Notes under the pieces: generated by a model | What the model was told of the DNA's origin: nothing | The model's database searches: none | The model's input: only the letters and a program-made list of their open reading frames with translations | Made by a program: the position numbers and the translations under genes | From: Phorcus lineatus | Lineage: Eukaryota > Mollusca > Gastropoda > Trochida > Trochidae | Length of the DNA: 64,000 bases | NCBI GenBank assembly: GCA_921293015.1 | Contig: OV121086.1 | Coordinates: 25,034,254-25,098,253 of the forward strand | Reading direction: 5' to 3' | Shown: piece by piece, positions 1 to 64,000 of the stretch | How positions within the stretch are numbered: position 1 is the first letter of the stretch | Layout: each line of letters begins with the position of its first letter

Positions 1-2
1 CT

Positions 3-140
3 GCAAGGTTATCAGTCAAAAGCAAAGATGAGGGTGGATGTAGTTTGTCCATGATGAAGCAACAATTGACAGCCCGTAACAATAACGAGGCTAGTGTGAT
101 GCAGGCAGCTAGACTGTGTGCAAGTCTTATCATTACAAGG
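3..140 (+). CDS. Possible internal exon of host gene A
   Basis: An open frame runs from base 3 to a TAG at 168-170 and looks protein-like over its first ~46 codons (for example SLSMMKQQLTARNNNEASV, then MQAARLCASLI). It lies upstream of, and on the same strand as, the better supported exons of gene A. No standard GT donor follows at a convincing position; a GC-type donor (GCAAGT, about 119-124) is conceivable. The exon would begin before the window. I do not recognise the protein; the helical, leucine-rich flavour resembles the downstream exons, which is suggestive only. Confidence 0.3.
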
Positions 141-170
141 GGCGTTGAAAAAACATTCGTAATAAGATAG

Positions 171-622
171 GACTTAAACATCTATAGTTTAACTAATGAT
201 ACCCTTATTATCATCATACTGATATAGATATAGATATTATCTTTAACTCGACACTTAGAAACTTAAACCATTCTACTGTCGATCTATGAGAACCATTGTT
301 GAGGTGTTGTCGTTGACTCTCCATTTGGCCGTTCCTTGGTGAGTATCCAACAGAGAGTGGTAGTCGGCTGATCCTTGGTAGCACATATCACATAAAAGTA
401 GCTTATGTCTTCAATGCATTGAATTTTATATAAAAAATAGCCCTCCCAGGTTCAATGTAATTTTTTTAGTGGCCGTCTCCATGTCAGTGTACTAGTATTT
501 TTTCCATGAAAATGCAACTTAGAACTCAGAAACTAAAGCTCCCTGAAACTTGGTAGATGGAACAATCATCAATGTAGTGTTGCCTTTTAAGGGTTTTCAA
601 CCTCTTCCTAAATTTATTACTT
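171..622. other. Intronic AT-rich sequence
   Basis: No exon, RNA gene or clear repeat boundary seen. It is probably intron of host gene A. Confidence 0.4.
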
Positions 623-790
623 TTAGCTCGACTGGCCTGAAAGGCTCAATGGATTCTTGGCATGGCAAGTGGTTCAGCATCCGTCTGTCCGTCTGCAGTC
701 CATAAACTTTTAATTATTATTAACTGAAATCTTTTGTACAGACACATTGACTAATGAAGTTTTAATTTATAGATTTGGTGATCATGTTCC
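623..790. repeat. Dispersed repeat, TTTTAGCTC family
   Basis: It begins with TTTTAGCTCGACTGGCCTGAA, followed by CCGTCTGTCCGTCTG and a stretch ending in ATAGATTTGGTGA. The same order of blocks recurs at 1264-1455, 2946-3190, 3830-4320, about 9030-9340 and, inverted, at the end of the 62-63 kb array. It is a non-coding dispersed family. Confidence 0.6.
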
Positions 791-1263
791 TATCACTTAA
801 GAATCTCGCCCGCGTCTCTTCAAATATATCAACACAAGTTCATAAAAGATTCAAATATCCGAGACTTGCCGAAGATAATTTACTTTTATCAATGAGTGTT
901 GATATATTTGATATCAGAAGATACGCAGGTGAGATTCTATTCATCATCCAAAATTGATTTTTTTTTTTTTCCGTGATTCCGAAAAATGTAATTTCTGAAC
1001 AATGCACAACTCTCAGACTCTTAAGTATGTTGATGTCGTCATGTTTATGACGTCATAGCATTGTGATGTCATTACTTGATGATGTAAAACAATTGTGATG
1101 TCATGTACTTGACCGTAACAGGGCATTTTTCAAAATCTACTGTCGAAACGATATCTTCAAGAAGATATTGCTTGATCTTCATCCACAAGTGTTATCTCCT
1201 GTGGAACACAGTTTTGGATAATAAAGGGCTATATTTGCCATGCCTTCAAAACCTATTTTCATC
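791..1263. other. Intronic AT-rich sequence with TGACGTCA-like motifs
   Basis: No coding signal. Between about 1030 and 1100 several TGATGTCAT/TGACGTCAT-like octamers occur in close succession (simple-sequence-like). A T-run lies at 956-970. Confidence 0.35.
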
Positions 1264-1455
1264 TTTTTAGCTCATCTGGCCTTCTGTCCGTCTGTATCTT
1301 TTTGCATTCAATCCTCTTCTCCATAACCATTTGCTAAGAAATTCTGAAATCTTGTGGGCAGACTCCTTTTCGGATGAGGTTTCTAATGTGTAGATTTGGT
1401 GACCCTGTGACCCCAATAACAGCCACATAGGCCACGCATAATTAAACCTATTTGA
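1264..1455. repeat. Dispersed repeat, TTTTAGCTC family
   Basis: It starts TTTTTAGCTCATCTGGCC, with CTGTCCGTCTG and the block CTTCTCCATAACCATTTG, then ATTTGGTGACCCTGTGACCCC. This is the same layout as the copy at 2946-3190. Confidence 0.6.
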
Positions 1456-2685
1456 TGCAATTTTATTCTGGCACAGAGCACATAACAATTTAGGCCGTAT
1501 AAAATTATACATTTTCGTTATTGTTGAATAAAGGATGGACGGCTCCTTTGATCTCTACCTAAACAATGCAAAGTATATCTTACAGGGCAGGAGCTGTAAC
1601 ACTGGGCTGGTCATCCATTTGAATTGTTTATGTCCAATTACTGCCTATTACATTTTCACAAGTTACGTCCACCATGTTCTTTGTCACAACCCACTTTGGG
1701 CATACACAGAACAGCTTCTTTCTTTTATCCTGCAAAATGTAGTAGAAAAACTTTCACACTTTGAACTGTAATATCTATTTTATTAGAGGACACTTTTAAA
1801 AGATACTTGGTGGTTGATTATTTTTAAAGTATCATCTACAGGTATATAAAATAAACTACTTCATTTAAAAAAACATGACAAGGCTACTTGTTGTTTAAGC
1901 TATCCACTATAATAGATTTCAGACTTTGTTTTCAAGGTACTGACAGGTTGTTGAGTGCTATCAGGAATCTTTTGTTGAATTTTGTATGAAGATTGTTTGG
2001 TGCCATCAGTCAATAATTGTTTTGTTCTATCACTTTGAGGTTATTTTTTACAGAGTGACAAAATGAAAAGAAGAAAAGAATTTTAAGAAAATGTAAAACA
2101 ATTTGAGAACATATGGGTAGACTTCATCTTAAAGTGACACAGAGAATGTTTCATCATTTTTTAATTTCACTTTAGTAACAGCCGAAATACCTTATAACCT
2201 GCGTTAAGTTGAAATCGCCCCCAAAACATGCATCTTTATCTCTAAAATGCAAAAATTTTGATGTTTTTTTGTATTCACTGATAATCAGATAATAGCCCAA
2301 TAAATGTTAAGAATTCAAAACTTTATGTCTACTTAACATGTATATTAGTTAAATGACCTATTTAACACTATCAACTTATGTTTGTCTTTGTATCTGCTGT
2401 AAATAATTTTCTGAAATTACGTTTGAGTCATTGGCGCACACCACTGTCCTGTTTTCGATCACAAAGTTGGGCATTAACCCGTTTATTGTCCTTACACTTG
2501 GTTGATAAGCAATTGGATTCTGATTTTCCACAACAACCACTACTTCTTGATAAAATAACACCATTTATGAAGTTTGACATTTTTGACTCCAAAAACTTAC
2601 TCTGTGCCCCTTCAAGTCTTTAACTTGAAACCATGCAAAGGCTAGAAAACCATTAGCTCTATTTTTGGGTGTGTGTGTATTTCAG
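1456..2685. other. Intron of host gene A, no feature seen
   Basis: AT-rich sequence with short chance ORFs only. Nothing recognisable. Confidence 0.4.
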
Positions 2686-2769
2686 ACAGTGACGTGCCTG
2701 AGCCAGGTATTGATGGAAGCAGGATGTAGCACCTCCATATTGTCAAACAACTGTCTCTGTGGTCCAGAG
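2686..2769 (+). CDS. Host gene A, internal exon
   Basis: An 84-nt open block (28 codons, reading ...CLSQVLMEAGCSTSILSNN...). It is preceded by a T/G-rich tract ending TATTTCAG and followed by GAG|GTATGT, a strong donor. Both boundaries fall between codons, so it joins in phase to the exon at 4764. Base composition is markedly more GC-rich than the flanks. The encoded stretch looks helical (ARM/HEAT-like in flavour) but I cannot name the protein. Confidence 0.6.
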
Positions 2770-2945
2770 GTATGTTCATTGTATTTCTGTCAAACTGTAG
2801 CAACAGACCTTCACCCCTTATGTACCGTTATATGTTAGCTATGGTTTGATATTGGAAAAAATTTGATTTGCAATGTATTGCAATAATGTTACAATATATA
2901 TTAAATCTATTTTATTTCCATTTTTTTGTACTCTCCATTCATTTA
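2770..2945. other. Intron of host gene A, no feature seen
   Basis: AT-rich, no coding signal. Confidence 0.4.
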
Positions 2946-3190
2946 TTGATCATCTTGCCTGAAAGGCCAACTAAGCTTGTGGCAAGACATGACTTCAATT
3001 TGTCTGTCGGTTAATTCTGTTAACTTTTCACTGTTTCAACTTCTTCTCCATAACCATTTATTCAAGAAATCTAACAACTTGTGTACAGACTTCTTGACTT
3101 AAGACTTGAGATTATTAATTAATAGATTTTGTGACCCTGTGACCTCTATTAAGGGCCTCAGGGCCACACCCTAAAAACTTATTTTCATCA
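2946..3190. repeat. Dispersed repeat, TTTTAGCTC family (diverged)
   Basis: Contains the family blocks CTTGCCTGAAAGGCC, TTTGTCTGTCGG, TTCTTCTCCATAACCATTTA and ATTTTGTGACCCTGTGACC. Confidence 0.5.
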
Positions 3191-3214
3191 TCATCTTTTC
3201 TTTTTTTCTTTTTT

Positions 3215-3590
3215 CCATGGTAACAGTTTACGTGGTAGTCATTTTGAAGGGTAGGGTTAGTTTCCTGAGCATAACTCTGAATCTACATAATCAATCTTCA
3301 CCAAATTTGTTATATATCCTTTTCATATCATGTAGATGTGCCTTTTGGAGGTTTCAACTTCTTTTCATTTGATATTTTTCTGTTTCCATGGCAAAAGTTT
3401 GGACATTGTCATTTTCATGGGTAGGGTTAGTTTCCAGAGCATAACTTTGAAACTACATGACCAATCTTCACCAAATTCGTCATACATCGCCTTCATGTCA
3501 TGTAGATGTGCCTTTTGGGGGTTTCAACAACTTTTTCAATTTTCAATTTTTGTTTGTTTCCATGGCAACAATTTGGACTTAAAACATTTG
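3215..3590. repeat. Tandem duplication, ~180-bp unit, two copies
   Basis: Two adjacent copies share TCCATGG.AA.AGTTT, GGGTAGGGTTAGTTTCC, CAATCTTCACCAAATT and CATGTAGATGTGCCTTTTGG. The apparent ORF at 3336-3683 is a translation of this repeat and not a gene. Confidence 0.7.
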
Positions 3591-3829
3591 ACAACTCTCT
3601 CCTCCAAAAATCAGTATTCTTTAATTGAATCATATGTAGTTAATATTTTGTCAAGCATGACAAACTGTGGGGATGTTGATTAACTAAAACTTAAAGTTTA
3701 TTTTGTTTTATAGAAAAATTATCAAATTTTATTTGAGTTTAAAAAACTGTAAGGAATTTTAGAAAACAAAACTATGCTGAAATGGTGAAAGGGGGAGACA
3801 GCTGTTTTTACGAGTAAAAACACTTTCTA

Positions 3830-4320
3830 GTTAATAGATTTGGGGACGCTGTGACCCCTATTAAAGGTCACTGATGCCATGCCCTGAAAACCTAAGCAAA
3901 AGGCCTAAAAGCTATAACATTGTGTACAGACTCCTTTGGTGACGGGAATTCTAATGTATAGATTTAGTGACCCAGTGGCCCCTTTTAGGGTCACAGGGTC
4001 CTCGCCCAATAAAAGCTATTTTCATCTTTTTCAGGTGCATAAGAAATAGAAAGTTGAAACATTGTGTGCATACTCCTTACCAGATGGGGATTATGATTTA
4101 TAGATTAAGTGATTTTCTGACCCCTAATGAGGGCCAAACAGACAACGCCCTAAAAGCCTATTTTCACTTTCACCAGATGCTAAATGTGTAGAAATCTAAA
4201 ACCTACAGACAACTAAACTCACAGGGATTATAATTTATAACTTTTTTTTATTCTCTTACCCACAAATGGTGACCCTGTGACTTTTTAAAATAAATTAAGA
4301 AAAGCCTGATGAGCTACAAT
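3830..4320. repeat. Degenerate tandem repeats, TTTTAGCTC family interior
   Basis: Successive ~130-bp blocks, each with (A)TAGATTTAGTGACCC-like and CCTATTTTCA.CTTTTTCA-like segments. It is related to the 62-63 kb array but much more diverged. Confidence 0.45.
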
Positions 4321-4763
4321 GCCAATGTCTCTATTTTTTGTAATAGACTGCACCTGAATATTGACTGGATTGCACTGAACATATATTGGACCAGAATCTT
4401 TTTCTTATCATTTCTTATGACCTAAAAACAGTAACCCAAAATAAATAAATTCTGTTGTTTCAAAATAGAATAACCATTCTCTACCTTATTTCAAAGAATC
4501 ACAAAAATCATATTTGTTAATTTCTCTTTAATAACACATTTTCACCTTTCTATTTAGAACTAAATTGAAATAGATTTGTAAAATTTTAAGATCTTAAAGA
4601 AAATTTCTTTAAAAGGTTTCAAAATGTAAAACATTGCTCAAGGAAATAAAAATCTAAATGATGTATTGGTTAAGTACAAATTCAAAAAAATTCCAATTGC
4701 TCGTGCCTTTATAAATTTAATTCCATGCCTTCTAATATGTGATTGTGTATGTGTGTGTTGAAG
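4321..4763. other. Intron of host gene A, no feature seen
   Basis: AT-rich, ending in a T/G-rich tract (TGTGTATGTGTGTGTTGAAG) that serves as acceptor for the next exon. Confidence 0.4.
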
Positions 4764-5004
4764 GTTGGAAGATGCCTGGTGACGTGCCTACTGCGCGTGT
4801 ACCAGCGCTACTCAGTGGAGAGGGAGGTGCCTGGTTGCGTGCTTCACACTCTACACAGTGGACTGCTCCTCATGCACCACTGTCAGCAGCGACATCCACA
4901 CATGCTCAATGAGCGTGACTTGGAACTGCAGGACGACTACGTTGCTCTTGTGTGTGCCCTCACATCGCTGTACAAGCACCTGCCCGGCACTCAGGAGGCA
5001 GAAT
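4764..5004 (+). CDS. Host gene A, penultimate coding exon
   Basis: A 241-nt exon (80 codons plus one base), strongly GC-rich against its surroundings. It reads VGRCLVTCLLRVYQRY... through ...TSLYKHLPGTQEAE and ends at AAT|GTGAGT. The leftover T joins TA of the exon at 9388 to make a Leu codon, so phase supports both junctions. The residue pattern (amphipathic, Leu/Cys/His-rich helices) suggests an ARM/HEAT-type helical C-terminal region. I do not recognise the family and assign no function. Reading continues past the donor for ~30 codons by chance. A second possible acceptor lies a few bases inside (GGAAG|ATG). Confidence 0.75.
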
Positions 5005-5120
5005 GTGAGTACATTTTGGTCTTCTGTCCATTGACAGACATTTTAGATAGCTACCATGAGTCATTTGTACGAAATTTTAGGTTTCCAACTCATCATTCAT
5101 GACTTCGATGGGTAACAATT

Positions 5121-5465
5121 CTATTTTCTCTTCTCTACAGTTAATGTATATCATTTTATTTTACATTATTTGAACTGAGAATAGAATTATGAGTACTTGT
5201 AACCCTTTCGTGTACTTATGTGTACTTATAACACACAAATTAAGTGTCCAAAAGCAAACCAAGGGACCTACTGTTAATCTACTATCATTGAAATACACCA
5301 ACTCTGCCTTGGAAAAAAACTATTTTCTCTTCTCTACAGTTAATGTATATCACTTTATTTTACATTATTTGAACTGAGAATAGAATTATGAGTACTTGTA
5401 ACCCTTTCGTGTACTTATGTGTACTTATAACACACAAATTAAGTGTCCAAAAGCAAACCAAGGGA
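5121..5465 (+). repeat. 199-bp tandem repeat, copy 1 and first part of copy 2
   Basis: Copy 1 (5121-5319) and copy 2 (from 5320) are nearly identical, both starting CTATTTTCTCTTCTCTACAG. Copy 2 breaks off at 5465 inside the unit and resumes at 8818 after the LINE. Each copy contains the same short frame opening with ATG (MSTCNPFVYLCVLITHK). Copy 2's frame runs straight into the LINE. Confidence 0.8.
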
Positions 5466-8400
5466 TGTAATGTCCATCCTAATCCTGGTCCGAAAAATAC
5501 TAAATTCCCTAAAATATTGCATCTAAACGTAAGAAGTATCATTAACAAATTAGATGTTTTGGAAGCAGAATTTCGCGAGTACGACGTCTTATGTTTTACC
5601 GAAACTTGGTTGCACAGTGGAATTCATAATAATGACGTCATTTTACGCGGCTTTCAACAACCAATCAGGAAAGATCGCGCTGGTCGTGGAGGTGGGGTCG
5701 CTATTTACATCCGTAACAACCTCATAGTTGAAAAATTACCAGATCTTGACTTGCCAGGTCTTGAGGCAGTATGGATTAAACTAAGATTTAAATCCCGTAA
5801 CTATTTAATTAGAAATTTGTACCGAGCTAACAAAAGTAATGAATATTGGAATTTGATAGAAGATGCATTTGGTAATGCTATGGACCTCAACTTGCCAACA
5901 ATCATTGTTGGCGATTTCAATATAGACATGTACTCTGAAAACAAACGATTAGTTAGTTCATTAGAACTGCAATTTGGCCTCACTCAAATAATATCTGAAC
6001 CGACCAGAATAACACAGTCCTCGGCTACATTGATAGACTTAATTTTTGTATCTGGCTTGAACTTTGTAGCAGAGTCGGGTGTTCTTGACCCGGTATGCAG
6101 TGACCACTGTCCAATATATATCACTATAAGCCATAATCTACCACGCCCAATTTCATTCCAGCGCAATATATACTATTACGACTTATGTGATACGATCGGT
6201 TTAATAGACCATCTAAAAAACATTGACTGGAAAACTACACTTACTGATCAATTCGTTAATTCAAATGTCAATAAGTTTACTAAACTTTTTTCCGAAGTTT
6301 GTGATAGATTTATTCCCAACAGGACAATTAACTTTAGAGAAAACGATTCACCATGGATGAATCATGACATTCGACGCCTTATCATTAAACATAATCGTCA
6401 GCACAAAAGGGCAAAAAGAAGAAATACAGACGAATGTTGGTCAAAATTCCGTAAGTTACGTAACGATGTTGTTAATTCAATTAGAATGGCAAAAAGAAAA
6501 TATGAAGCTAGATTGGAAGAAAAGATGAATTCGGAATTTGGCACTAAAACCTGGTGGAAATTAATAAAAATGTATACAAGTAAGTTCACTATTTCCTCCT
6601 ATAGTGAAAGACAACGTTGTCTATGATGTAGATCAAGATATAGCAAATGTTCTGAATAATTACTTTGTTGAGCAAGCTACTGTTTCAGATCCCGATCGCT
6701 CAACTCCTCACATACATCGATATGATAACTCGTTATCTGAAATAATCCTCGGAAAGAATGAGGTGAAAGACATTCTCTTATCACTTGATATTGCCAAATC
6801 ATGTGGGCCGGACAGTATCGGAAATCGTATTTTAAAACTCTGGGCGGAAAGCGTATCTTTTCCCCTTGAAAAACTTTTCAACGATTCCCTGAACGATTGT
6901 CTGTTCCCAGCTATTTGGAAAGAATCATATGTTGTTCCGATTTATAAAAAAGGTAACAAAAATGAGTGTGCCAATTATCGGCCTGTAGCATTGACAAGTT
7001 GCATTGCAAAAGTTTTTGAAAAATGTATCTTCAAACACGTAGTCAACTTCCTACTTGATAACAACTTATTATCAAGTCTCCAGTCAGGTTTCATGCCAGG
7101 AGATTCGACGGTCAATCAACTCGTTTATCTATATAACTCAATAAGTAAATCCCTCGATGATGGTAAAGAAGTCCGTGCTGTCTTCTGTGACATTAGCAAA
7201 GCTTTCGATAAGGTATGGCACAAAGGCCTCATTTGCAAACTTTAATCGTATGGAATACGAGGTAAATTATTAAATTGGTTCCAGAGCTATCTAGAAAATC
7301 GAGTGCAACGAGTTGTGATAAATGGGTGTAAATCTGATTGCCGATATGTTTCTGCCGGAGTACACCAGGGATCTGTTCTCGGCCCTCTGCTATTTATAAT
7401 CTATATAAATGACATCGTAAATGACATTGAGAGCAATATTCGTCTTTTCGCAGACGACACATCACTCTATATCATTGTTGAAAATCCAAATGAAGCCGCC
7501 CAAGTTCTAAACACTGATCTTAAGAGAATAAACGATTGGGCAGAATCCTGGCAAGTTTCCTTCAATCTAACCAAGACTGAATCAATGATATTCTCCCGTA
7601 AACTAAATAAGGATTCTCACCCAGATTTGCTCATGAACGATACAGTCATTAAAGAAGTTGATAGTCACATACATTTAGGTTTAACTATGCAAGCTAACTG
7701 TAATTGGCAAGAGCATATAAATGAGATTGTAATGAAAGTGTCACCAATGATAAATTGCCTAAGAAGTTTGAAATATAAACTATCAAGAAAAACATTACAA
7801 ACAATGTATAGACATTTTATTTTGCCTCAATTTGATTATTGTTCAGTCATCTGGGACAACTGTACTCAAGACCAGGCTATGATTTTGGAAAACCTACATC
7901 TGGACGCGTTACGTACGATATGTGGGGCTGTCCGTGGCACTAGTCACAGTAAATTATACATTGAAACGCAATCCATACCGCTATCAGAGAGACGTTATCA
8001 GCAACGACTGTCACTTTTCTACAAAATGGTAAATAATCTAACACCGACTTATCTAAATGATCTTGTGCCGCCCACATTAGGTGAAGCAACACATCGGGTT
8101 TTCAGAGATGCAAGTAAACTCAAAACTTTGAGTTGTCGGACATCTCATTATAAAAAGACTTTCATACCAAGAACCATTGTCGATTGGAATTCTATTCCGC
8201 CGGAAAAAAGAAATGATAAAAACATGATGAATAACAAAGCCAGCTTATCTCAGCACAATGATATCTACTTTGACTTAAATCAAGGCTCTAGAACCTCTCA
8301 AATAAACCATAGCCGTCTGAGACTCCAATGCTCAAATCTAAACTCCCACAAGTTCCTAAGGCATATCTCCGAAACTCCCGAATGTTCATGCGGTCACTTA

Positions 8401-8598
8401 TATGAAGACCCTGAACATTTCTTTTTCATTTGCAGAAATTTTATTGACCTTAGAAATAGTATGTATTTCTACACTCGTGGGTATGACATTAAATCTATCA
8501 TGTTTGGAAATCCTACAGCAACCATACGAGAAAATTCTAAACTTTTAGGATCTATTCACTGTTACATCGAACAAACTGGCAGATTTGGTAAACATTAA
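5388..8598 (+). pseudogene. LINE polyprotein: AP-endonuclease + RT, broken
   Basis: The frame opens in the 199-bp repeat (ATG at 5388) and continues into VHPNPGP, a degenerate 2A-like motif. An AP endonuclease follows (LHLNVRSIINKLD, TETWL, VGDFNID, SDHCPIYI). Near 6590-6603 the frame shifts by one base. The RT then follows (SCGPDSIG, NYRPVALTSC, SKAFDKVWH, HQGSVLGPLLF, FADDTSLY), interrupted by a TAA at 7243-7245. A C-terminal tail has a Cys/His cluster (C-x-CG...EHFFFIC). There is no RNase H. Domain order and the FADD motif fit the CR1/Jockey assemblage; the exact clade is unresolved. With one frameshift and one stop, this copy cannot make an intact protein. Confidence 0.85.
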
Positions 8599-8806
8599 AT
8601 TAGATCAATTATTGTTCTTAAATGAGTGATCTTGTTAAACGCCATTTTTGTAATTGTAACTTATGTACGGAATGTGCTTATCTCCATGATGTTATCATTC
8701 GCAAGTTATTTTTGTATTCTGATGAGGACACGCATTTAAATAAGCCTCCGGCTTGTTTGCTTGTCCTAATTCATGTACCATTAACATGAATAAATATGTT
8801 TAAACC
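5466..8806 (+). mobile_element. CR1/Jockey-like LINE, probably 5'-truncated
   Basis: A 3.3-kb element carrying endonuclease plus reverse transcriptase. AAACCAAGGGA occurs at 5455-5465 and again at 8807-8817, and removing one copy plus the element restores an unbroken 199-bp tandem repeat. This supports insertion with an 11-bp target-site duplication. The 3' UTR (8599-8806) contains a small hairpin around AAGCCTCCGGCTT and ends AATAAATATGTTTAAACC. It sits in the last intron of host gene A, same orientation. Confidence 0.75.
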
Positions 8807-8817
8807 AAACCAAGGGA

Positions 8818-9019
8818 CCTACTGTTAATCTACTATCATTGAAATACACCAACTCTGCCTTGGAAAAAAAACTATTTTCTCTTCTCTAAAGTGAATGTGT
8901 ATCATTTTATTTTACATTATTTGCACTGAGAGTAGAATTATGAGTACTTGTAACCCTTTTGTGTACTTATGTGTACTTATAACACACAAATTAAGTGTCC
9001 AAAAGCAAACCAAGGGACC
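8818..9019 (+). repeat. 199-bp tandem repeat, rest of copy 2 and partial copy 3
   Basis: 8818-8871 completes copy 2; copy 3 starts at 8872 and stops at AACCAAGGGACC (9019). Copy 3 differs at several sites, e.g. CTCTAAAGTGAATG in place of CTCTACAGTTAATG. Confidence 0.8.
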
Positions 9020-9029
9020 CCTAGTGGCC

Positions 9030-9340
9030 GGTGGACTAATGGCTTGGCATATAATGTCTGTCCATCCGTCTGTAAATTTTGCTTTTTTGTCGTTTTGACC
9101 AGAACCCCTAAATCTACAGAGTTGAAATACAGTGTACAGACTCCTCACCCAATTGGGATCCTCAATTGGTCCTAGATTTAGTGATCAAATGGCACACCCT
9201 AATAAGTTCATCATCTTCTCCAGAATGAAAAGACCTTTAAAGCTGTAATGTAATTTTCATGACACTCTGGCCCAAATAAGAGTCACAGGGGCAACAACCT
9301 TAAAACCACATACAAAGAATGTACTTTAATGGTTGATGTT
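9030..9340. repeat. Dispersed repeat, TTTTAGCTC family (partial)
   Basis: Contains GGCTTGGCAT, CTGTCCATCCGTCTGT, GTTGAAATACAGTGTACAGACTCC and AGTCACAGGGGCA, as in other members of the family. Confidence 0.5.
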
Positions 9341-9387
9341 GAAATTTGTACCCAAAAAAGACTGAAATTTAATTGTTTATGTTACAG

Positions 9388-9476
9388 TAAATGCACTGTC
9401 AGACCTGTGGGACTTCAACCAAGACGACTCTGAGCTGTCCCCGGACAGTGACCAGGAGATGGACACTGGGCAGTGA
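9388..9476 (+). CDS. Host gene A, terminal coding exon
   Basis: The acceptor TTATGTTACAG precedes it. The exon completes a Leu codon with the T left by the 4764-5004 exon and reads NALSDLWDFNQDDSEL, then SPDSDQEMDTGQ and a TGA at 9474-9476. The acidic, low-complexity tail is typical of a disordered C-terminus. The last codons and the stop lie inside a short tandem repeat (9446-9550). A 3' UTR of about 370 nt follows. The gene product is unidentified. Confidence 0.7.
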
Positions 9477-9550
9477 CCAGGAGGAGATGGACACTGGGCA
9501 GTGACCAGGAGGAGATAGACTCTAGGCAGTGATCAGGAGGCGATGTCCAC
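9446..9550 (+). repeat. Minisatellite (25-28 bp) spanning the stop codon of gene A
   Basis: Units begin CAGTGACCAGGAG at 9446, 9471, 9499 and 9527 (spacing 25, 28, 28). The first two are coding; the second contains the TGA, the rest are 3' UTR. Identity decays with distance from the coding copy. Confidence 0.85.
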
Positions 9551-9845
9551 AACCTATTGATTTTTTATTGATTAGTGAAGGACAAGAAGGAAATTGTTAT
9601 ATTTTTTCCAACTGTTATGTATGATTGTGCATATATATTTATTTGTATAAAATTGTAAAAATTGTATATGGCTTTTGTATTCTTCATCAAGTCATGGTAA
9701 CACATTCAGTTAAACATTGATGCAATACAGGAAGTGGTTACTAGTCAGTGCAAGAGTATTAGTCTAAATTTGGATTTGCTCACTGAAACCGCTACTATGC
9801 ATCCCTGACCATTTTAATTATTACAATAGTACTTACAGAAATATA

Positions 9846-9851
9846 AATAAA
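9846..9851 (+). terminator. Candidate poly(A) signal of gene A
   Basis: An AATAAA hexamer about 370 nt after the stop, the first canonical hexamer in a reasonable position. No transcript evidence. Confidence 0.4.
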
Positions 9852-10079
9852 AGGTTTTGGGGTGTTTATTTTTCTCTCTCGACTAATATACGTAATTCTT
9901 ACAGATGTTGAAATAACACATGTTTATGGTAATACAACTAGTCAATTTATTATCTTTCCTTTCGAAACAGTGGCTAGTTGAGCATTGATCACTGTTTAGT
10001 CAAGAGAGCATGGAAAGTCTAAAATTTGAACAGAAGTAATGTATTACATTACGCTTTTCTGTATCGCATTATTCAGACA
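9852..10079. other. Intergenic, no feature seen
   Basis: AT-rich, nothing recognised. Confidence 0.4.
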
Positions 10080-10173
10080 TGAGGAGCAATACCAATCCTT
10101 AAATCCGATTCTTTTCAGAATTTGCACATGTCTTCTAACCTTGAGGGGTGCAGTGCCAAAAATTGAGGTCGTA
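10080..10173. repeat. Host tandem unit (~190 bp), left part
   Basis: CCGATTCTTTTCAGAATTTGCA followed by AGGGGTGCAGTGCCAAA. The same blocks recur at 18510-18560 and 20058-20120, and the unit is interrupted here by MULE 1. Confidence 0.6.
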
Positions 10174-10276
10174 GGACAAAATCCCCAATGGACAAAATCC
10201 CCAAGGACATAATCCCCAAGGACAAAATCCCCAGTGGACATAATCCCCAAAAGGGTAGGACAAAATCCCCAAGATG
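10174..10276. repeat. MULE 1 left terminal array
   Basis: Six units of GGACAAAATCCCC(A/G)(A/G) or GGACATAATCCCC. Their order of variants mirrors the right array, including a shared CCCCAGTGGACATAATCCCC junction. Confidence 0.85.
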
Positions 10277-10383
10277 AAAAATACAACAGAGCAAGGAAGT
10301 AATAACATGTAATTTTATTCATACAAGCAAGCAGTAACAATCCCGGTCTCGCATTTTACATAGCACTTTTAAACAGTATAGTT

Positions 10384-11435
10384 TCAGTGAAACCTTATAG
10401 AGTGACCTATGCCTTTCAAAAAGTCTGGCAATGTCATTCTTCCATCGCGATATGCAAGGCAGAGGTTTCTGAGTTTATTCTGGTTGTTGTCACGGCGACG
10501 ATTCCGACGTTTTGCTTGTAGCATGGTCTCTCTGAAAAGCCTCAATGGCCGTCCAGACAGAGGGGTGATTTTGTCCAACAAGGGTTTTGAAAGCACTGTT
10601 CCAAGATTCACAAATATTGTTTGTGCGATGTTCACTGTACAATGTAACTTCATTGACATTCCATATATTGACAGCAAACAGGGCTGGTGTACGTCGAAAT
10701 CTCATGGTTGGAACTTCCTCATTGTTTCTGGTTGGGCGCTGAATCCTTCTAAAAGAACCAGTCACATAGGTTGCATCAAAATATGTCACGAGTTCATCAA
10801 GACCCTCAGGGGTATTCTCCTTCAGGATACAGTAGACTTGTCGGTAGAACGTGGGTGAAATGGAAAAGCAACCATCTAAGTACCAAGTAGACGAAGCTGC
10901 TAGATGACGCAAGGACTCTTCAGTTCCAAATACAGTAACTCGCTGTGGTGAACCTGTCGGGCTATCGTAGAATAAGAATTCCTCTGAACTTTCCGCCAGT
11001 GGTAGTCCAAGGTTCTGGAAAGGTCAAATCAGCAAGTGATGATGGATCGGGAGGATATGAAGCTGACTTGTGTCGACGAATATTGCGTTTGGCACTAGCA
11101 ATTGATCCCATCTCTGCACGGACTTCGTCAGATTCTTGCAAAAGAGCATTCGAAAGAACCTTTGCTGGTTTAGCTAAGGCAGTAGGAGCTTGAGATTTAA
11201 GTTTGAGTTTAAATTTGGCAACATCAACAGCTGTTTGATCTGAAGGATGGCAATGGTCCTTTGTCAACTCTGGATCTTCGAAGGACAGATTTGTCTTCAA
11301 GATTGCTGAGCACTTAAACGACTTCTTAGCAGAACAATCCCAACGCATGGTAGACTTGGAGGCACTCTTCTTGGTGTACATATATCCATCTAGGGCCAGC
11401 TTAACGCCACCCTTGTTACTCTTGAGAATCTCCAT
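10384..11435 (-). pseudogene. MULE transposase remnant (FLYWCH + DDE pieces)
   Basis: On the minus strand the ATG at 11435 opens MEILKSNKGGVKLALDGY, a FLYWCH zinc-finger domain (Cys/His-rich, ...KDHCHPSD). A one-base shift near 10985 leads into the first catalytic block (TWYLDGCF). Sequence then jumps directly to the C-terminal part (YFDATYVTG, NNICESWNSAFKTLVGQNHP), so the middle of the DDE domain is missing. A second shift near 10530 leads to the tail (NKLRNLCLAYRDGRM), ending at 10384. FLYWCH plus MULE domains are the normal animal Mutator-like layout; this copy is internally deleted and dead. Confidence 0.75.
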
Positions 11436-11788
11436 AGTGGTACTACAGTACATATGTCTGACTGAAATAGAAAACTTTACGTCGCCTTCGCCATACTGGC
11501 ATATCGGCAGACGAGTCCACTTCGGACTACTTGGGGACGCGGAGTTGACCACGGGGATGGGTGTCCCTCCTTGGGACGCGTGAGGAAGGGAGTCCCACTT
11601 TGGGACGCATGGGGAAGTGTTTTGGGTATCTTTTTAGGTGTGTCTTTCTGTTTTCCTAACTGTGGGCTGATCATTTAGGTGACGTACCCCTTAAAGTAGG
11701 CTAATCACTTGGGAGGCTTTTTCTGTCCCCGGATTCGGTTCTCATAAACGGTCCCTTCCAAGACCAGGCGGCACTTGATATCATTTCT

Positions 11789-14700
11789 TCATATATACTG
11801 ATGTATATCACTTTCTAGGAGGAAGTTGGCTAAGGGCTTATACACTCGTGACTCTTGAGAGTGTGACAGCAGTAGCTTCGCTGTAAGTGTATTTTCACCA
11901 ACTTCTTCCCTGAGTGTTTGCCTTGCTGCGCCGAACAGCTGGCAATCAAGCAATAAGTGGGAGACAGATGCTTGTGTGGCACAATTTCGACAGTCTTTAT
12001 AGGAGGTTTTAGTAGCACCGAGTCTTAGTCTGGTAATCATTCTGTCTACTTGTCTGTTGCGAATAATGCACTTGGGCCTATTCACACTGGGACATAGACT
12101 ATGATACCAACGTCCGCTCGGGCCGTTATCCCACCTAGATTGCCATTTTTTCAAGATAGAACTTCTTATCATACTCTTTACCTCGCTGGAGGAATAAGGG
12201 TAGTCCAAGATGTGTTCTAACTCTAGTGCCTCACGTGCTAGTCTATCTGCCCTTTCATTGCCTGGAATGTCCACGTGAGAAGGAATCCAGCACAGTTCAA
12301 TCTCTTTGCCAAATGATCTTTCGAGCTTTCGAATTTGCTCTAGGATCTGTCGGAGTGTGTCTGGTCTACTGCGAGAGTATTTAGAGGCCAGTGACTGCAG
12401 TGAACTCAGGGAGTCGGTAAAGACGGCTACCCTTTTGTCCCTGAGACCTTCAGCTAATCTCAGTGCATGGTGTATAGCTTCCAGCTCGGCAGTGTAAACA
12501 GACTGTCCATTTGGTAGGCGGTTTGAGATCTTTGTTTTATCGGATGTATACTGTGAGCTGATTTGGATGCCATAGGCTGTTCTGTTTCTCACAGGATCTT
12601 TCGATCCATCAGTATATATGTGTGCCGCCGACTCATAGTGACTGTCTATCCTGCTGAGCGCAATGCTCCTTAGCAACATTGGATTTTCACTCTTAGGCCC
12701 TTCAAGAGTGAGGGAAGTGTCGATATTTGGGGTGCTGAGTTTCCAGGGTGGCACCGTCCCGGCTTTGAGGGGTTTTGGGGGGGCAACAGTATCACACTTG
12801 TGCTCCTCTTTGAGCAATTGGACCCGTATCCCACTTGGCATGATGCTGGGATAGTGCTTAGCAAGTGCGATGTCTCGTTTACTGTTGTTATTCCTGTCCC
12901 AAATCCTCGTCACCAAGGGATTTGTGCTTCTACTCCAGAAGTTCAGCAATAACTGTTCTCTCCTGAGATCGAGTGGGAGCTCCCCAGTTTCCACTAATAG
13001 TGAATTGTGGGTTGTGCCAGGCCCTGCTCCTGTCACTATTTTAAGAGCTTGGTATTGCACCGACTCAAGTCGCTTTAGAGTGGTCGTGGCAGCACTGTGG
13101 TAGGCTTCACACCCATATTCTAACTTGCTTCTAATTAGAGATCTGTAGAGAGATAGGAGTGTTTGTCTGTCCGCTCCCCATGAACAGCCTCTAACAGCTT
13201 TCATGACATTAAGGTCGCTTTTGCACTTTGTGACTAGGTTATCAATATGACCTGACCAGGTCAGATATTGATCAAAAGTGACCCCGAGAAATTTCGCCTT
13301 ATTCTCAAACGCAACTCTCTTCCCTTTTATTTGAAGCCTGGGTGTGCCGTCTACCCGGCTGCCCCTTCTTTTGAAAAGTACTCCGATCGTTTTTTCAGGA
13401 GAGATAGTGAAACCCCATCTATCACACCATATTTCGACACCGTTCAGGGCTTCCTGCAGCAATGTTCTAATTTTGGAGAGCTCCCGGTGTCTGACCCAAA
13501 CAGCCCCATCATCTGCATACTTAGAGGTGCTGGTATGTTTCTGATGGTAAACATGTTCAAAGAGGTCGTCTATCATTATATTAAAGAGTGTGGGACTGAT
13601 AATGCTTCCTTGTGGAGTGCCATTATCCAACCTGTGTCGCTCGGACAGGTGGTCACCTATTAAAACAGATAGTGATCTATTCTCTAGGAAACTTTGAACA
13701 TAATTTGTCATTCGCCCTTTTATACCAACACGCTCAAGTTTGACGAGGAGTCCGTCATGCCACACCATGTCGAATGCTTTGCTGAAATCTATGAAAACAG
13801 CCGCCAGATATTCCCTCTTTAACTGGGCGGTTTTAATATCATTTTCCAGACGGAGAATATGGTCAAGACAAGAGCGTTGCGGTCTAAACCCGCTCTGGTC
13901 ATGAGACAAGTGTCCATTGGTCTCTAAGTGGTGCCGTAGACGAGCAGTAACCATTGCTTCCATCGCCTTGCATAAATTTGAGGTAAGGGAGATTGGGCGA
14001 TAAGAGTTGGCCGAGGCCGCCTCTTTACCCGGTTTGAGTAGGGGTATGACTGAGGCGTGTTTCCATGCCTCAGGTACCTCTCCTCGTTCCCATACCAAGT
14101 TATACAATTTGATTATAAGCCGAATAAAACTGTCAGGCAGCCGCTTGAGCATCTCATAACTGACCATATCTTCGTCTGGCGCCGTGCCTTTTCTATGGAA
14201 TATGGCATCCTTGAACTCCTCAACAGTGAAGCTGCAGTTATAGGATAAGCTACACTCAGGGGGTTGTTTGGGTGTTCTGACTATTTTCTCTGTGCCCTTG
14301 AATTCTTCAGAGAAATTGTTGTTGCTACTGACAGATGCGAAATGCGTGGCTAAGATACTTGCTTTGTCTTTGATCGACGTGACGCCGGTCAGTTTAGGGA
14401 CGATCTGTTGCTTATTTTTCCTTTTAATTGCATGTATCTTTCGCCAGACAGTCCTAGAGTCAGTTTTGTCATTGAGCTCGGCGCAGAATTTTTGCCAGGA
14501 GTTTTTCTTTGATGTGTCAATCAAAGATTTAACTTTGGCTCTAGCCAGACGTACTTCTCCAATAGCAGACCGGTCACGTTTACTCCTATTCAATGCCTTT
14601 TTCCTAAGGCGGCGCGCGTTAGCTATTTCCTCATTCCACCAGGGTACAGGTCGCCCGCCGACCTCTGGTTTCTTGCGTGGAATTGAAGCATTGGATGCGG

Positions 14701-15524
14701 TTATAAGCGCCGTCGTTAGGTTAGAGCAATAGGTGTTTATATTATCAGACTCTATATCAGTCGGTTCGATCTTTTTGCATTCCGATCTGAAAATCGACCA
14801 GTCTGCCCGTGAGAAGTTCCACTTATCTCTACTTGTACATTCTTGATCAGAAAGTGGTGGGGTACCTAGGTAAGTGAAACACGGGCTGTGATCACTTCCC
14901 CAAGAGTCATCATGAACCTGCCATATGCAATCACCGGCTAGGTTACTGGTGGCAAACGCCAGGTCTAGAGCAGACCATGTGCCGTTTTGTGGGCAATGTC
15001 TAGTCGGAGAGCCATCGTTCAGTATAACGAGTCCTTCTGACTCTACCCAATCTTCCACCATGCGGCCGAAGCCGTCAGGGCGGGTGGTTCTTTCATCCCA
15101 CAGTCTGCTGTGCGAATTGAAATCGCCGAAGATTAGGCCTGAACTACCCACCAAGTCACTGAGTTTTTTAAGTTCAGCAATTGTGGTGGGGGTAGCAACT
15201 CTATGATAGACATTTGCGATGCGGATTGTTTTGCCGTTTGCCATACTGACCGAGATGACTTGGGTTTTTAGGTTCCCCACATCAGCTTCTATTTCTGCGG
15301 TGGTGCATTTGTGTTCAACAAATGTAGCCAGTCCACCTCCTGCAGTAAGTATCTTTTCTGATAAGATTGTAACCAGGTATCTGAAATTTCGATCTTTTGC
15401 TGAATTTGGTTTCTTGGACCATTATTATGTGTGGTTTCAGTACCTGTTGTCTGACTAGTGCGACTAATTCGTGCCCGTGAGCTCCTAGGCCATTAGCGTT
15501 CCATTGCAAAATTTGTAAGTCCAT
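11789..15524 (-). pseudogene. LINE ORF2: endonuclease, RT, RNase H (one frameshift)
   Basis: It starts at the ATG at 15524 (MDLQILQWNANGLGAHG, QETKF), 37 nt after the ORF1 stop. A frameshift near 15345-15350 (just after LIRKDT) separates the first ~60 residues from the remaining 1163-codon frame. Motifs in order: endonuclease GDFNSHSRLWDE and SDHSPCF; RT SYRPISLTSN, FIDFSKAFDMVWH, GTPQGSIISPTLFN and YADDGAVW; RNase H YTDGSKD, TAELEAIHHAL, FTDSLSSLQ and HVDIPGNERAD; a C-terminal Cys/His knuckle (CRNC...HLLLDC). RNase H after RT plus a CCHC ORF1 places it in the I group (I/Nimb/Ingi-like). Many small plus-strand ORFs here are shadows. Confidence 0.9.
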
Positions 15525-15563
15525 GATGACAGTTTGACTTATTGTTCGACAGCAAATAATTAT

Positions 15564-17459
15564 TTACTTAAGTCTGAGTTTCTTTATCAGTTTTTTAACT
15601 GAGTAAGGGTAAGATAGCGCAGCAGCGACAGCCTGTACTAATTGCACAGTCTGTGCCCCCGACTCATCTTTCTCTGGCAGTAGTTTGAGTAGGACTGCAC
15701 AGAGATTAACAGTCAACTCGGGTTTCAATGTTTGACTGTCCCCCAGAAGGTCGACACTGTCATTAACAGCACGCTTTTGACCTTCCCTATTTTGATTGTT
15801 GGGTTTACCCTTGCCCTGGGGTTTACCCGCGTTGCCTTTGCTAGTAGGCACGCTGGTACAGTTCGCCTTTGTACCTTTGTTTGAGTAATTCTCTGCCCGT
15901 TGAGATTCACTCAATTTGTTGGTGTTTTTCGCCTTAACACCCCCGTTAGAACCGCACATTGCCCTGTGTGCTTTGTTCTCTGTCTTTTTAGTGCTGGTCG
16001 CCTTAGCACTAGGGTTTGGTTTACATACTTTCGTGTGTTTGCCATTCCCTTGTTTGGCGCGCGCGTTGCCCGACGCGTTTGCCTGTGCTTCTCCAGTCGG
16101 GGCTTTACCCATAGCTTTGTGTTTCTTGTCTTTCTGAACGTCCTTGTTGAGCGCCCTCTTCTTGCTCTGTAGAGCCCCGCATCTACTGGACAGAGACGAG
16201 TGTCCTCGCCTCCTGCAGTTGATGCAGAACTCAGAGCAGTCACCAGGGCACTCAGACATGGGCATTGCGCAGGTTCTGCACTTGGCTTGCGCTGTACAAG
16301 CCAACTTCACATGGCCGAACCTCAGACAATTGACACATTGCCTTGGGCGCCGGAGATAAGGGAGTGTATCAAGTTCCCTGTCTCCGAACTTTATTTTAGG
16401 GGCCGTGTTCCCCGTGCACGTGAGCACCACGACTCTCGTGTTATTTCCCCGACTAGTGATGCGGTAGTGGTCTGTCACCATGAAATTTTGTTTTAGGTTG
16501 GTCACTATCTCGTAATCGGAGATACCAGGATCCAAGTGAATAACACACCTGGTCTGGTCGACCCACCTGGGCACAATCCAAGTGACAGACTCGTTCAAGA
16601 TTTCGGAGGGGAGTGCCTTAGAGTGCTCAATCCTGCCACCTTGCACAAGATAGCCTCTATTTACCCTCCTAACCGTGGTAATTGAGACAGTTTTGGACAA
16701 CTCATCCCTAAGGGCCTGGGCCGTGACCCTGTTGGTAAGGGTTCGGTTATAGTCCATGGAGTTGACCAATCGTTCCCAAACCCTCCCTTCGGGTTGATTG
16801 ACCTTGGTTTTCACCTTGGTCGATGTCTTTTTTGCTGTCTCTTTCCCGTTCTTAAAACGCCAGCGGCCAGAACAGAATTCCCTATCAGACTGACTGAAGT
16901 TAAACCCTTTGCTTCTAGACACTAGTGCCTCCTTATAGGAGAATGGCCGTGTCGGTCGAGAAGAACTCTCAGAGAGTTTTCTCTTTTTAGAAGCTCTAGA
17001 TAGAACCTCTGTGAAGTCCGAGTCGGGTTGAGGAGTGGTCAGTTCCTCAATAGAGCTGGTCAGACTCTCTTGTGAGCTGGGCGGGCTCTTATTGTCCCCA
17101 TGAGAAGTTGGCTGTTTCTCTGAGGGGACAAATATCGGTTCTCCTAGGAATACGAACTCGCATTCCATTTCGCTATCAGTTGTGGGCTCAACTGTAGCTT
17201 CAGGGTTCAAGTCCTGAGAGATGGGCTGTCTCTCAGTCTCAGTTACCTGGGTAACTGAGTCCTGACTAGGGGTCGGGCATACCTCAATGTCGGGAACTCG
17301 AACGCCTGCCGTGAGCTTGGCAGGTTTAATATAACCTGTCTTTTGTGTGACTATCTCAGGGTTGGTCGTACCCTGTGAGCCGGTCGCCTTGGCTCCCTTT
17401 AAATAATTTACTTTGGGGTTATTATTACTCCCCTTAAGTATCTGGCTAACGTCACACAA
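15564..17459 (-). CDS. LINE ORF1: Gag-like nucleic-acid-binding protein
   Basis: About 630 residues in one frame. The N-terminal third is Ser/Thr/Glu-rich and probably disordered; a middle domain contains WIVPRWVDQTRCVIHLDPG. Three CCHC-type zinc knuckles follow (CVNCLRFGHVKLAC, CRTCAMPMSECPGDC, CINCRRRGHSSLSSRC), then a Lys/Asn/Gly-rich basic tail. This is the expected chaperone-like ORF1 of I-group LINEs. The frame is open upstream to a stop at 17529-17531 with no ATG. Initiation would need a non-AUG codon, or the ATG was lost; the TTG at 17459 is only a nominal start. Confidence 0.8.
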   Translation of the reverse strand: MCDVSQILKGSNNNPKVNYLKGAKATGSQGTTNPEIVTQKTGYIKPAKLTAGVRVPDIEVCPTPSQDSVTQVTETERQPISQDLNPEATVEPTTDSEMECEFVFLGEPIFVPSEKQPTSHGDNKSPPSSQESLTSSIEELTTPQPDSDFTEVLSRASKKRKLSESSSRPTRPFSYKEALVSRSKGFNFSQSDREFCSGRWRFKNGKETAKKTSTKVKTKVNQPEGRVWERLVNSMDYNRTLTNRVTAQALRDELSKTVSITTVRRVNRGYLVQGGRIEHSKALPSEILNESVTWIVPRWVDQTRCVIHLDPGISDYEIVTNLKQNFMVTDHYRITSRGNNTRVVVLTCTGNTAPKIKFGDRELDTLPYLRRPRQCVNCLRFGHVKLACTAQAKCRTCAMPMSECPGDCSEFCINCRRRGHSSLSSRCGALQSKKRALNKDVQKDKKHKAMGKAPTGEAQANASGNARAKQGNGKHTKVCKPNPSAKATSTKKTENKAHRAMCGSNGGVKAKNTNKLSESQRAENYSNKGTKANCTSVPTSKGNAGKPQGKGKPNNQNREGQKRAVNDSVDLLGDSQTLKPELTVNLCAVLLKLLPEKDESGAQTVQLVQAVAAALSYPYSVKKLIKKLRLK

Positions 17460-17489
17460 TGATTTTCTATTTATTACATTATTGACATT

Positions 17490-17522
17490 GGATGCGGGGG
17501 GGTGGGCGCCGCGCCACCCCCG
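17490..17522. repeat. GC-rich hairpin in the LINE 5' leader
   Basis: GGGGTGGGCGCCGCGCCACCCC folds on itself around GGCGCC. It lies immediately before ORF1 on the minus strand and is strikingly GC-rich for this window. Confidence 0.6.
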
Positions 17523-17639
17523 GATACTTTATTATGGACCTGTGCAGAGGTCGCGAGGGTTTTAATCCTCATGACTGACATACTTACGCACTGCACTGTC
17601 TGTGTCGTCCCGTATCCGTCTGTGTCCTCTCCGTGTAGA

Positions 17640-17960
17640 CTGCTCGAAGCCGGAACTATCCACTAATCCAGAAGGAAATTATAAAATCCACGTAAGATCC
17701 ACGAATGAAAGTGTATCCGAGTGGTAAAATCCGAGTGGAAAGTGAGTAATCCTCGTGTGAATCACTAGTTTATCCAAGTGGTAAAATCCAAAAGGTAAGT
17801 CAGTAATCCACGAAAAAGAATCACAATAGTATCCGGAGGGTGTGTAGTAATCGGAGGTCTAGGTAGAAGAGTTGTAAATCCTTGGAATCACAAGTGAGTA
17901 TCCGAGTTTTTGGTCTCTAGTAAGTTGAACCAGTAATCCAATATTGGGCTGGTCAGGTAG
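17640..17960 (-). repeat. Spaced GGATTAC/GGATAC motifs in the LINE 5' leader
   Basis: Read on the minus strand, GGATTAC, GGATAC, GGATTTTAC and close variants recur about 13 times at 15-35-bp spacing over 300 bp, with unlike sequence between them. This is not an ordinary tandem repeat; it occupies the position of an internal promoter or leader. Confidence 0.6.
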
Positions 17961-17990
17961 GTTTGGCGGGAAGGTCTGAGTACATATGTC

Positions 17991-18300
17991 AATTTCCAAT
18001 AGTATTTATATCAGTAAAGTCATCACACAAGCTACATGATCAGAGGTTATTCTAAATAAGATGAGATTGATGAGTGGCTTACTTTTACTGATCAAAGAAA
18101 AAAAATATAATGTTATCAAAACAATAATTCTCAATAAACTAATACTTGTGATCAAAGAAAGCATTTATCAAAACAACATTTACTACCAGTGATTAAAAAC
18201 AGCCATTTGTCAAAACAACAATTTCTCAAACTTCTCAGTAACTAATACCTTTGATTAAAGACAAAGTTGATTACTAAAGAAAACAAAGCATTTTTAATCA
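17991..18300. other. MULE 1 upstream non-coding region
   Basis: AT-rich, with repeated short phrases (TCAAAACAA, CTAATAC, TGATTAAA). It lies between the terminal array and the position of the transposase start. Confidence 0.4.
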
Positions 18301-18395
18301 CCTTGGGGATTTTGTCCATTTTGTTGTTATAGGGCTGGGGATTATGTCCACTGGGGATTTTGTCCTTGGAGTTTTTGTCCTTGGGGATTTTGTCC
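18301..18395. repeat. MULE 1 right terminal array
   Basis: Inverted copies of the GGACAAAATCCCC unit (here GGGGATTTTGTCC), with an unrelated spacer near 18320-18335. Confidence 0.85.
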
Positions 18396-18611
18396 GTTTG
18401 TGCAATTGTGTTAATTTTTTAACATTTCCAATATTTCTATGTTTTGTACATGGTCATTTCTAAAGGTCAGAATTGTCTAACCACTTACCCAAAGACTGTT
18501 TATCCAATTCTTTTCAAATTTTGTCGTCTAACCTATTAGGAGGGGTGAAGTGCCAAATTCAAAGAAATTTTGAGAATATTTGATATTTTACAGATTTCTA
18601 TGTTTTGTACT
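18396..18611. repeat. Host tandem unit (~190 bp), between the two MULEs
   Basis: Contains TTTCTATGTTTTGTACATGGTCATTT, then CAATTCTTTTCAAATTTTG, AGGAGGGGTGAAGTGCCAAA and a second TTTCTATGTTTTGTACT at which MULE 2 is inserted. Confidence 0.6.
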
Positions 18612-19999
18612 GGTGACCGGAAAAAAAGTCACAGGAAAAAAAGTCATGGAAAGAAAGTCACAAATTTCTATAGGAAAAAAAGTCACAGGAAAAAAAGTCA
18701 CAACTTTTTAATAGCCATCAATAAAATCAATATTTCTCATAACAATATACATTAAAACAATAACATTTTAAACATTATTGACAGCACTATCTATGAAAGG
18801 AACTCTCATAGTGAAGATTTGAGTGAAGATATGAGGTGACGTCTTGAAGGTGCCATCCATGAAGATGGTGTCAGCTTGGGCAAGGCGTTTCAGTGAATCA
18901 GTCGATGCGTAGGCCAGAATTCTGTTAGGGTTGTTGGCGCCGTTGGGAGGGATCCCCTGATGTTGTCGTAGAGAACTCTTCTGGTATGGTGCCAAGCTCG
19001 CTCAGTGTGCCTGGAACCGGTGGTGTGGGCCGTTGATTCCTCATGGTTCTCTTGCAGGTGTCATGGTCCGGAAGCATAGCTCGGACATCATTGTCACAAT
19101 CTGCTACAACCTGAAACAAAATTTAAATTGTAAGTTTTGGATAATATTCTAGCGTTAAATATATACTTTGATTTGATTATCATTTATATTTTAATATATA
19201 ATACCATATTTTACTTGGTTATATCATGTTTCATGTTTTTAGCTACTTATTTACTTGGATATATACCTGAGCAAAGATTTGACTTGGTTTATCTCTGGTC
19301 TGAGATGCCTGCTGCTTCATTTGAAGTCGAACTTTTGTCAAAGTGATCTGCTTCTCATCTGATGGATGGTTGTGTGGTTCTTTCACTTCTGAGTTTCCCT
19401 TCTGAAGATCTGTTATGATACTTCCTCTGCAGGACATGCTCGATCTCTTAACACACTTCCACCATATTTTGGTCTTCCGAGTAGCATGTTTGGTGTACAT
19501 GTGACCTTCAAGTATCACTTTGAAACCACCTTTGTTAGCCTGAATGACCTCCATGATGATAGTGAAATAATGACAAATATAACATGTTTTATACACTATT
19601 GCCTAAGAAGCCAGTCTTAAAACAAGATGAACTCAATCAAAACATCAAAAGATTTTAGAATGGATATTCTCAATCTACTAAGTAAACATACTGATTGGCT
19701 GTTGACAATAACAACACAACAGTTCATGACTATTCATAGCTATTAACAAAAACAACACTCAATTTGTGATTACAATAAAGCCAATTACCTTACTATCCAT
19801 GCTTAAATGGTTCTAAAAATATGTGGATTTACAACAAACAATAATTCAAAATGCATATCAAAAGATTATTTACTAAAATATTGAAATAATTAGTCACTTA
19901 TATGCATTTTAATATAATTTGTAACTTTTTTTCCTGTGACTTTTTTTCCATGACTTTTTTTCTGTGACTTTTTTTCCTGTGACTTTTTTTCCTAGATTC
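18612..19999 (-). mobile_element. MULE 2: second FLYWCH-type MULE with array TIRs
   Basis: Inverted terminal arrays of a 15-bp unit (GGAAAAAAAGTCACA) lie at about 18618-18705 and 19925-19992. TTTGTACT flanks the element on both sides (18604-18611 and 20000-20007), matching the 8-9-bp duplications usual for MULEs. The 1.4-kb interior holds an internally deleted transposase. Confidence 0.75.
18768..19554 (-). pseudogene. MULE 2 transposase remnant with an intron
   Basis: The ATG at 19554 opens MEVIQANKGGFKVILEGH, a FLYWCH domain (...CVKRSSMSC...HNHPSD). After FAQ a GT (near 19264) begins a ~155-nt AT-rich intron ending TTTGTTTCAG near 19110. Coding resumes with VVADCDNDVRAMLPDHD and PPVPGTLSELGTIPEEF, then a frame change near 18970, then ILAYASTDSLKRLAQADT and FMDGTFKTSPHIFTQIFTM, the first catalytic Asp block. 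The frame ends at the left array; the rest of the DDE domain is missing. It is related to but clearly diverged from the MULE 1 transposase. Confidence 0.7.
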
Positions 20000-20007
20000 T
20001 TTGTACT

Positions 20008-20200
20008 TGGTCATTTTCTAAGCTCAAAATTTGTTTGACCAATCACAGAGCGACCATTGAACCGATTCTTTTCAAAATTTGCAAATTTCTTTTAGCTTAT
20101 TAGGAGGGGTGCAGTGCAAAATTTGAAGAAGTTTTGTGAATTTTTTAATATTTTACAAATTGCGACTAAGTCAGGGCTGGTATAGGTTTTTGTTCAGTTT
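20008..20200. repeat. Host tandem unit (~190 bp), right of MULE 2
   Basis: Resumes with TTGGTCATTTTCTAAG and continues CCGATTCTTTTCAAAATTTGC and AGGAGGGGTGCAGTGCAAAA, as in the left parts. Confidence 0.6.
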
Positions 20201-20401
20201 CCGCCACCATCGCCTATCGTATTTATCTATAGTCATTTCCTCTAAGGTTTTCAGAACCCATGTACATAAGTTCTTACTTATACCTGAGGGGACATGTTTT
20301 GACATGCTCATACTGAAATTAAAAGGTCAAGGTAGAGAGTTGTGAAATCCATAAAAAAAATCCTTGAAGACATGATACTTTGAAGAGTTTGAATTTGTGA
20401 T

Positions 20402-21130
20402 ATAATAATAATAATAACATTAATGATAATACTTTATTACCAGGAAAGGAGTTCATTCTGTATCATTACAGAGCTGGTGAAACTACAGGAAAGGCCAAAC
20501 AGCTTACATGTGATACATAAACACATTTTATTAATTTAAAAATCATTTAACAGATGAACGCTGAAGGGAATGAATGTATTTTTACCTCTATTGGTTTTAA
20601 AACTGGGCACAAAAAAATTTCTGAAGAAATCTTAACAAATTCACTGTATGATACATCATCTGGATCAGACATAATCTTATGGGATAATTGTAAAACTCCT
20701 CTTTTTCACATCGATACCATGAATTTGTAAAAGAAACTCCGGCAATTTCCCCAGTGAATTGAACAGCCTTTTCCAAGCAAGAACTGTTAACAACAAAAGG
20801 AACCATACCAAAATTGGAAAGAAAAGGTTAAAGTGCTTTCAACAAAACAATTACAAAAGAAGGATAGTACGAGTCCATTTACATTAAAAGATCGTAGTAT
20901 GCGCATGAAATGTAATCTTTGTTGACATTTTTTGAAAACTGCATCAGTATTATCATGCCAGTTTAATTTACCATCTAATATTGTGCCAAGGCACTTTTAT
21001 TCATTTACAATCTCAAAATTATTTATGGAGACAGGGTTTTGAATGTTCCTGAAATTTCTGATGAGTTATTTAGGTTTTTTTGACAATTAACATAAGGAAA
21101 TTGTTAAAGATTGACTGAAATGCCCCATGG
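20402..21130 (-). mobile_element. LINE 3' fragment (RT thumb to tail)
   Basis: On the minus strand, from about 21000 downward, the translation includes YKCLGTILDGKLNWHDNTD, KKCQQRLHFMRILRSFNV and ESTLTFSFQFWYG. This is the conserved region after the RT palm of CR1/Rex-type LINEs. Stops and shifts follow. The 3' end is a TTATTATTATTATTAT tail (plus-strand ATAATAATAATAATAA at 20402-20417). Confidence 0.65.
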
Positions 21131-21199
21131 CAACTTTAATGATTCATTCAAATATATTCAAAATTTGACAGTTATTTGAACTAAAACTTTTGGCCAGTA

Positions 21200-21560
21200 A
21201 ACAACCAAAAGCCCAACTCACACTATGTACGATAGACTACGATCGCTGTACGAAAGTGTCGTGTAGTCATCGTGTTGTTATTGTGTGGTTATTGTGCTGT
21301 TATTGTGTGGTTACCGTACAGTGATTGAGCTGATCGTGCTATTTGTCCAACACGATTCGTTCAGATCACAAACATGTTACTGATTTCAGAAAATCATGTT
21401 GTGGGTGTGTCGAACGTGTTGTGATTGTGTGGTGTATGTGTTGTGATTGTGTTGATTGTGCTTCAGCCTTAGGATACAATAACAGCACAACCACCACACG
21501 ATAGATTAATTGTCCCTCTTGCAATCGTACTATTATCGTACTCATGTTAAATTAACCCTT
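21200..21560. repeat. GT-rich degenerate repeat with inverted partner
   Basis: TTGTGTGGTTATTGTG-type phrases recur through 21270-21460. The block ATACAATAACAGCACAACCACCACACGATAG (about 21474-21504) is the approximate reverse complement of the beginning. It may be a small foldback or MITE; boundaries unclear. Confidence 0.4.
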
Positions 21561-22160
21561 ATCATGCTTAACTTTAGGACCAGGATGACAGCAGAACACA
21601 GAGTCACATGATTACTGTATGATCAGGATACAATCGTTATACAATATTGGATTGATCTCGCTCTTCTCGGGCTTCCTAGCAGGTTCCCCTAACGGCAAAA
21701 TATTGCAACATAGACTTCAATGCAATATTTCAGCCAATTGAAACGCTGCATGCATTGATAACTTATCTGTTGTCACGCAAGCCTATGCAAAGATGCTTTG
21801 CTGTGTAAAGAAGACTCAAAATGCAAAGTACATATTTGATAAAATATATTTGTTTATATTCAAGTTTATAAGATATTTGAAATTATATTTTGTGCAGAAT
21901 GCAAAGTTTAAAGATGCATAAATGGGCAATATTTGTGAAAACTAAGAATGAATTTTCGACATGAAATGAATGACAGCCTCAGGGAAGAAAAAAGGTTACG
22001 AAGTACTGTTGCTCTATTTTGATTCGAGGTATGACAAAATCTACAAAAATAAAATTTTGTGGTAGCCCATTAAAATTATGGTAGACCTTTAAACTGTATA
22101 CTGCAAAAATCGCACATCAGAAAAATGAGTTTAACATTTTCATGCTATTCTGAAGATTAG
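21561..22160. other. Intergenic, no feature seen
   Basis: AT-rich, nothing recognised. Confidence 0.35.
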
Positions 22161-22167
22161 GTGAATA

Positions 22168-22350
22168 GGACTTATTATACCCCCGCCTTACAGCATAAGC
22201 GGGGGTACAAAGCTTTCATTGTGTCCGTCCATCACAAATTCTTTGTCAGGAGCATATCTCCTAGACATTTTTTAAATGACAAAATAGATGTAAATTTACA
22301 CTTCACGATTCCCACGTACCGTCCGTGTGAGACAAAATCTCCCCTATGAA
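22168..22350. repeat. Dispersed repeat, CCCCCGC family (end fragment)
   Basis: ATACCCCCGCCTTACAGC...GCGGGGGTAC forms a small hairpin followed by TGTCCGTCCATCAC and AGGAGCATATCTCCTA. The same cap, inverted, ends the 28.98-30.07 kb array. Confidence 0.65.
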
Positions 22351-22608
22351 TTATGATCCAACTCAAAAACAGATAGTCCTAAGTGACTGAATTCAACGCA
22401 AAAGTTTCTAGGATAAGCACACCAACTCTGCATATTTTTATTGTAAATTTTGGTCTCATAATAAATAAGTTGTTTAACAAACTATCATTGTTTTCATAAG
22501 GGTATCTTGTTACAAGGGTGTAGTCACACCTGAGATAACAGCCAGGTGAGCGTAAAGCACGTGCAATTGTCACGTGACTTTCCACCCGCTTGAGTGATTC
22601 ATTCAGCA

Positions 22609-22773
22609 ATGAAATTTACTTCTGATGTGAAAGATTTGATATATAAGGTCTACGACTTTTTCAAGTCCGAAACCAAACGTGACAGACCATTCTATGCAAT
22701 AGATAAATTTGTTAAACGTACATCTTGTGCTGTTGGTGTTCCTGAGCAGCAGTTAAAGACTTTTTTAAAATAA
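22609..22773 (+). pseudogene. Transposase-type helix-turn-helix N-terminus (remnant)
   Basis: A complete 54-codon frame from ATG to TAA: MKFTSDVKDLIYKVYDFF, then DKFVKRTSCAVGVPEQQL. The pattern (LIYKVYDFF, spacer, V.RT..A.GV....L) resembles the N-terminal HTH found in a broad family of animal DDE transposase-derived proteins. It ends after the HTH. No catalytic part follows; the adjacent sequence is BEL/Pao in the opposite orientation. It could also be a first exon of a domesticated gene, but no donor is obvious. Confidence 0.45.
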
Positions 22774-22799
22774 AGGCAAGCTCCATCGCCATCCCCAAA

Positions 22800-24525
22800 C
22801 GGTAGCACACAAGAGGGGGGCGTATCAAAAGCCATTCAAATTGAAAAACTTGATTCTTTTCAAAAACAACTTGTCACATCTCTTGAAGTATAATCTTGGC
22901 TCTGATAATGAAAGGTGCAAGAAGGCCAAGTGGATCAAAGAATCTGGCAACTGTTTTCAAAAAGTTCCTTTTTGTCAGATCCAAAGAACTATTCTGGAAG
23001 GAGTGAGAAAACTGAAACTGATCAGCCTCTGCATTCCAGATCAAACCAAGAGCCTTTGTCATAGGAAGATCAGACGATTGAATCTGTACTTCCTTCAGTC
23101 TGTCTTTTACAGGAATTTCATTGAGAACTTGGAAAGAGTTGGATATCCATTTTCTTGGGTGCATTCCTGCTGCTGTCCATAGACTTTTTAGTTGATCATA
23201 GAGCTGAATGGCTACGCCGTCACTGACAGCGCTATCCATACTATCATCCATGTAAGTTGATTTTGCGACAACTTCAGCAGCCAATGGATAAACTTATGCA
23301 TTCTTTCTAGCATGTTCCTGTGATACAAATTGTGCCAAGAAAGGAGAACAATTGAGACCAAATACTACACGAGAGAACTCATACACAGTAGGTTCACATT
23401 TTGAATCGAGTGATCTCCAAAGAAATCTCAAGCAAGTTCTATCCTTTTGCAAAACCTCAATTTGCAGATACATTTCTGCTTTGTGACAAATGACACCCAC
23501 TCAAGACCTACGAAATCTAATCAGTATTTCAAAAAGATTGTTCTGTAATTTTGGACCAGGGTGGATGAAATCATTCAAAGACACACCTTTGCATTTGGCC
23601 GATGCATCAAATACAATCCGGATTTTTGTTGTTTCCCTGTCCATTTTGATGACAGGAAAGTGTGGAAGATACCACTTTGTATTTTGTCTGTCATCTTTGT
23701 CAACTTTCTGGATGTATCCTTTCTGGAGGTACTGCTCTAAAAACAGCATCATAAGCTTTGGAAAGTGACTCATCTTGATTCTTTGGAGAGTTTCTTCTCT
23801 ACATTCTCAAGACATTTCAAAGCCACTAAGTAATTGTCCAGAAGACCACAAGGGTCTTGTTTCCTTGGAATGCCTACCGTGTACCTTGCATTTGAGTAGC
23901 TAATTGATTCCCTAACAGCTTCCATTGCCAATTGATCTTGAGCAGACATAGATGGTTCATTTGATGGAAAGCTTTCAATTTCCCAGAACTTCTGGAGAAT
24001 GTGATCCACTTCACTGAAAGGAGGACTTTTTGCTTCACTTGCCTTGTGTCATCCTTACAAGACCTATGAGATGTACCAGAAGAACTGAATGTGTTCCTAA
24101 GCAACAATTCGGCCTTTTCAACTGCCTCTTCGGCAACTGCTTCAAGCAAATCTATTTCTTGACTGGTTCTCTTAGCAAGCTCTAAGTTATCAGTCTCTTG
24201 ATAGAGAATTTGCAAAGATATCATCACATCAACTGCGTCTATTTGAAGGGAGCTGACTTCATCATTCAAACACCTAATTTGCCTACGATCAGGCAACTCC
24301 TCTTCCAGCAGTGAAGATAACCTATTTCTGCATTTTGTAAAAGCCGTTTTGCAAGTGGTTTTCCTACGCTTTCACTGAACAATATCCTGATTATCTGTGA
24401 AAACAGATACTTTGAGTTCCGTTTGGGACATACTTCTGTCAATGTATGTGTTGAAGGTTTAACATTTCTCTTGTAAGCTAACCTGCAAATGTGAGTACAG
24501 CGTGGTGTGCATGACAATATGATAA
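22800..24525 (-). pseudogene. BEL/Pao retrotransposon pol fragment
   Basis: Read downward on the minus strand through several frames. A Gag/linker region (RTSQEIDLLEAVAEEAVEKA, 24296-24100) comes first. The N-terminal RT region follows (TVGIPRKQDPCGLL; KWYLPHFPVIKMD; KIRIVFDASAKCKGVSLNDF), then the RT core ([20 protein letters not shown]) and the catalytic block YMDDSMDSAVS at about 23245. Last comes the post-RT region DPLGLLAPFIIRAKIILQEM, where homology stops at 22874. YMDD plus the LGLIW and FFDPLGLLAPF blocks are diagnostic of Pao-type pol. RNase H, integrase and the 3' LTR are absent. At least three frameshifts. Confidence 0.8.
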
Positions 24526-24543
24526 CCACGCTCTGCTACCAAA
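24526..24543 (-). other. Putative primer binding site
   Basis: Directly internal to the LTR the minus strand reads TTTGGTAGCAGAGCGTGG. TGG is the expected complement of a tRNA CCA end. The tRNA was not assigned. Confidence 0.4.
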
Positions 24544-25274
24544 TGTTCTGGACGATAATGGTTGTGGACGAAAGTGGAAGCGTGATACTAAAGAGAAAGA
24601 AAGGAGATTTAAGTGAGTGAGTGAGTTTGGGTTTAAGAATGTGTTGTCAACAATCCTTCACCACTTTATTACTCTCCAGAGAATGTAGACAGATTAGGGA
24701 GAATAGACTAGAAAGAAGGAAAGAAAAGATAGAAAGAAAAGCATAGTAAGAGAGGAACGAATGTATGATAGAAACTGTTATGTGTCAAGGAACTAAGCGT
24801 GATTACATTTATTTTTGTATGAGTGTCGTAATTGAATAACCAAACAACTAAACGTGATAACACTTATTAACTGTCGAAAACTGATGGAATATGAGAAAAG
24901 AAACCTAATGTGCAAACCCCCGAGATAATATGTACATATTTGTCAACTATCTACAACAAAAGAAGACGTGCTATCAGATTACAATGGACTATCTAAGATT
25001 CTATAACAAACTACTTTGAAAGTTTGTATCCTTTGCAATTGTTAATAACAATTGCCGCCAAAGATCTATCTAATCAAAATGTTGGGGAAAAACTATCTAA
25101 ATCTAACGCGAATCTGACACGTCCTTACAACAGACACGCTAAAGTCAGAATACCCCAATAGGCCTGAAATCTATCACTGCCGAGACGCACGTGGCCAAAG
25201 TTCTCGTGCAGCGGTCGCTACTTGAAGACAACTTCAAAGTTGCGTTTGGGCGATCTGTTACTGATACAGAAACA
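24544..25274 (-). repeat. Candidate 5' LTR of the BEL/Pao element
   Basis: A 731-bp non-coding block bounded by TGTT and AACA, adjoining the primer binding site. Only this copy is present, so the LTR call rests on termini and position. Confidence 0.5.
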
Positions 25275-25275
25275 A

Positions 25276-28053
25276 TGTTCATAATTGGAATTGAGGTTTT
25301 ATAATGCTAATACATTGTGTTTGAGACTTCCTTCAAACCAACCGGGTCTGTTGGTTTTTATAGACTTTGAAAAAGCTTTCGATTCGGTAGAATGGAGTTT
25401 TATTCAAAACCTTCTGGGGTATTTTAATTTTGGGTCATCAATTATAAATTATAAAATGGATTAGCACATTCTATATAGATATAAAAACAAGCGTTCCTGT
25501 TCATGGCTTCGGCTCTAGCTTTTTCGAATTATCAAGGGGATGCAGGCTAGGTGATCCAATTTCTCCTTATATTTTTATCTTATGTGCAAAAATACTTAGC
25601 ATCATGCTTAGAAATAACCCAAAGATAAAGGGCATAAAGATTGGTGAGGTTGAATATCTTACATCGCAATTTGCTGATGATACTACTCTCATATTGGACA
25701 GAACTGAAAAAAGTCTACAAAATGCCCTGCAAACCCTGAAATTGTATTCAGAATTCTCAGGCCTTAAGATTAACCCTTCTAAAACACAAGTGATGTGGAA
25801 TGGGTCTAAAAGATATGAAAACTATCTCTCTGTAATACAGTCAGACCCCGATAATCCGGCCACCGATAATCCGAATCTCGCAGTATCCGAACGGTAGCAA
25901 ACTGTAACCAAACTAATCTCTATATAAACTCATTAAATGTTGATTCATTAATCCGTTGATTCAGTCTCCGTATCCGAACGCTAATTAGCTGTAACGGATT
26001 AGTCAATTACAGCTATTTCTGCTTCATTAATCTGACTGTTCATCAAAGTGTTCGGTAATCAACATCAATGACAGTGGATTCACACGGGAGTTGAGCGTGT
26101 CAGCAGTTTGTGATTGTAATAAATTGATCTGTAATCGGCAAATTCTTCAAACCTGAGTGAGTATCAAGAAATGCTTTTGTGCAATGATTGTTTATTCATA
26201 TATGTATCCCAGTTGTTATGTGTATATGAAATAAAACTCATTACATATTCGTAATATTCGTCTGTCTGTAGATTTGGTTCGTTTCAGTAGTCCGAACATT
26301 TCACTATCCGAACGTTTTTGATGAAAAACGGAAGTGTTCGGATTATCGAGATCTGACTGTAATTGGAATCTAGACTGGTCACTAACTTCTTTCAAAATCT
26401 TAGGAATAACATTCACACATAATTTGGCAGAAATGGTTGAAAGAAACTACAAAGATAAACTAAAGAAAATAAAAATTGAAATAAACATGTTGCTTGCCGT
26501 GATTTAACACCACTAGGCAGGAACACCGTGTTGAAGAGCCTATTGCTTCCAAAACTTAATCACCTTTTTTCATCATTACCTAATCGAAAGCGACGAAATT
26601 ATAAACGAACTAAATAGACTATGTTATAAATTCATATGGAAAAATAAACCAGATAAGATAAAAAGAAGTGTTTTGACTAACACATTCGAAAAAGGAGGTA
26701 TCAGAGCGCCTAACATTAAGAACATTATCATGTCACAGAAACTTTTATGAATAAGATGGCTGCATAACTCAAAAAGTAATTGTCAAAGAGACATGTTCAA
26801 TAAAAAATATCTCAACCAACCAACCACATATGATACAAAAAAGTGAATCTTATATCAGTGAAAAGGTAATGACAGTGAGGACAAATGCGTTTTGGAGAGA
26901 TGTGTTAAAAGTCTGCGGGAAAGTTTTGACAGTTAAAGGAAACAAAACAAAAACTGCTAATGATATACTAACCCAACCGCTGTGGCATATGCTAACATTA
27001 CTGTAAACAAAAAATCCATACATGTTGAAAGACTGGAAAGTGGAGGTGTATAATATGTAAATGATCTTATCGACTTACCTTGATTTAAATACTTTCATAA
27101 AAATGTTCAACGTAAAGACAAATTTTCTGCAATAAGCAGGTATCATCGCAGCAGTAAAACAATACATAAAATCACCAAAAAAATTTATAAACTGTAAGCA
27201 GCCATATCCTATATTACCATATTTCCTTGAAAATTTAACAGGGAATAAAACTGGGTGTAGGGAATTTTACGATTTATTGCAACTAAAAAATAAAGTGGGA
27301 AAAAGACTTAGACTGTACTCTCACAGAAGATAAATAGAAATTAATACACCAATCCCCTCACAAATGCCATTCAGCTAGTAACCATTTATGGTTCCGATAC
27401 CTTTTGACGCACAGAATCCTATCTACGAATACTTTATTGACAAAAATGGGCTATAAAGACAATGAAAAATGCGACTTCTGTGGTGAAAGCGCGGAAACAT
27501 TGCTCCATTTGTTTTATGAATAAAAATATTTATGGTCAGAAATGACAAATTGGATCGAATCAAAAACACGGTGTAAATCTAACTTATCAAAACAAACTGT
27601 GATCTTCGGATGCCCTCGACATAGAAATAATGTTCTAAATCTGATTCTGATAATCATAAAATATAGTATCTTTAAAGCAAAACAACAAAATAAATTACCA
27701 AGCATCCCATACATTAAAAATGACATTCACAATATATATATAACAGACAAATATTCTGCATATACGCAATGCAGTTACCGGTATTCAAAATGTATGAAAT
27801 TCTGGTCATCATGTCACAATTTGTTCATTTTAAGTGATTTTTCATCAAGACATTATTTTGAAAAAAGTATCATGTACATCCACAGATTATAATTTCTATC
27901 CATGAATGGTTTTGTTTTTTTTGTAATTCAAATACACTCTGTCCATTTGTTGTCCATTACTATGTTGAAATGTCTTGCTTCTCTATTGATATGCATGTTT
28001 GAATATGTATATACATGAACAAAAATGAATAAAGTTATAATAAAAAAAAAAGG
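25276..28053 (+). mobile_element. L1/Tx1-like LINE, 5'-truncated and decayed
   Basis: RT begins LRFYNANTLCLRLPSN, then VFIDFEKAFDSVEW, FELSRGCRLGDPISPYIF and SQFADDTTLILD. After the MITE it continues with SFKILGITFTHNLAEM, FIWKNKPDKIKRSVL and the Cys/His motif CDFCGESAETLLHLFYE. The tail ends with an A-run (28040-28050). Several frameshifts and stops. The 5' edge abuts the Pao LTR exactly at 25275. Confidence 0.8.
25838..26359. mobile_element. pogo/Tigger-like MITE in the L1-like LINE
   Basis: Flanked by TA (25836-25837 and 26360-26361). Termini CAGTCAGACCCCGATAATCCG and, inverted, CAGTCAGATCTCGATAATCCG. TATCCGAACG sub-repeats occur near both ends. 522 bp, no ORF. CAGT ends, the TA target and ATAATCCGAA motifs fit pogo-type elements. 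Confidence 0.8.
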
Positions 28054-28460
28054 ATATTTAAAGTTGGTCCATAACAGATTTCGCAAATGAGAAGTGTGGA
28101 ATTATTTTTGCAAGAGTTATTGCCCTTGTTCCGTTTCTTGCACTTAGTTAAAAAGTATCTTAAAAGGGGACAGTTTTTCTCAAGAACTATTTAAGATAGG
28201 GTTATCAAATTTGATGTGTGGCTTCAGTGTATCAATACCTTCAGGGAGTTTGAAAATGAGAAGCATGCAATTACTTTTAATGAAGTTTTGCTCTTGTTAC
28301 ATTTCTTGGACTAAGTTGGAGGGACAGCATTTCTTAGAAACTATTTCCGATAGGATTATCAACATTTGAGTGTTGTTTCACGGTTTCCATACCATGATGG
28401 AGTTTTAAAATGAGGAGCTATATTAAATATTATTTTTCCTGTGTTGTTCGTGTTCTGTTT
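28054..28460. repeat. Degenerate tandem repeat, ~180-bp unit
   Basis: Phrases like AAATGAGAAG(C/T)(A/G)TG, CTTGTTCCGTTTCTTG and CTCAAGAACTATTTAAGATAGG recur two to three times. Confidence 0.55.
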
Positions 28461-28984
28461 AGTTAATCTGATTTAGGATATTTAGGAAAATGTTGTGAGT
28501 TAAAGAGAAAAGCCATTTAGCATGTTGATGACCACGTCTCCTTGTTTATGATATTTTTGCAAAAGGATGCTTTATCTATAATACAAGAATTGAAATACAA
28601 TGACTTGGTGACTCTCATGTATTGCCCTTACTGCTTAGTCCAAAGTCAACACATTTTCATGGAAACAGATTTTCCCCCAGAAATCTTAAAACATACAAAG
28701 ACGTCAGTAGGTGGGGAATGTTTATGCAAAGTTTCAGAAAGGTATGATGGATGATTTGTTAGTTCTGTTTTGGAAAGGAAATGATTGCTCACAGATGGAC
28801 TGGGCAATGACTATATCCCACCTTATTACATACCAGTGGGCTAACAACTGAACCATTTGCCACATTTGCCAAAGCTCTTTTACTCATCACAATGAACATA
28901 AATATTTAATTCCTACCGGTATGGGTGAACACTTTTTCTTTAACATAAATTTTGGTAATGGTAAATGAAACAAGTAAAGAAGTG
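28461..28984. other. No recognised feature
   Basis: A 70-codon ORF at 28542-28754 has a CPYC-like stretch but no family match and no splice context. Confidence 0.35.
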
Positions 28985-30068
28985 AGCACAGCTCACATAC
29001 CCCCGCTTCAAATTATAGTCTGGGTTTCTTTGTTGGTCTAACCCTCAAAAAGCTCACTTAGGGATCATGGTTGATAAATGTATGAAGTTTGGTGAAGCTA
29101 GCATTTATAGTTTAGGAGATATGCTCTGGACAAAGGACTTGGTCTTAGATGCACTGTTTTAGTCATGTTTCTATGGAAACAGCAAAAAAATAAAAATCAT
29201 TTGTTGGTCTAACCCTCAAAAGGCACATCAAGGGATCATGGTTGATAAGTATATGAAGTTTGGTGAAGCTAGCTTGTATAGATTAGGAGATAGGCTCCGG
29301 ACAAAGGACTTGGTCATAGAGTCGCTGTTTTAGTCATGTTTCCATAGAAACCGCAAAAAATAAAAATCTTCTGGTGGTCTAACCCTCAAAAGGCACATCT
29401 AGGGATCATGGTTGATAAGTGTATGAAGTTTGGTGAAGCTAGCATGTATAGTTTAGGAGATATGCTCCGGACAAAGGACTTGGTCATAGAGTCGCTGTTT
29501 TAGTCATGTTTCCATGGAAACAGCAAAAAAATAAAAATCATTTGTTGGTCTAACCCTCAAAAGGCACATCAAGAGATCATGGTTGATAAGTGTATGAAGT
29601 CTGGTGAAGCTAGCATGTATAGTTTAGGAGATATGCTCCGGACAAAGGACTTGGTCATAGAGTCGCTGTTTTAGTCATGTTTCCATGGAAACCGCAAAAA
29701 ATAAAAATATTTTGGTGGTCTAACCCTCAAAAGGCACATCTAGGGATCATGGTTGAGAAGTGTATGAATTTTTGTGAAGCTAGCATTTATAGTTTAGGAG
29801 ATATGCTCCGGACAAAGGACTTGGTCATAGAGTCGCTGTTTTAGTCATGTTTCCATGGAAACCGCAAAAAATAAAAATCTTTTGTTGGTCTAACCCTCAA
29901 AAGGCACATCTAGGGATCATGGTTGATAAGTGTATGAAGTTTGGTGAAGCTAGCATGTATAGTTTAGGAGATATGCTCCGGACAAAGATTTGTGACGGAC
30001 GGACAGACGGACGGACGGACAGAACGAACGCTATATACCCCTGCTTACGCTGTAAGGCGGGGGTATAA
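28985..30068. repeat. CCCCCGC-capped tandem array, six ~170-bp units
   Basis: A left cap ATACCCCCGCTTC is followed by units marked by GGGATCATGGTTGATAA at about 29061, 29232, 29402, 29573, 29743 and 29913 (170-171 bp apart). Each contains GGTGAAGCTAGCATGTATAG and ATGCTCCGGACAAAG. The right end has the GGACGGACAGACGGACGGAC tract and the cap AAGGCGGGGGTATA. The caps are inverted, so the array is the core of a mobile-element-like unit. Confidence 0.8.
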
Positions 30069-30895
30069 AAAAACAATGCGCACCTAAGGCTTTGGTGCAG
30101 AAAGCTAAACTCCGATAAGTTTATGAGTGACTTCTATCAAAACCCAACCTGTCCTTACAGAGATGACAGTCTTCATTTCTAAATCACCTATCATCTTATG
30201 ACTCACTCTCTTCCCACAAGGTAGCTCAAGTCAGATCTTTTCCTAACCTCTGTTTTAATTCCATCACTTTCTGAGGGTACAGCTCATTCCCCAAGCAGCC
30301 AAAAATTGCAATACAAATATCTGCCAAATTTATTGCTACTTTTTGGCAAAGTGCACAATCGAAAAGAAAAAAACCCCATACAATTGGTTATTTTGAAACA
30401 GCGGTGATGATTACAGCCATACAGGCTTCTCTATTTCTGACCTGGAAAGTTAATTAAGACAGAGGTTAGCATTGGAAGGTAAGGTTTGAATCACCTTTGT
30501 GGGGATAGAATATTAAAATAAAGGTTAGTGTAGGAAGATAAATGACTTCAGATACCTCTGTGGGGAGAGAATTGTTATTATTTACATTCTCAACTTTCTT
30601 TTTTTTAATATGGATCTGATAAACAGTTTGTAATCAATTTTTATACCTAATCATTTAATTCAAATACAAAACTATTTGATACAGCTAAAGAATTTATTTA
30701 TAAGGTACAACAAATACCACATATTGATATTCAAGGAGGAAAGGTGAAATACCAACATTAACATTGTTAAAGTCTATAATTTCAATGGATCCATCGTCAA
30801 CACTTTTTGTAACAATAGTCATTAACAGAAGCCCATTTTGCTTGGCTGCCAATCACTTTTCGGTCTTCAATGGAATATGTTTGAATCATATTTAT
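30069..30895. other. No feature except a candidate poly(A) signal
   Basis: AT-rich. The reverse complement of TTTATT at about 30693-30698 gives AATAAA, a possible TXNL4B poly(A) signal ~410 nt after its stop. Confidence 0.35.
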
Positions 30896-30899
30896 ATAA

Positions 30900-31135
30900 T
30901 CATCCTTGTACAGCAGGTCTAAAGATATCTTTCAGGTCATATATCCTTGTACAGCAGGTCTAAAGATATCTTTCAGGTCATATATCATTGTACAGCAAGT
31001 CATATAAGACATCTCTCGGGTCATATATCCTTGTACAGCAAGTCGTATAACATATCTTTCAGGTCATATATCCTTGTACAGCAAGTCGTATAACATATCT
31101 TTCAGGTCATATATCCTTGTACAGCAAGTCGTATT
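30900..31135 (-). repeat. TXNL4B: 41-43-bp minisatellite spanning the TXNL4B stop codon
   Basis: Six units, marked by CCTTGTACAGCA at 30904, 30945, 30986 (variant), 31029, 31072 and 31115. The last is the coding copy. Units alternate variants (AGCAGGTCTAAAG versus AGCAAGTCGTAT), showing stepwise duplication. Each unit re-creates an ATATGA end on the minus strand. Confidence 0.9.
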
Positions 31136-31272
31136 GAGGCACATCACTCGGGTCAAGGGGACTTGTTACCATCAGCTTGCCTTTCATTGCCCCTCTGAAG
31201 ACAGTCTCCACCACATCGATGAGGTGTTGCTTCTTCTTGAATGTGCCAATAAATTTCGTGTTGTCAGGCCTC
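31107..31272 (-). CDS. TXNL4B: TXNL4B last coding exon (thioredoxin-like 4B, DIM1 family)
   Basis: Minus-strand exon preceded by the acceptor TTTTGCAG. It reads [19 protein letters not shown], then [16 protein letters not shown] and [21 protein letters not shown]. This matches the C-terminal third of TXNL4B, including the RGAM(K/R)GKL core and the characteristic YDLLY.DI terminus. Its first base completes the Gly codon begun in the exon at 43028-43179 (GG+G). TXNL4B is a thioredoxin-fold nuclear protein related to DIM1/U5-15kD, linked to pre-mRNA splicing and cell-cycle progression. That function is family knowledge, not seen here. The stop codon lies in a minisatellite. Confidence 0.92.
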
Positions 31273-31319
31273 CTGCAAAACAACATTGTCTTGTTGCAGT
31301 TATTTTGTATTATTTGTAT

Positions 31320-31990
31320 TGAAAGTAATAGATCAAGGTCGCGAGTTGCGAAATCGAAAAATCGATATAAACATGTTAACTTGAAAAGCATTGATGCTAT
31401 GAAACTCTTATTTGGTGAACATATCATATTTATAGAGAGATACCAAAATTTGAAAAGGTTTTTGCTACAATTGGTCAACAGTCAAGGTCACAGCAAGTTT
31501 AGACCTTTGCATGATTTTGCAAAAATGCCTTATCTTTACTATCAACATTTTTAATGATTATATGATTCTTGTACTCAATGAAAGGTGATCATTGATTGTG
31601 TGATCTTAAATTTCAAAGATGATGATCACTCAGCACTGTTTATGGTGATGTACACCCTTTAAACTAAATTCAAAACAAGAAAAAGTTAATGAGTACTCAT
31701 TTTAACCACTTATTGACATTACCCCCTGGAAATTCCTATTAAAAATCAAAGGTCAAGGTTGCAAGTTATGAAATCCATTATAACATCCTTGAAAACATAC
31801 TCACTTGACAAGTTTTGGTGACATGAGGCTCTTATTTGGTATATATCAACTATAAAGAAGTACCAAAATTGGGAAAAGTTTTTGCAACAATCGGTCAAAG
31901 GTCAAGGTCACAAAGAGATCATAACGTTTGAGAAATGCTTTATTTAACTATTAGCACTTTTAATCATTACATGATTGTTATGCCAATTGA
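31320..31990. repeat. Two copies of a ~400-bp repeat (AGGTCAAGGT type)
   Basis: Both copies (31330-31560 and 31750-31990) share AGGTC..GAGTT.(C/T)GAAATC, GGCTCTTATTTGGT, TACCAAAATT..GAAA.GTTTTTGC and GGTCAAGGTCACA. They lie in the TXNL4B intron. A shorter relative occurs at 20320-20390. Confidence 0.6.
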
Positions 31991-32002
31991 ATAGTGATAA
32001 TA

Positions 32003-32580
32003 GGTGAAGGTTTGGCCTAGGCTATTTTCTCCCCCGGGAAAGTTTAGACTAGGCCAAAGTTTCCCTCCCGGGCTCATTATCTTCCCTTTGGGAAAGTCTG
32101 GCCTAGGCCAAAATTTCCCCACCCTTGCTTCTACCTTCACCTACTTTGTATTGTCCACATTCATAGCAATTTGAACTAAGCTAAGCTTACACTTACAAAT
32201 CCTGGTCTTTTATCGATAATGGGGAGATATTAACTTATTTTGGAAACTCTCTGGTCTATCTAGGATACTATTAAAAAACTTGCTTATTTTTGTTAATTCT
32301 TTTTACAGGGGGGTATTTATTTACAGGGGGACATTCTGGCCAAGCTTGGCTATTTCTTCTCCACCCTTGGTATCTATTTACAGTGGGGGAAAATTCTGGC
32401 CTAGCTAGGCTTTTTTTCCCACCCTTGCTACTCATTTACTGGGGGAGAATTATGGCCTAGTTATCCAGCTTTGGTATCTATTTACAGTGGGGGAAATCCG
32501 GGCCTAGCTAGGCTATTTCTTACCTACCCATGGTATTTATTTAAAGTTGGAAAATTCTTCATGCAACATTGTTGGATAGC
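32003..32580. mobile_element. Half copy of the GGCCTAGCTAGGC foldback element
   Basis: Starts GGTGAAGGTTTGGCCTAGGCTATTTTC, runs through the same unique spacer as 51185-51340 (CATAGCAATTTGAAC...ACAAATCCTG) and ends in about four units with CTGGCCTAGCTAGGCT. There is no inverted second arm. It lies in the TXNL4B intron. Confidence 0.75.
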
Positions 32581-32599
32581 ATAATTATCATTGTTAGCA

Positions 32600-33720
32600 T
32601 ATGGCTGACTGTACAAGACAGACAGTCAGGCATAACAAGTTTAAATTCTGCAAAATGGCCTGTGGAATAAGCATATTGATAATGTTATTACCAAAGTGAG
32701 TGCTAAAACTAAAAATATCGTCTCAAAATCTTTTATTATTGTGATTATGTTTGGAACAGGTTATTCATCATTATCTGATAAACGTACTTAAATACTTAAC
32801 AGAATTAATTCCCTTAAATCTATCCTCTGCATCCACATGTGAATCTAGATCGTGCAACATTTTTCCGAGCCACTTTTCCGCAGATGTTAATGTGTGCGGG
32901 ATTGTAACTTGTTGGATGACAATGTAAGAAATATTAATTTTCATAAATTGTTAAAGAAACACGTTGATCAAACCCAACCTGCAATGTGCATGATATTATT
33001 AAGAATACAGGCACAAGAGCCAATCAAATTATTCATTGTAAATTTAGACTCAGGTGTAGTGACCTTAACCCTCAAGTTACTGAATATTACTTTGACCAGT
33101 TTTGCCCCCCTGGCTGAATTTTCAAGCACTTGCCTCTCTACTGTTAATGCGTAATTAGCACCAGTGGCTGAATTTTCCAGTGCCGCGAGTCGTGACCATT
33201 TTAAATATAAATGTCGTTGTATACAAACCTAGTCGACAAATACCATATTACAAATGGATGATATTTACCTGGAACTTTGAATGAAATTAATATCACCTCT
33301 AGAACTGTATCTATAACCAAAGTAAACTTTTACAAAAATATGTCTAGAATGAATTTTACGATTATTAAAGAATTGTCTATATTTCCAACTTTATAAAATC
33401 ATTTAATCACTGAGTGCACACAGACAAATTATATACAGAAATGAAGCTAACTTATTGCTCTATATTTTACGATAAATTTCGAAAAATACACTCACACATT
33501 TAATAGAATTTGTCTTTATTTCCAATTTTATAAATCAAGTTATTCGCTTTGTATACACGCAACTTATATATTGAATTGAAGGCAATTTATTCCTCTTTAC
33601 AAAGAAATAAAATATAACAATCTTTTGCACTGTAATTAGAAGTTATTGCCAACCAACCAACCATCTTGTGATATAAAAGTTTTCAAAATATGTTGACCAC
33701 ATCATGAGAAAATTGGTTTT
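32600..33720. other. TXNL4B intron, no feature seen
   Basis: AT-rich. A chance 86-codon ORF at 32894 has no support. Confidence 0.35.
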
Positions 33721-33721
33721 A

Positions 33722-34841
33722 CGGCACAAGTTTCAATTATCACAAAGAATGTACTGGTGACTTCGGTCGAAATGGTCACTGTAGCATAAGTGATCCTTGT
33801 CTAATTCCTGGGTCAACAATAGTCTTTTTTGTGACAGCCAGTTTTACGTATGTTGACCAAATAGTACAGTACGAAAAAATTGAGGCGCGCAGTGTAATTA
33901 AGTTTTTACATTTGAAGGTCTATACTGCACGTCAAATTCATGATGAGATGAAATCTGTTTATGACAATGACAGCCCATCCTATGACACTGTTGTGAGATG
34001 GAAAAGGAATTTCCTAACAGGTCACATGTCCCTCGCAGATGAGCCAAGCAGTGGACGCCCCTCACTTACTGATGATATGGATGTCATTAAGAAGGTTAAG
34101 ACGCTGGTTCAAGAAGATCGTGGCATAACTCTACAAATGATAATGCATGAAACAGGTCTGAGTTATGGCAGTGCATGGAACATACTCCATAACCAGTTGC
34201 ATATGTCCAAAGTGTCAGCACGCTGGGTTCCTCGCTTACTGACTCCATTGCAAAAACAGAATCGAAGGGACATGTCACTGCAGGCATTGGAGCTTCTGGA
34301 ACAAGACGAAAAGGATTTCTTCAAACGTCTTGTTACCATGGATGAATGCTGGGTCTAACAATATGATCCTGAGACAAAAGAGATGAGCAAAGAGTGGAAG
34401 CATACGTCACCACCTCCCAAAAAGGCCAAGGTGCAAAAGTCTGCAGGAAAGGTCATGGTGTCTGTTTTTTGGGATTGTCTTGGAGTCATCTTCACGGATT
34501 ATCTAGTTAAGGGGCAGACCATTACTGGAGCTTATTACTGCAACCTGCTGAGCAATTAAGGGGTGCCATTTAACAGAAGCGCCGCGGTATGATCACCAAA
34601 ATTATAAGCCTGTTAGCTGACAATACCCCAGCTCACACTTGTCAAGAATTTGCTGTGGAGGAACGGCGCATCCCCCCTTTTCACCTGATCTTGCACCAAG
34701 TGACTTCTTCTTGTTTCTTCGAGATGAAAAATCCACTTCGTGGAGGTCGTTTTGAGGACACCAAAGTCTTAAAAACATGAGAACAAAATAAAATTTGTAC
34801 CTTTGATGTGTGTCTGTGATAATTGAAACTTGGAAAGACGG
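33722..34841 (+). mobile_element. Mariner element with inverted ends
   Basis: CAAGTTTCAATTATCACA at 33727-33744 is exactly inverted at 34815-34832. Both ends are followed outward by a few imperfect bases and TA (33720-33721 and 34842-34843). The size (~1.1 kb) is slightly short of a typical mariner. Confidence 0.75.
33831..34785 (+). pseudogene. Mariner transposase, inactivated
   Basis: The N-terminal paired HTH region (EARSVIKFLHLKVYTARQIH, DEPSSGRPSLTDD) is intact. The first catalytic block MDECWV is followed at once by TAA (34356-34358). Reading continues beyond it: YDPETKEMSKEWKHTSPPPK, GKVMVSVFWD, ITGAYYCNLL. After frame changes near 34555 the second Asp lies in LLADNTPAH and the third in APSDFFLF. 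Spacing fits DD34D mariners. At least one stop and three shifts, so no active product. Confidence 0.85.
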
Positions 34842-35935
34842 TACTCTTAGAATGGTCAGACTTTCTATTAATGAATAAAAAGGAAATCATAAATGAAGAA
34901 GATATAAAATGTCAATCATTATGGAACAACGACAATATTGTAATTGATAAACGTCCTTTTTTGTATTATGAATGGTATGAGAAAGGTGTTGTTTTTGTGA
35001 ATGATATGCTTCATGATGACAGCAGATTGTTAACATATGAAGAATTTTCCACTACGTTTTCTATTTAGACTAACTTTCTAACTTATGAATCAGTGAAAAG
35101 AGCCATAATGGCATATACCCCATAACATATGAACACAAAGCAATTCAAGAAGAAATTGTCGAATCCTATTTATCCATTCAATTTATCAAAGATTGACGCC
35201 ATAATAGGGAAAAAACTGTACGCCTCTCTTGTAAACTCGAAATTTGTTCGTCTGCCATGCTATTCAAAATGGGGAAAAATCCTAAAAAGTGACCTTGAAG
35301 AAAATGATTGGAAAATTTGTAATATTATTGCCAATAAATGTATGAGAAGCACAGACTTGAAACTGTTGCAATATAGAATTATTCACAATATTCTCCCAAC
35401 ATAACAATTTCTTTATAAAATTGGATACACATCATCACCATTATGATCATTTTGTGAAAAAGAAGTAGAAACATTAATCATATTTTTTGGGAATGTGAAC
35501 CTATCTTTACACTATGGAAATAAATCGAATCATGGTTAAACTCTGTACAGTTAAAACTAGAATTTACAAATAAAACAATCATTTTGGAATGAAAGGAAAG
35601 AACAATAATCCTGTAAATGCAATCATTTTACTAGTCAAACAGCATATTTACAGATGTAGCATAAATGGTTTTAGACTGAAGTTAGAGTATCTTAAAAGTG
35701 AATTTATACAATATTACGATTTGTCAAGATATGTTTTTTTATAAACAGAAACTGAAGAAATGATTTTTAAGTACTGCTCAACTTTACATTTACTACTTGG
35801 AAAATAATCCAGTCATTAACTAAATTGATGTATTTAGATGTATGTAACTGTATTTATATCATGAATGTCTTTGTTTTTGTCAAATGTATCTCTGCCTGTA
35901 CCACAAAATAAGGAAAATAAAAATTTTTTTAAAAA
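34842..35935 (+). mobile_element. L1/Tx1-like LINE 3' fragment
   Basis: The translation includes EWSDFLLMNKKEIINEED, YYEWYEKGVVFVNDML and LKLLQYRIIHNILPT, followed by degraded FCEKEVET...IFFGNVNL. This is the C-terminal region after RT in L1/Tx1 LINEs. It ends with an A/T-rich tail. The mariner lies at its 5' edge. Confidence 0.65.
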
Positions 35936-35940
35936 AATTG

Positions 35941-36250
35941 AAACTTTTTTATATCCCCTCTTATTTTCAGTTCAGGTAGCACATATTCATAATTTATATC
36001 GAATTGAAGACAATTTTGTTCTTTCTCAAATGATCCCACCTGTATTGAAGGGTTTAGATCATAGGGCGTGCGAAAGCAAGGTGTGCTTTTGTTGTGAGTG
36101 CGCAGGCTTGAGCAAACAATAATGCGCGTGGCTCGATTAGCTCGTGCATGAGGGGAGCCCTTTATACAAAATACTTCCATTTTTTACCTCGGTTATCACT
36201 ATGAGGATGCCATAAATTATCTGTTCATGTGTCCAAATTTTACTGAAGTT
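35941..36250. other. TXNL4B intron, no feature seen
   Basis: No coding signal. A somewhat CpG-richer patch (GTGCGCAGGCTTGAGC) lies at 36060-36140. Confidence 0.3.
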
Positions 36251-36253
36251 AAA

Positions 36254-38864
36254 TCAAAAGGTTTTTTCTATGTAAGTGGCCAAAAAGTCTTGTAGAGGGT
36301 TAGTCAGTTCCACATCACTTCCAAAAGGGTACAAGTCTAAAAGAGCTGTGGATAAAGTTTGAGGCACATCCGTGGTGATCAACTTGGGCCACATGCCCGC
36401 AAACCATGCCCCATCATTATATGCCCCAAACCCTATAGTAGAGGAAGCATCTGTCAAAAGGTTAATGTCTTAGGCATGAGTAATGGTATTCTCGTGGAAC
36501 AGCGAGACTAAATTCCACTCCCTAATGAATGAACATATATATTTCCTCGCGGCAGCTTGAATTAAACGTTTCATGGTGATGCAGTTTGGTGAGGTAAGAC
36601 ACAAAGATTGGGCCAGGAATAATAACTCTGCAGGCATAGTTGAGGTGCCTAGCACAGATAAAAGCTCTAGTTTAGTGCAGGTTCTCCTCTGAGAAAAAGT
36701 TCTGCGATCCGTGTCACCTTATCAACCGGCAGATGAGCAGTCATGCTGTCAGAATTAAGAATGATGCCCAGATATTCCAGTTCTCTAGCCGGTCCGACTG
36801 TTTTGTGAGAAGCGAGGGGGGTATTGAAGGAAGAGTCGACAGTCTTTTCCGCAGGTTAGGTAGATGGGCAGAGGGTAAGGAAGTCATTTAAGGGATGTAG
36901 GATGCAGCCGATTTAATGCTTGTTTGTCAGGATCCAGTAGATTGCACTCGATATAGAGTAAAAAATAACTGGGCTTGAACGGCAACGGAATGCCAAATGC
37001 ATGTAAAAGAGGTATTCTCCATTCTATTCAAATCCGAAGAATGGCCACGTACCCGGGTGGAGAGGTACTTGTTTGAAGGAATATGTAATGTCTACTTTAC
37101 ACATTTTAGCGCCCTGGTCGAGCTCAATCAGTTTAGTGATGGCATTGTCAATGGTGACATAGTTTAAAGAACAGTCCTCTTTATTGATCAAGTCGTTGAT
37201 GCTGTCACTGTTATCATTGTAATGTACTGATAGGTCCAAGATGAGTCTTTTCTTCTGGTTGTATTCCCCGGTGGCTATGCCCAGTGGTGACACTTGATAC
37301 GTTGGGAAAGGTGGAGATGGAAATGGACCAATCACATAGCCTTTCTTAACTGCCTAGCATATCAGCTTTACCACTACATCGGCTTCTCTTTTGGCACTTA
37401 GATTATTTGTTCACTCAAAACTGGTCAGTGGGGACCTTTGTACTTTTGGATGAAAACCCTGCTCAAGTCCAAGGATAAAGAAGTTGCAAAAACTATAATC
37501 TTGATAAAAGGAGAAATATAAAGAGGACATTTCAACCAATTATCTTGTCCCACTACTGTTTCCCGTCGTGACGCCCTCACCCGCCACATGGAGGTAAAGC
37601 ATCGGAATACCTCATACCAAAGCATAGTTTGCAGAAAAGCCTACAATTGCCATAATGAATGTGTAAAACATCTACATATGAAGCACAGCTTCCAGGATAA
37701 TTCCATGGAATTATGCTGCTTCATAAGACTAACAACAAGCCGCCAACATGACGACATGAACGGAAACGCCACCACCAGCGATTTCCTCTCCGCTAACAGT
37801 CTCCTAGATCTGTCCTGAGTTGACTTGATTGGAGAAATTCCCACCAAAGAGATCCTGTCCTGGTTTGTCTTACAAGGAAATATTCCCCTAGGTGCGGAGG
37901 GAGTTATGGTGTCCGAAGCCAATGGGCAAAAATCTGAAGAATGGGTAAAGCTATTGCATGTAGAACACACTTTTACTTTAAGTCCAGAGGTCACTATGGA
38001 CCAGATTCGCAGATCCTTCTCACCCCAGGAAATAATCTGTCCCTTGTCCATGTATGCTGCTACCCGTTGTGCAAACATGACGTGATAAATATAAAATGCT
38101 AGACCGGGGTAGAGTTTCGCCAAAACCAGACAAACACGTCGATGTTTATCTAGCTCCAGTTTGCGAGATGGGTTCCCTTCACAGTATTGTGTCCTGTAAA
38201 TGTCAAATGCTTCCAGGAATTCTTGGAGCGACAGCTGACGTTTGAGTTTGGTAGGTTTCCCTGTTATTTCTGCTTCCCCTATTTCGTGTTCTTGTTAGAG
38301 ACTGGCCAAATTAACATAGTCACCTTTTTGGATTCGCTTTGTCAAAGAGGTTGTAATGGCGTCTATGTAGGGGAGACTATTGGACGAAACTGGCAGTGGA
38401 GGGTTAGATATCGCTGGGTGGGTATGGCTGACATTGAGGTCGAGATCTTTTATGCTGCTTGATGGTTGTGGCACAGATGGTTGTGTGTAACAACGAGATC
38501 CTTCAACTCGTTTAATTTCTTCCTGTTGACCAGGGCATGTGCCACTATTGCCTGAGTAACATCTGGTGTGTGAGGTCTGTCGTCGTTGTTCACTAAATCT
38601 GATGACAACGTTGCTTAGGTTACGGTTTGCACTTGTGTGTCAGCGCCTTGCCTCGTTTTCCTCATACAAATGCATGAGTTGTTTTCTTGACCAGCTGGAA
38701 GGGACATCAACGCCTATCGCAAATAGTTTGGTCCTCTGGGCAGCTGCAGTCAAATATGGGCTCTGACTCAGAGTCGACGGGAGCGCTGATGGAGTATTAT
38801 TCGTTTGGAGGCCGCCCCTGCAGGTGAATCGTCCTCTAAGCGAGTCCAATAGATGTTCGGCCAT
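36254..38864 (-). pseudogene. DIRS-like (tyrosine-recombinase group) Gag-RT-RNase H remnant
   Basis: Read downward on the minus strand. Gag N-terminus at 38864-38640 (AIGVDVPSSWSRKQLMHLYE). A conserved Gag block at about 38123-37900 has AFYIYHVMFAQRVAAYM and the Cys/His cluster CSTCNSFTHSSDFCP. RT at 37335-37024: FPTYQVSPLGIATGEY, QKKRLILDLS, INDLINKEDCSLNYVTID, KVDITYSFKQVPLHP. A degraded thumb near 36640 (HLNYACRVIIPG). RNase H at 36457: TDASSTIGFGAY. These blocks are typical of DIRS/Ngaro-type elements. No recombinase domain was found. Many stops and shifts. It sits in the TXNL4B intron, same strand as the gene. Confidence 0.75.
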
Positions 38865-38869
38865 AATGG

Positions 38870-40185
38870 CAGATTAGATCATTATACTGACAGAAGTAAT
38901 CAGACTCAGACTGAAGTGTTGGTAAAATAAAAGACGTCAATTACAAGGCAATGCAGCAAAGATGGCGGAAGAAAGACAATGGCAGGACAATGAAAAAGTG
39001 AATGCATATGCGCACTGTAAAATGCTGGTTAGTTAATACCAGAGGTAAATACAAATAAAATAAATATATAAAGAATTTTTGAAGAATAATTGCTTGAAAC
39101 AGTATACGAATATGATATAAGAAATATAGTTATTTTTATGAAATAAAGTTATCTGCTGGTCTTTGCCAGAGATTATTGATGTAGTTTTCAGATCATCGTA
39201 ACAGGAAATGAATAGCAGAAGAACCAAAAAAAAAAAAAATGAACTATAGTAAAAGCTATGAAAGTAATAATTATAGGAAATGTTGAAAGTAAATAATTAT
39301 CGATGTAAACATAGAGTAATCTATAGAAGGGATATTGGTATGCATAATCTTAGTTAGTTAGGTGAAAGGAGTTTTATGTTTTTTCTGTTTATTATTTTCA
39401 ATGGGTTTTTCATACATTTGAATATCTCAGGATTTTGACAATCATATTTTGTTTATGCATACTTTTCCGATGCATTTTGATATTCATTTCCACAGTGGGC
39501 TCGTTGGGAGGAGTGATTCCTTCTTACTTACAGTTTTTCTAAAAATAACTCCAGATCTCTAATAACTGACAGGACTACTTTCTATTCACTCTTTCAGCAC
39601 GTGTCAACTAGACATCCAAACAAACACTGTTTTTCATTTTGTATGGAATAACATGAAACGTAGAGTGTTAATGTTTGATTTGTTTTACTATTTTGTTCAT
39701 ATAAAATTGTCTTGCTTGATATATGATCCAATCCATAAAGACATTACAAATTGCTGGGACTACATCTGACTGCGCAAATGAAGACTAGTATATAATTGTT
39801 ATTTGCCGTTCATGAAAACAATAACTGAGTTAACTTGCAACTTGACTTCACAAAGGTATTTTCCAAAAGTATCGTAAATATTCTCAAACTGACTTGGGTA
39901 AGAAAAAAACAACGACTGTATCATCAACCAACACCTGTCATCACCAAAAATAACAAGAGAAGATATTGAGTTTCTTCTGTGAGAAAAATATCTTGCAAAC
40001 TCCTTTTTCGTCACTCTACAGGCAGCTCATTAATAAAGAACATGAACAGGACAGGACCTTATGCCTTGACAAATGCTGAAAGATGTTGTGAACAATTCAG
40101 TTTTAAATCTTTTACTTACTATACAACCCTTAACTTAACAAGTAAAAAGTGAGCATAACCTGGTTTACTAAAAGTCACTGTAATA
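38870..40185. other. TXNL4B intron, no feature seen
   Basis: AT-rich, short chance ORFs only. Confidence 0.35.
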
Positions 40186-40189
40186 GTTT

Positions 40190-40960
40190 AAGAGTAAATG
40201 TGTCCCCATTGAAACAACCGATCTGTCCAATTGCGCAATCAAGGGCCATAACTTTGTGAAAAGTAGTATTACGGAAATGGCTTTCGAACTCGATCAAGAG
40301 CATCAACAGGTTTGTCCAAAACCAAAATTTCATTCACTTAAGTGTGAAACTGTCTGAGAAAACTTGTCCCCATTGAAGCATCAGACCTGTTAATCGCTCC
40401 AAGTCCAATTTCCGAAGCAAGGGGCCATAACTCTTTCATAAATAAAATTTTGGAAATGGATTTCGAACTCGATCAAGAGTATCATCAGGTGTATCCAAAA
40501 CAAAAATGTCATTCCTCTAGGTGTAATAGTTTCTGAAAAAATCTATCCCCATTGGCGCAACAGATATTCAAAGGCCATAACTCTTTAAAAAAGTAAAATT
40601 TCAGAAATGGCTTTCGAACTCGATCCAGAGTATCATCAGGTGTATCCATAACCAAAATTTCACTCCTCTAGGTGTAACAGTTTCTGATATAATCTGTCCC
40701 CAATGGAGCAACAGATCTGTTAATCGCTCCAAGTCCAATTGAGCAATCAAGGGCCATAACTCTTTGAAAAAGAAATTTTCAGAAATGGCATTCGAACTCG
40801 ATCAAGAGTATCATCAATTGTATCCATAACCAAAAATTCACTCCTCTAGGAGTACTAGTTTCTTAGAAAATCTGTCCCCATTGTCCATCATATAACTAAG
40901 TCAATCTGTCCCCATTGTCCATCATATAACTAAGTCCAAAAAATGACATTTCCATGGAAA
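40190..40960. repeat. Tandem array, ~170-bp unit, four to five copies
   Basis: Units share CTGTCCCCATTG, AAGGGCCATAACTCTTT, GAAATGG.(T/A)TTCGAACTCGATC and AGAGTATCATCAGGTGTATCC. The final copy is truncated. Confidence 0.75.
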
Positions 40961-41588
40961 CGGAAAAAAAATTAATTCCAGAAAATTCAAAAGTGGTCAA
41001 ACCTGTAGACAAGGTTATGGTTAACAAGTTTGATTGATCTGGACCTAACAAGCTAGACCTAGACCTATTCATATGTCAGTCATCTTAAGGGATATCTATT
41101 TTTCTTAATACCCATTTATCTTATAATCTGGGTATTCATTTAAAAGTCAAATTGAACATGTGAGGCACATTTATTCCATAATAAAGCAAAGATAAAAAAA
41201 TATAATTGTACTTGTCAACTTTGGTGTCTTTATCCAATGAAAGTACAATCCACACTGATTTAACTGCACCAGGATATCTGAACTGTGAAACTTATCCATA
41301 AAGCAAAAACATGTTAGCTTCGAACTCCAATCAAATTTGTTTATAAGGAGAACATTGGCATTTATTGGAATAAAATCTGATTAAACTATAAACTAAAGCC
41401 TCAAAACATTGTTTTAAAAAATGTTAGATATCAACACCATGTGTTTTTTTAAATTCATGCTTCTGGATGTAACCGTAGTTTAAATAAAAATATCAAACAT
41501 ATCGAAAGGTAAAAAAGTGCTATTAAATATAATGTTATGGCCAAGGTCAAAGTTCCTGGAAAATGCTTGCTTCAGCAGAGTCAATATC
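40961..41588. other. TXNL4B intron, no feature seen
   Basis: AT-rich, nothing recognised. Confidence 0.35.
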
Positions 41589-41592
41589 TTAA

Positions 41593-42169
41593 AGTCATAG
41601 TCTCATTTTTGTAAGGCAACTAAACTGAACTAATTATTCTTCACGAACAAAATCTGATCACTAACACAAATATTTCCTGTCGCATTTGCAAAGATCTTCA
41701 TTTTTATGCCCGTTTTACAGTTTTGGATGAATCAGCTTATTGTCGTGGGCCGTTTCAGACCGATGAGGTACCGAATTAAGTGCAATCCCATCGTGAGTAC
41801 GAAACACCGGAAATCTAGTCATCGCAGCGCCGATACTTATGACAGACGCATTCTTCACTGACTTTACCACCTTTTTTTCATTTCTGTATTTGAAAAAGCG
41901 TAAGCTATTAGCTATTTTATTGGATATTCAGCTGGGAAATTTTATGTGTTCTTCGTCATGGCCTTAGCGAAATGACGTGGTAAGGACTAACGCTCGCAAA
42001 AAACATAATATTCGGGTAGGGTAGGGTAGTTTGAACTTCATTATTGAGGGCTAGAATGCCTGCAGAGTTCTAAAAATTGTTGCAAACGTCAGGGGAAAGA
42101 TTTCTTTGAGTAGTGAACTATTTGTCCGGCATTTATTACAATTTGCCTTGCAAAAATGAGACTATGACT
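41593..42169. mobile_element. TTAA-target non-autonomous DNA transposon, full copy
   Basis: TTAA at both edges (41589-41592 and 42170-42173). 27-bp terminal inverted repeats start AGTCATAGTCTCATTTTTG(T/C)A. 577 bp, no ORF. A second, left-truncated copy is at 60908-61287. The TTAA target fits piggyBac-like or Kolobok-like families; which one cannot be told. Confidence 0.8.
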
Positions 42170-42173
42170 TTAA

Positions 42174-43027
42174 GATCAACAGTTTTACCTCGTCTTAAAA
42201 GGTTGATGCCCGCAAAAGTATCAATTTCACAACACAGACTAATCAAAATTCAAAAGTAACATTCAAATGAAGGTTTTCAGTTTGAAAACAAGGGATGCTT
42301 TGTTTGGAGAGGAAACTAAAAAACACATTACTAACTCTGTTAACAGCATTTTAAACATAGTGGTTCTTAACACTCATTAGACATTTTTAATGGATTCTAT
42401 CTTCTATATTGCATGAGAGATTACATTTTGGTTCAAGATTCTTATTCCATCTACTCAAACATCACGTTTAATGCAAAAAAGATATTGGAAACTAAACAAA
42501 CTGTTGCTTGTTTTTGTCCATGCAAAAGATGAATAAAGTAAGACATATTTACTAGTTTTTTAATCAGTCAGTTGACATAATCAACTAAGTCACACTAGGT
42601 AAATAAGTTGACTCAAAGACCCTGTCCAAATTTTACAACAATATAAACTATATGTATGGATTTAATATCACATATTTACAAATAAGCTATGACAAGACTA
42701 ATAAACAATGCCTTGTAATGTCGTAGCAAGACTTTTCACAAACGTAGCGTCGATGTATGGTTTCACTTCTCATTGTTGTTTTTTTTAATGAATGAGCGCT
42801 CTTATTTATCAAGTTATCAGATCCATATCAACCAAAATGTTACTCTCAGTAACATGTTTCAACTGAGTTATGGAATCACGTACAATTCATATATGAGTAT
42901 CTTTTTGATCATGATCTTTTCCACAATCAATGCCCCAATAAGATTGTCCTTTTAACATGAAACTTCTTCTCTTTAAAGAACATTGCTGTTACAGAATATA
43001 GATATGGACACTATAAAGAAGAATTAC
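42174..43027. other. TXNL4B intron, donor-proximal part
   Basis: No repeats recognised. The minus-strand donor GG|GTAATT lies at 43027-43022. Confidence 0.4.
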
Positions 43028-43179
43028 CCCCAGTCCACCTTCATGTGTTGAGCATTGAAGAAGAATACGGTTGCTGGAATGAGTGTGATGTCAAAATAGG
43101 TACAATATACTGGTACTGCGTCAACATCAACCACATAGATGGCAGCCATCTTTGCCAGTTGAGGAGCTCCCTTTGCAAG
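43028..43179 (-). CDS. TXNL4B: TXNL4B internal exon
   Basis: 152 nt on the minus strand, starting after TTGTTGTTTCAG and ending GACTGGGG|GTAATT. It reads LAKGAPQLAKMAAIYVVDV, then DAVPVYCTYFDITLIP and ATVFFFNAQHMKVDWG. The KMAAIY.VDVD, YFDI..IP.TVFFFN.QHMKVD string is the hallmark of TXNL4B and separates it from the paralogue TXNL4A/DIM1. It covers the central beta strands of the thioredoxin-like fold. Phase is exact: two bases (GG) are completed by G of the exon at 31272. The upstream exon for the first ~45-50 residues should lie at higher coordinates. I looked on the minus strand up to 64000 and found no match, so it is beyond the window or unrecognised. Confidence 0.93.
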
Positions 43180-43739
43180 CTGAAACAACAAGTGGTTGGA
43201 TTTTATTAATGTAAATTTAGAAAGACACATAAAATTTCATGATATTTTACAGCTAAGGATGGTGCATTAAATTATACACATGTAAAATAATAAAGCAACA
43301 CCCAATAACATTTTTTATAATGGATGTGGTCTGTTTGTCCTAAAAAGAACTCTCAGTTTAAACCAAAAAACTAAACAGTAAATGATTGAATTCACAACAG
43401 AGGCAAATTTATCTGAATAAACAACAATCTGAAAGTAAAGTAAAGTAACGAGGTAATTTCCTGTTCTGCTTGGTGTGAGAGAGGGATTAGTCAGATTTGT
43501 GTTTTGTCAAGTTAGATGGAACGTATCGTTCCTTTGAAGAATTTTGAAATAGCTTTGAACTTGATGTGAATTTTCTTCATCATAATGGTCTGCTCATGGC
43601 TATCAAAATTTGTTAATCAAAATTAAAGATAAACAAACCCAATTCTTTTAAACAGCTAGATGACAATCCAGTCATTCAAAAACTAATGTCTGTGCCCCCC
43701 CTATAAAAAATAAATTCCTCAAAGTTACTTCTTCAGCTT
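43180..43739. other. Probable TXNL4B upstream intron, no feature seen
   Basis: AT-rich, nothing recognised. Confidence 0.35.
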
Positions 43740-44230
43740 TGACACAGCATGTTCACTGCATCTCCAAACTGCCTCCATACCATCTCTGGAGGTATTTGGG
43801 GCAAAATTTTACCATCTCCGCTAGCGGAAGCATTTTGGTGAAGGTAAAAAAGCATCTGAGAAGATGCTTCCATAGCTTGGCCACAAGCTCTAGAGCAATA
43901 AAAATGTTATGTTGATACTGTAACAGCATCGTTAGCCCTATGAGGATACTGTGAAAGCATGTCCACAAGTGGCCATGGGATAATGAGGTAAGTGGAGATG
44001 CTGTGGAAGTATCTCCTAGGACCATAAAGTAATAAAACCTACACAGCAGCATGTAGGTTATGTAATCAGGGTTGGGGGTCCCTCTCTAAGATAGTACCAT
44101 AAGTGACATATAATTAGCAAGCCAAGTGGAGACAGTGTGGAAGGTAGTCCAATGACCATAAAGTAATTAAACCTTAACAGCAGCATGTGGGTTAAGTAAT
44201 CAGGGATGGGGGTCCCTGATTAGCAGGCCG
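43740..44230. repeat. Degenerate repeats with GGAAGCAT and CAGCAGCATG blocks
   Basis: The block ACCATAAAGTAAT.AAACCT followed by CAGCAGCATGT.GGTTA.GTAATCAGGG occurs twice (about 44021 and 44155). The earlier part carries related GATGCTGTGGAAG phrases. There is a faint resemblance to the start of 53.8-54.3 kb (TTTTGGTGAAGGT.AAAAAG). Confidence 0.5.
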
Positions 44231-47200
44231 GGTGAAGAAGTAGCTAAGTGAATTAAATAACCAGGTTTGGGTGTTTTTTTTAAATCATGAGGATGTATAT
44301 GACGATGTATTTCCTTATCTGTGATTGAAAAATATAGATAACAATATAATATATAATAATAATTTAGTTGATATTTAGCCATAAATGACAATTCGATATT
44401 GCACCCTTTGTAACTAACAACTATTGTTGGAAAATATTTTTCTCATATTTTTCCTTTTGTTTTTCAGTTAAACAGCCTTTATAAAATCCAAGTGGATTAA
44501 ATAACCAATTATTGGGGCTTTTCAAGATGGACTATAGCATAGTTAATTTCAACAGTGTGGTTGGAAATGACAAAAAAAAGATAATAAGTAATTCAAACTT
44601 TATTCCATAAAAATATATCCACAAACGATTTCAAAAGTTCAAATAGTATGTTATGATATTGATTCATGGTAAGAGAGGTTAAAATATTAAATCAGAAAAG
44701 GTATTTTTATTATATAACATTTTGAAGACGTTCAGTAGCAAGATTTGCTATATTCTCTTCAAATACACAAAAAAAATTGAATACAGATGAATTGGTAATT
44801 CACAATTTTATTTATTTGATTTAAGTCTTCAAATTTAACATATAAACAATCATTCCTAAAACTTGTCTGGTTTTAACAAATTCATTTGCCTGGTTAAATG
44901 ATTTATACTGATAAACAAATTCTATAGGTTAGGTGACATCGTTGAGATAAAAATCTATTGGTTACAGTGATGGAGATGGGTGGAGCCTTTATTATAGAAA
45001 ATGGCCAATGAAATAAGGTGATAATAGGTATCCATTGTCTATAACAGTTTTGTTGCTTTGACAGCTGAATCAATTTGTTGGTCATTAAGCTTTTAACAAG
45101 TTTGTTTAGTAAGGGACATCAGTTACCTAATTAGATGTTATTCAAATTGTGTTTCCAGTTGAATTCAGAGGAAATACCTTGTACGTAACCTATTAGTTCT
45201 CAAAATTAATCACAATTAACATTTTAACAAGTTTAGTTGCTTATTAGTCATTTTACCTAACAGTGCCTTTATACATATCGATCACTCAATTAGGTGTTAT
45301 TTCAAATTGGAGACCAAAATTGGTATTGGATGTCTTGCTAACCAGGTTGAAACACCAATCAATCTCAATAACTTATAATAAACTTTAAAAAAATAATTTA
45401 TTTGAATTCCTTAAGTTTATCAGTTGATTGACTTTGACAATTATTTTGGAAAAGGAAATTAGGAGATATGATTATTTAACTGAATATTCTATGGCCATAA
45501 AATTTTTATTGTTAGAATTTAATAGCCTGTTCGTCTATGTATCTTAAAGAACGCAATTGGTTTAAAATTGTTTCATATTGTTTAATTTTTCTAAAATATT
45601 ATTATTAAGGAATTGTTTCCAGGTGTTGGAAGAAGTCCTTTTCTCCATACATTTCTAAATGCTTTTCAATTCTCTTTCATGAAATTGTACATTATGAATT
45701 TGTACAAATAATCTACATCAATCATATAAAGGGAATATATCTCTTGCTTTTATAGATGACTGTACGCCTTCAAAACATATAAGTTGAAAAATTCCCCTTA
45801 AACTAAATTCTTGTTTTAATTCTTATCACATATCAGATAAGTTGCAAATAAACTTGAAAAGTTCAATGTTGTTAAAAATATCTAAGCTTATATGATTATA
45901 CATTTTCTGAATTTAATGGATATTTATGAATTCATCCATATATTGTATTCATTTCATCATTTCAAGCTAAGAATATAAATTTTTATCAAAATCCTTGACT
46001 CAAATTTATATCCATTACTCATTTCTTAAGAAGTTGTTGCCAAGAAATACCTTGGGTTTTTTTAAGACACCACTTCTAAAAGCCATTCAATGACTTGACT
46101 CTTCTCTTTGGAAAAGATCACAGTTTAAGGTTCTTTACACCATTCAATACCTTCTACCTCACACCTGATGAGGCTGGACATTATTATCCAATCAGAATCT
46201 CTGCAGTCTTAACCCCTTTGGGTGACAGCAAGACCCAACTTCCTGTCTGACCTGTCACTAACGAGGAGCAATGGCCGCCATTAGCAAAAACAACTGATTC
46301 TTGATTATTAAAATCACAGTTGCCAACAGCATAGAAGGCATATATCTACAGTTGCAAAAACCAAAGTAAGTAGACCATTACTACTACATACACAGTATAA
46401 CATCTTAACCTTATTGCTCTTCCTTATTTCATGAAAGAGCTGATAAAAAATCCTTGAAATGTTGGCTTCACAGTCAAATGAAAAATATTTCAAGTCCATT
46501 CCCTTAAATAGAATATGTAATAAACTTACTTATTGTTGACAAGTTAAGTTGTGTTTTATTAACACTGATTTGTAAAAGTGATATTTAGTTCCTTTTCTTT
46601 GACAATATTAAGCAAAGATGGCATTGTTTACATAGGTGTGCACTGAACCATGACTGCTGGGAGAGGAGGAAGTGGACAAGCCATTACATAACAGAAAACA
46701 GCTGGCACTGTAAGTATGTTCACCTAATTCTTCAATAAACATGCAGTGTATTTCTCAACTGGTTAGATTAGGAATCGCATCAGAGGGTTCACTCCAATTT
46801 ACAAATAGATAGTCTTGATTAATTGTAATTTCTTTTCGTGAAAACCCAGACAGGCTGATTGTCTAATATATGGTGTGGGAGAACTTGATACTATTTGCCA
46901 TTTAACCTGAAATTGATAGTTGGAATTTGCAATCAATAATTGTTAGACAATTAAGTTGTTCCCAGTTTTAAGTTTGATCACATGAATTTTCATTTGTTTT
47001 CATTTCATAACATGTGATTAGCATTACATAATTTGTATGTATTTATTTGAATATGAAGTTCATTTGATAAAAATTACACTCATAAATGTAAGTATTGCTG
47101 AACCTAAATGTATGTTAATATTTGTAATACAGGATTATTATACAAATTGTTACAGCACTTTATACTTATTCCTGCTATTGAACTTGAAAAATGTTTTAAT

Positions 47201-47395
47201 ATAGTTTTTACCAACCTTTGGAACAATTGTAAAACAATTACTTTATATTTATATAATTTCAAGTATGGTTTTCCTTAAAGAGGAGAAGTAACGCATTAAT
47301 TTGATTATTACAAAATAGTATCTGTATTCGTTTCACTTATATGAATCAATAGAGCGAAATAAGGAGAAAATATACGTTTTAATTCGACTACTAGG
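44231..47395. other. AT-rich region, no feature seen
   Basis: Long AT-rich stretch, only short chance ORFs and no recognised repeats. 46140-46290 is more balanced in composition but I see no exon. Confidence 0.35.
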
Positions 47396-47568
47396 AGACC
47401 TTTTATACCCCTGCCGCCTAATGAGACTGGCGAACGCTTCGCAAAATCACCGAAGCATGACTCGAAGCCACGCCCAGTGTGTGACGTGCTAGGCGTCAGC
47501 TGAAAGTCCAGCCCTTTGATTTTCTCTGTATTTTTAAGCTAATTCAACAGCAAAATAGAGGCAATAGC

Positions 47569-47706
47569 ATGACCGAAAGAATTCCAAAATACGATATATA
47601 TAACGGCTTCATGATGTCAACTTTCCCTATCAGTCATCAAATCCATCTTAATTGGACTGTGACAATCCTTGGACGCGGTTTTCTTGTGAGGGTTTATATC
47701 AAAAAG
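47569..47706 (+). other. Candidate small first exon (unsupported)
   Basis: An ATG-led frame (MTERIPKYDIYNGFMMSTF...FLVRVYIKK) runs to AAAAAG|GTAAAG, a good donor sequence, in a locally CpG-richer patch (47400-47520). No family recognised and no following exon found; this may be chance. Confidence 0.15.
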
Positions 47707-47799
47707 GTAAAGAACTTGGTCGGTGAGAGATCCATTACTATGGGATATCACGTAGTGTTACAACATGTATTTATCGATATGAAGTTATAAATTGTCTCG

Positions 47800-48880
47800 A
47801 AAAAATGATGTTATTGTAATAAACGGGAGACTATGAAGAAACGTTTTTAATGACTATAGAAAAAATAATTTTGTTTCACTTCACTTTCATAACAACTTAG
47901 TAGTTATTAGATGATTCGTTTGTATTTAACTAACACATATCATATTCTTATCTAGTATAACATCTCACACCGTGTTGCAATAACTCTGTCTTTGAATTTA
48001 ACAATAAATGACATGAAAACATACCTGGGGCAAGCGTTAGAAACATCCTATGTAATCCTAAAGAATGTTGGTTCCCGTTATTCACGATGTACTTTTTTAA
48101 ATATGTGTCATCGTCCGTAGAGGTGCATGAGCCAAATCTCCTTCTCTTAATCTATTGGTTGAATATATATTCTACAAGTTCATTGGTTCAAAATGACTGG
48201 ACGCCGTGACAATAAACTAAGTACCAGTCGAATGCCAAGAGTTACGCCATTATGACAGGACATATATTCCGCTTGGCGGGTCCGAGGCGTTAAAATTCAA
48301 AAGGTATAATTAGAGACCATTAAATCAAGAATTGAAATTTAATGCGATAGGATTACATAACAGCCACCTGTGTGTCATAAAACAAACAAACTAGTTAAAC
48401 CAATTTGATTGTTGTGAAAACATTTGGCAGACGTCGTAATTGATGAACAACTTAAATTCAGGGTTAACCTTAGTGACTTAAGGCTACCTTAGAGTTTTGT
48501 GCAACGGGACCCAGTAAATTATCTTTGGATGTACATTTATGATGTATGACCTACAAATGTGATAGGATTTGACTTCCACTTAGCTATTCTTACGACGATA
48601 TCAACAATAATGTCTCACTCACCATACACTACATGCCTACATTACATTTAGAAAATTGTGTGAACGCCAAAATACATAAAAATATGGATATCATATTCAA
48701 ATAATCCATGGTCAATAATACATTCAATTTTATTTTTATTATTTCTGTTGACTGAAAAAATATATAAATATAATGGAGAATTGTTTTTTAAAATAATCAG
48801 TCCAATGCAATTTAGCATTAATAGTAAATTCTGAGTTTTGTTGTAATAGCATAAAAATTAAATTGAAAATGCCAAAAGAA
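47800..48880. other. No assigned feature; one possible exon-like stretch
   Basis: On the minus strand about 48145-48020 a stop-free stretch reads RRRFGSCTSTDDDTYLKKY then NQHSLGLHRMFLTLAPG, followed by GTATGT. It has no start codon and no known match. CpG content is raised at 48190-48290. Confidence 0.2.
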
Positions 48881-48881
48881 A

Positions 48882-49082
48882 TTAAAACCAGTCGATGTTG
48901 TTCAATCTGTCTCGGTTTTGATTGCTTGTCGTCTCTTCTGTTTCTGAGCCACTCGAACTGTCATTTGGCTCATATAAGTAAGGAAAAGTATCGTCCCCGT
49001 CAATTGAAATTAGCGTTTCTAAACATGATGAGACACATTCCATAAATAATGATATCTCGCTTTCTGAATAGCTGGTGGACAT
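48882..49082 (-). CDS. Candidate first exon, P2X7-like zinc-binding protein
   Basis: From ATG at 49082: MSTSYSESEISLFMECVSSC, then DDTFPYLYEPNDSSSG and SETEETTSNQNRDRLNNIDW. A PY(L/M)YEP motif, an acidic Ser-rich linker and an R(L/V).N.(D/S)W end are the usual lead-in to the cysteine-rich domain of P2X purinoceptor 7-like proteins, abundant in bivalves and other marine invertebrates. The frame ends at TGG TTT TAA; a donor inside TG|GTTTTA would leave the expected W codon split before the Cys domain. No following exon was recognised, so this may be a stray exon or pseudogene. Confidence 0.35.
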   Translation of the reverse strand: MSTSYSESEISLFMECVSSCLETLISIDGDDTFPYLYEPNDSSSGSETEETTSNQNRDRLNNIDWF

Positions 49083-51017
49083 TATGCGTTAATACTTAAT
49101 AAAGGTTATATTTTTTTGGGAATAAGGATGCCGGTGCATCCCTCAATAAAATGTCCAATAAGTGAGCATAGTTCATGTAAGAAATACTTCCGGGATCTCA
49201 CGCGTTAGCGCAATCTTATAACTATGACAACATGGCGCAGGGTCGTGACTTTGTAAAACATTCCGTAGGAAAGTGCACACAGCATCGTATTTAATCAGGG
49301 TCTTGCGCTTGCAAAAATAGAAATATCCAGACAATGAATTAAACAATAGATTCCTTTAAGGTTTGAGTTGTTTGGATAACGTTTAGTAGGTAAAACCGAC
49401 AGTTAAACTGTGAGATTTACTATCGGCTAGTGTTGTTTTACATAACGAGCGAATGATGATATGCCAACTAGCACGTCACGAAAGATTCACGCTTCAGTGA
49501 CCACGGGGCCTTTCAGGTTCTGCTCGCCGGTCGTAATTGGGCAATTAAATTACAAAGCCGTAATTATGTTGTTTAGCGGCCGATTTCAGAAATTTAAAGT
49601 TGAGTCCACGTCAAATTGTAATCCCATTTAACGAATTCCGAAATCGACCATAAGGCATTTCACCCAATCTTTAAGATGACTGTATATGATAAATGCTATT
49701 CTTTTGATATCATCATCATTATTGGTTATTTGTGCAAGTATTGAAAGTTGCAAACACACATACATGGACACCTTTTGGCCTCACAGGATGTTATGTTTAT
49801 TCCAGGTGAGAACTTATAAACCAATGTTTGAAAGATTTTTAAAGCCTGATTGATAATTCTGCTGCTTTTTTATACAGGCAGACAGAACTAGTTTACTTCA
49901 GTGTCACAAATGAAACTAGTACATCAATAAAACATGATATAGTATTACTTGAGTTTGTTTAACAACCACCCATTGTTTAAGATATGAGACATTATTAAAA
50001 ACAATAAAACATATATACTTTATACAAGGGAATGAATAGAGGTAATGAAAATTAGAAACTGTTTACAAGAAACAAGTTTAATCATATAACATTTTAAAAA
50101 CATTGCTGTTACTAGTTTTGTGCTTAAGTGTTTGCTCGTTTATTCTTTAAGGTGTTCACTGAACTAGAGAATACACAAAGCTAGCAAGATGAAGATTGAC
50201 TTAAACATATTTATTCATGTTTTTATATATATACATGAATGGATTGGCCAACAAGCTCCGAAGAGCTTATATCAAGGCCGCTCCAAGATGAAGATTCACA
50301 GGGGGATTAAGAGACAGTGTCTTCACAGTAAGTACATTGAATTGTTACATAAACAAACAGATTGATAAGTGACTTCTGATCAGTTGATTTACTGATTGGA
50401 GCCACATATCAATTTATTTGTTAATTGCTTGATCTAATTGATTTCTATGTTAGGTATAAGAGTACAGTTATCCAATTTGTGATTGCCATCTGAGATCTTT
50501 TTACACTGTTTGGTGTCTTTCTGTTTGTAACAAGCATTATATTCTGTTTCAGAATGAAGACCAGTCAACTAGTCATCAGATGTCAACACAGTGAAAAGGA
50601 TTTTTAAAATTTTTTTTAGGATTGTTTATTTACTTTTTTAATGAAAAAATAATTATATGCATTCCTAAATAATCACATATGTACATAATTTTCATACGAA
50701 TATAATTTTGTTAATAATATTTTAGCATTGTTACAAGTTTTCAACTAAAATAAGTGATTTCTTGTAATTAAATTGCTGTGATGAATATTCCAATAGTCTA
50801 TCTCGTAATTGTTCACTTATCGGTGATTTTATTCTTGATAAATTTGTGTGTATAGTCTTACAATTAAATCTATAAATATTGTCCATGAAATTTCCACCAA
50901 GAAAGCTTTTGATTTTATATTCTATTAAAACGTTTTAATGATTGTGTGATTCTTTTGTCATTGTTTGAAGGCATGCTGGGGTATCGGTAAAAGCATAGCC
51001 AGAATCATAATTCATGA
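49083..51017. other. Flank of the candidate exon and AT-rich intergenic sequence
   Basis: 49130-49640 is CpG-richer than most of the window (e.g. TCACGCGTTAGCGC), consistent with an unmethylated promoter but unproven. The remainder is AT-rich with no feature seen. Confidence 0.3.
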
Positions 51018-51043
51018 CGGTGTAGCAGGCCATTTCTTCCCCA

Positions 51044-51137
51044 GTCTAAACTTTCCCCGGGGAGAAAATAGCCTAGGCCAAACTTTCCCCGGGGAAGGTT
51101 TGGCCTAGGCTATTTTCTCCCCGGGGAAAGTTTAGAC
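51044..51137. repeat. 94-bp near-perfect palindrome
   Basis: Centred on CCCC|GGGG at 51090/51091. Arms of 47 bp begin GTCTAAACTTTCCCCGGGGA and match with a single mispair. It contains GCCTAGGC on each side. Confidence 0.9.
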
Positions 51138-51359
51138 TAGGCCAAACTTTCCCCCCCTGGGCTCTATCTTCCCTGGGGAAAGTCTGGCCTAGGCCAAATT
51201 TTCCTCACCCTTGATTCTACCTATACCTATTTTCTATTGTCAAAATTCATGGCAATTTGAACCCCACTTAACTTACAATTACAAATCCTGTTCTTGTATC
51301 TATAATGTGTAGACATTAAGTTATATTGACAACTTCTCTGCCTTTCTCGTTTAACTAGT

Positions 51360-52545
51360 TTAACTTTCTATTCGGGGAAAATCTGGCCTAGCTAGGCTAT
51401 TTCTTCCCCACCCTTGTTATTTATTTTCAGGGCCTCGTTTCACAAAGCCTTACGGTCATCGTCCTTAAGGTAACCTTAGTGCAATGTTAAAGCATGGGAG
51501 TTAAGGTTAACCTTAGTTAAGGTTGCTTTGTGAAAGGAGGCCCAGGGAGTAAATTCTGGCCTAGGTAGGCTATTTTTTCCCCACCCTCAGTCTTCATATA
51601 TAAGGAGGGAGAGTCTGGCCTAGCTAGGCTTTTTCTTCCTCACCCTTGTTATTTATCTTCAGGGGGGAAGTTCTGGCCTAGCTGGGCTATTTCTTCCCCA
51701 CCCTTGTTATTTATTTTCAGGGGGGGAAGTTCTGGCCTAGCTAGGCTATTTCTTCCCCACCCTCAGTCTTTATTCGTAGCAGGGAGAATCTGGCCAAGCT
51801 AGGCTATTTCTTCCCCACTCTTGTTATTCATTTTCAGAGGGGAAGTTCTGGCCTAGCTAGGCTATTTCTTCACCACTCTTGTTATTCATTTTCAGGGGGG
51901 GAAGTTCTGGCCTAGCTAGGCTATTTCTTCCCCACCCTCAGTCTTTATTCGTAGCAGGGAGAATCTGGCCAAGCTAGGCTATTTCTTCCCCACTCTTGTT
52001 ATTCATTTTCAGGGGGGAAGTTCTGGCCTAGCTAGGCTATTTCTTCACCACTCTTGTTATTCATTTTCAGGGGGGGAAGTTCTGGCCTAGCTAGGCTATT
52101 TCTTCCCCACTCTTGTTATTCATTTTCGGGGGGAAAGTCTGGCCAAGCTAGGCTATTTCTTCCCCACCCTCAGTCTTTATTCGTAGCAGGGAGAATCTGG
52201 CCAAGCTAGGCTATTTCTTCCCCACTCTTGTTATTCATTTTCAGGGGGGAAGTTCTGGCCTAGCTAGGCTATTTCTTCACCACTCTTGTTATTCATTTTC
52301 AGGGGGGGAAGTTCTGGCCTAGCTAGGCTATTTCTTCCCCACTCTTGTTATTCATTTTCGGGGGGAAAGTCTGGCCAAGCTAGGCTATTTCTTCCCCACT
52401 CTTGTTAGTTATTTTCAGGGGGGAAGTTCTGGCCTAGCTAGGCTATATCTTCCCCACCCTCAATCTTTATTCATAGGAGGGAGAATCTGGCAAAGCTAGG
52501 CTATTTCTTCCCCACCCTCAGTCTTTATTTATAGGAGGTAGAGCG
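51360..52545 (+). repeat. 57-bp minisatellite, left arm of the foldback
   Basis: About 19 units of GGGGGAAGTTCTGGCCTAGC-TAGGCTATTTCTTCCCCAC-TCTTGTTATTCATTTTCA. Each carries the 12-bp palindrome GCCTAGCTAGGC or the variant GCCAAGCTAGGC. A higher-order pattern of three units (~180 bp, marked by TCTTTATTCGTAGCAGGGAG) repeats from about 51770, 51945 and 52168. Confidence 0.9.
51430..51543. mobile_element. Small palindromic MITE inside the left arm
   Basis: GGGCCTCGTTTCACAAAGC ... GCTTTGTGAAAGGAGGCCC, 114 bp, with internal AAGGTTAACCTTAG palindromes. It interrupts one array unit. Confidence 0.7.
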
Positions 52546-52589
52546 AATGTCTTCCACTGTGAACAAGGAGGAACATTAAAAGTTGGGAA

Positions 52590-53375
52590 TGGTATAGCCC
52601 AGCTAGGCCAGAGTCGCCCCACTCTAAATGAATACCAAGAGTGGGGAAGAAATAGCCCAGGTAGGCCAGTTTCCAACTCTACATAAATACCAAGGGTGGG
52701 GAAGAAATAGTCCAGCTAGGCCAGAGTCACCCCACTCTAAAGAAATGCCAAGGGTGGGGAAGAAATAGCCCAGTTAGGCCAGAGTCGCCCAACTTTAAAT
52801 AAATACCAAGGGTGGGGAAGAAATAGCCCAGCTAGGCCAGAGTCGCCCCACTCTAAATGAAAACCAAGAGTGGGGAAGAAATAGCCCAGATAGGCCAGTT
52901 TCCAACTCTACATAAATACCAAGGGTGGGGAAGAAATAGTCCAGCTAGGCCAGAGTCACCCCACTCTAAATAAATGCCAAGGGTGGGGAAGAAATAGCCC
53001 AGTTAGGCCAGAGTCGCCCCACTTTAAATAAATACCAAGGGTGGGGAAGAAATAGCCCAGTTAGTCCAGAGTTGCCCCACTCTAAATAAATGCCAAGGGT
53101 GGGGAAGAAATAGCCCAGTTAGGCCAGAGTCGCCCAACTTTAAATAAATACCAAGGGTGGGGAAGAAATAGCCCAGTTAGGCCAGAGTCGCCCCACTCTA
53201 AATAAATACCAAGGGTGGGGAAGAAATAGCCCAGTTAGGCCAGAGTCGCCCAACTTTAAATAAATACCAAGGGTGGGGAAGAAATAGCCCAGCTAGGCCA
53301 GAGTTTCCCCACTCTAAATAAATACCAAGGTTGGGGAAGAAATAGCCTAGCTTAACCAGAATTTCCCCCTTTAGA
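52590..53375 (-). repeat. 57-bp minisatellite, right (inverted) arm
   Basis: About 14 units of AATACCAAGGGTGGGGAAGA-AATAGCCCAG(C/T)TAGGCC-AGAGTCGCCCCACTCTAAAT, the reverse complement of the left-arm family but mostly with the variant CCCAGCTAGG in place of the perfect palindrome. Minus ORF 53198-53425 is a translation of it. Confidence 0.9.
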
Positions 53376-53859
53376 TAAACACTCACCTGTATATAGTTCT
53401 CACAATATAGAATGAAAACAAGCAATTTTGTGAAAGTCGGCTAGTTAGACCAGAATGTTATCAGTTGAAAATATGGATGAAAGGCAAAAAAGTTGACAAT
53501 ATAAGTGAATACACTATAGATAAAAGAAGAAAGGATTTGTAAGTATTAGTTAGGGTCCAAATTGCTATGAGTGGAGCAATAGAAAAAGCTGTAGGTAAAA
53601 TCAAGGGTGGGGAAGGTTTGGCCTAGGCTAGAGTTTCCCCGGGGAAGATTGAGCCCAGGGGGGGAAAGTCTGGCCTAGGCCAAACCTTCCCCGGGGAAAG
53701 ATTGTCCTAGGCCAAACCTTCCCCGGGGAAAGTCTGGCCAGGGGGAAAGTTTGGCCTGTTACAACGGGATGCATGTGCATACCTGTTGGAGGCATTGGTG
53801 GGTGTCAACATTAATGACACTAGGGAGTATACACATAAATCTAGCGAGAATGCAAACAT

Positions 53860-54240
53860 CCCGTCCTGAAGGTTGTATCAGCATACACGTTAGAAGCAGT
53901 GGCTGCTGTAAACTTTTACGACCTTCAGGATGCATCCACATAGTCTCTAGAGGCACTGGTTGCTGTAAACTTTTACGACATAATTACACCTTCAGGATGC
54001 ATCCACATAGTCTCTAGAGGCACTGGTTGCTGTAAACTTTTACGACATAATTACACCTTTAGGATGCATTCACATAGTCTCTAGAGGCACTGGTTGCTGT
54101 AAACTTTTACGACATAATTACACCTTCAGGATGCATCCACATAGTCTCTAGAGGCACTGGTTGCTATAAACTTTTACGACTACAATAACTTTTTGAAGAT
54201 GCATCCACACTGTCGCTACAGGCCTGTACATTTAACGACT
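53860..54240. repeat. 67-bp tandem array next to the foldback
   Basis: Four to five units with AGGATGCATCCACATAGTC, TCTAGAGGCACTGGTTGCTG and AAACTTTTACGACATAATTA. The first unit (from ~53860) and the last are diverged; central ones nearly identical. Confidence 0.85.
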
Positions 54241-54259
54241 TTATTACCCTTTGGTGAAG

Positions 54260-56370
54260 GTGAAAAAGTACTTGCCGATGCACAATGGTAAAATTTTGCT
54301 TGCAGAGACACTGTGAATACGTTTTGAGAGGGGAATTTTTTTTATAGGGGAAATGCTATTGTTTTTGTGTGTGATGTTTACTTTAAGTTCAAACAAAAGT
54401 ATGCTTACTGAATTAGACTGGGAAAAAATATTTTTGCAGCCTTTCAATACAACATTGGCAAATAAATTGCGATGGTTTCAATTTAGAATTGTATCGTATC
54501 AATTAATTCTTTCCTGTTAAATATTAAAATTGCTGAAAACTTACGTACATTTTGATGTTGAAAGCATAAATGATATATTTTGGGACTGTCTCCATGCACA
54601 ATTTTTTTGGCAATGTTTTTTAAGAAATGTCCACATATTCATAACATGAACTTTGACTTACAGTTTATTGTTTGGGTTGAGAAAGAATTTATTTACTGAT
54701 TATGTTTTTGATTTGCTGTTGCTGTTATCAAAACTTTCATATATAAATGTAAGGTTTTAAAAACTTCTCTAAGTTTGAATCATTTCAGACACTGGATGTT
54801 GTATCATGTTGTCATAAGTTTAAAGTATCTTTCTTTAATGTTTGCTTCTTGTGTCCATCATGTGATAATTATATGTTCTCAAATATGTCAAAACCACCAA
54901 GTGTTACTATAACATGTTCATGAATTAACATAACTATAGTCATTTGAAATGTTTGACCTTGACCTTTTAAGTTTTAGTATATGCACTGAAGAGATACGAG
55001 TGTGAATGGGCGAGTGATTGTGTAAAAAATGTGCAAAAAATCAGAAATCTCAAATACTCCATACATTTATTTCCATTGGGCTTCTGCTATCCTGGGTAAA
55101 TAATTTGAAAAAAAATATCTGAAGAGGGTTAACACCAAAGTTACCAGTTTTTAGTTTTCATGTAAGAAAATGTTACTCTTAAATGTCAGCCTCCTTGGTC
55201 CTGGAGAAGAAGTTGTAAGATTTTCGGGGAAAATGTCTGCCATGACCATATTTGAGAGTGGGGTCAGTCTACAAAATCGGATCACCTAATCTCCACAAAA
55301 TTTCAGGTTTAGGGGTTAGGGGAGGAGAAGGAAAAAATGTTAATAATTTCCGCCAAAGAACAAGGGATGACAGACAACAGGCCAAGCCATACCTCATCTT
55401 ACTTTTCAGGTCTTGCAGAGAAAATATCTAATTTTTGTATATACAAAAGTTTAGTCATAAAAACATTGTAATTATCTCATTTTTAAAGGGTTGTAGAAGG
55501 TGACTTGCAACAAGGTTGTTGATTGGCTATTTAGAACAACTGTGTTGTTTGTGAGAGATCGTTCTTTGAGTTAATCATACAAATTTGTAATAGATGTAAA
55601 AGTGTCACTACCTATAAATTGTATACTTCTTCAGAAGAAATCAAAGGTCCAACATCATCACATGGCACATCCACATCACATCATAAATGTCCTATTATTC
55701 CACATGTAAGTTTTCAATCCAATATCCAATGAGTGGACTCTATATATAGTGGACATATAATATCTTTTTTTTTATGATATACATTTCCAGCGTTTTTCTT
55801 TTTTTTAATTATATTTCCCTTTTTAGGGTTGCAAAGTTTTCATTCAGGCTACTCTCCAAACCGTATCTCTGCCCCTGTCTACTCCATCACTGTTTCCCCC
55901 TAAACCCCCTTTATGTAGAAAGATATTTTCCAAATCGTTAGTCATAACACATCAGCATATTTTTCTGACCTCCTTGAGCTTTAATTATAATAGCTCGAGT
56001 TCTTGGAAAAACTATACTTTATTATAAATCACATTGGGGTAAAGCAAACTTGATTTCTCACATGTACAATAGTTTTGAACTAATATAGGCAGGTGTCCAG
56101 CTGAAAACCAAAAATGAAAAAATCCTAGCGTGATCAGTTGTCACCATCTTATGATGACTGTAAAATAGCTTGCGGTCATCAGCCCGTACACAGTGGTCTA
56201 TAGACCAAATAATAATCATACTAATTTTGATTTAAATCTTTGTGATAAAATCAGTAACTTTGAAAATTAATCTTTTGCTATGGTTAGAGATTGAAATTTG
56301 GTCTTCAATTCCTCTTTAGATTTGAGAAATTGAACAAATTTCGTGAATGTCACATTAATTTTTTTCTAGC
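54260..56370. other. AT-rich region, no feature seen
   Basis: No coding signal or clear repeat. Confidence 0.35.
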
Positions 56371-56372
56371 TG

Positions 56373-57016
56373 TGCACATGTGCAGATCAATGTGCAGATC
56401 AACATTCAATTTCATGGAATAGAAGACTGCAGTAATTGTGTTAATCGTTCTGTCTCATTTAATAAATATACAAAGTTATACCTAACATAATGAATACTTT
56501 GTACAAAATAGAATGAAATGATGCAATAAATATTTTTACTAACAGTTGAACTTTCCTGCATGATTTAGTTGATACGTAACAACAAATTGAGTGGGACTAG
56601 TAAAAAATACATCAAAACAGTCTTCCCTGTTACTTGCCAATAATGTTAATATTGACAGATGAAACTATGATTAATCCACAATTTATTCTATTTTATTATC
56701 AACAGATGAGATTTTATATAAAGTCTATTTCAATATAAAATCGACATCTCTGTTGATGCGATCGAGTTATCCTTGATGAGTTGTCTGCTTTGTAAAAGGT
56801 TCTGTTACTTGAATTAATCTGTCATAATTCTGCTTGAAAACAGCCAGTTTTCACTGTGAAAGGTGTCTCAATACCTAGACACACAAGAAAAATAATTTTA
56901 TCATTCTAATTATTTGTAAAACGAGGATTACGCTTGTTGATCTGTCAAGCTCCTAAGAAATCCTTACTAACAGCCAAACCGGAACTCCACCAGTCCATGT
57001 TTACATTGTTCTGCGC
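56373..57016. mobile_element. Possible TIR element with TGTGCACATG ends
   Basis: TGTGCACATGTGCAGATCAATGT at the left is inverted at the right (ACATTGTTCTGCGCATGTGCACA). The right end is shared with 61350-61425 in inverse orientation over ~55 bp (ACCGGAACTCCACCAGTC block). No ORF. Confidence 0.5.
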
Positions 57017-57039
57017 ATGTGCACAGTGAATCAAAAATT

Positions 57040-57715
57040 ATGCAAGAAATATTATCTTGTATAAAATTGTATCCCTTGATCTCACAGATATTTGGAGAAA
57101 ACTAAATCCTAATTCAAGAAAATATACTTGTTGGAGAACAAATCCTAGACAACAAGCAAGGCTAGACTTTTTCTTGATTCTCTTTGATGCTGAAATTATA
57201 CCAGGCTATAAAACAGATCACTCAGCAATAAGCCTTACTTTCTCAAACTCTAATAACCAAGAAAGAGGGAGGGGCTGATAGAAATTCAATACTTAGTTAC
57301 TCTTAAACCCTGAAAATACCGAATGAATTAGATCAGTATTGAAAGAAGAGTATTCAGATACTAATGAAAATAATGAGGAAAATGTTTTAATGCTGATATT
57401 GAACTAAAGATTGATGATAGCATAATTTTAGGAACATTCTTGGTGAAAGTTAGAGATAAATCAATTCATTTTTCTTAAAAAGAAAGGAAAAGATAAAGCA
57501 AGTAGGTTAGAAATCAAAATATGAAATTGTGAGGACAATATTGGAAAAACTTTAAAAATATTGATTAACCCTACTTTCTCATCTTTCAAAATTAAAATTA
57601 GACTTAAATTAAATAAAAGAAGAGTTAATAATATAAGGAACAGATTTCTTTGGAACAAGGAATGCAAAACCAAAAAAACATTTTTGTCATTTGTCAGCAA
57701 ATCAATAAATTAAAT
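57040..57715 (+). mobile_element. L1/Tx1-like LINE fragment, end of the endonuclease
   Basis: SLDLTDIWRKLNPNSRKYT, RTNPRQQARLDFFLI and EIIPGYKTDHSAISLTFSN correspond to the last endonuclease motifs. Downstream the frame is broken but FKIKIRLKLNKRR-like stretches continue to ~57710. Confidence 0.75.
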
Positions 57716-58800
57716 TATGAAAAATACATTTCCTTGACTTGGCAGCTGTTGTGACGGCGCTGTCAACAGTATGAAGTCACAATTACACACTATTATGATG
57801 TCATACGTGCAGTGGTATTAGACTAGTTTAACATAACTAAATAAATATCACACTGCCATATAACACGGGGAAGTAATGATAGGTTGTCTCTAACTATGAG
57901 GAGTTATCACTTGTTTTAAAAAAAGCTAATAAAAATGGAATCTTCATTAAATTCATGAAAATTAAATGATGTATATATCAAAAAAAGATTTTACAGATGG
58001 GGTATATGTATGATATGTAATAAAACCTTTTGTTAATGCCATGAAACTATCCACACTTTAATGCTATTTAGACTAAGTTTTAGTTAAACCATAACTCATT
58101 GTTTAAGCAAGATGCCATTTTCATTTGGAAAAAGAAAGCAACTCTTGTTCTAAGTGAGACAGCTCACAAAGGCGAAAGTATGCACGTTTGAATCTGCCAC
58201 TGAAACATTTATTAATTTTTCTTTACATCACAAAGCAAGGCAATTAGAAACAAATTTAAAAAACTGAAATGATTTGATCATGCCAAAACAACAGCTCTGT
58301 TACCTCAAAGCCAAATACCGGAGGACTTATTTTATGTCAATTTACTGCGGTGAATATCATTTGCATATATCAATATGCGCATTTGAAGAAAACTTCTGCT
58401 GCTTCAGTAATGTTGTCAGACTTTTTTCACAAAATGAATGCAGAATGACATTGTATGACAATGAGGTTATCATTACCGTATGTTTTAAGATGGTAAATAT
58501 CCTTCAGGGGTTAGGAAAGGTAGGGGCTATGGGCCATTTTGCACATCGGATGGAAAAATGGCCCATTAAAATTAGAAATGTTACTGTTGCTACAAAGGGG
58601 AATGGCCCACTCAAATTCTGAAAATGACTAAAGCTCTAAAAATGGCCTATTGCCAAAGATGTCGTTCACAATCACTGATCCTTCAATAGAAATAAACACA
58701 ATATATTTAGCTTGCAAAACCAATTTACCATCCCAAAACATACTTGCATGATAACCTATATATATTACCTGAATCATAGAAAAAAACAATAACAGTGTTG
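57716..58800. other. No recognised feature
   Basis: AT-rich. Short ATGG(C/G)CCATT phrases recur at 58530-58650. A 115-codon ORF at 58274 has no support. Confidence 0.3.
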
Positions 58801-58802
58801 AT

Positions 58803-59018
58803 TTGGAAACCAACTTTCTCAATAAGGATTTATTTTCAAGACTCTTTTCTGACAATAATCAATCTCACGTCTGCCAAAGGTGTGAAAATTTATTTAAAGG
58901 GAAAGCTTTTGATTGGCATATGATTTTTAAAATTTGCATAAATAACATCAAAGTTATAAAACTTGTTGATTTTCAATTCAAATTGTTGCACAAAATTATA
59001 TTCTTAAAAAAAAGCTGA
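58803..59018 (+). mobile_element. L1/Tx1-like LINE fragment, C-terminal region
   Basis: The frame includes FDWHMIFKICINNIKVIKLV then DFQFKLLHKII, a pattern found near the C-terminus of L1/Tx1 LINEs before the Cys/His motif. Short and isolated. Confidence 0.5.
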
Positions 59019-59020
59019 TG

Positions 59021-59178
59021 AAAATGAAAATTGTTGACAATGTCATCTGTAGCTTTTTCAATGTTTAGAGCGAAACTTTAAATAATTCTTTTGGAGGGGA
59101 AAATGAAAATTGTTGACAATGTCATCTGTAGCTTTTTCAATGTTTAGAGCGAAACTTTAAATAATTCTTTTGGAGGGG
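59021..59178. repeat. Perfect 79-bp tandem duplication
   Basis: 59021-59099 and 59100-59178 are identical (AAAATGAAAATTGTTGACAA ... TTCTTTTGGAGGGG). Confidence 0.95.
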
Positions 59179-59179
59179 A

Positions 59180-60907
59180 AAGGGGTATACGCCTGGTCGA
59201 CTATATGGCAAGGCTTTATACTATCAGAACCTGTAACATACCTATCATAATTTTTATGTTCATAAAAAATTCTGCAAATACCTTTACTCCACTGTGGGAA
59301 CAAGAAAAAAAGTTTTTGAATAAAATGAGATCAAAATCATGAAAATTCTCTCTCAAAAGTTTTGTTGTACAGTTCTTTCCTGTTTTACAATAAGTATGTG
59401 AAGACAATTCAGTCTCAACCTTTCTCAAACAATTTGTAAATCATACTTCCATACACAAAACAATCAGATAGTTTTGAAAATATAGCATATTTCAATATTG
59501 ATAAGCTAAATACTGGATTCTGTATGTCTGCTGTTTCGCTTTCGGGTCACTCTTACCTAGTGAAAGCTTCAGCACACCACATGACCACATCAAAACATAT
59601 CAAGGTACCACTCGCTTTAGATAGTGCCAGCTTTGTTGTGATCATGTGATCCGCGGAACCTTCAAGTATGCAAGAGGATTCGTAAACACATCAGCAGAGA
59701 ACAGGCAGAATACAGTTTTGTTCCTTTATTGACAAAGTTTTAATTGTTCATGGTCAAAATACATGACATTTTTAAACCATGATTCTTTCATTTATAAAAG
59801 TATGATGAATGAATTGTTCCGTACATTGCATGAATTTAGTGTGTTAAAGTAAAAAAAGCATTGACTACACTGTTGGTGTTAGACTAGGCTATTACCTCTA
59901 TTTGAATAAATAAGTCTCCCTGTATAAATTTGTTTGATACGTACATGTCTAAAATTTATTCAAGTGAAAAAAATAAATTTAATAAAAATAAAATCATCAA
60001 TGCATTTTCTAAATCAACCTTAACATATATATTAAACGTTTTGTGACATCATATATCAAACTAAAATGAGATTTCCATTCAAAACATTTTTACATCCCCC
60101 TGAAAGTATGATTTTTCACATTAATGTCCTGAAATATCAAACAATCATTTTTCTATTTTCATTTCATTTTATTTAAAAATATAAACTTTTTATTGTAGAA
60201 ATATAGAGGATAATCATCATTTTTGTTTGAACACATAAACATATACTTAAAAAAAAATTATATGTTGCAGCTCTTTAAAGCTATTTTCTAATTATTTCTT
60301 TTCACAATTTTATGTACTGTGGTATATACCTCAAAAGATTTCCTTAATTATTTTCATCACAGCACCAGAAATTTACATGCATCACTCAGTCACTCAGGAA
60401 TATATCAATATGAATGAGTACATGTTTGCGAAAATCTAGATCTTTAGCCTATAAATATTAGCCTACTTTTATTCAAATTGTCATTGCTCCAATATATATT
60501 ACAAAACTTGAATGTATTAGCTTTCTAATACTTATGATATTCGTCAATTGTCTGGGTGTATCCATGAAGAATTAAAAACATAAACATCCCTGGTCAAAAA
60601 TGGATCGATTGTCAATCCATCAAACCTGCAAATTTTACTGATTTGCAATAATGATAGTTATTGTAATGTAAAGTTTGGACATATGTCAACCGGGTATATT
60701 GATAGATTTAGTATTTGGTTTTGTTGCTGTCCATAAATGCTACTGCCTGCCACTGATAAATCGTATGTGGTTTGTGACGTCGTGTTTGTAAAGAGTTTGA
60801 CTAAGGCATCTTTTTAAAAACAGGGTAGTTCTTCATTACTGAGAGCACCTTTGATTTTTATATCCAACTGCTGTCACATCTAAGTTAATTTTCTTTTTTT
60901 TTCAGGA
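59180..60907. other. AT-rich region, no feature seen
   Basis: No exon or repeat recognised. 59520-59700 is more balanced in composition but has no convincing frame. Confidence 0.35.
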
Positions 60908-61287
60908 AATCCCATCGCGAGTGCGAAACACCGGAAATCTAGTCATCGCAGCACCGATACTTATGACACTCTTTCTTCATTGAGTTTACCACCTTTTTGT
61001 TATTTCTGTATTTGAAAAAGTGTAAGCTATTAGCTATTTTCATCGGATATTCAGCTGGGAAATCTTATGTGTTCTTCGTCACAGCCTTAGCAAAATGACG
61101 TGGTAAGGACTAACGCTCGCCAAAGACATAATATTAGGGTAGGGTAGTTTGAACTTCATTTTTGAGGGCTAGAATGCCTGCAGAGTTCTGAAAATTGTTG
61201 CAAACGTCAGGGGAATGATTTTTGTGAGTGGTGAACTATTTGTCCGGCATGCATTATAATTTGCCTTGCAAAAATGAGACTATGACT
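60908..61287. mobile_element. TTAA element, left-truncated second copy
   Basis: Closely matches 41783-42169, with the same right end followed by TTAA (61288-61291). The left ~190 bp and left inverted repeat are missing; the junction follows a T-rich tract ending TTTTCAGG. Confidence 0.8.
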
Positions 61288-61339
61288 TTAATTTTTGGAT
61301 TTGGTTCTTATTTTTGTAGTAAATTCGCGAGTTTCACAT

Positions 61340-61425
61340 TATTTTTTCTAGCTGTGCGCATGCGCAGAACAATGTAAACATCGACTGGTGGAGTTCCGGT
61401 CTGGCGATCGCAGGTCGCTAGTGCA
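61340..61425. repeat. TGCGCATGCGCA repeat end
   Basis: CTAGCTGTGCGCATGCGCAG is followed by AACAATGTAAACATCGACTGGTGG, the inverse of the block at 56965-57020. Confidence 0.55.
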
Positions 61426-62230
61426 AATTAACTATAATATCAAGATGAATGTACAGAATATAATCATCGCAAAGTCAATGTTTTAAGCATGACATAAGCC
61501 TAAAAATAGAGCCATGGGCTCTGTAGCTCATCAGACTTTTGATAGAAATAGGTGTTTGGGTTTAGACCATGGGGTCACGGGCAGTGTAGGAAAGATAGCC
61601 TGTCCCAACGTCCGAGACGGGTAACTTTGGTTGAGGACAGGCTGTAAAATTATTTAGTCCATCCTTGTGTCGGGCCAATTTTGTCTAACCATAAATGCAT
61701 TTATATCTAATAACAGCTGAACAGAACATGTGCTCCGTGGTCATGACCAATCATATACGTGGAATACGATCACGTGATCTTCTGTCGTAACCAGTGATTT
61801 TGTTGACAAAACGAACTCGTAGACAGATTCTTGAGATGTTTTAATGACATAATATATTGACGAGGGTCGTTTATATTTTAACTTCATTGTTGATATGTAG
61901 GGGAGACTGGGGCACCTTGGGACCATATATAATACACATATATATATATATATGAACACAAGAAAAATGATACTTTGGATATTTATTTGGATAAATTAAA
62001 GCAGCCTTTATTATGAAGAAAAGAGAAAGTGAAACAAAACAATATGTCAACATTTCTTTTTGGTAAAAAACCAGAGATATCAAAATAAAAAAAATGCTTT
62101 CCAAACCAGGGGTAACTTGGGCTTGAAGTAGGGCACATTGGGACATTGCAAATTGTTATGTTGAGGAAAGAAAACAACAATGTATTTCTTAAAAGTTATT
62201 CACAATCAAATAAAAAAAACCCATTGCCCA
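61426..62230. other. No gene; (TA)n microsatellite
   Basis: A short (AT)n run lies at about 61936-61953. GGGGCACCTTGGGAC and GGGCACATTGGGAC phrases flank it (61907-61925 and 62132-62146). Confidence 0.4.
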
Positions 62231-63424
62231 TTTGGGGTCAAGGGGTCACCGAACCTACAATTCAGAATCCCCATTGTCCAAGGAGTCTACACACAACTAT
62301 TAAGGTATCAAGACCTTTTGGAACTGGAGAAGATGAAAGTAGGATTTTAAGGTTTTGACCCCTGTGACCCCATTTGGGGTCATGGGGTCACCAAACCTAC
62401 AATTTAGAATCTCCGTTGGCCAAGGAGTCTACACACACCTTTTCAGCTCTCTAGACCTTTTGGAACTAGGGAAATAGATGAAATTAGGTTTTTTAGGTTT
62501 TGACCCCTGTGACCCCATTTGGGGTCATGGGGTCACCAAACCTACAATTTAGAATCCCCGTTGGCCAAGGAGTCTACACACACCTTTTCAGCTCTCTAGA
62601 CCTTTTGGAACTAGGGAAAAAGATGAAATTAGGTTTTTTGGGGTCATGGGGTCACCAAACCTACAATTTAGAATCTCCGTTGGCCAAGGAGTCTACACAC
62701 ACCTTTTCAGCTCTCTAGACCTTTTGGAACTGGAGAAGAAGATGAAAATGGGTTTTTCAGGTTTTGACCCCTGTGACCCCATTTGGGGTCATGGGGTCAC
62801 CAAACCTACAATTTAGAATCCCCGTTGGCCAAGGAGTCTACACACACCTTTTCAGCTCTCTAGACCTTTTGGAACTGGAGAAGAAGATGAAAATGGCTTT
62901 TTCAGGTTTTGACCCCTGTGACCCCATTTGGGGTCATGGGGTCACCAAACCTACAATTTAGAATCTCCAGTGCCCAAGGAGTCTACACACAACTATTCAG
63001 CTCTCTGGACCTTTTGGAACTGGAAAAGAAGATGAAAATAGGTTTTTCATGTTTTGACCCCTCTGACCTCATTTGGGGTCATGGGGTCACAAAATCTACA
63101 ATTTAGAATCCCCATTGGCCAAGAAGTCTACACACAACTTTTCAGCTCTCTGGACCTTTTGGAACTGGAGAAGAAGATTAAAATAGATTTTTAAGGTTTT
63201 GACCCTTGTGACCCCATTTGGGGTCATGGTGTCACGAAATCTACAATTTAGAATCCCCATTTGCCAAGGAGTATGCACATAAAATTTCAGCTCTCTAGAG
63301 TCATTGGTTCTGGAGATGAAGTCGAAAAAGTGAAAAGTTAACGGATGGACGAACGGATGGACGGATGCCGGACGCCATGCCATGCCATAAGCCCATCGGG
63401 TCTTTCAGACCTGATGAGCTAAAA
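62231..63424. repeat. 145-bp tandem array ending in a TTTTAGCTC-family cap
   Basis: Eight units, marked by TTTGGGGTCA at 62231, 62373, 62518, 62637, 62782, 62927, 63072 and 63217. Spacing is 142-145 bp with one shortened unit (~119). Each has GGGGTCACCAAACCTACAAT, GGCCAAGGAGTCTACACAC and GACCTTTTGGAACTGGAG. The array ends in GGATGGACGAACGGATGGAC and CATCGGGTCTTTCAGACCTG-ATGAGCTAAAAA. ORFs inside are repeat translations. Confidence 0.85.
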
Positions 63425-63583
63425 ATGAGTATTCACGCTAACGAAATAATGAATTTTGCCAACATATGCGCCATATTGACATTTGATGACGACAAAGAGT
63501 TTGTTTTTGAAGCAAAAGATCGCCAGGTTTTGATACAGATTTGCCACTCGTGGAGAGTTAAGTTTAGACAAAATAAACTTTAG
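63425..63583 (+). CDS. Unassigned short ORF after the array
   Basis: 52 codons from ATG: MSIHANEIMNFANICAILTF, then DDDKEFVFEAKDRQVLIQIC and HSWRVKFRQNKL-stop. Residue composition is protein-like and not repeat-derived. The ATG falls right at the edge of the repeat cap, so the true unit may be an exon with an upstream acceptor. I do not recognise a family. Confidence 0.25.
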   Translation: MSIHANEIMNFANICAILTFDDDKEFVFEAKDRQVLIQICHSWRVKFRQNKL

Positions 63584-64000
63584 TGTCTTGCCTATCTTAT
63601 AGTTTTTTCTGTATTATAGACACAAAGAAACACACAGAATGGGATATATGTATTTTTCGCATTTCTATGATATTTAAAATAAATTTTATTTGGAATGAAA
63701 AAGTTATTTCTGAGGGCATTTCTCACTTCGACATGTTATCGACTTGTTCAATATGATGATTGTTAACCTTGTTTGTGAGGACAATAATAACATTATTCAT
63801 GGGAGATATTTATTCTACTTTTTGAATATATATCTAAGATAAAAAAATTTGATAACCAGCGATACTTTAAGTCAACTTGTCTTTGATCTTGTACATCTAC
63901 CTTGAAAAACATTTACAAAAATAATAGTAAATTTGATATATTTTCAATGTTACTTTGTTGTGATGTCTATCATGTCTATAGGCTTCAAAATGAGATGGAC
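63584..64000. other. AT-rich, no feature seen
   Basis: Nothing recognised up to the window end. Confidence 0.35.

Follow-up and report, generated by a model that had tools for sequence, protein, structure and literature searches.

A foldback element with minisatellite arms in Phorcus lineatus is probably a non-autonomous Ginger1 transposon

Background

The stretch of the Phorcus lineatus genome analyzed here (64,000 nucleotides of contig OV121086.1, called the window below) contains two minisatellite arrays that face each other within a structure of about 2.7 kb. The locus raises the question of whether this is a mobile element with defined ends and, if so, which type of enzyme would move it. 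The initial annotation had taken it for a foldback element whose mobility, if any, would depend on another element. That reading is supported here and can be specified further: with a probability of about 0.94, the structure is a foldback-armed, non-autonomous DNA transposon belonging to the Ginger1 superfamily, as judged from its sequence and its relatives set against published descriptions of Ginger1 rather than Ginger1 sequences. The assignment is made because the ends, the target duplication and the dispersed copies agree with it, and because a relative with the same tips carries integrase domains and OTU sequence.

The passages on Ginger1 in Bao, Kapitonov and Jurka 2010 (PMC2836005) give TGTNR ends and, as targets, CCGG in 75% and CCGT/ACGG in 24% of the cases; they also state that TGTNR ends fit Gypsy as well as Ginger1. 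The Ginger1-OTU elements described there share with our family the TGTNR ends, the 4-bp CCGG or CCGT/ACGG duplication, the H2C2 and DDE integrase followed by OTU (found here in the same-tip relative) and the existence of non-autonomous copies with identical ends. They differ in having terminal inverted repeats of about 40-270 bp, in place of the kilobase minisatellite arms and two distinct ends reported below.

Structure of the window copy

All boundary pairs combining 51000-51044 with 53740-53789 were compared, and the best terminal inverted repeat (9/10) together with a direct repeat was found at 51021/53763, the runner-up having a repeat of 7/10 with a 3 bp direct repeat. The element was trimmed to 51021-53763 and reads TGTAGCAGGCC...GGCCTGTTACA, with TGTAGCAGGCC at 51021 and TGTAACAGGCC at 53763, and is flanked by the 4-bp duplication ACGG at 51017..51020 and 53764..53767 on the forward strand. 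The left tip, TGTAGCAGGCCATT, is of TGTNR type (51021..51034, forward strand) and the right tip reads inward as TGTAACAGGCCAAA (53750..53763, reverse strand); both were set by the boundaries and by the tips of the relatives. The TGTNR 5' and YNACA 3' ends of Ginger1 are present as TGTAG/TGTAA in the window element and its relatives. The 14-bp ends proposed at first were 3 bp too long on each side, as their leading CGG/CGT is part of the ACGG duplication. This element is the sole pair with the Ginger1 signature in the 64 kb, and none occurred in 40 or in 150 Markov windows. When any 4-bp repeat was permitted, 6 pairs were found in the window versus 115 in 40 Markov windows; the significance thus rests on the specific target, not on the bare structure.

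The two opposed arrays were borne out by TRF at 51543-52515 and 52594-53352, with a period of 58 rather than the 57 bp first given. From left to right the element consists of a left terminal domain with an A/T-rich spacer (51021..51384, forward strand, by alignment), a left array of 18 anchored units of about 58 bp (51395..52556, forward strand), a truncated centre (52499..52642, forward strand, by comparison with the centres of other copies), a right array of 13 full units of about 58 bp, which differs from the left array (52594..53352, reverse strand), and, on the right, a spacer and terminal domain that hold 32-bp tandem modules (53370..53763, reverse strand, by TRF and alignment); both arrays were delimited by TRF and anchored units. 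The first 98 bp of the centre match the start of a core of about 710 bp known from other copies, and the remaining core is absent. As had been stated, there is no ORF of note, the longest from an ATG being 46 aa. Long inverted arms with tandem units around a centre with little or no coding sequence are the anatomy of the foldback class.

The arms had been described as an inverted repeat; rather than mirroring each other they are two sequences about 80% alike, the outer arms being identical in 283/333 ungapped columns (85%) with 108 gap columns. Units within the window copy have a likeness of 0.823 in the left array, 0.910 in the right array and 0.769 between left and right. The self-complementary 12-mer GCCTAGCTAGGC, which had been placed in the basic unit as a whole, belongs to the left arm: it occurs exactly 10 times in the left array of the window and 0 times in the right one, and across the 34 bounded copies 280/282 occurrences are in left-oriented units and 2 in right ones. 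The element had also been called palindromic at three scales. At the left end this holds, with a near-perfect palindrome of 102 bp rather than 94 bp (51040..51141, no strand, by palindrome scan and folding), having 2 mismatched pairs of 51, while the longest palindrome per 64-kb Markov window was 24-30 bp under the same rule in 10 windows; its 98-nt form folds at -55 kcal/mol versus a shuffle mean of -14.5 kcal/mol. At the scale of the unit it fails, since single units, one per arm, folded no better than shuffles (z 0.85 and -0.12).

A nested palindromic MITE of 112 bp (51431-51542) with a CAG duplication was found in the left array by palindrome scan (51428..51545, no strand). It begins GGCCTCGTTTCACAAAGC, the neighbouring array units act as its empty sites, and its CAG duplication fits the CWG target of NuwaI (PHIS). 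Sequence comparison gave a second, truncated member of the family in the window, a left-arm piece without a tip (32003..32558, forward strand) which begins at the dyad of the end palindrome; the arms could not be rooted by comparing left arm, right arm and this second copy with one another (188, 185 and 172 of 227).

An immobile satellite array that became inverted, or an artefact of assembly, would account for the single bounded copy and the one truncated piece seen in the window, and repeats of this kind are hard to assemble. We consider this explanation the least probable of all those weighed here, and in particular an inversion made by the assembly very unlikely, given that the arms differ by about 15-20% and the arrays by more, that the MITE lies in one arm only, and that many insertions with duplications are present elsewhere in the genome.

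A 67-bp tandem array occupies 53764-54223 directly to the right of the element, and a diverged unit starts only bases away from the junction. The array unit is matched by the right flank 53764-53830 (0/1000 shuffles as good), and this array was considered as the empty site of the window copy and dropped, 1114/5000 random left flanks being equally good when joined. Rfam at gathering scores gave no match in 50500-54300. The rest of the window holds two LINE-type elements (5373-8598 and 11789-17528) with endonuclease and reverse transcriptase, one of them with RNase H, a FLYWCH ORF (10962-11633), a Pao peptidase piece (22874-23293), a weak Mos1-type HTH below cutoff (33708-34358), tandem arrays of 170-bp units (29029-29987) and 145-bp units (62227-63328), and a dispersed repeat pair in direct orientation, 91% identical (41784-42173 and 60908-61291).

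Copies across the genome

The search covered the species' own genome (957.8 Mb in 74 contigs, the window lying on C11), in which 40 of 2006 first-look candidates were scored, and the counts from it are lower bounds. From the matches listed, 38 relative loci were chosen by hand and fetched, and their tips were searched with either tip allowed at either end. Tip pairs were found in 35/38 loci, with an exact 4-bp duplication in 26/35 (24 CCGG and 2 CCGT). The other bounded copies for which the initial annotation had suggested a genome search do therefore exist, and they carry target duplications. Of the 9/35 pairs without an exact duplication, two are false internal ones (L024 and L032), three have a one-base difference (L010, L012 and L030), one is shifted by one base (L029), and in three (L023, L034 and L038) the flanking 4 bp do not match. 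L038 showed no simple empty site. Its right end is duplicated, with two right tips in tandem at a distance of 244 bp, and ACGG flanks the outer tip.

Genome-wide, 107 left and 95 right tips joined exactly to CCGG were counted, while reversed-pattern controls gave 0 and 5. Pairing was done inward and within 15 kb on 195 tips (100 of the 107 left places, as listed, and the 95 right ones) and gave 53 left/right pairs of 94 bp to 11.3 kb and 0 pairs of the same type; 89/195 tips remained unpaired, and 7 left tips lay outside this set. These 53 pairs have CCGG by construction and are no independent test of the duplication, which is provided by the tip search in the 38 loci. A palindromic target, TACCGGTA, is suggested by the bases next to the duplication in 46 copies where it is exact; 19 of these had been selected for CCGG. 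Right tips are clustered: 42/92 (of the 95, those on contigs of known size) have another within 1 Mb, compared with a mean of 17 and a maximum of 32 in 1000 simulated runs.

Empty sites had also been proposed as a check, and one paralogous site was found, for L029: a repeat next to L041 aligns with the joined flanks of L029 across the junction and has CTGG in place of the CCGG of L029. For the window copy itself no pre-insertion site was found, the left flank being unlike the 67-bp array on its right. L027 was considered as an insertion into a piggyBac-like repeat and was found merely to adjoin one. Pattern scans of viral contigs and a first scan of genome contigs gave no match; the lone match of the second genome-contig scan, a 22-mer in an archaeal MAG (L001), was taken as chance.

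The coding relative and competing assignments

One relative among the long tip pairs has ORFs with integrase domains. It covers C13:14332646-14343973 (11,328 bp, L048 and L049), has both tips with CCGG on both sides, and its arms hold 38 forward and 36 reverse anchors. In the ORFs of L049 the domains Integrase_H2C2 (6.6e-15) and rve (2.3e-13) pass the cutoff, with SH3_Tf2-1 (4e-5) falling below it, and WIGPYLV, of the GPY/F type, is visible by eye in the translation. The Gypsy-like integrase that characterizes autonomous Ginger1 is therefore found in L049, the window copy being without one. After the integrase an OTU match scores 23.0 bits in L049, just below the cutoff of 23.3, and 27.0 bits in L053, above it; the latter, 91% identical to the 11.3-kb element over 1.3 kb, supplies the C-terminal OTU or Ulp1 domain expected of Ginger1. 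In the 11.3-kb element the integrase and the OTU sequence occupy different frames, and the element may be split by introns or broken. An ORF at L048:2889-3410 resembles, by eye only and with no Pfam match, the region with the YPYY motif that precedes the zinc finger in Ginger1. The 3' parts of the coding region are kept in L053, L057, L050, L018 and L052, the last only beyond the OTU. The domain-bearing relative is the candidate for the other element on which the mobility of the window copy would depend.

The ends alone also fit a Gypsy LTR retrotransposon, and a Gypsy remnant or solo LTR with identical TGTNR ends has to be weighed. The ends are inverted and not direct repeats, the two tips differ, and all 53/53 pairs join a left with a right tip; further, the centre of the 11.3-kb relative showed no pair of direct repeats resembling LTRs, no reverse transcriptase was matched in the 4/13 listed central ORFs that were scanned, and OTU sequence follows the integrase. 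We regard a Gypsy origin as highly improbable. An integrase in L055 was tried as a partner and set aside, since direct repeats of about 160 bp enclose it, with AACGC on either side (by eye), and it belongs to a nested Gypsy. This nested Gypsy (L055:1543-3480) is internally shortened and has an integrase ORF of 474 aa. An array of units of about 149 bp lies inside the 11.3-kb element (C13 local 4424-5559), and related units occur in L055:711-1539.

Mutator/P-type transposases are not known to be related to integrases. The anatomy of the element, with its long arms, tandem units and a unit related to the terminal domain, is like that of Tetris and Tm1, and a foldback element of the Mutator or P superfamily, as with other described foldback transposons, is the other assignment to compare. 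The passages on Tetris and Galileo of Drosophila (PMC4079207) describe arms built of variable tandem units, themselves akin to the terminal domain, and Tetris copies found without a transposase, like the window copy. Tetris differs in its duplications of 8-10 bp; a Mutator affiliation is suggested for it, and Galileo is placed in the P superfamily. Tm1, a Mutator/Foldback element of root-knot nematodes, is likewise described (PMC3169594) with composite terminal inverted repeats, variable tandem units and differing end motifs, and differs in its 9-bp duplications, Mutator-type transposase and units of about 14 bp. Against these stand the 4 bp CCGG/ACGG duplications and TGT ends of our family, in place of 8-10 bp, and the integrase between the arms of the coding relative; the ORFs that were scanned gave no match to a MULE or P transposase domain. 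A Mutator or P assignment is accordingly given as little credence as a Gypsy one, and Ginger1 is retained. Its ends, its target and the enzyme of its relative make the element a Ginger1, and its anatomy makes it a foldback element comparable to Tetris or Tm1.

Arms, cores and miniatures of the family

Under stricter tip matching, 34/39 sequences (the 38 loci and the window copy) have one left and one right end, at lengths of 1396-4373 bp. In the outer 330 bp of these 34 copies the likeness between copies is 0.942 for left ends and 0.945 for right ends, while left and right ends within a copy are 0.803 alike; terminal inverted repeats are thus present, in arms that exceed the published Ginger1 range. 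The ends are more alike between copies than within a copy, so that the foldback state is old and homogenisation has acted largely on each arm by itself. Full units per copy number 1-37 in the forward and 0-27 in the reverse array and are uncorrelated (r = -0.12). None of the 275 reverse units is of left type (0/275). Among the forward units, 69/354 score nearer the right-type unit, which makes the left array a mixture and leaves the arms incompletely separated in unit type.

The left palindrome is at least 96 bp long in 22/34 copies, on which ground the idea that it arose recently in the window copy was rejected. L012, L013, L029, L030, L035, L039 and L043 keep the tip and have one deletion each, of 15-111 bp, that lies inside the palindrome or reaches across it, and the palindrome is altered in more complex ways in L020, L023 and L027. 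The 710-bp core has no long ORF and is present, wholly or nearly so, in 10/21 centres compared; most of it is lost, in like manner, in the window copy and L011. Aligned with the part of the 11.3-kb element next to its right array, the core shows 84% identity over 612 columns, and the short copies therefore look like internal deletions of an element of this kind. The centre of L021 (C15:29501185-29505557) holds a nested element of about 2.4 kb with CCCTT...AAGGG ends at TTAA, piggyBac-like by eye, and its sibling L017 has the intact TTAA site.

Three miniatures of 94-109 bp carry both tips and CCGG. Two of them share, by eye, a junction at a CCTAGGCCAAAC repeat, and those with this common junction could be recurrent deletions. 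The miniatures suggest that about 40-55 bp per end are enough for insertion, unless they shrank after they had been inserted.

Proposed mechanism and value of the findings

In the proposed mechanism a Ginger1 integrase-transposase would pair one left with one right tip, excise the element and join it to staggered 4-bp cuts around CCGG. The arrays would lengthen and shorten by unequal exchange or slippage inside each arm, and deletions between arm repeats would yield the short forms. The window copy may have lost its coding centre first and then most of the core, and full arms would not be required for insertion.

What the arms do admits two readings. We lean, by a small degree, towards a transposon with a retroviral-type integrase which evolved its kilobase foldback arms independently, with obligately different ends and arms that are largely separate minisatellite lineages; ends of about 40-55 bp would be sufficient, and the arms would represent parasitic growth or a buffer against silencing or recombination. 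The arrays might otherwise be working parts, as suggested for the arms of Galileo, their units being binding sites for the transposase or a host factor, or silencing seeds, that boost mobility in trans. Consistent with such a role, about 22 bp of the unit consensus are almost unchanged in both arms and the second copy (the first 15 served as the anchor), and in 6/6 comparisons none of 500 shuffles came as close to the terminal domains as the array units did. The wide and uncorrelated variation of unit number between arms argues against it, as do the miniatures, which bear duplications without arrays, though possibly through deletions after insertion. On this balance working arrays seem rather unlikely.

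Helentrons are rolling-circle elements and are not known to have target duplications or inverted arms. The tandem-repeat-carrying Helentrons of oysters resemble the present family in that short satellite-like arrays are spread by a non-autonomous element (PMC7492417). The table of the oyster satellitome gives CgiSat41 (1736) as DNA/Ginger1, and in PMC6431247 the passage on Ginger1 and the passage on foldback elements are unrelated to each other. No foldback Ginger1 is named in the titles or opening abstract lines of the papers listed on Ginger elements and foldback or tandem-repeat arms.

The foldback transposons in the literature compared here are, in the passages used, assigned to Mutator/P-type transposases. 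A Ginger1 case with a coding relative in one genome would mean that foldback arms arise around a retrovirus-like integrase too. The analysis also annotates a repeat that could have ended up among unknown or satellite sequences, and a family whose ends, target and enzyme type are known may serve as a system for studying what makes arms grow and how dispersed minisatellites are seeded by transposons.
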